Shown here piece by piece: positions 1 through 32,062 of a DNA stretch of 32,062 nucleotides. Every line of letters starts with the position of its first letter. Positions within the stretch are counted from its first letter, which is position 1. The position numbers were made by a program, and so were the translations under genes. The DNA is from Candidatus Zixiibacteriota bacterium (GTDB taxonomy: Bacteria; Zixibacteria; MSB-5A5; WJJR01), in contig JACQFV010000159.1 in the NCBI GenBank assembly GCA_016199865.1, positions 1 through 32,062 of the forward strand, written 5' to 3'. The notes under the pieces are model-generated. The model made no database searches and was not told where the DNA came from. It saw nothing but the letters and a program-made list of their open reading frames with translations.

Positions 1-1
1 C

Positions 2-229
2 GGACTCAAGACCACCCAGACCGAGTTCTTGCCGCCGTACGCGCCCGAGCTGAATCCGGTGGAGGGGCTGTGGGGTTACCTCAAAATGAACCCGCTGGCC
101 AATCACGCCCCCCGGGATGCCGATGAGCTCGCCGTCCAGGCCGACTGGATCGTCCGAGAGGTTCAGGACGACACCCACCTGCTTCGTTCGTTCATCAAGA
201 GGACCCCGCTTTCTCTATGCCTTAAATAG
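2..229 (+). pseudogene. 3' end of IS630-family DDE transposase (5' part outside the window)
   Basis: Frame 2 is open from the window edge: GLKTTQTEFLPPYAPELNPVEGLWGYLKMNPLANHAPRD. The 'LPPYAPELNPVEGLWGYLK' block is typical of the IS630/DDE_3 catalytic C-terminus. Confidence 0.85.
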
Positions 230-233
230 GACA

Positions 234-905
234 TTAGTTATGCGTATACCAATAGTACCAGGGGAGCCAGCTGGCGGCATTGAGCCACGTGAAGACGAGG
301 AACTGGAAGCGGTCGATCAACAATGAGACGCGGGCCATGACGGTGAATCCAAAAGAAGCGCCGAATCCAACCATCAGCACGACAATGCCGACTTTGGCGA
401 TCAGGCCGATCGCGCCCTTGTGCTCCTTGGAGAAGAAGAAGTAGATGAGCGCGGCCACCAGACCCAGAAGAATGATGACGTTGTTGATAATGCCGCCAGT
501 GGTGGCCTGGGGGGAGTGCATGTAGGTCACCAGTGCGACCGAGCCGTTCAAATGCTCGACGACCTTTGCCTTCATCTCGAGCGGAATGGCCGCGCCGGTG
601 GCGACGCCGAGGTAGAGCGCCAAGGGGTAACGGGAAATCCAGGTCCATTTCGGCACCAAGCGCGTCCACATCAGAATCCCCAGACACAGGGGGATGACGT
701 ACCACCACTTCCCCTGTTGGAGTCGCTCGATGATGTTCGGCATCACGACGGTGTAATAGAAGATCACCACCCAATACCCGGCCGTGACCCCTACCACCAG
801 GTGCTCGGCAAATTTGTAGAACGGGTTGTCTTTGTAAAGAAATGAGAAGATCGCGAGCGTCAGAAACGCGGCAATGGTCGTCGATATCACGGAACCCCAA
901 TCCAT
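234..905 (-). CDS. conserved multi-pass membrane protein, unknown function
   Basis: 223-aa ORF with several hydrophobic segments; first of four tightly spaced minus-strand ORFs. Confidence 0.8.
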   Translation of the reverse strand: MDWGSVISTTIAAFLTLAIFSFLYKDNPFYKFAEHLVVGVTAGYWVVIFYYTVVMPNIIERLQQGKWWYVIPLCLGILMWTRLVPKWTWISRYPLALYLGVATGAAIPLEMKAKVVEHLNGSVALVTYMHSPQATTGGIINNVIILLGLVAALIYFFFSKEHKGAIGLIAKVGIVVLMVGFGASFGFTVMARVSLLIDRFQFLVFTWLNAASWLPWYYWYTHN

Positions 906-924
906 CTCTCGTCCCGCTCTCTTC

Positions 925-1776
925 TCAAGTCAAGCGACGGCGTTGGCTCTTGGGTATGGCGAAGTAGCCAACGTTGCCGGCGATGATGAAGAGAATGATG
1001 ACCATGTGGGCCACCACTTGCACCTTCATGCCTTCCACCGCCCGGCCCGGCGCTCCCACCAATTCTTCATATTCGGCGGCCCCCTTGAGTCCGCCCAAGA
1101 GCCCGAATATCTGATGGGTTTGCATGTAGGGATAGTAGTCGCTGGCCATGACGCCGGTGAGCCCCAGCGCCAAGGGCACGCCATAGCGGCCGTTGCCGTA
1201 GGTAATCCAGTAATCCGTCCCCGAGGTGCCCGAGACGTTTAGAACGGCGCGAACGTCGGTGAGGTTGCGAACGTGGGCCATCATCGGGAGGGAGTCGACG
1301 GGCACGTTGTAGTAATCCGTGGGAAATGGGATCCGGTAGTTCTGGCCCATGCCCAGAATGATCAGCGCCGGATAGGGTTTGTAACCCAAGAATACATAAT
1401 CAATGCCTCTTTTCATGCGCTCGCCGGTGCGGGCAAAATGCCGCGCCACGGCCGTGTCGAGGAGCATGGCCGTCATCACGGGACCGTTGGGGTGAAGCGC
1501 GGTCACCACAACCTTGATCTTTTTGTCAAAACACTGCCGCAGGATCGACAGACTCATCGGGTGCAATTCGGCGATGGTGGAGGGATCGTAGTCGATGGCC
1601 AGATGGATCACGTCACCGGCCTTTAGCGAGTCGACGTAATTGTAGATGTTCCGCGCCTCCTGCGAGATCGGGATGGGAACCGTGAACGGGATGACCAGAG
1701 AAATCAGCACGGACAACCCCAGCACCAGATAGATCCAGCGCCGGTCAAGGGCGAACATTTTCTCGAAAACCGTCAT
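925..1776 (-). CDS. membrane-anchored protein, unknown function
   Basis: 283-aa ORF with an N-terminal TM (WIYLVLGLSVLISLVIPFTV) and a C-terminal TM (VVAHMVIILFIIAGNVGYFA); same strand and close spacing as neighbours. Confidence 0.8.
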   Translation of the reverse strand: MTVFEKMFALDRRWIYLVLGLSVLISLVIPFTVPIPISQEARNIYNYVDSLKAGDVIHLAIDYDPSTIAELHPMSLSILRQCFDKKIKVVVTALHPNGPVMTAMLLDTAVARHFARTGERMKRGIDYVFLGYKPYPALIILGMGQNYRIPFPTDYYNVPVDSLPMMAHVRNLTDVRAVLNVSGTSGTDYWITYGNGRYGVPLALGLTGVMASDYYPYMQTHQIFGLLGGLKGAAEYEELVGAPGRAVEGMKVQVVAHMVIILFIIAGNVGYFAIPKSQRRRLT

Positions 1777-1791
1777 GCGCGTCCCAAACGA

Positions 1792-2415
1792 TCAATCTCT
1801 TCCCAAGTACGAGCGTTCTATCCCCAAGACCACCTTCAGAGCGGTCGACACGATCCCCAAGCCGACGCCGATCGTGATGGCGCGCTTGGCGGCCAGATTC
1901 GGAACATTGAGTAGCCAACTGGCCGTACTGGCGGCCGGGATCGACAACGGACCCATGGGAAAGAACCGGATCATCACGATGAAGGCCGAGACGAGCAGAA
2001 CCGACGCGACGGCCGAGCGCGCCCGGAAGGCGCGGTACGCCGCGGACGCAATGAAAAACGACAGCAAGGCGAACATCGTGGGCAGGATCGACTGCATGAT
2101 GTATTGAAACTCCCACTTGTAGACCGGAGACTCCTGTCCGCCGAACCACGGGAGGCCGGCAACGATCATCGACGCCAAGCCGGCGAGCGTGACGACCGAG
2201 TACCCCCAGTCGGGCGTACGCGTTCGGACACGCTTGGCTGACATGCGGATCAGTGAGATGATTCCCAAGGAGAGGGCGAACACGCCGATGATCGGTGGCC
2301 AGTCGAGCGCCACAAACTCGTAAAAGAACTCCGACGATTCGTGCGGCACGAAATATTGGAAGACCATGAAGGCCCCAAACAGAAAGAGGAGGATTAAGGG
2401 CAACTGTCGCTTCAT
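1792..2415 (-). CDS. multi-pass membrane protein, unknown function
   Basis: 207-aa ORF with several hydrophobic helices; clustered with neighbours. Confidence 0.8.
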   Translation of the reverse strand: MKRQLPLILLFLFGAFMVFQYFVPHESSEFFYEFVALDWPPIIGVFALSLGIISLIRMSAKRVRTRTPDWGYSVVTLAGLASMIVAGLPWFGGQESPVYKWEFQYIMQSILPTMFALLSFFIASAAYRAFRARSAVASVLLVSAFIVMIRFFPMGPLSIPAASTASWLLNVPNLAAKRAITIGVGLGIVSTALKVVLGIERSYLGRD

Positions 2416-2430
2416 GGCACGCTCATCCCG

Positions 2431-3822
2431 CTAACGCAAATTCATCCGAAACATGGCCACGATCGAGTCCCACTGCAGCGCCGCGCCAACAACCCCGACT
2501 ACGAGAGCCGTCAGAAAGGCGGCCTTGGCCCAATCCTGGGCCTTGAGCGCGCCCAAGAGCTTGGGCTCACGCCCCAGATACGCCGAGGCGGCGTACAGTT
2601 CCTCGCCGATCAAAGCATAGTCGCAGGCGACGACAAAAAATGGTATCTGAGTCACTTGGTCGGTACCGGCAATCTGGATCGAACCGGCTACCGAGCCGGT
2701 CTCCGCGAGAACCAAGGACTCAGCGAAGAACATCCCCAGATAAAGATTGGTGGCCGTCTGCCGGCGGAGCATCGTGCCGCTCACGGCCGCCACATAAGCG
2801 AATTGCTCTTGGGTCACGAAGTAGACAATGTCCTGCTTGTAGTCCTCGGGCCGGCCGGCATCCAGGTATGACTGCCTCACGGTCTCTTGTGCGATCGTCA
2901 TCACCACACCGTCATAGCACGGCACCAACAACTCGGTGCGATGCTCGGCCACCTTCTTGGCGACACGTGACAAGATCGTCAGGGAGGCAATGGTGGCGAT
3001 GTCATCCGCGGCGCCGAGCCCCAAAACGTACAGGATCGGGCGATTCATCTCCGTCGCGCGACCGATCGCCTCATCCACGGCTGAGATCCCGGCCAGCGGC
3101 CGGATGTAGAGTGCTTTCCCGCTCTTGGCGATGCTGATGAACATCAACACGAGAACGGTGAATAGCGCCACCGGCAAGCCGATGTGCAGAATCTTATCGA
3201 CGTGGAATATCTGCCCGTGCGCCTGAACCGGAGCACTCGGATCCGAGGCGGCACGGCTGCCTGTGGCGGTCACCGCCACCACGCGGTATTGGAAGTCATT
3301 GTTGTCCGGGAGAAAATCATCGCCGTCACGGAATTTCCCTCCCGAATTGACGTAGCTCGATTGCCCCGACGGCGCCTGCCCGATGGTATCCCATTCTCCC
3401 GGGATAAAACGCCACGCCGCCGCACCATAGACCGCTGAAGCGAACAGCCGCACGTCGGGATGGGCAGGGCCGGCTGAATCGACGGGGAGCGGGCCCTTCA
3501 TCCCCGGCGACCGGAGAATCTTGTAGGCCAGGATATTCTTCTGCCCGCGCCCGTCATCAAGGGACGGATCCCACGTCACGGTGATCGCATGCCCATGATC
3601 GTTTGGAGAATCGACCGCCCGAACATTCGTGGGCGGAGCGGGATTTGTGTCGGACGTCAGACGGCTGCCATCCTGAGCCAACAGAGGCGGCGCAGACAAC
3701 AACATCAACGTCGCGAGAACGGGGAAGCTCGTTGTCGCAAGGCAAAACCGCATCATCCACATCCGGGCAAGGGCGAGAACGCCGACTCTCCACAGTATAA
3801 GCCGATGATCAGACGCCGTCAA
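2431..3822 (-). CDS. secreted or membrane protein with fibronectin type III-like domain and C-terminal membrane region (DUF6754-like)
   Basis: Signal/TM region, FnIII-like segment (PAPPTNVRAVDSPNDHGHAITVTWDPSLDDGRGQKNILAYKILRS), then TM segments and a conserved soluble region. Family name is from memory. The true start may be internal. Confidence 0.75.
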   Translation of the reverse strand: MTASDHRLILWRVGVLALARMWMMRFCLATTSFPVLATLMLLSAPPLLAQDGSRLTSDTNPAPPTNVRAVDSPNDHGHAITVTWDPSLDDGRGQKNILAYKILRSPGMKGPLPVDSAGPAHPDVRLFASAVYGAAAWRFIPGEWDTIGQAPSGQSSYVNSGGKFRDGDDFLPDNNDFQYRVVAVTATGSRAASDPSAPVQAHGQIFHVDKILHIGLPVALFTVLVLMFISIAKSGKALYIRPLAGISAVDEAIGRATEMNRPILYVLGLGAADDIATIASLTILSRVAKKVAEHRTELLVPCYDGVVMTIAQETVRQSYLDAGRPEDYKQDIVYFVTQEQFAYVAAVSGTMLRRQTATNLYLGMFFAESLVLAETGSVAGSIQIAGTDQVTQIPFFVVACDYALIGEELYAASAYLGREPKLLGALKAQDWAKAAFLTALVVGVVGAALQWDSIVAMFRMNLR

Positions 3823-4325
3823 GCGCCGGCTGCTGTCAAGAATAACTCAGGGTTGGCCCCCCGTTCAATCGAGGCCACTGTGCGAAGTAGAGCGGTCGAT
3901 GAGCTATGCTCGTGACTTCGCCATGATGCCGAATGACCTGGATTCTACGGCTGCAGAGATCGGAGCTATCCGGGCGCCGCGGCCGGCAACATAACCTGGA
4001 CTTCACTCTCGGCCGAGCACACGATCCGCTCGACCAGCAGATGGATCAGCCGGGGCCGGGACAAGACAGGTCGCGGCAAACAAGGCAGTCATGATCAGAC
4101 TCTTCCGCAGCATCATCTTCTGTCCTCTCCGTCTGGCGTGCCCCCAAACGACTCTCAATGCTCCAAGTGTTGTACGTCAAGGGCGCAAATTGGCGCCAGA
4201 TCGGGTGAGGGATCGCCGAACCTTTATGGTTAGGCAATTCCCACGGCGTCTTGTAAGATGGAAGGAGATGGCCAAAGAGGTCTGAAGAGAAGGAGGCAGG
4301 CGTCTTTCTTCTCAAGGAGTGAAGC

Positions 4326-4799
4326 ATGGTAGGCGGGACCAAGAAGAGGAGTTCCACACCGAAGCGGACAACCTCTACCACGGTGGCGGGGCGCCGCGTC
4401 ACACGGCGCGCGACGGCCAAGCACACGAAGATTACTAAGCGCCCCACAGCGGCCAAGCCGAAGAAGGCCGTGAAACCGGGAGCGTCGGCCAAGCGCCGGG
4501 TGATCCCTCCCGCCACCAGGGCGGAGCACCGTGCCCCATCGACCGCCAAGAAGTCGGTGACCTTCACTCTCGACGCACCGGCAGGATGGGACGTGGCCAT
4601 CGCCGGGACCTTCAACAATTGGCAGCCCCAGGCGATGACAAAAAGCCCAGGCGGTTTGTGGCGCGTTGCCATCAAGCTGGCGCCCGGGACCTACCAGTAC
4701 AAGTTCTTGGCGGACACCCAGTGGCGGGAAGACCCCAACAATCCCCGCAAGACCTCCAACGAGCAGGGCGGATTCAATTCGATCTGCGCCGTGTTGTGA
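4326..4799 (+). CDS. basic-tail protein with C-terminal glycogen-binding (AMPK-beta/CBM48-like) domain
   Basis: N-terminal Lys/Arg/Ala/Thr-rich tail, then SVTFTLDAPAGWDVAIAGTFNNWQPQAMTKSPGGLWRVAIKLAPGTYQYKFLADTQWREDPNNP, a classic AMPK1_CBM pattern. AAGGAG upstream of the ATG. Confidence 0.85.
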   Translation: MVGGTKKRSSTPKRTTSTTVAGRRVTRRATAKHTKITKRPTAAKPKKAVKPGASAKRRVIPPATRAEHRAPSTAKKSVTFTLDAPAGWDVAIAGTFNNWQPQAMTKSPGGLWRVAIKLAPGTYQYKFLADTQWREDPNNPRKTSNEQGGFNSICAVL

Positions 4800-4808
4800 C
4801 CGTCGGAG

Positions 4809-4990
4809 TCACGCCTTAGCCACGGCCCGCTTCAACGTCTCATCGCTCCCCCGCGCCCATATCTCCGTCGTCGTAATCTGCCGATGTCCCAGAGCCCGTT
4901 GCACCAGGTACAGGTCGCCGGTCTTGTGGTACAGCCGGGTGGCGTTGGATAGCTGGCCATTCCGGGCGGGATGAAAATCTCGCGCGAAAC
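4809..4990 (-). pseudogene. tyrosine recombinase C-terminal remnant, copy A
   Basis: NATRLYHKTGDLYLVQRALGHRQITTTEIWARGSDETLKRAVAKA*; the nucleophile-position Tyr reads Trp (EIW versus EIY in copies C, D and F). Confidence 0.85.
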
Positions 4991-5029
4991 TTGACACAGG
5001 TAGACATTTTCGCTCATCTTCGCACACAG

Positions 5030-5106
5030 GGCGGTGTGGCTCAACTGGTTAGAGCGGCGGAATCATAATCCGCGTGTCCGGGGTTCGAATCCCTGCACCG
5101 CTACCA
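5030..5106 (+). tRNA. tRNA with CAU anticodon (Met elongator or Ile2), CCA encoded
   Basis: Cloverleaf by eye: GGCGGTG acceptor/CACCGCT, D-arm GCTC AACTGGTTA GAGC, anticodon arm GCGGA ATCATAA TCCGC (CAT), T-arm CGGGG TTCGAAT CCCTG, discriminator A plus CCA. Confidence 0.93.
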
Positions 5107-5139
5107 CTGCGGGCTGGGGATTGCCGGTCGGGTTGGACC

Positions 5140-6879
5140 ATGGCTGCTGACCATTCGGACCAGGAGAGGACAAACTTCGACGCGCCGCTGGCGGGCGGGA
5201 CGGTCGTTTCGCATTACCGCATTATCGAGAAGATCGGCGCCGGCGGAATGGGCGAGGTATATCTGGCCGAGGATACGGCCCTGAACCGGCCGGTGGCGCT
5301 GAAGTTCCTCTCTGGACGGTTGACCTCCGACGCCAGTCTGCGGTCACGCTTCACCCGTGAAGTGCAGGCGGTGGCCGCATTGAACCATCCAAACATCATC
5401 CACGTCTACGGGGTGTCCGAATTCGAGAATCGCCCCTTTTTTGCCATGGAATATGTGGAGGGGGAATCGCTGCGCGAACTGATCCAGCGTTGTCCCATCC
5501 CGATGGATCAGGTGCTCAGGATCGCCTTTGGCATCGGCGAGGGGCTGAAGGCGGCGCATCAGGTCGGTATTGTACACCGTGACGTCAAGCCGGCTAATAT
5601 CATTGTCGACCAAAGCGGCCATGTGAAGATCCTGGATTTCGGCCTGGCGAAGCGGGTCACCGATCCGGCGCTCACCAGCATGGGGTCTACTCTGGGCACG
5701 ATTTCGTACATGTCGCCGGAGCAGGCCCAGGGGCGCGAATTGGACCGGCGTTCCGACATCTTTTCCTTTGGGGTTGTCCTCTACGAGATGATCACCGGCA
5801 GACTGCCGTTCAAGGGCGACTATGACGCCGCGACACTGACGGCCATCGTCAATGAAACACCGGCGCCGCTGGCAGACCGTCGTCCGGACGCGCCGACGGC
5901 GCTGCAGCCGATCGTCGATCGGCTATTGGCCAAGGACGCCAACCACCGGTACCAGCAACTCTCTGAGGCGCTGACGGAGTTGGCAACGGTACGCGACCAG
6001 CTACGTTTGCCGACCGGCCAGCGGATTGCACCATCAAGGCGGACGAAGCAAAGAATCACCATCTACGCAGGTGCCGCCGTTGTGCTGGCCGTGCTTCTTG
6101 TTGCGTTCAGCAGATTTCTCGGCTCACGGGCGGATGTCGTGGCGCGCGGCGACAAACAAGCCGCCGTGGCGCCGGCCGATGCTGCGGCCAGCGTGAAGCA
6201 GGCCCATCCCGACACAGAGCCGATGGCGACAGTCGTAAACCATCCCGGCTCAAACGCAGGAAAACTTAGCCCTCCGTCTGAGGAGCGTGCCGCACCCGCA
6301 GCCCAGCCGATCAAAGCGCAGATCGAGGCTTCGAGCACGGCAGCGAACCGCACCAGCCAAGTGGACAATTCCGCCACGATCGCATGGCAAAAACCTGATA
6401 GCATTGTCAAAAACCCGGAGCTGCAACCGACGACGCAGACGGTAGATGAACTGCAGAGCACTCCGGAGAAACCACCGTACGGGGCAATACAGTCGGGCAG
6501 TGCTTCGGCAACTGTGCCGTCGACAGGAGCAAGTGTCGACTCGCGGCGCCAAGACTCCCTCGATATTGATGGCGTCATCCGGCGATTCTGGAAGACCCTG
6601 GAGAACCGGCGGGTTTCGGAACTCAAAGATATATATCCCCGCATGGCCGCCGACCGGGAAGCGATCTGGCGGCGTTTTGTGGACAATGCCAAAGACCTGC
6701 AGGTGGGATCGACGATCGCGAGTCTCGACCTGGGCGACAATGAGGCCGATGCGGTCGTATCAGTGAACATGGCGTTCAGGGATTCGCGTGGTTCCCGGAA
6801 ACAGACCGTGCGCTATGAGCTGCGGCTGCGTAAAACCGGAAGCCAATGGGTGATCGTGAACATGGAGCAGAGCCGCTGA
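5140..6879 (+). CDS. PknB-type membrane Ser/Thr protein kinase with C-terminal NTF2/SnoaL-like extracytoplasmic domain
   Basis: GAGGMGEVYLAED, VALKFL, IVHRDVKPANIIVD, DFGLAKR, SPEQAQGRELDRRSDIFSFGVVLYEM; TM helix IYAGAAVVLAVLLVAFSRFL. The ORF-track start at 5074 overlaps the tRNA, so ATG 5140 (MAADHSDQ) is preferred. Confidence 0.92.
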   Translation: MAADHSDQERTNFDAPLAGGTVVSHYRIIEKIGAGGMGEVYLAEDTALNRPVALKFLSGRLTSDASLRSRFTREVQAVAALNHPNIIHVYGVSEFENRPFFAMEYVEGESLRELIQRCPIPMDQVLRIAFGIGEGLKAAHQVGIVHRDVKPANIIVDQSGHVKILDFGLAKRVTDPALTSMGSTLGTISYMSPEQAQGRELDRRSDIFSFGVVLYEMITGRLPFKGDYDAATLTAIVNETPAPLADRRPDAPTALQPIVDRLLAKDANHRYQQLSEALTELATVRDQLRLPTGQRIAPSRRTKQRITIYAGAAVVLAVLLVAFSRFLGSRADVVARGDKQAAVAPADAAASVKQAHPDTEPMATVVNHPGSNAGKLSPPSEERAAPAAQPIKAQIEASSTAANRTSQVDNSATIAWQKPDSIVKNPELQPTTQTVDELQSTPEKPPYGAIQSGSASATVPSTGASVDSRRQDSLDIDGVIRRFWKTLENRRVSELKDIYPRMAADREAIWRRFVDNAKDLQVGSTIASLDLGDNEADAVVSVNMAFRDSRGSRKQTVRYELRLRKTGSQWVIVNMEQSR

Positions 6880-6900
6880 CGGCATACGAGAGGAGGGTTT

Positions 6901-8232
6901 GTGGCCAGGAGGCATTTGCGATGGTTTGTGTGGGCTGTGTGTCTGGGATGGGGTCTGGCAGCGACGGCGCAGGGGCAAAGTCTGCGCAGGCAACTCGAGG
7001 GGGTCTTCAATGACCCCTTGGCCATCGAACTGGCGGGGCCGCCGGGGACGCAGCACGGCGACCATTTCAAGCCGGAAAACGTCAAGACGAGCGGACGGAT
7101 CATCTCGACCATCAGCGATTTTGTCGCGAACAACACCGCCTCGTTTCCACTGAGTTCGACCGCGGCGGGAATCACCTTTGATTTCAGTTCCGGCGTTCCA
7201 GTCGCCACCACGTCCAGCGCCGGGCCGATCTTTGCCGAGAGGGCGCAGACGCTGGGGAAAAACAAGTTGAACGTCGGCGCCAATTTCTCGCGCTTGAACC
7301 TCAACAAACTGCGCGGCATCCCGACCGACGACCTGCGATTCACCTTCACCCATCAGAACGTCGGCGACACGAGCGTCTTCGGCGACTCCCCAAATGAATT
7401 CGACGCGATCGTGCTGGAGCCGCACCTCGATCTGAACGTTTCCATTGTCGCCCTCCATGCCACATATGGCTTGACCGACCGCCTCGACGTCGGGATTGCC
7501 CTACCCCTGGTGAACGTGAGTCTGAAGGCCAAACCATTCGCGCGGATCAACAGTTTCACCTATGCCCACAGCCAACATGCCAACCACTTCTACGGCGGCA
7601 CCTCCGAAAACCCGGTTCTGACCCTGAGCGCCCAATCCGTGGACGACGTGGCCTCCGGCGTGGGCGACGTCGCGCTGCGCGCCAAGGACAACATCTATCG
7701 CGGTGATGGCCTGGACTTGGGGATTCTGGCGGAGGTGCGTCTACCGACCGGTCGCGCGGAGGATCTGCTCGGGGCGGGCAAGTCCAGCGTCAAGGCGGCA
7801 TTGATCGCCTCGGCGGCGTGGGGAAATGTCTCCCCGCATCTGAATCTCGGCTACAACTGGCGCGCCGGCGACCTGTACCGCGACCGGGTCGAACTGATCG
7901 CCGGCTATGACATGAAGGCGACTGACAAGGTCACGCTCGCTGCCGAATGGCTGGGGCAATTCGAAATCGGCCGCGAAGTCGCCGCACTGCGCTTTCCGGA
8001 ACCGACGCAGATACAAACCGCCACGCCCGACGGTGGCGAGGTCACGACCATCGTCGTGGCGCCGACCAATATCCCCAACCGGTCGCACGATCACGTGATG
8101 AATTCATCGTTCGGCATCAAATACGCGCCCAAGGCCAACGTGATCCTGGTCGCCAACGTGATGCTGCCGGTCAACGACGGCGGGCTGAGGTCAAACTTTG
8201 TGCCGACGGTGGGGGTGGAGGTGAACTTCTGA
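6901..8232 (+). CDS. secreted/outer-membrane protein, transporter or phenol MetA-pathway-like beta-barrel
   Basis: GTG start with GGAGG upstream, signal-like N-terminus, repeated amphipathic strand motifs (LNVGANFSRLNLNKL, YGLTDRLDVGIALPLVNVSLKAK, PHLNLGYNW), terminal hydrophobic/aromatic residue pattern (VGVEVNF). Confidence 0.7.
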   Translation: MARRHLRWFVWAVCLGWGLAATAQGQSLRRQLEGVFNDPLAIELAGPPGTQHGDHFKPENVKTSGRIISTISDFVANNTASFPLSSTAAGITFDFSSGVPVATTSSAGPIFAERAQTLGKNKLNVGANFSRLNLNKLRGIPTDDLRFTFTHQNVGDTSVFGDSPNEFDAIVLEPHLDLNVSIVALHATYGLTDRLDVGIALPLVNVSLKAKPFARINSFTYAHSQHANHFYGGTSENPVLTLSAQSVDDVASGVGDVALRAKDNIYRGDGLDLGILAEVRLPTGRAEDLLGAGKSSVKAALIASAAWGNVSPHLNLGYNWRAGDLYRDRVELIAGYDMKATDKVTLAAEWLGQFEIGREVAALRFPEPTQIQTATPDGGEVTTIVVAPTNIPNRSHDHVMNSSFGIKYAPKANVILVANVMLPVNDGGLRSNFVPTVGVEVNF

Positions 8233-8244
8233 GTTTCAGCGACA

Positions 8245-8389
8245 AGATGGCTTGAGAGTCCGCTCTTTCAGTGATCCACCAGCGGGCCAGCGCCTCCAGA
8301 TCCCGCCGGTAGGCAGACCGGGTGTGGGCCGAACGGCCGTTGGCGGCCAGTTGGCGGGTGAAGCGGTCGATGGCAGTCGTTACATTCAT
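8245..8389 (-). pseudogene. tyrosine recombinase N-terminal SAM-like domain remnant
   Basis: MNVTTAIDRFTRQLAANGRSAHTRSAYRRDLEALARWWITERADSQAI resembles the Xer/phage integrase core-binding N-terminus. Start codon is preceded by GGGGAGG. Homology-like sequence ends next to the 3' end of the upstream barrel gene. Confidence 0.75.
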
Positions 8390-8602
8390 CTGGTCCTCCC
8401 CTTAAACGTCATCAGAGTTCGGGAGGGGAAGTCAAGGGGGAGAATTGACAGCGCCTGCGCGTCGAACACATTGACTATCGATGGTCGTTTGCGTCATTTC
8501 CGAGGGCGTCGTACTTTGGAGGTCATTAGCAGAAAGGATTGAGCCGGGGAATTGCGAATGCACCGAATCAACAGCAGTTGACTTCCATCTCTTACGAGAC
8601 CC

Positions 8603-11600
8603 ATGGCCAAGAATCCATTCGATTCCTATGTCTCTGCCGTCGAGAAAGACTTTCAGACCGGCAGGGCAACGGAGCATACGCATAGGCCGGCCCTGAAGAA
8701 GCTCTTGGAGGCCCTCGCGCCAGGTGTGACTGCGACGAACGATCCGAAGCGGATCGAATGTGGCGCGCCGGACCTGCACGTGTCGCGAGACTCTGGACAC
8801 GGCCCCATCACTATCGGTCAGGTTGAAACAAAGGACATCGGGAAGAACCTCGACGAGGTCCTGAAGACCGAGCAACTTGAACGATATCTGGCCGCGCTGC
8901 CCAACCTTGTCCTCACCGACTACCTGGAGTTCCGTTGGCTCGTAGACGGAGCTCTGCGGCTCTCCGCGCGATTGGCGCGCCCTGACAGGCAGAAAAAACT
9001 CCGGGAAGAGCCGGGCGGGAACGTGTCGGTTAACGATCTCTTGGATTCCTTTCTCTCGCACCGCCCTCAACCAATCAGCACTCCGAAAGAACTGGCGGTT
9101 CGAATGGCCCGGCTGACGCACGAGATCAGAGAGATCGTCGTCGCGGCCTTCGAGAAGGGTGTTGTTTCCGAAACTCTAAGCGATCTGCGCCGGTCGTTTG
9201 AGACGGTCCTCCTTCCCGATCTGACGGACCGCGCCTTTGCCGACATGTATGCCCAGACGCTGTCCTATGGTCTTTTTGCGGCACGCTGCAACCACACGGG
9301 GAGTGAACGATTCCGCCGTTTAGGAGCCGCGGCTGAAATTCCCAAGACGAATCCTCTTCTGAGGCAGCTATTCGAAACGGTTACCGGAACGGCGCTCGAT
9401 GAGGAACCCTACGTAGGATTTGTTGACGATTTGGCACAGCTCTTGGCAGATTCCGACATTGAAGCCATTCTCAGCAATTTTGGCAAGAGGACCGCCCGCC
9501 AGGACCCGGTGGTCCATTTCTATGAGACGTACCTTTCCGAATACGATCCCAAGCTGCGCGAAACACGAGGCGTGTACTACACGCCGGAGCCGGTTGTGTC
9601 CTACATCGTCCGCTCGGTCGACCACCTGCTGCGGACGCGCTTCAATTGCGAGTCCGGACTTGCCGACACAGCCAGGGTCACCTACCAGAAAGAAACTCAG
9701 ACAGCAGACAAGACCCAGATCATTTCAGAAATCGCGCCCAAGGTACTGGTGCTGGATCCGGCTTGCGGCACTGGGACCTTCCTTTATGCGGTGGTCGATC
9801 TCATCCGCAGTGAGTTCGCCAAGCAAGGCAACGCCGGGCTTTGGTCCGGGTACGTGCGCGATCATCTTTTGCCGCGGCTGTTCGGCTTTGAATTGCTCAT
9901 GGCGCCATACGCGGTCGCTCACTTCAAGCTGGGGATGCAGTTGGCAGCTCAGGACATGACCTTATCCGAGCGCAGTCGATGGGCCTATGATTTCTCCGGC
10001 GCTGAGCGCTTGGGGGTCTACTTGACGAATACCTTGGATGAGGCCGAACGGCTGATCCAGGAGCAGTGGGGCTTCTCGCGAACGCTTGCATCGGAAGCCA
10101 ACGCCGCTTCCCGGATCAAACGTGACTTGCCGATCATGGTGGTGCTCGGTAATCCCCCCTACTCGGGCCATTCGGCGAATCGCAGTTGGGAACTCGAAAA
10201 TGGTAAGAAAGTGCACAACTTCATCGGGCGTCTGCTGGAAGACTACTACAAAGTTGACGACCAGCCCCTCGGCGAGCGAAATCCAAAATGGCTGCAAGAT
10301 GACTATGTGAAGTTCATCCGCTTCGCCCAGTGGCGCATCGAACAGACTGGAGCTGGGGTACTCGCCTTCATCACCAATCACAGCTACATCGACAGTCCAA
10401 CTTTCCGGGGGATGCGCCAGCAATTGATGCGCGCTTTCACCGACGTCTACATTTTGGATCTACATGGAAATGCAAAGAAAAAGGAACGTTCACCTGACGG
10501 TTCAAAGGACGAGAATGTCTTCGACATTCAGCAGGGCGTGGCCATCGGCATTTTCATTAAAGAGAAAGGTAAGTCTGGCCCGGCCGCGGTCCATCACGCC
10601 AACTTCTGGGGGACAAGAGGCGGCAAGCACGAGAGTCTCTTCGCCGAAGACATCTCGAACACCACTTGGGCAGAAGTCGTTCCCCAGAGTCCCTTCTACC
10701 TCTTCACGCCTCAGGATGCGGATCTACAGAGGGAATACGAGCGCTGGTGGAAAATTACCGAAATCATGCCTGTCAATGTGCTCGGCTTTCAGACACACAG
10801 AGATCACTTCGCAGTCGACTTCGACAGAGACGAGATGCGACGACGCATTCAGGAGATGCGATCGACCAGACTCGACGACGAGGAGTGCCGTGCAAAGTAT
10901 GAAGTCAAAGACAATCGGGATTGGAGCCTCGCCGGCGCCAGGACCCGGCTTCGGGCAGACCGCCGTTGGGAGGAGAGGCTGATTCGCTGTCTGTACAGAC
11001 CGTTTGATTGGCGCTGGTGCTACTTCAGCGAAGTGGCCATGGACTACCCTCGACGAGAATTGTTGGACCATGTTTGGGGACGAGAGAACTATTGTCTACT
11101 TGCATCGAGGCAACAGGCCACCGTAGGCTACCGGCATTGCTGGGTGGCGAAAGAGCCTCCGAACGACTGTGTTGTATCCACGACGAGTAGGGAAGCAAAC
11201 CAGGCGTTCCTGCTTTACACCTACCCACCAAGTGGGGAGCACCCCAGAGCCAATCAGGAAGAGGCCGACTTGCATGTTTGGCCGTCCGGGAAGGACGGTC
11301 GACGTCCGAACTTCATGCCTGCATTCGTTCGGGAGATGGAGGGCCTTCTTCGCCTGCGGTTCATCGCCGACGGTCGTGGTGATTTGAAGGAGACTGTTGG
11401 GCCAGAGGATATTCTTCACTACATGTACGCGGTGTTTCATTCGCCTACGTACCGCACCCGGTATGCCGAGTACCTAAAGATCGATTACCCGCGTTTGCCT
11501 TTGACTTCCGACATGACGCTCTTCCGGTCCCTCTGCCATTTTGGGTCAGACCTGATAGGGCTGCATCTTCTGGACTCGCCGCGTTTGATGGAGCCCGGCA

Positions 11601-11995
11601 TCAAGTATCCCGTTGCGGGCTCAAATGTCGTTGAAAAGGGGCATCCCAAGTATCTCGCACCCGGTGCGCCAGAACCGAGTAGCGGAATCCCCCTTGCCGC
11701 GGGACGCGTTTACGTCAACAGGGGCGACGTTAGATCAAGAGTAGCGGCACAGTATTTCGATGGTGTGCCCGCAGAGGTATGGGATTTTCACATTGGCGGA
11801 TATCGGGTATGCGAGAAGTGGCTCAAAGACCGCCAGGGTAGAACGCTGACGTTCGATGAACTCGACCATTACCGGGGAATGGTAGCCGCGCTCAGAGAGA
11901 CGATTCGTATTATGGCCGAAATTGACGTCGTGATTGATGACCACGGCGGCTGGCCGGCCGCGTTTGCATCCGGAAAGCACGAAGATTCCAGATAG
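8603..11995 (+). CDS. single-chain restriction-modification enzyme: PD-(D/E)XK-like N-terminus, N6-adenine methyltransferase, type ISP-like C-terminal specificity domain
   Basis: GAPDL...IGQVETK (PD...ExK-like), VLDPACGTGTFLYAVVDLI (motif I), VVLGNPPYSG (motif IV NPPY), C-terminal YRPFDWRWCYF...YCLLASRQQATVGYRHCWVAKEP. No helicase motifs noticed. Confidence 0.9.
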   Translation: MAKNPFDSYVSAVEKDFQTGRATEHTHRPALKKLLEALAPGVTATNDPKRIECGAPDLHVSRDSGHGPITIGQVETKDIGKNLDEVLKTEQLERYLAALPNLVLTDYLEFRWLVDGALRLSARLARPDRQKKLREEPGGNVSVNDLLDSFLSHRPQPISTPKELAVRMARLTHEIREIVVAAFEKGVVSETLSDLRRSFETVLLPDLTDRAFADMYAQTLSYGLFAARCNHTGSERFRRLGAAAEIPKTNPLLRQLFETVTGTALDEEPYVGFVDDLAQLLADSDIEAILSNFGKRTARQDPVVHFYETYLSEYDPKLRETRGVYYTPEPVVSYIVRSVDHLLRTRFNCESGLADTARVTYQKETQTADKTQIISEIAPKVLVLDPACGTGTFLYAVVDLIRSEFAKQGNAGLWSGYVRDHLLPRLFGFELLMAPYAVAHFKLGMQLAAQDMTLSERSRWAYDFSGAERLGVYLTNTLDEAERLIQEQWGFSRTLASEANAASRIKRDLPIMVVLGNPPYSGHSANRSWELENGKKVHNFIGRLLEDYYKVDDQPLGERNPKWLQDDYVKFIRFAQWRIEQTGAGVLAFITNHSYIDSPTFRGMRQQLMRAFTDVYILDLHGNAKKKERSPDGSKDENVFDIQQGVAIGIFIKEKGKSGPAAVHHANFWGTRGGKHESLFAEDISNTTWAEVVPQSPFYLFTPQDADLQREYERWWKITEIMPVNVLGFQTHRDHFAVDFDRDEMRRRIQEMRSTRLDDEECRAKYEVKDNRDWSLAGARTRLRADRRWEERLIRCLYRPFDWRWCYFSEVAMDYPRRELLDHVWGRENYCLLASRQQATVGYRHCWVAKEPPNDCVVSTTSREANQAFLLYTYPPSGEHPRANQEEADLHVWPSGKDGRRPNFMPAFVREMEGLLRLRFIADGRGDLKETVGPEDILHYMYAVFHSPTYRTRYAEYLKIDYPRLPLTSDMTLFRSLCHFGSDLIGLHLLDSPRLMEPGIKYPVAGSNVVEKGHPKYLAPGAPEPSSGIPLAAGRVYVNRGDVRSRVAAQYFDGVPAEVWDFHIGGYRVCEKWLKDRQGRTLTFDELDHYRGMVAALRETIRIMAEIDVVIDDHGGWPAAFASGKHEDSR

Positions 11996-12042
11996 CCGAA
12001 GAGCCCCCTGCCCCGGCAACGGAAGGTTCTGAGGAGCAAGCT

Positions 12043-12104
12043 ATTCAGGCCAGAGGTGTCTTAACTAGTAGTCCGAACGTGTCCGAATTGACCGACGACG
12101 TACA
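12043..12104. repeat. 62-bp diverged direct repeat, copy 1 (R62-1)
   Basis: attcaggccagaggtgtcttaactagtagtccgaacgtgtccgaattgaccgacgacgtaca; ungapped match to 21332-21393, 52/62 identical by hand count. Confidence 0.85.
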
Positions 12105-12502
12105 ACTGATCGCTTGGGGCTGCCCGGTGCCGGGCGGCCGACTCGCATAAGCTCCAGAGGGCCAGGCGGCAGGTTGGGCTCTTGGAGGCAAAGCACAGGA
12201 CCGGTCGGCTATCTCCATGGCGCCCGCAGCTTCGGACCTCATAACTTCTTGCAAATCAAAGAGCAACGGGTTATGAAACGGATTCCATGTCAGCCACGCG
12301 CGGGATGGTACCGTCCTGCGCCAACGGCTGCGAAAGTTGTCACGACGGCGTCCGGACTTGGGCCATCCCTGACAGCACTACCAGCTTCAACGGCAAGGGA
12401 TGATAAGAATTTTTGGGGCGAATCGAGCGGCTCCAACGTATACCGACTAATTACGATGTATTTTGTCCCTATTTCACCACGATCGAGAAAGGAGAAAGAA
12501 AG

Positions 12503-13111
12503 ATGTTCGGAGGAAAAAACAGCAGCCATGACCGACCCACGCACGACTTGGGGATGGTGGCAATCATCTGCTTCGCGTTAGCCATGACCGGGGCAGTTGC
12601 GTCCGCGGGCGGGCCGCCAGGATATGAGCCGGCCTACGTCAACGGCACCACCGTGACGATCAATGCGATTGAAGTCAAACAGAACCCGACAGAGAAAGCC
12701 CAGGCCGACTTTTACGAGCTCGTGTATCCCTTTGATCCCGTGACCGGCCAGGAACTACCTGCCTTTTGGCCGTCGGCGCCGCAGTGCAACCCGTGCGATC
12801 ATGTGGGCGACGGCATCACACCCGACGATTTTCACGATCACATTCTGGATTCTCAGCCGTCGAACCCGGGTCATGGAGAGTACAGCCCGCTCTGGCGCGT
12901 GTTCGTCGTAGTTCCCAATTATACCGGCAGCGCCGCCCACAATGCAGCGGTAAACGCCCAATACCAGGCGTTACTGCCGGTAAAGTCGGAGGCCGCCATG
13001 GATGCTCTGATAGCGACGCAGGTGGACGGCGTTCCGATAGCCAACGAGATTGACACGCATTTCTACTTCGTTTGCGCGGTCGTGAACCAGAATGCAGCCG
13101 CTGATCATTAG
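12503..13111 (+). CDS. secreted protein of unknown function
   Basis: ATG with AAAGGAG upstream; signal peptide-like MVAIICFALAMTGAVASAGGPPG; conserved-looking body with CNPCDHVGDGITPDDFHDH. Confidence 0.75.
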   Translation: MFGGKNSSHDRPTHDLGMVAIICFALAMTGAVASAGGPPGYEPAYVNGTTVTINAIEVKQNPTEKAQADFYELVYPFDPVTGQELPAFWPSAPQCNPCDHVGDGITPDDFHDHILDSQPSNPGHGEYSPLWRVFVVVPNYTGSAAHNAAVNAQYQALLPVKSEAAMDALIATQVDGVPIANEIDTHFYFVCAVVNQNAAADH

Positions 13112-13183
13112 CGTGGCGCAACCGGCTTCCTCGAACTGAACGGGGATGCTGAGGCCGCGACGTCGCGCGTGGCGCGTGCTTGC

Positions 13184-13236
13184 AATGGCGGCATCTGCCG
13201 GTTGAGGACGGGTATCCGCCGGCAGAGGCCGCCATT
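13184..13236 (+). terminator. strong hairpin, probable terminator of the 12503-13111 gene
   Basis: AATGGCGGCATCTGCCGG / CCGGCAGAGGCCGCCATT, 18-bp arms with one mismatch, 17-nt loop, followed by TCTTTC. Confidence 0.6.
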
Positions 13237-13338
13237 TCTTTCGCTGGTCTTGGGCACTGGCCAAAAACCCTGCGCGAAACCGCCTTGTGAAGAGGCCCGT
13301 TCTTCGGCCATTTTCGGATGTCACCTGCGCATGGCCGG

Positions 13339-13382
13339 CCTCGCATACACCCGTCGTCGTAATCTGCCGGCGCCACGGCGCC
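13339..13382 (-). pseudogene. tyrosine recombinase C-terminal remnant, copy B (heavily degraded)
   Basis: cccgtcgtcgtaatctgccggcgccacggcgcc aligns with gtcgtcgtaatctgccgatgccccagcgcc of copy D; minus translation RRQITTTGVCEAG. Confidence 0.6.
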
Positions 13383-13516
13383 TTTCACTTGGGTGGGAGA
13401 ATCGCCATCATGACGATGCCGCGCAGCGGCTGTCCGCGGGCGGTTCTTCGATCGCACCCTTTTACGACGGGTTGAAGCCGGGCGGCCGGGCTCAGGATCA
13501 GAGGAGGCACAACAGA

Positions 13517-14533
13517 ATGATGCCCGCTGCTGTCACGCGCCCGCTTCACATTGCCGGGATCTTGGCGGCAAGCCTCGGGACCGCACGCGCTCAGCATGCC
13601 CTCTCGACAAACGAGCCCCTCCGACATGTTCAAACCATGGCGCTGCCAGGGATCACGGGGCGCCTCGATCATATGGCGGTGGACGTAGAACGCCAACGCC
13701 TGTATGTCGCTGCGCTCGGGCACAACACCGTCGAAGTCCTGGATTTGCGGACGGGCGGGAGAATTCGCTCTCTGGGTGGCTGTCGTGAACCGCAGGGCGT
13801 CGCCTGCCTGCTGCATTCCGATCGCGTCTGCGTCACCAATGGGGATGGCGGGGAATGCCTGTTCTTCACGGCTGATTCATTGCCGGTCGTCGGGTCGCTC
13901 CCTCTCACCGATGACGCCGACAACGTCCGGTATGACGCCGGCCGCGCAAGGTTGTACGTCGGATACGGTAGTGGCGGTCTGGCGATCATCAGAGAGTCGG
14001 ACGCCAAACTGCTCGGGACGGTGCCGTTGTCGGGGCATCCTGAGGCGTTCCAGGCGGAGTCATCCGGCGCTCGGGCCTACGTGAACATTCCGTCCGGAAA
14101 CCAGATCGCGGTCGTTCAGTTGGACTCAGGGCGAGTGGTGGAACGGTGGAGGCTGGGCAGCACTCATTCCAACTTCCCGATGGCACTGGATGAGGCGGCA
14201 CACCGCCTGTATGTGGGTTGTCGCACTCCCCCGACCCTCTTGGTCTACAACACGCAGACGGGGCAGATCGTCTCGCACTCCGAAATCGAGGGGGATGTGG
14301 ATGATGTGTTCCTCGACCGACAGAAACAGCGCCTCTACATCTCCTGTGGTTCGGGGTTTGTGCAGGTGCTGCAGCGGGACGGAGATGACCGTCTCGAGAC
14401 GGTTGCCAAGATCACCACGCGGCGAGGCGCTCGGACTTGTCTGTTTGTCCCCGAACTGGGACGGCTCTACGTGGCGGCGCCGCGGCAAGGGGATCAGGAC
14501 GCAGTGATTGAGGTGTTCGAAGTACTGCCATAG
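13517..14533 (+). CDS. secreted YVTN/YncE-like beta-propeller protein
   Basis: Tandem ATGs with GAGGAGG upstream, signal peptide, repeats such as DHMAVDVERQRLYVAALGHNTVEVLDLRTG and DEAAHRLYVGCRTPPTLLVYNTQTG. Confidence 0.85.
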   Translation: MMPAAVTRPLHIAGILAASLGTARAQHALSTNEPLRHVQTMALPGITGRLDHMAVDVERQRLYVAALGHNTVEVLDLRTGGRIRSLGGCREPQGVACLLHSDRVCVTNGDGGECLFFTADSLPVVGSLPLTDDADNVRYDAGRARLYVGYGSGGLAIIRESDAKLLGTVPLSGHPEAFQAESSGARAYVNIPSGNQIAVVQLDSGRVVERWRLGSTHSNFPMALDEAAHRLYVGCRTPPTLLVYNTQTGQIVSHSEIEGDVDDVFLDRQKQRLYISCGSGFVQVLQRDGDDRLETVAKITTRRGARTCLFVPELGRLYVAAPRQGDQDAVIEVFEVLP

Positions 14534-14649
14534 ACGTCGGTCTTCGAAGGTGCGCGCGCGGAGATGCTATGAAGGCAAGAGTCCCATATGTTTCCCTTGA
14601 CAGGTCCTGCTCGGACCCCGACCATACCTTCGGACAAAGGAGGTCAGAG

Positions 14650-14766
14650 ATGACGAAAAAGAAGACCACGAGACGGAAAGTCCGGTGTACCGCCAAGACG
14701 GCGACCGGAAAGCCGTGCAAGAACTACGCCGCCGGCAAGTCGAAGCGCTGTTCAAGCCATCGTTGA
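14650..14766 (+). CDS. 38-aa Cys/His small protein, DUF5763-like putative Zn-binding
   Basis: MTKKKTTRRKVRCTAKTATGKPCKNYAAGKSKRCSSHR; C-x(8)-C...C-x2-H spacing; AGGAGG upstream of the internal ATG. Confidence 0.7.
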   Translation: MTKKKTTRRKVRCTAKTATGKPCKNYAAGKSKRCSSHR

Positions 14767-14799
14767 ACGGAGCGCCTGGGAGAATCTGCAATCTCTGAA

Positions 14800-14830
14800 G
14801 AGGGGTGTGGCGGCAACCGCCGCGCCCCTC
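14800..14830 (+). terminator. rho-independent-like terminator downstream of the 38-aa gene
   Basis: GAGGGGTGTGGCGG CAA CCGCCGCGCCCCTC, 14 pairs including two G-U, then AATCGTTTGG. Confidence 0.6.
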
Positions 14831-14879
14831 AATCGTTTGGCTTCCGCAGTGTGCTGACGGTATATCGCAGCATTCGAGG

Positions 14880-14970
14880 TCAAACTGATCCCACTGCCCG
14901 TTTCAACGACTCATCGCTGACGCGGGCGTAGATCTCGGTCGTCGTCATCCGGCACTGGCTCTGGACCGAG
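14880..14970 (-). pseudogene. tyrosine recombinase C-terminal remnant, copy C
   Basis: SVQSQCRMTTTEIYARVSDESLKRAVGSV*; apparent short in-frame deletion before TTTEIY. Confidence 0.8.
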
Positions 14971-14990
14971 GAATCCAAGGAGGTAGGACT

Positions 14991-15710
14991 ATGGCACGGG
15001 TCTTGGCGTTCGTGTACGGCGTCATCTGCTATCTCGTGTTCTTTGCGACCTTTCTTTACGCGATCTGGTTTGTCTGGACCATGGATCAACATTCCCCGGC
15101 GTCCGGTCCGTGGCAGAAGGCGTTGGCGATTGATGCGGTTGTGCTGGCCGTCTTTGCTCTCCAGCACAGCATCATGGCGCGGCAGGGATTCAAGCGGGCC
15201 TGGACCAAGGCCATCCCACATCCGATCGAGCGCAGCACCTATGTCTTGCTCGCCAGCCTGGCCCTCCTACTGATCATTCGGCTCTGGCAACCACTGCCCG
15301 GCGTCGTCTGGAACCTGGAGTCCTCGGTGGGTCACTTGATCCTGCAGGGGCTGTTCTGGCTTGGCTGGGCCACCGTCCTTGTTTCGACCTTTCTGATCGG
15401 CCATTTCGATCTGTTCGGCTTGAAGCAGGTCTGGCTGTTCCTCCGGGGCGAGACGTACCAGCCTCCCGCCTTTGTCAAGCCCGGCCTCTACAAGTTTGTC
15501 CGGCATCCAATCTACATGGGGTTCACCTTGGCCTTCTGGAGCACGCCGCACATGACAACGGGACACCTCTTCTTCGCGATCATGACGCTGGCGTACGTCC
15601 TCGTCGCCATCCAACTGGAAGAGCGCGATCTGATCACGTTCCACGGGGAAGAGTACCGGATTTATCGGAGTGGCGTCTCGATGCTGGTACCGTGGCCCAG
15701 CAAGCGGTAG
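14991..15710 (+). CDS. mddA: MddA-like methanethiol S-methyltransferase (NnrU/isoprenylcysteine methyltransferase superfamily)
   Basis: AAGGAGG upstream of ATG; FALQHSIMARQGFKRAW, HPIERSTYVLLASLALLL, FVRHPIYMGF, EERDLITFHGEEYRIYRSGVSMLVPWP. Confidence 0.8.
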   Translation: MARVLAFVYGVICYLVFFATFLYAIWFVWTMDQHSPASGPWQKALAIDAVVLAVFALQHSIMARQGFKRAWTKAIPHPIERSTYVLLASLALLLIIRLWQPLPGVVWNLESSVGHLILQGLFWLGWATVLVSTFLIGHFDLFGLKQVWLFLRGETYQPPAFVKPGLYKFVRHPIYMGFTLAFWSTPHMTTGHLFFAIMTLAYVLVAIQLEERDLITFHGEEYRIYRSGVSMLVPWPSKR

Positions 15711-15767
15711 CAACAATCGCCCTGCTCACTCTGTCGCTGATCCAAACAATGCGACCGTGCCAGGGAT

Positions 15768-15862
15768 TCACGCACCACGGACGGCGCCTCAGCGACTCAT
15801 CGCTGACCCGTGCGTAAATCTCGGTCGTCGTAATCTGCCGATGCCCCAGCGCCCGCTGGACG
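15768..15862 (-). pseudogene. tyrosine recombinase C-terminal remnant, copy D (frameshifted near the 3' end)
   Basis: VQRALGHRQITTTEIYARVSDESLRR; a frame shift restores AVRGA* in line with the other copies. Confidence 0.85.
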
Positions 15863-15975
15863 GTCTTGGAAATTGGTCTCGCAACCCGCCGATCTGTCTG
15901 AGTTATTGCATCTGACCGTGCCCGACGGGCAGGCCAGACGCAGTGGCTGAGGCCGGACACTGAGAGGAGATAGGT

Positions 15976-16296
15976 GTGAAGATCTATGTGGGCGGTCTCG
16001 CGCCCGAGGTGGACGATGGCAAACTCAAAGATCTGTTCACTCCCTATGGCCAGGTCGAATCCGCCGTGGTAGTCAAGGGTCACTACACCCGCCAGTCGCG
16101 GGGATTCGGCTTCGTCGAGATGCCCGTCCGTGCCGAAGCCAGCGCGGCCATCACCGCCCTGAGTGGGACGCGGTTGATGGAGCGCGCACTCGAGGTCAGT
16201 GAAGCGAGGCCGCCGGCAGACAGGCCCCCCCACGGGGATCGCAAGGGCGGTGGATCTCCTCGCCGCGGTCGACCGGACGGTGGGAATCGTCACTGA
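15976..16296 (+). CDS. RRM-type RNA-binding protein with Gly/Arg-rich tail
   Basis: MKIYVGGLAPEVDDGKLKDLFTPYGQVESAVVVKGHYTRQSRGFGFVEM shows RNP2 and RNP1 motifs; GTG start with GAGGAG upstream. Confidence 0.92.
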   Translation: MKIYVGGLAPEVDDGKLKDLFTPYGQVESAVVVKGHYTRQSRGFGFVEMPVRAEASAAITALSGTRLMERALEVSEARPPADRPPHGDRKGGGSPRRGRPDGGNRH

Positions 16297-16618
16297 ACAG
16301 AGCGGCGACGCTGCCTTCCCGATGTCGCCGGCATTTCTCGCAATCTGGCATCGGGCAGCACCCGGCATCAGTTCAGACTCAAGCCGGCGGCTGACTCGTC
16401 GAGTGCGGACGCTCACGAGTAAATTGAACCGTTCTTCCCCGCTTTTCGCTTGACGTCACTGACCCGTAGAGGTTGATTATTGGCGAGCCCAGAGGGCTCA
16501 GGCGGGGCGATTAACCGCCATACCTCATTGCGGGCTCCAACCGCAGCTGTAAAGTCGACGACAATTGATTCGAGACTTGGTCAGGCCAGTGCCGTACGTA
16601 TAACAAGGAGGTTCCACC

Positions 16619-17371
16619 ATGAGAGTCAGACGACGCGTTCACCCCGCACCTCTCTTGGCGGCCCTGCTGGCCGCCGTGGCGCTCACCCCTTGGACGGCGT
16701 ATGCCGCCGCCGGGGCAGGGTGCGCCGACCTGAACCATGACGGCGTGGCCAACATCCAGGACGTCATGGTTGCGGTCAACACGGTCTTCCGGGGCGACAC
16801 ATCGCTGCATTGTGCGGACTTGACCGCCCCGGCTGAGGCACTGTCGAACTGGTTTGGTCCGGCGCTGTCCAACGTCAGTGATCCTTTGCAGCAGCAGGCG
16901 CTCTCATCGCTCGCCTCTCCCGTCACGTTCAACGCCGTCGTCCACGACTCCGGGCGTGCCGTGCCCGCGCTGTTGGCCTTCGGCGACGCGGTGATTCAAC
17001 TGGAGGGAACCGGCCTTTTGGATCAGTATCAGGCCGCCGGCCTGCTGGACGTGGCGACCAGCGCTTGGCCAATGGCGACGGGGGCGGAGGGTATCAGTTC
17101 CGACAGTCTTCTGCTGACTTTGCGCTGCCTGCACGAGTGCAAGGAGCGGTTCGAACATTGCCGCCGGGACAGCGTTGACAGTCTACCACAGTGCGTGTCG
17201 GAATTGGTTCACTGTCTGGTCGGCTGTTTGCGCCACGACCGGTCCGTGCCGCAGGATTGCATCGACATATGCCTGCACGAGTACCGGGACTGCCTCACCT
17301 CGGGCAAGCCGGCCTGGTGGTGCACTTCGCGCCTTGCTTGGTGCATTGTGCGCTGTTTCCGGAACGGCTGA
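16619..17371 (+). CDS. secreted dockerin-type protein with Cys-rich C-terminal region
   Basis: Signal peptide; CADLNHDGVANIQDVMVAVNTVFRGD (dockerin-like Ca loop); C-terminus with repeated CxxxC motifs. AAGGAGG upstream. Confidence 0.8.
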   Translation: MRVRRRVHPAPLLAALLAAVALTPWTAYAAAGAGCADLNHDGVANIQDVMVAVNTVFRGDTSLHCADLTAPAEALSNWFGPALSNVSDPLQQQALSSLASPVTFNAVVHDSGRAVPALLAFGDAVIQLEGTGLLDQYQAAGLLDVATSAWPMATGAEGISSDSLLLTLRCLHECKERFEHCRRDSVDSLPQCVSELVHCLVGCLRHDRSVPQDCIDICLHEYRDCLTSGKPAWWCTSRLAWCIVRCFRNG

Positions 17372-17401
17372 TCTCGATCAACAAGGCTTATGTCAGGACA
17401 A

Positions 17402-17434
17402 AACCCCCGGCCGGATGTTCTCCCGCCGGGGGTT
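17402..17434 (+). terminator. terminator-like hairpin after the dockerin gene
   Basis: Perfect 10-bp arms AACCCCCGGC...GCCGGGGGTT, 13-nt loop, then CTT. Confidence 0.65.
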
Positions 17435-17493
17435 CTTGCGCTCTGGCCACAGAAACCGGAACGTGGCTCGGTCTGCGAGGTAGTGTAGCTGAT

Positions 17494-17640
17494 CTATTGA
17501 GTCTCGCGTAATATAGAGACATGCTGTGTACGGCCCCACCGCTTGCGGTGGGATTGCCCGAACCATCCTCCCACAGCACGCTGTGGGCCACCAATCTCTT
17601 CTCTTGACCCGCTGTCACTGGATTATACGAGACTCAATAG
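17494..17640. mobile_element. 147-bp MITE-like element with about 19-bp terminal inverted repeats and two internal hairpins
   Basis: CTATTGAGTCTCGCGTAAT ... ATTATACGAGACTCAATAG (17/19 complementary); internal CCCACCGC-TT-GCGGTGGG (17535-17552) and CCCACAGC-AC-GCTGTGGG (17570-17587). Confidence 0.55.
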
Positions 17641-17864
17641 GTTAGAACTGATTTCAAAATACCCGCAACGCGGAGCAGGTTGACGCCATGGCCTTGCAGA
17701 ACGAGGTGAGCCATGGCGTTCAGTGGACGACTGAGCGATGCGCCGTCCGTCAGGGCGAGGACGGCGTCGAGACCGGTCGCGCGCCGGAATAGGGTCCGAT
17801 GAGCATTGAAACATTCCCGCTTGCTCGTGCTCGGTCACTTCGACGCGACGCCGCGAGCGACCCC

Positions 17865-18191
17865 TCATTCGCCAGGCGGGTGATAGCGAATCTTTTCGAC
17901 CCGCCCAAGCGCCTCCAGAGTCTCCTCGACCGTCAGTAAGACCGTCGTCTCGAACTTCGAGAGCGCCCCACCGCCGCTGATCGCGAACGATACCGCCGCC
18001 ATCGCCACGTTGTCCGGGGCCTCCCACAGGGTGTAGCCGTCGTACTCCCCGAACGCGTACCAAAAACCGTGGAGTTTTCCGCCAACCGACTCGATGTAGG
18101 ATCGGGCCGCGACTCGCCGGTCCTCGGGATGCTTGGACAGTCGAGCCCACGTCTCGGGGGTGTAGCTGAAGCGCGTCAGGTACATCGCCAT
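17865..18191 (-). CDS. GYD-domain protein
   Basis: MAMYLTRFSYTPETWARLSKHPEDRRVAARSYIESVGGKLHGFWYAFGEYDGYTLWEAPDNVAMAAVSFAISGGG; AAGGAGG about 6 nt upstream of this internal ATG. The track ORF extends to 18389. Confidence 0.8.
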   Translation of the reverse strand: MAMYLTRFSYTPETWARLSKHPEDRRVAARSYIESVGGKLHGFWYAFGEYDGYTLWEAPDNVAMAAVSFAISGGGALSKFETTVLLTVEETLEALGRVEKIRYHPPGE

Positions 18192-18467
18192 GGTCTGCCT
18201 CCTTGGGGATACGGGGTCAATACCACTCAAAATTGCCTTCAAGTCAACTCGGGATTCCGCAACTGGAACGTACTGCGTAGCGACCGCACCCGCAAGCACC
18301 GAGCACGCCGAAAGGAACTGCCGACGTGACAAGGCAGATTGCTCTCCCGACGTTGCCGGATTCCGCAATGTGATGTCGCCAGTGGACATGCGCAGTCAAG
18401 ATGACCGATGGATCGATGGTTAACAATAGTCGATGTGATGGAGGCTTCAGTTGAATTCGAGAGGACC

Positions 18468-19028
18468 TCAAGCCAATAGCCGTAACCACTTCTTGCCCCA
18501 GCCGCTCGTCGCCGGCGGAGCCGGAAGGGTCGACAAGGACGAGTGCCAGTGCACCCACTTCCAGCCGTCGTCGCCCCTGCGCAATACGACCGTGGTCCGG
18601 GTTGGCTGTGAGAGTGTGCTTCCGTCGGGCATTGTCGCCACAAAGTCGTACTCCAAGGCGCAGAAGGCCAAAGCGGAGATCGCATGACAGTCGGTAGAGT
18701 GCCGATCGAATCTCAGTCTTGCGCCCGCCTTCTTGGCCCAGGCGAAGATATCGTTGAAGTAGCGGACGGCCTCATCCCGCGACCCCATCCGCACCGGCTT
18801 GCCCTCCACGTCGATGTCGAATCCCGACACGTCCTTGCCCATGGCGACACTTACCCAGGCCGAATCCATCGCAGCAATGGCATCCATCCCCTTGTCGATT
18901 ACCTGGCGCACTTCTCGTGTCGCCGCGTCGTCCCAGAGTGCCGTGGGTGGCTTCTGTTCCGCCGACGCGATCGTGAGACTGCAAACTCCCAATACAGCCG
19001 CGAGAACGATCCATCGAATTCTGCGCAT
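18468..19028 (-). CDS. secreted SnoaL/DUF4440-like (NTF2-fold) protein
   Basis: Signal peptide MRRIRWIVLAAVLGVCSLTIASA; VRQVIDKGMDAIAAMDSAWVSVAMGKDVSGFD...WKWVHWHSS typical of SnoaL-like proteins. Confidence 0.75.
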   Translation of the reverse strand: MRRIRWIVLAAVLGVCSLTIASAEQKPPTALWDDAATREVRQVIDKGMDAIAAMDSAWVSVAMGKDVSGFDIDVEGKPVRMGSRDEAVRYFNDIFAWAKKAGARLRFDRHSTDCHAISALAFCALEYDFVATMPDGSTLSQPTRTTVVLRRGDDGWKWVHWHSSLSTLPAPPATSGWGKKWLRLLA

Positions 19029-19180
19029 CGGGTTTCACTCTTGGTGACGAGACTTGAAAACGATCAAGAACGGGTGAGAGGTTGATTTCCAAACAACCGA
19101 CCGAATCGGTGCGAAGAGGGTACCCGAAGTTAGAATCCCGGACAATCAGATTTCGAGATCGGCACTACTCGGGTGGGCTG

Positions 19181-19272
19181 TCAGAGACGTCCTACGGCCT
19201 GCCGCACCGAATCATCGCTCACCCGCGCGCAGATCTCGGTCGTCGTGATCTGTCTATGCCCCAGCGCCCGCG
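19181..19272 (-). pseudogene. tyrosine recombinase C-terminal remnant, copy E
   Basis: Minus translation RALGHRQITTTEICARVSDDSVRQAVGRL*; nucleophile-position Tyr reads Cys. Confidence 0.82.
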
Positions 19273-19304
19273 GGGTGATCGCGGGACAGGCAGGCCCACT
19301 GCCG

Positions 19305-19348
19305 GGGGCAACTCGCAGCAGCATTGTACTGACAATGTGAGTTGCCCC
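19305..19348. other. nested inverted repeat (terminator-like or structured element) next to copy E
   Basis: GGGGCAACTC gcagcag CATTGT actg ACAATG t GAGTTGCCCC: outer 10-bp and inner 6-bp arms, both perfect. Confidence 0.55.
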
Positions 19349-19405
19349 GATTTGTTGTCCGCAAATCAGGACTGAGACTTGAGGGGCCCCGTCCCCCGCC
19401 AGCCC

Positions 19406-19930
19406 TCATCGGACTTTTTCCCAATGGTCCACGAACACGCCGGGACGTGTCGCCGTCAGCTTGCTGCCCTCGAACACGATTTCGGGTTCGTCGTGAAGCG
19501 GGAGCTTGATCTTGAGCTTGGAACCGTCCGTTGTCACGGGAGCTTTGCCGTTTGCCTGAGTGAAATCATACTTCAGGCCGGTGCCGGTGATCTCGTCGTT
19601 CATGCAAAAGTACAGATTTTTCTCGACGTATTCCTTGTCGGTGAGTGTGTACTCGGCGACGTAGGAGATGGAAACATGCTTCCCCGCCGAATCCGACCAC
19701 GCCACATTGAAGTTCCGGTATTTCTCCGTATACGTGACCATCCCGACGATGGCCGGCGGCTTCTGCACCGCACCATTGGGAAGATCCCGCGACACCAGCA
19801 TGTAGGTGCCCTGAATGTTCGGCGTCTTGACCGCCGCAGTGCCCGCCTTGTCCTGGCCGGGGGCAAGCGACACAGCGCCAGCCACCAAGGCGGCGACGAT
19901 AACCACGAGGCCAACCGGTTTCTTACGCAT
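19406..19930 (-). CDS. secreted protein of unknown function
   Basis: MRKKPVGLVVIVAALVAGAVSLAPG signal; GGAGGAGAC before the ATG; NIQGTYMLVSRDLPNGAVQKPP...; track ORF extends to 20005. Confidence 0.75.
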   Translation of the reverse strand: MRKKPVGLVVIVAALVAGAVSLAPGQDKAGTAAVKTPNIQGTYMLVSRDLPNGAVQKPPAIVGMVTYTEKYRNFNVAWSDSAGKHVSISYVAEYTLTDKEYVEKNLYFCMNDEITGTGLKYDFTQANGKAPVTTDGSKLKIKLPLHDEPEIVFEGSKLTATRPGVFVDHWEKVR

Positions 19931-20053
19931 GTCTCCTCCTGAAGGTTGAGAGTGCACACTTACAGCCCCGGTCCATATCCGTGTGGCAGATACCCGGGCT
20001 GACAACGGGGCCAGTCACGCCCAGAGATGTTCGAGTGTCAAGCGGAAATGCTG

Positions 20054-20266
20054 TCAGGTGGAACGGACGGCCCGCTTCAGGCGGTCATCGCTGACCCGCG
20101 CATAGATCTCAGTCGTCGTGATCTGTCGGTGCCCCAGCGCCCGCTGGACCAGGTACAGGTCTCCAGTCTTATGGCACAGGCGGGTCGCGAAGGTGTGGCG
20201 GGTGATTCCTGCTTTCTGGCACGGGCCGGAGAGCCGCCATTGCACCTGCCGGGTTGCCGACCGCGA
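20054..20266 (-). pseudogene. tyrosine recombinase C-terminal remnant, copy F (longest)
   Basis: RQVQWRLSGPCQKAGITRHTFATRLCHKTGDLYLVQRALGHRQITTTEIYARVSDDRLKRAVRST*; retains HTFATRL, GHRQ and Tyr; apparent internal deletion at GIT/RHTF. Confidence 0.87.
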
Positions 20267-20515
20267 CCTTGGCTTTTCCCGACTTGGCGGACGCATCGAA
20301 AATGATGCATATTCACTCTCGTTGCTTGAGCTAAGAGCTGCATGCGGCGTCGGTTCACGCGGGAGTTTAAGCTTGGGAGGGACGGTGTATGGCAGTAGCG
20401 TCATCGAAATCGCAGGCCCGGCGTAACGGCGATCCGTCCGCTCCCGGAACACCGATCGCCATGTCCGTCATGCGCTCCCCCGTTGTAATACCCCGATCTG
20501 CCGGTGGCTGGCTGA

Positions 20516-21295
20516 GTGTCGAGCGAAATCCCTCTCTATCCGCTCCTGCGCGGGCGTGATGTTAGCGCGTGGCTTGCGAATCTGTCCGCGCTCATAATAG
20601 TCCCTCATGCTGCCGCGGACTTTTCTGTGCCCTTGAGTGTCGAGGAGGTAAGCCGCAGCGCGCCCCTAACGCTCGAATACTTCGGAGAGTTCGAGAAGGC
20701 GCTCCGATCTCGTAGCGGGTACCGACAACTCCACAAGGAGAGACCAGAATTCTACGTTGTGGGGAATACCGGCAACTACACGCTCGCGCCCCATAAGGTG
20801 GTGTTCAAAGAGCTCACCGATGTGTTCCAATGTGCGGTCATCAGCCCGGAGCAGACGGCGAATCGGGTTTCAAAGCCAGTGATCCCAGATCACAAGCTGC
20901 TCTTTCTCGTATGCTCCTGCGCAGAGGAAGCACATTTTGTCGCGGGTTTGCCCAATTCAATTCCCGCCCGTGCAGCGCTCTACAGCGCCTCAGTCGGGGT
21001 TCAGACGCAGGCCGACTATCCCACCGACGTGTCACGCATCCGGCTGCCGGATTGCGATCCAAAGAATGCAGTTCACCGAAATGTAGTCCGACTGTCACAA
21101 GAGTGTCACGAGATCGCAAGGGCCGACGGGGGCTCCGGGCAGCTTGTGGCGCTGGGGACAGATCTTGCCTCCGCAACGTCGGATATTGGGAAGATCCCAA
21201 GCAGCGAGCGGGAGCCGCTGATGGCCTACTACACGAAGATTCGGTCATTCCGAAAACGCGCGGCTCCCTCTGAGTCGATGGAGGAGGAAGTATAA
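20516..21295 (+). pseudogene. isolated C-terminal specificity (TaqI-C/Eco57I-like) region of an N6-adenine methyltransferase/RM enzyme, N-terminally truncated
   Basis: YPLLRGRDVSAW...LIIVPH...YRQLHKERPEFYVVGNTGNYTLAPHKVVFKELTDVFQCAVI...IPDHKLLFLVC resembles TaqI-type target-recognition domains; no methyltransferase motifs upstream. Confidence 0.7.
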
Positions 21296-21331
21296 CCCCG
21301 CGCCGAGGACGAGATGTGGAAAGACCAAGTC

Positions 21332-21393
21332 ATTCAGGCCAAAGGTGTGTGAGCTTGGAGTCCGAACGTGCCCGAATTGTCTGACGATGTACA
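21332..21393. repeat. 62-bp diverged direct repeat, copy 2 (R62-2)
   Basis: attcaggccaaaggtgtgtgagcttggagtccgaacgtgcccgaattgtctgacgatgtaca; see 12043-12104. Confidence 0.85.
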
Positions 21394-21526
21394 GTCCCCC
21401 CATCCTCTGGGGTCCTGGCACTCAAACCGACCCAACGAAGGCGGATTCCTTGAGCCGGATCTGACATGGCCGCGGGACAAAATCACAGGTGACCTCCGCC
21501 GAATCGATGACAATGATAGAATGAAA

Positions 21527-21559
21527 CATCCCCCATAGCCGTCCGGGCTATGGGGGATG
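21527..21559 (-). terminator. strong terminator hairpin for the minus-strand gene 21581-22669
   Basis: CATCCCCCATAGCC GTCCG GGCTATGGGGGATG, perfect 14-bp stem; minus strand continues TTTCATTC. Confidence 0.75.
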
Positions 21560-21580
21560 TGATTTCACGCAACACGCGGC

Positions 21581-22669
21581 TTACTTCAAGAGTAGCATTT
21601 CCCGGCTTTGGCCGAATTCTCCGGCCACGAGGCGATAGAAGTAGACGCCCGAAGCAGGCGGACTGCTGCTGCCATCCGTGCCGTCCCAACCCACCGTGTA
21701 GCGACCGGCCGGTTGGAATCCCGATACCAGCGTCCTGACCCGCTGACCGAGAACATTGTAAAGTGTCAGGTCGACATTTCCGTCTCTCGGAAGCAGATAG
21801 ACGATCTGGGTCCCCGCGTTGAATGGATTGGGATAGTTCTGTTTGAGCACATAGTCGGACGGGACCGCGCCCGGCGCACTCGCCGTCGAAGGACTCAGAT
21901 TCACTGCCAGCGCCACCTCACCGCAGAAGATCAGGAACTGGCATCCATCGAATCCAATATTGATAGCGTCGACGGCCATGTTAATTTGGGAAATCGCCGC
22001 ACCGCCCGTGGGCCGCCCTGCCAGCGCACGATCGGCCAGTTCCAAAAGCCCGTTCACATTGACGCCGAGACTCAGACTCGACAAGGCATTAAGAACGGCC
22101 TGCGTGATAATGAAGCTGCTGACCGGATCATCGGCCGTACCCAAAATACCATCCGGGCCCGGATCGGGCACGTCGTTGCCATTCCCGAGGATGTTATCTG
22201 ATCCTGGCAGCGCCTTCTGGGTATTCATCGCATGGCAGAGAAGCAGACTGCCGAGATTGGCGTCGTACCGGACATTGAGACCCAGCGTGATCGTCTGACC
22301 CAACAGCACATTGGTGAATTTGCCCTTGCCGTCCACCGGCAGGATCGGCGCCGTCTGGCAGGAGGTATGATCGATCGTCTTGTCGCCGAGATTCGACGGT
22401 AACGCGCGCGGTGAAGAACCAGCCGGCAGACGCAGAATGATGCAACTCTCCGACCCTTCATCGAATGTCACTGACCGCCCCGGCTTACCCACAACGAGGG
22501 GCCAGGCCAGCGCGATCTTGAACCTCACTCGTTCTTCTCGGAGGCGTTGGCAGAATACGGACAACAGCGGGTCGCAATGCCTCCGGCTCGCGTGGGTCCA
22601 AGGCTTGGTACCGTTCGAGTTCCGACGGGCATGAATCGGTTGGCTTGTCAGCCGCCCGTTGACGATCAA
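21581..22669 (-). pseudogene. secreted protein with C-terminal FlgD-like sorting domain, probably 5'-truncated
   Basis: C-terminus LKQNYPNPFNAGTQIVYLLPRDGNVDLTLYNVLGQRVRTLVSGFQPAGRYTVGWDGTDGSSSPPASGVYFYRLVAGE. N-terminal ~70 residues lack a signal peptide and look non-coding; start would be TTG. Confidence 0.65.
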
Positions 22670-22767
22670 TGACTTACGCTTCTCGGGTCGGGCACCGAGA
22701 TTTCGAACAACGTATCACTCGCCCCGCCATTGAATCCTTCTTCCAATTCCATCCGCAGATCAAGATC

Positions 22768-22794
22768 AAGGCCGATCCCGATGGGGTCGGCCTT
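22768..22794. terminator. terminator-like hairpin
   Basis: AAGGCCGATCCC GAT GGGGTCGGCCTT, 12-bp stem with one G-U, 3-nt loop. Confidence 0.55.
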
Positions 22795-23139
22795 TCGCTC
22801 TTGCATCCCTTTGCGTGGCAAAGGGTCGCGGGGCCAGGTCGGCGCGTGACAAGATGGGGATCTTCCACTGTGCCGTCACGGAGCGCGGCCGCGGGCCGCG
22901 GTTTGGCCTGAACCCGCTCGTTTCGCGTCTGAAACTCTCGGGTTCGGTGACCGCAAATTACCGCCGCTTCTCGCCACGGAGACCAACGCAAAGTCCGTGG
23001 ATCGTGACGGACCCACGGGCCTTGTGGGCGTCGTTTCGGACTGATTCTACCGGCACGTATTGCAGAGCTCTGCCGGGGGATGCAAGTCTTCTCTTGGTCA
23101 CGAGCATTCAGCATTCGCTCGTAATTTGCGAACGTGTTT

Positions 23140-24432
23140 TCAGCGCTCCCGGGCAAAGTAGGTGACCGCCCAGTCGGCGATCCGGTGCGATTCCAAAAGT
23201 GAAAGAGGAGCCCGCAGCGCGCACAGACCGGTCTTGCCCCCGCCTTGTCGAGTCTTGATGATCAGACGACAGATGGAGTCGGTGGGAATGAGATTGCGAT
23301 ATCGGATTGCGGAAGTCGAATCGGAGCCGTAGGCGTAGAGCGACGCATAGGAGTCCGTGCGATAGAAACCATGGACGGAATCCGGAAGGTCGGAGCCGTG
23401 GCAACGGTTGCAGGACTGGGCGAAGAGCGGCGCGAGGTCGTCAACGTAGGTGAGCAGAGCCCGGTATTCCGACGCGGCGGAATCGAACAGGCGATTGCCA
23501 TAGGGATCATTCATGCCGTCGACCGAGAGACGATAGTGATGGAACAGCTTCTGTTCTGGGAAGGAGAGCGTGACGATTCGTCCCAAATCGGAGCTCAATG
23601 CTGCGGCTGCCGGGGCATGAGGCAATTCGGGTGAGTCCAGGTCGACCAAGTGGTAACGGCTCGTGTCTGAAGCGTCGGCGGAATCCGGACGGGTGTGGAA
23701 CTCCACGCGAACATGCGTGAAGTCGGCCGTCTGGGTCGTCACCTGATCCGCTGGCCCACTGATTGGAGGATCCGAGGCGTCGCCATGGAGTATCCATTCC
23801 CGTACCAGGTCGGACTCGAAGGCGGTCAGACCGGCACGCCGATACTCCCGGCCGGTGAAGGCGGTCTTAGCGGCCAGTTGGCATCGGTCGTTGCCGGCAA
23901 TCAGATCGGGCGACCGATTCAAGTCGGCTTCATCACTACCGAAGGCGTACAGCGCCGCGCGCGAGTCGGTCCGATAGTTACCCGATGCCAACGTCTGGTT
24001 GTGGCAACTGTTGCACCGTGCCGCGAAGACAGGCGCCATGTCGCGATCGTATCGCAGGCCAGGGGCCACCCCCAGTTCGATTGGCTTCTCGGAAACATCA
24101 ATGCCGCGTTCGTAGCGCAGACCGGACAGGCGCACCAGAAGAGGCGTGCGCAGACTGTACGCCGGCGAGACGGTGATGGTCAACAGCGTCGCCGACAGCG
24201 AGTCGACGTCTGCCGCAGTGACAGCGAACGGAGTGCCGTCGGCGCTCCAAACGCCAAGGCCCGTCTTATCGATGAGGGGATTGAGGGCATCGGGAAAACC
24301 CACGATCAGATGGACGCCATCGGGGGCCATGACTCGAAAGGTCGCAAGCGGCGGAGACTCGACCGGGCTCTCGCAGCCAAGGATCAGGAGGCAAGCGGGC
24401 AATGTCAGGAGATTCCGTCGGGAGATTCGCAT
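23140..24432 (-). CDS. lipoprotein with two CxxCH (cytochrome c-type) modules
   Basis: Lipobox-like LLILGCES; APVFAARCNSCHNQ and APLFAQSCNRCHGS, each followed by YRTDSxASLYAxGSD repeats. Confidence 0.8.
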   Translation of the reverse strand: MRISRRNLLTLPACLLILGCESPVESPPLATFRVMAPDGVHLIVGFPDALNPLIDKTGLGVWSADGTPFAVTAADVDSLSATLLTITVSPAYSLRTPLLVRLSGLRYERGIDVSEKPIELGVAPGLRYDRDMAPVFAARCNSCHNQTLASGNYRTDSRAALYAFGSDEADLNRSPDLIAGNDRCQLAAKTAFTGREYRRAGLTAFESDLVREWILHGDASDPPISGPADQVTTQTADFTHVRVEFHTRPDSADASDTSRYHLVDLDSPELPHAPAAAALSSDLGRIVTLSFPEQKLFHHYRLSVDGMNDPYGNRLFDSAASEYRALLTYVDDLAPLFAQSCNRCHGSDLPDSVHGFYRTDSYASLYAYGSDSTSAIRYRNLIPTDSICRLIIKTRQGGGKTGLCALRAPLSLLESHRIADWAVTYFARER

Positions 24433-24436
24433 CAGA

Positions 24437-25609
24437 TCACCAAGAACGCGCTAAGCGGGCGCCGAACTGATTGTCGTTGTAGGCGCCAAAATCGGACGTC
24501 TCCGGTCGATTGGACGTCGCCTGCGTCCAATGCTCCAGCAGGCGAATCTGCCAGCCCCCACCGGCAGGGATCCGCACCTCCGACTGTAGGCGCCACTCGT
24601 GGTCTCGGCGACCGACATGGTAGGGATCGGCCGGTTTCTGTGACGTATAGAGTTCGAGTTGGTAAGCGACGTCGATACCGACCGTCCACGACGACTTCGA
24701 TTGGTATTGCAGGCCCGCCTCCCACTCGTGTTCGTGGTGGCTGACGTCGATCACGGCGTCCGCCTGGCGAGCACCATCGGCGCCGAAGTGCGAGTATCGG
24801 TAGTCCCAACTGGCCTCCCATCGATCGTGAATGGGCATCACCCAACCGTACGAACCCCACCAAGTCGTGCTGTTGCGCTCGTTGAACGCGCGGTTGTAGG
24901 ATGTGCGTTTCCATCCCGCCGCCAGCCGCTGTTCCGCGGGCAGGCCTTGTCGCAAACGATACTCCAGGTCCCCCGTCCAAGAATGGTACCCGGCTCGGGC
25001 ATACGACGGCGTGGCCGGATGAGGATTTGCCGTGTCCCGAAGGAGCAGGTCCCGCAGATAGAAGTGGGGGGTCCAGCCGACGTGGGCAATCAAGGCCCGG
25101 CGCGGGCTGGCCCAGCGTCCCTCCAGATCGTAGTCCAGCCAGTTCTTGATCACATTGCGGGCGTACCAGTGGCCGTTGCCGGAGAGCCGCAGACGATACT
25201 CGCGGCGCGATTTCGCGCCGCGTCGCCGTTCCACGAACGCACCCACGTCGGTGATCCAGTCGTCGGCGCTCAAGATGGAAAATTTGTTGGGATGGGCGCG
25301 GGACGTGAACAGATCCCGGTCACGGCGGGAGTAATCGAGTATGTTGTCGTCGTAATACCCACGCAAATAGGAATTGCCGTTCCAGCGCCAGCGCGGACGA
25401 CTGCTCCGACGGTGCGGTGAACGGCTCCGGGGCGTGCCGGCAGTTCGGGCCGGCCGGTTGAGCGAGTCACCGGATGAAGAGGCGTTAAGCGGCGACCCCA
25501 GGGACGTGGCGTCGCCGGCCAGAAACACCGAAAGAAACAACAAGCCGGCCGATGTTATTCGCAGCGGCACATCGCTGGATTGATTAATCCTTTTCTTCGT
25601 TGCCCACAT
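24437..25609 (-). CDS. outer-membrane beta-barrel-like protein in the PGA operon
   Basis: MWATKKRINQSSDVPLRITSAGLLFLSVFLAGDATS signal; alternating aromatic strands (YLRGYYDDNILDYSRRDRD, EWEAGLQYQSKSSWTVGIDVAYQLEL). Track ORF starts at 25816 within the upstream gene; start placed at 25609. Confidence 0.7.
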   Translation of the reverse strand: MWATKKRINQSSDVPLRITSAGLLFLSVFLAGDATSLGSPLNASSSGDSLNRPARTAGTPRSRSPHRRSSRPRWRWNGNSYLRGYYDDNILDYSRRDRDLFTSRAHPNKFSILSADDWITDVGAFVERRRGAKSRREYRLRLSGNGHWYARNVIKNWLDYDLEGRWASPRRALIAHVGWTPHFYLRDLLLRDTANPHPATPSYARAGYHSWTGDLEYRLRQGLPAEQRLAAGWKRTSYNRAFNERNSTTWWGSYGWVMPIHDRWEASWDYRYSHFGADGARQADAVIDVSHHEHEWEAGLQYQSKSSWTVGIDVAYQLELYTSQKPADPYHVGRRDHEWRLQSEVRIPAGGGWQIRLLEHWTQATSNRPETSDFGAYNDNQFGARLARSW

Positions 25610-26483
25610 CGTCGGCCGGGAGGGTGAATCGGAGGGCGACGCCGGGCGCGTCGGTCGAGGTGGGCGTGACCCCCAACTCATGCTCGCCAGGCGGGATGGC
25701 AACATAGATGGTGCGGCTCTTGCCGGGAACCCATTCGCCTTCCTCTTCGAATTCACTGTTGACCGCCTTGGTCGTGGACAATTCCTCCTGCTTGAGCGGC
25801 TTCGCGTCCAGCGCAAGGTTGAGCGCGTATTTTTGAGTTCCCTTCATCGTGGCGCCATACACCAGCCGGGTTACCACGCGCAAGCGGGTCGGGCCGATCG
25901 CCCGGACTTTGACCGGTTTGGTCGGCGTCGCGAGATGATAATCGAGTCGCCGCTCATGATAGATGAGAGTCAGGGTGCGATCCATCGCGACCGGGTACAA
26001 AGGCGATTGATCGGCGTGAGGCGCGGGGCGAGCAAGCTGGAATCGCAAGCCGCAGTACGGCCCGTCCGCTTCCAGCAGGCGGACGTGATAGGTGTGCAGA
26101 CCCGTTTCGACCGTGAATGAGAATTTGCGTGACAGCCCCGGTTGTTCGGTCTGGCCGACCCATTCGGCGTCGGCGGATGCCGTCGTGGTTCTGACGTCTC
26201 GGGCCGTGTCGACGCCACTCTGGACCAGTACACGATAGTGGGCGGAGTCTTTGACGAATCCAGCCGGCAAAGCCAGACGGACGATCGCGGTCAGTGTGCC
26301 GGGGCCCGAGGCCTTCACTTCCAAGGTCGAGTCCAGAGCCAGCCGATAATACGCGCTTTGGCGACCGGCAATATTCAATGAGAGGACCGTGCCGCTCGTC
26401 GGCGCCAGAAGCTCAGAGGCGTCGGCGGAGAACGCGACCAGCGCGGTCATCACAAGAACAAGGAAGAACAAGCGGCGCGGCAC
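25584..26483 (-). CDS. secreted/periplasmic protein of unknown function in the PGA operon
   Basis: Signal peptide MPRRLFFLVLVMTALVAFSADA; internally repetitive beta-rich sequence; overlaps the downstream barrel start by about 26 nt. Confidence 0.75.
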   Translation of the reverse strand: MPRRLFFLVLVMTALVAFSADASELLAPTSGTVLSLNIAGRQSAYYRLALDSTLEVKASGPGTLTAIVRLALPAGFVKDSAHYRVLVQSGVDTARDVRTTTASADAEWVGQTEQPGLSRKFSFTVETGLHTYHVRLLEADGPYCGLRFQLARPAPHADQSPLYPVAMDRTLTLIYHERRLDYHLATPTKPVKVRAIGPTRLRVVTRLVYGATMKGTQKYALNLALDAKPLKQEELSTTKAVNSEFEEEGEWVPGKSRTIYVAIPPGEHELGVTPTSTDAPGVALRFTLPADDVGNEEKD

Positions 26484-26495
26484 AATGACCTCCCC

Positions 26496-27617
26496 CTACG
26501 CGTTCGTGAATTGAGTGCGGCGACGAAACAGCCATGGGCGCAGATCGACGCGGATGACAATGAACACGACCACGGTGAGGATTACGGTCAGGATGATGGC
26601 GCTGGAGATGTTGTATTGGTCGCGGAAATACAGCGACCCTTCGCCGACGGTTGGGGGATCGGGAGTGACGACGGTGGGCAGCTCGAATTGATCGGCGATA
26701 TGGACGACGTTGGAGAGATTGATGATCGGGAGGCCGCGCTCGGCCATGCGATTGAGGACGGCCCGGACCGGATAGTTGCGCCGCGCCAAGTGACGGGTCA
26801 CGCCGGGTGGAATCAGTTTGTTGTTGAGTGCCCCACCCATGTCCGCCAACCCGCCACCAATGTTGACGAAACAGGAGACCGATCCGGCCGACCCGGCGAT
26901 CGAATCATAGATCTGCATCCGACGTTCGATGTTGCCTTCCAGTGACCGCTCCTCGATCAGCTTGACTTGATTGCGCGCAATGGCCTGGCGCACCATGTTA
27001 CGGCCATCGGGAGACAACCCCCGTCCGTAGTCACCACCGCCGCCCAATGAGGCGGCCACGGCGTGGAAGTCCCAGACCCCGCCCTTGGCGACAATGTCCT
27101 CCATGTCCAGCCAGGTCAAGTCCGGGCGGGTGGCGCCCCAGTCGGAGGCGCCGACCGAAACGATGGAGATCGGCGTGAGTTCCAAGGCCGCGCACGCGGC
27201 ATAAAAGGCGACATTCCACCCGGGCAACGAGCCGGTCATCCCGACCGCGATGGTATCACCCTTCTTCACGCCCGCGCGATTGAACAGATCGACGAATCCC
27301 GCGGCGAAGTTGGGGTTGGTGGCCAGTATCTTGGCCGTCGCCACGCCGCGGTCCGAGGTAATCGGGGTGCGCTCCTCGCCGATCAGACCCGATCCCCACG
27401 GATCATTACGGGCGTCGATCTTGATCCCTTTCTCATTCAGGAATGACTTGACCTCGCGCTGCGCGGCCTTGGCCAGTTCGGCGGCACGCAATTTGGCGCG
27501 ATACCGCGGCTGCTGGATCGGCCGCGCCGTGTGCTCGGCGGCGTAGAAGATCAACACCGCGAAGAGCGCCAGGCCGACCAGCGCGCCATCACCGATCCGT
27601 CCCTCGCGCCAGGTCAT
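26496..27617 (-). CDS. pgsW: poly-gamma-glutamate system protein PgsW
   Basis: GVKKGDTIAVGMTGSLPGWNVAFYAACAALELTPISIVSVGASDWGATRPDLTWLDME; ATG overlaps the pgsC stop. Track ORF start at 27740 is out of context. Confidence 0.85.
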   Translation of the reverse strand: MTWREGRIGDGALVGLALFAVLIFYAAEHTARPIQQPRYRAKLRAAELAKAAQREVKSFLNEKGIKIDARNDPWGSGLIGEERTPITSDRGVATAKILATNPNFAAGFVDLFNRAGVKKGDTIAVGMTGSLPGWNVAFYAACAALELTPISIVSVGASDWGATRPDLTWLDMEDIVAKGGVWDFHAVAASLGGGGDYGRGLSPDGRNMVRQAIARNQVKLIEERSLEGNIERRMQIYDSIAGSAGSVSCFVNIGGGLADMGGALNNKLIPPGVTRHLARRNYPVRAVLNRMAERGLPIINLSNVVHIADQFELPTVVTPDPPTVGEGSLYFRDQYNISSAIILTVILTVVVFIVIRVDLRPWLFRRRTQFTNA

Positions 27618-28105
27618 ACGATCACGTCGCTCCCCAAGGCGATGTCCCCGCCGGTGAGAATCATGAGCAGGAGCCGGATGAAGATGGCCGCGATGACCAT
27701 CATGGACAAGGTGGCGACCACGCCCTGGCGGTCCATCCAATTGGCGATCAGCCCGGGGATGATCAGGCCGATCGTCTGAAATTCCAACGATGACTGACCC
27801 ACACGAAACACCAACAGATCGCGGGACAGCCAGCCCAGGAAGAATCCGATCAGGACCGTCAGAACGATCCGGCGCAATCCAAAGATGAACGCGTAGGTCG
27901 ACAGAAGTTTCACGAGCCCGAAGGTCGCGACCGCGACCGCGACCGTGCCCACGACCCGGGTGGGTTCGTGGATCATCAGCGCGATGTACCCCGGCACCAC
28001 CATGCCGCCGGCGGCCAGACCCAGCGTCTCCGCAAAGACCAGACTGATCACCAACCCCAGTCCGACCGAGTGGATGATCAGATCACGCAGCGCTTCGGTA
28101 GACAA
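27614..28105 (-). CDS. pgsC: poly-gamma-glutamate biosynthesis protein PgsC/CapC
   Basis: ALRDLIIHSVGLGLVISLVFAETLGLAAGGMVVPGYIALMIHEPTRVVGTVAVAVATFGLVKLLS; probable TTG start at 28105 overlapping the pgsB 3' end. Confidence 0.85.
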   Translation of the reverse strand: MSTEALRDLIIHSVGLGLVISLVFAETLGLAAGGMVVPGYIALMIHEPTRVVGTVAVAVATFGLVKLLSTYAFIFGLRRIVLTVLIGFFLGWLSRDLLVFRVGQSSLEFQTIGLIIPGLIANWMDRQGVVATLSMMVIAAIFIRLLLMILTGGDIALGSDVIV

Positions 28106-29273
28106 CTTCCTGTCCTCGGTGTTGAAAGTATAGGGCGAGTTCCTCACCCAGACCGACAATATTGCCGATGCCGATGACCATGACCGGCCGGTGTTCCGCC
28201 ACCTCCAAGACCTGCTCGAACAGCCGTGCCGCGTCCTGGCCGCCGAAGTCATGCACGCAGGCTCTGTTCATTCCCAGGCCGATCGCGGCTTGATGGACGG
28301 GACGCGTTGATTCACCGCAGATGAAGTATTGGTCGGCCTCGACCCCGGTGGCAATAAACTCCGCGAGCTGTTCAGCACGCGAGATGCGATCCTTACGGCA
28401 GGTCACCAGCGCCACCAACTTTCCCTCTCTGGGCCGCCAGGGCGCCAGACGTTCCCAGAGGATGCGGTAACTATCAGGGTCATTGGCGGCAAAGGCATTC
28501 ACGAAGGTGATCGAAGCGCCAAAGGCATTCAGAGTGTGGATGCGCAGCGCGCCCGGGTCGGGCGTGGCGGCATGCATGCCGGCCAACGCCGAATCCGGAT
28601 CGATGCCGAACCATCCGGTCACCGCCAGCGCCAGGGCGACGTTTTCCTTGTGTTCGAAGTACGTGAAGCCGGCCATCATGGCGTCGGTGACAGCGTCTGG
28701 CCGTGATACGGCAATCGCCGATTCACGCCCTCGCGCCTGTTCGATCAGCGGGCCCAGATGCGTCTGCTCCGCGGTAAAGAGGATTCCCCGTCTCGGGGTG
28801 GTGCTGGCGAGCGCCCGGGCGACGTCGGTGACGGTGGGACCCATCTCATCCAGGTGGTCGGCCCGGACATTCGTGATCACACCAACCGTCGCCCGGATCA
28901 GTTTGTCTTCCGCCACCTTTTGCAGCTCGGGTTTGACCGCCATGCATTCGATCACCAGGGCCTGAGCCCCCTGATCGCGGGCGCGTCGGACGATGCGGAC
29001 CTGCTCAATGATGTTCGGCTTGCCGGCCCGGGCGATGGGAGCTTCGACGCCATCGGGAAAGATGAAGCGGGGCTTTGTGCCGGTTGTCTTGGCCACTGTG
29101 CGGTATCCGCCGGCCCGCATTCCCGACGCAATCAGGCGGGTGACCGAGGACTTGCCCCGGGTGCCGTTGACATGAATTCGAACGGGAATGTCCGCCAGGG
29201 TTCGTCGATGGCGATGTGCTTCGTACAACAAGTACGCCGCCATTCCCAGAATCTCGGCTCCGATTACCCACAT
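28083..29273 (-). CDS. pgsB: poly-gamma-glutamate synthase PgsB/CapB
   Basis: IHVNGTRGKSSVTRLIASGMRAGGYRTVAKTTGTKPRFIFPDG, ITNVRADHLDEMGPT: CapB P-loop amide ligase motifs. Confidence 0.95.
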   Translation of the reverse strand: MWVIGAEILGMAAYLLYEAHRHRRTLADIPVRIHVNGTRGKSSVTRLIASGMRAGGYRTVAKTTGTKPRFIFPDGVEAPIARAGKPNIIEQVRIVRRARDQGAQALVIECMAVKPELQKVAEDKLIRATVGVITNVRADHLDEMGPTVTDVARALASTTPRRGILFTAEQTHLGPLIEQARGRESAIAVSRPDAVTDAMMAGFTYFEHKENVALALAVTGWFGIDPDSALAGMHAATPDPGALRIHTLNAFGASITFVNAFAANDPDSYRILWERLAPWRPREGKLVALVTCRKDRISRAEQLAEFIATGVEADQYFICGESTRPVHQAAIGLGMNRACVHDFGGQDAARLFEQVLEVAEHRPVMVIGIGNIVGLGEELALYFQHRGQEVVYRSAA

Positions 29274-29342
29274 GTCTCAACCAATGACGCTCAAGCCGAT
29301 CCCCCGTCCTTCGCCGTGTGCATCATCCCCCATCAGCCCATG

Positions 29343-31631
29343 TCAGGCGCAGGGGTTGCAAATCGTCGTCGCCGGATCAGCGCCACGGAACGCCACGCCG
29401 ATCATCCTCACGACGTCGAGGACGTCGGTGACACCGTTGCAATCGAGATCGGTTTGTTGCCTCGGGCAACCGGGGTCGGTCACAGCGGGGCTGCCGCGAA
29501 AGGCCACGCCGATGGTCTTGACGACGTCCAGTACATCGGTAACGCCGTCGCATTGCGGATCGTGATGGCAGGGGCAGGTGCAATTCGGGTTGTATGACCC
29601 TTTGAACAGGCCGGTCTGGCCGGTGCCCAAGTAGATGTTGGCGGCAGGGCCGGCGGGGTCCAACTCCAGCGAGTACAATTCCGAGTCAGGGAGATTGCCG
29701 GAGATATTCGACCAACTGCTGCCGCCATCCCCCGACACAAAGACCCCACCCCCAAAGGTGGCGGCAAATAATCGTGTACTGCTGGCCGGATCGATGCGAA
29801 TCGCGCGCACGGAATGAGTCGTCAGCAAGCTCGTGAGGGGGCTCCAGGTTGCACCGTTGTCCGAGGAAGCATACACGTGGCCGCTGTCGCAGCCGGCATA
29901 GACGCGACCGGACGTCGTCGGATCGAAATCGATTGTTCGGATGAAAGCATCATTTGCATGAAAACCCGCGGCTGTCGCAACGTGTGTCCAGTTCGTGCCG
30001 CCATTGGTCGAACGGTAGAGGTAATCAACATCGGTTCCGGCGAGGACGGTCGACGTCGCGGATGGAGACACTTCCAATGACCGCATCGAAGTCGAAAACG
30101 GGATCGAGGCGCCGTTCATGTTGGACCAACTGGTGCCGCCGTTGGTGGTCTTGAATACGCCATTGCCGGTCCCGGCGTAAACGACCGTGGCGGACCCGGG
30201 AACGACCGCGATGCGGCGGACAAATGTGTTCATGCCGGTGGTATCCGTCAACACCCATGTCTGGCCGTTGTCGATGGATTTCAGCACTCCGGTGGCGTAG
30301 GCCCCTGCATACAGTGTGCCCGGAGTTGACGTGCGATCCAGATCCTCGATGGAATTGCTCGTCGGGACCGAGGCCTGTATCCAGCTCGATCCGACGTTGT
30401 CGGAGTACCAAATCCCATCGCCAAAGCCGGTGGCCGCGATCAGTCGGCCGGTATTGCCGAAAACGATGTCGCGAACGGCGGTCCCCAGCATTCCCGTGTT
30501 CCGCGCACCGAACGTTGCGCCGCTGTCGGTGGAGCGATAGACGCCTTCTCCGGCGGTCCCCACGAGCACTTCCACGCCGGCGCCATCGGACCATCCCGTG
30601 TTGACAAGAGCCGGCATGGCCGGCAACCCGGTTGACACAGGCCACCCCTGGTTCACATCGCCGAGGGCCCGTCGGAAGAAGCCGCCCACGTCGAGCGCCG
30701 TCATGCGGTAACCCTGAGTGAACAGGACGCACGTCGTATTGGAATCGGGGAGTGGATGGGTAGTTCCCACGCCGTTGATGGCCTCCCACACGCCAAAGAC
30801 GCCGTTCGCATTGTTCTTGTACACGCCGCGACCAGCCGTCCCGATGATCAAGCTGGCTTCGGGATTGTTGGGGCTGATGGCGATGCCCATGACCGTGCTG
30901 CGAATGCCGGTTCCGCGCTGCACCTGATTCCACGACGTGCCGCCATTGAGAGTGACAAAGAGGGCGCCGCCGGAGGGTATGTCGCCGATCGAACCCCCGG
31001 CGTACGCGGAATCGCGGCCAAAGACGGCGACGCTGCGAACGTGTTTGAGTTCCACCCCGGAGGTATCGTCCCTCACCGGCGATAGACTCCAAGTGCCCGA
31101 AGCTCCGCCCCCGGTCGAGATATACACCCCATCGCCGAACGTACCGGCATACATCCTCCCGGTGATGTTGTCGCGCCCCAGGGCGCGGATCGACACCAAT
31201 GTCGGCAGCACCGACGACCAGGTGGCGCCGCCGTCGAGTGAGCGGAAGATCCCATCATTGGTCCCGGCGAAGACGTTGAGGGAACTCACCGCCAAGACAG
31301 AACGCACATAGGTATTGGTCATGCCCACGTTGCCGGCTTTCCACGTGACGCCGCCATCGCTGGATTTGTAGACGCCCGATCCGAAGGCGCCCGCGTAGCG
31401 GACCTGCGCATTGTCCGGCGCGACGCTGATCGCATCAATCACCTTCCACTGTGGCCCGACCCCAACCCATGCCGCCACGACGGAGGAGCCGAACAGAATG
31501 ATAAGAATAAAAAAACAGCCGCTCACGACAAGCCGGACACACTGATCTGCGAACTTCAAGCCGGATATCATGCGATGCAACTTCATCATCCCCTTTGTCG
31601 ATGCTGGAAGTGCTTCTGAATCTATCGGCAT
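29343..31631 (-). CDS. large secreted BNR/YCF48-like repeat protein with two C-terminal dockerin-like repeats
   Basis: Many repeats like VYKSSDGGVTWKAGNVG and IFRSLDGGATWSSVLP; C-terminus CDGVTDVLDVVKTIGVAFRGSP...DCNGVTDVLDVVRMIGVAFRGAD. Exact start uncertain. Confidence 0.87.
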   Translation of the reverse strand: MPIDSEALPASTKGMMKLHRMISGLKFADQCVRLVVSGCFFILIILFGSSVVAAWVGVGPQWKVIDAISVAPDNAQVRYAGAFGSGVYKSSDGGVTWKAGNVGMTNTYVRSVLAVSSLNVFAGTNDGIFRSLDGGATWSSVLPTLVSIRALGRDNITGRMYAGTFGDGVYISTGGGASGTWSLSPVRDDTSGVELKHVRSVAVFGRDSAYAGGSIGDIPSGGALFVTLNGGTSWNQVQRGTGIRSTVMGIAISPNNPEASLIIGTAGRGVYKNNANGVFGVWEAINGVGTTHPLPDSNTTCVLFTQGYRMTALDVGGFFRRALGDVNQGWPVSTGLPAMPALVNTGWSDGAGVEVLVGTAGEGVYRSTDSGATFGARNTGMLGTAVRDIVFGNTGRLIAATGFGDGIWYSDNVGSSWIQASVPTSNSIEDLDRTSTPGTLYAGAYATGVLKSIDNGQTWVLTDTTGMNTFVRRIAVVPGSATVVYAGTGNGVFKTTNGGTSWSNMNGASIPFSTSMRSLEVSPSATSTVLAGTDVDYLYRSTNGGTNWTHVATAAGFHANDAFIRTIDFDPTTSGRVYAGCDSGHVYASSDNGATWSPLTSLLTTHSVRAIRIDPASSTRLFAATFGGGVFVSGDGGSSWSNISGNLPDSELYSLELDPAGPAANIYLGTGQTGLFKGSYNPNCTCPCHHDPQCDGVTDVLDVVKTIGVAFRGSPAVTDPGCPRQQTDLDCNGVTDVLDVVRMIGVAFRGADPATTICNPCA

Positions 31632-32003
31632 GTATTGCCAGATGACTCATCTGGCCGACGGTCTCGGTGGCAAGATAGCACACCGATTCATTCTGTCAAC
31701 ACGGCGGGGCGACGAAGGTTCCACATTCCTATCAAATTCCGCTACTGGATCGTTATCTTAGAGACGGCCGGCGAGCGTCATCACAGTCTCCCAAATGATG
31801 ACGCAATTACCCCCGATTGGGGGGGGATATTTCTTGTCCGTCTGAAGGCCTGGGGCGGATCGCTCGGATCACTTGCGACCTAAACCCAAGGATTGGTGTC
31901 GCTTAAGGCATGATGGAGAGACTCGGATGCCGGGTATTCACCTGGTCTCCAGATCGGCGCACGGCCGCCAGCGGAAGACCTCAAGCAGGAATAGGAAGAC
32001 GTT

Positions 32004-32062
32004 GTGACGCGTGACGCATACCGTTCCTTCAAAGAATTGGCCGCCAGTCAGCGCGAGAACGA
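32004..32062 (+). CDS. 5' end of a CDS, possibly poly-gamma-glutamate hydrolase family (truncated by the window)
   Basis: GTG start after AGGAAG; VTRDAYRSFKELAASQREN resembles the N-terminus of YjqB/PghP-like proteins. Only 19 complete codons are visible. Confidence 0.35.
   Translation, partial: MTRDAYRSFKELAASQREN

Follow-up and report, generated by a model that had tools for sequence, protein, structure and literature searches.

Copies of an integrase's own 3′ end as candidate working ends of an integron-like gene-capture system in Zixibacteria

Introduction

Why should the last codons of a tyrosine recombinase gene recur, always on the same strand, between the small genes of a bacterial contig? 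The initial annotation of this locus had offered two answers, either that related integrase-bearing elements inserted repeatedly and decayed, or that the recombinase 3′ end is itself the recombination site of a cassette-like system and persists as a scar. The textbook platform for gene cassettes in bacteria is the integron, whose attC sites are of unresolved origin. Islands that insert at the 3′ ends of genes and restore them are known as well, with trmE, prfC and tRNA genes as targets. For archaeal SSV-type "suicidal" integrases, PMC8371274 describes a gene that becomes split, with int(N) and int(C) lying at the two ends of the virus or plasmid. Our comparison of the locus with related genomes makes it rather probable, judging from sequence, that the repeats are scars as well as working ends, left and used by an integron-like system with which Zixibacteria would capture genes at the integrase's own 3′ end.

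Materials and methods

The window is the whole stretch of DNA that was analysed, a complete contig (C12, 32,062 bp) of a 2.24 Mb draft genome in 207 contigs whose relatives include deposited Candidatus Zixiibacteriota MAGs. Genomes, contigs and loci carry our own labels (G, C and L; the window's genome is G000). Copies were searched with R1, a profile of the integrase 3′ end that uses sequence only and has 97 columns. Its 31 source copies include A, D, E and F of the window and leave out C and B. Genome-wide copy counts were made in 12 genomes at E values up to 0.01. A model of the complete integrase gene (897 positions) was scanned over 23 contigs or contig stretches; most of these loci had first been picked by their integrase 3′ end, and a search with the first 240 residues is the fairer control for 5′ pieces. 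Genes in the units between copies were called by a simple codon-usage score, and the calls are approximate. Seven genomes were searched with a 60-nt query from G005:C93 that contains a hairpin and extends across the stop codon. Catalytic residues were assigned by reading the sequence.

Six integrase 3′ ends on one strand of the window

Six minus-strand copies of the recombinase end, A to F, had been reported for the window, and all of them were found close to where they had been placed. Five match R1 at E values of 2e-13 to 4e-23 in a whole-genome search: copy A at 4809–4963 (model positions 761–892; R1 match 4809–4903, E 1e-20), copy C at 14880–14961 (820–895; E 2e-13), copy D at 15768–15862 (801–890; R1 match 15769–15860, E 2e-22), copy E at 19181–19275 (805–888; R1 match 19182–19273, E 9e-22) and copy F at 20054–20245 (750–895 in the nhmmer model; R1 match 20054–20148, E 4e-23). 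Copy B (13339–13382) is present as well, but it is short, frame-broken and marginal (R1 E 7e-4). The differing tails that the initial annotation described are equally real, reading AKA* in A, GSV* in C, GRL* in E and RST* in F, while D is frame-shifted by a 2-nt deletion in its tail. Copy F is the longest integrase remnant in the window, with residues recognisable by eye to about codon 222 and a small internal deletion. An integrase 5′ remnant with its leader (8277–8445, minus strand) covers the first 119 nt of the model and is among the very few pieces that lack a 3′ end. The window is a decayed array without an intact integrase, and the remnants of its platform are F, A and the 5′ piece at 8277.

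A multi-copy integrase family close to XerC and XerD

As the cassette reading had implied, further copies exist in the window's genome and in its relatives. R1 has 78 matches in 11 of the 12 genomes searched (E up to 0.01), with 22 in G005, 15 in G001, 11 in G007, 10 in the window's genome, 8 in G003 and at most 4 in each of the others. Among 134 genomes of the class, multi-copy arrays are limited to a single Zixibacteria family and one further genome from its order (G009).

Intact integrase genes encode about 296 residues, and the XerC and XerD models fit them best, both at scores below the curated cut-offs (TIGR02224, 190.8 bits vs 335; TIGR02225, 182 vs 330). The integrase also falls below the curated XerA cut-off and far below those of the IntI models TIGR02249 and NF011946 (86 vs 265 and 70.5 vs 435 bits). 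PDB entry 1a0p, XerD, is among its closest protein relatives. Family matches place the integrase in the tyrosine recombinase superfamily, and the R-K-H-x-x-R-H-Y active site of the intact gene (R152, K176, H246, R249, H272 and Y281) is invariant when five intact proteins are aligned. Searches of 50,697 phage and 72,556 plasmid records turned up no relative at 60% identity or more; one distant viral contig is related to the integrase, and part of the neighbouring genes were scanned for phage or conjugation functions.

Fragments keep the 3′ end, one strand and one side of the integrase

The scan with the complete gene model found 10 intact or near-intact integrases and 56 fragments, and the integrase 3′ end is kept in 54 of the latter, which start at positions 337–823 of 897 and mostly at 721–823. 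Only L040 1168–1650, a locus that also has its own 3′ piece, and window 8277–8393 lack it. The search with the first 240 residues across ten genomes likewise returned few body pieces without a 3′ end, namely window 8258–8386, G000:C103 and G001:C42 (weak), and no homology further left of the partial starts rose above shuffles.

All copies on a given contig share one strand (58 copies on the 13 contigs with two or more), and in G005:C5 they do so even in clusters up to about 110 kb apart. Eight of the 10 integrases that are intact or nearly so have a partial copy within 5 kb on their downstream side, and none has one upstream (sign test 2^-8).

One strand is also kept between clusters tens of kb apart on G005:C5, C83, C84 and C93 and on G001:C28. 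Such a rule between distant clusters hints at a connection with the direction of replication; the GC skew, near zero, is too weak to judge copy orientation against replication. Separately, a number of contigs terminate in a copy or at most about 50 nt away from one (G000:C43, G003:C69, G003:C403, G003:C418 and G007:C144). These ends look like assembly breaks, possibly from strain variation or repeats.

Small gene units recur between copies

We listed 32 units between copies, ranging from 210 to 3,973 bp and mostly holding one or two predicted genes, which lie in both orientations. Packing can be tight: on G001:C10 (L043) a gene at 6353–6802 is separated from a copy on each side by 14–18 nt, and on G005:C93 a gene stops 5 nt from a copy. 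The unit genes belong to families such as SnoaL, DinB, GYD, ChaN-like, carboxylesterase, DUF1232, 2′-5′ RNA ligase, sigma-70 regions, RRM, AMPK1_CBM/CBM_48 and MddA, and in the annotated units we recognised neither a further integrase nor a phage gene. The arrays are made up of gene units that lack a recombinase and are separated by a single, uniformly oriented repeat, and they adjoin an integrase gene.

Several units of the window recur in other genomes with ends at or near copies. The gene adjoining A encodes an AMPK1_CBM/CBM_48 domain protein (4326–4799, plus strand) and stops 10 nt from the copy; a homologue lies beside a copy in G003 (L058 9777–10016) and another at a contig end in G001 (L044), so that the gene ends beside a copy in both the window and G003. 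A unit with a 38-aa Cys/His-rich ORF (14587–14832, plus strand), whose left edge is reported at 48 nt from copy C, reappears as a block of about 245 bp exactly between two copies in G005:C93 and again in G006:C5, at 75–77% identity between the window and these two genomes. Between C and D lies the plus-strand gene 14991–15710, which had been named mddA, and the name holds: the model for MddA methanethiol S-methyltransferase matched above its curated cut-off. An RRM protein, a dockerin-like protein, a GYD protein and SnoaL_3 had been claimed between D and E, and these are indeed present. The RRM gene (15976–16296, plus strand) lies about 110 nt from copy D and recurs together with it in G001 (L043 13191–13511), with a spacing of about 112 nt in both genomes. 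The secreted protein encoded at 16655–17371 (plus strand) carries its dockerin-like label from the initial annotation and has no NCBIfam match. GYD (17865–18191) and SnoaL_3 (18468–19028) are both on the minus strand. The block around GYD (17850–18311) has counterparts of 84–86% identity in G005:C43 and G006:C30. Both of these start no more than 6 nt from the head edge of a copy, and the window has no copy at that point; the conserved flank at 280–3234 is about 72% identical. Between E and F, a gene on the minus strand (19406–19930) encodes a 174-aa secreted protein without a Pfam match, and a protein that looks similar by eye is encoded near a copy in G007 (L133 1058–1627).

Recurrence with ends at or near copies thus covers the 38-aa unit (G000, G005 and G006), RRM (G000 and G001), CBM_48 (G000 and G003) and GYD, and units are shared between genomes at 65–86% identity. 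In genomes with arrays, 5 of 13 RRM genes lie near copies on array contigs (one each in G000, G003 and G007, two in G001), and cold-shock genes lie near copies on G000:C58, G001:C10, G003:C403, G006:C5 and G007:C349. Vertical inheritance of an old ancestral array could account for part of this sharing and for the placement of RRM and cold-shock genes. Tandem diverged cold-shock-domain genes adjoin integrase 3′-end copies in L042 (9935–12200) and L058 (7245–8692).

Native flanks are displaced from the integrase tail

Paralogous loci allow filled sites to be compared with empty ones. The 60-nt hairpin flank occurs six times above background, only in G005 and G006 among the seven genomes. In three cases it directly follows an integrase stop (C93:4928, C93:43983 and C30), and in the other three it is displaced by 0.83 kb (C83:2043), 1.34 kb (C5:14194) or 1.68 kb (G006:C5:18108), downstream of other intact integrases whose strand it shares, with new DNA that carries at least one gene in between. 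Because the displaced pieces begin inside the last 2–3 integrase codons (GCCGCCTAAGACACC...), the DNA was added at the integrase tail. The displacement is a static one, and no gain or excision of a unit was seen at strain level. The displaced piece in C5 is preceded by a partial copy (818–896); two of the three displaced-flank loci have no partial copy directly before the flank. On C93 the native flank still adjoins the integrase though units sit further down.

The copies themselves point to the same place. In the alignment their similarity stops at RAV and the following codons differ in nearly every copy, while the stop falls at codon 296–298 in 28 of the 38 partial copies in which a stop was found; both properties agree with the addition of DNA at the integrase tail. 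No common motif was found after the stop codons beyond the hairpin group. Breakpoints between related loci had been expected to coincide with the repeats, and at paralogous loci they do fall inside the last integrase codons, but no conserved nucleotide core or fold of the site was found.

Constraint and ancestry of the 3′ end

The idea that the core of the repeat is conserved beyond synonymous decay found no support: third-position mismatch is 0.44 in partial copies vs 0.39 in intact genes, which gives no sign of DNA-level constraint. A candidate dyad in the 3′ end, AGATYAC-7-GAGATCT, may only reflect codons. We found no attC-like or conserved fold of the copies (consensus structure −0.58 kcal/mol), and the folding of six copies did not exceed that of shuffles (z −1.3 to 1.1). 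The 5′ starts of the partial copies are spread over 721–823 instead of sharing one point.

Codon choice was compared between eight G005 paralogues and one G006 gene: the chance of finding the same codon at conserved amino acids is 0.74 over codons 2–245 and 0.48, 0.54, 0.61, 0.43 and 0.29 in the successive 3′ blocks. The best change point of synonymous identity in the pooled data is codon 246, and protein selection does not explain the drop, since amino acids stay conserved over codons 246–280. We read this as a sign that the 3′ ends have an older, mixed ancestry, in which exchange with a divergent pool would explain the synonymous drop. A single crossover at codon 246 was considered and rejected: breakpoints of single pairs scatter over codons 209–280, a pattern that is also compatible with homologous exchange, and the starts of partial copies show no concentration at that codon. 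Upstream of the integrase leader (roughly 60 nt), the paralogues are flanked by unrelated DNA.

A proposed capture mechanism and its rivals

In the reading that we favour, the platform would be the gene for the XerC/XerD-like tyrosine recombinase of about 296 codons. Incoming DNA, usually of one or two genes, would enter at the very 3′ end of this gene, just after the ...RAV codons, and would bring along a new tail of 3–4 codons with a stop, so that the recombinase stays readable. On its other side it would carry a 55–160 nt copy of the integrase 3′ end, and repeated insertion would build the order integrase, unit, 3′-end copy, unit, 3′-end copy in a single orientation. The recombinase itself presumably acts by site-specific recombination, via circular units. 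Observed directly are the arrays, the 3′-end-only rule, the polarity, the recurrence of units across genera and the displacement of native flanks with a break in the tail. The proposal that the recombinase 3′ end serves as insertion point and scar is partly supported, through copies in relatives, units that recur across genera and gene gain at paralogous loci, and it is better supported than repeated insertion and decay.

Decay of stacked elements is nonetheless the main rival. Integrase-bearing elements would have accumulated in succession at the same spots, each bounded by its integrase 3′ end with an attachment site next to the stop, and the older 5′ parts would have been deleted while cargo survived. 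Near-complete but broken integrases do exist (G000:C150, G001:C28 and G009:C29), the longer remnants (starts 337–623) grade into the short ones, and the coding-like change of partial copies at third positions implies that they derive from real genes. However, dozens of deletions would be required, every one of them sparing the last ~75 nt and stopping near an intact gene; 5′ or internal pieces are nearly absent, and no other mobile-element genes were recognised in the annotated units. Independent insertion and decay leaves the bias of the fragments and their downstream-only position unexplained and does not by itself account for displaced flanks with a break inside the integrase tail, and we consider it unlikely.

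Less probable still is an attachment site inside the integrase gene, as in the archaeal SSV-type integrases (PMC8371274) or in phages with integration-dependent immunity, where integrations split or re-tail the gene and C-terminal pieces stay behind. Such a design has precedent in archaea, and both the remaining 3′ pieces and the synonymous break near codon 246 within the gene would suit it. As in SSV-type systems, the recombination site is tied to the integrase gene; here, however, the gene is restored and intact integrases with restored ends are common. N-terminal pieces should be about as numerous as C-terminal ones, with the two halves flanking each element, but N-terminal pieces are nearly absent and 3′ pieces dominate.

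Copying without site-specific recombination, through 5′-truncated reverse-transcribed copies or foreign DNA joined by one-sided homology to 3′ ends, would fit the shared 3′ end, its variable 5′ truncation and the missing nucleotide core, but it is very improbable given that no reverse transcriptase was recognised in the arrays and that random insertion would not be expected to yield one strand per contig and downstream-only polarity.

Comparison with known systems

The proposed capture system shares several features with integrons. A tyrosine recombinase marks one end of the array; the units mostly hold a gene or two and lack a recombinase; each comes with one short repeat, always in the same orientation; and the genes are small and varied, in units that are common to several genomes. 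The differences begin with the recombinase, which is XerC/XerD-like and scores far below IntI cut-offs. In place of a folding attC, the repeat copies the 3′ end of the integrase itself; the insertion point is in the coding end, so that the integrase is re-tailed; and unit genes lie in both orientations. The system resembles an integron in its working and yet is not one, since it departs from integrons in two defining traits, the integrase type and a folded attC. We class it, with moderate confidence, as an integron-like capture system of a Xer-type recombinase. With islands at gene 3′ ends it shares insertion at a 3′ end, restoration of the target gene and displacement of the old end, whereas in the present case the integrase's own gene is targeted, by units that bring no integrase with them. 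The Xer recombinases XerC, XerD and XerA are the closest protein relatives (191 bits with the XerC model; XerD in PDB 1a0p), from which this integrase differs by its scores below curated cut-offs, its several copies per genome and its place in gene arrays.

It is conceivable, and we advance it only tentatively from these comparisons, that this is a second, independently evolved integron-like system, in which a Xer-family recombinase would use its own coding 3′ end as capture site, the tail would be rewritten with each unit and the copies would travel as recombination sites. We found no prior description of such a Zixibacteria capture system in open-licence papers. If true, a cassette site that is visibly derived from the integrase gene would offer a natural model for the origin of such sites, cassette capture would have evolved more than once, and the arrays would hold an unmined pool of mobile genes. 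It would also be a rare case of a recombination target within a protein-coding end that must be readable after each insertion.

Further features of the window

A tRNA-Met (CAT) gene (5030–5106) lies 67 nt from the head of copy A. It was considered as an insertion target and is not supported as one: A is on the 5′ side of the tRNA, and tRNA matches in relatives lack the surrounding window DNA.

A different, 71-nt direct repeat occurs at 12034–12104 and 21323–21393 (82% identical), each time just downstream of a gene, and its two window copies jointly bracket copies B to F; more copies of it are found in G000:C74, G000:C151, G007 and G005:C5. The start of the contig (1–254) is 86% identical to G005:C5:58267–58520 and contains an ORF that by eye resembles the end of an IS630-type transposase.
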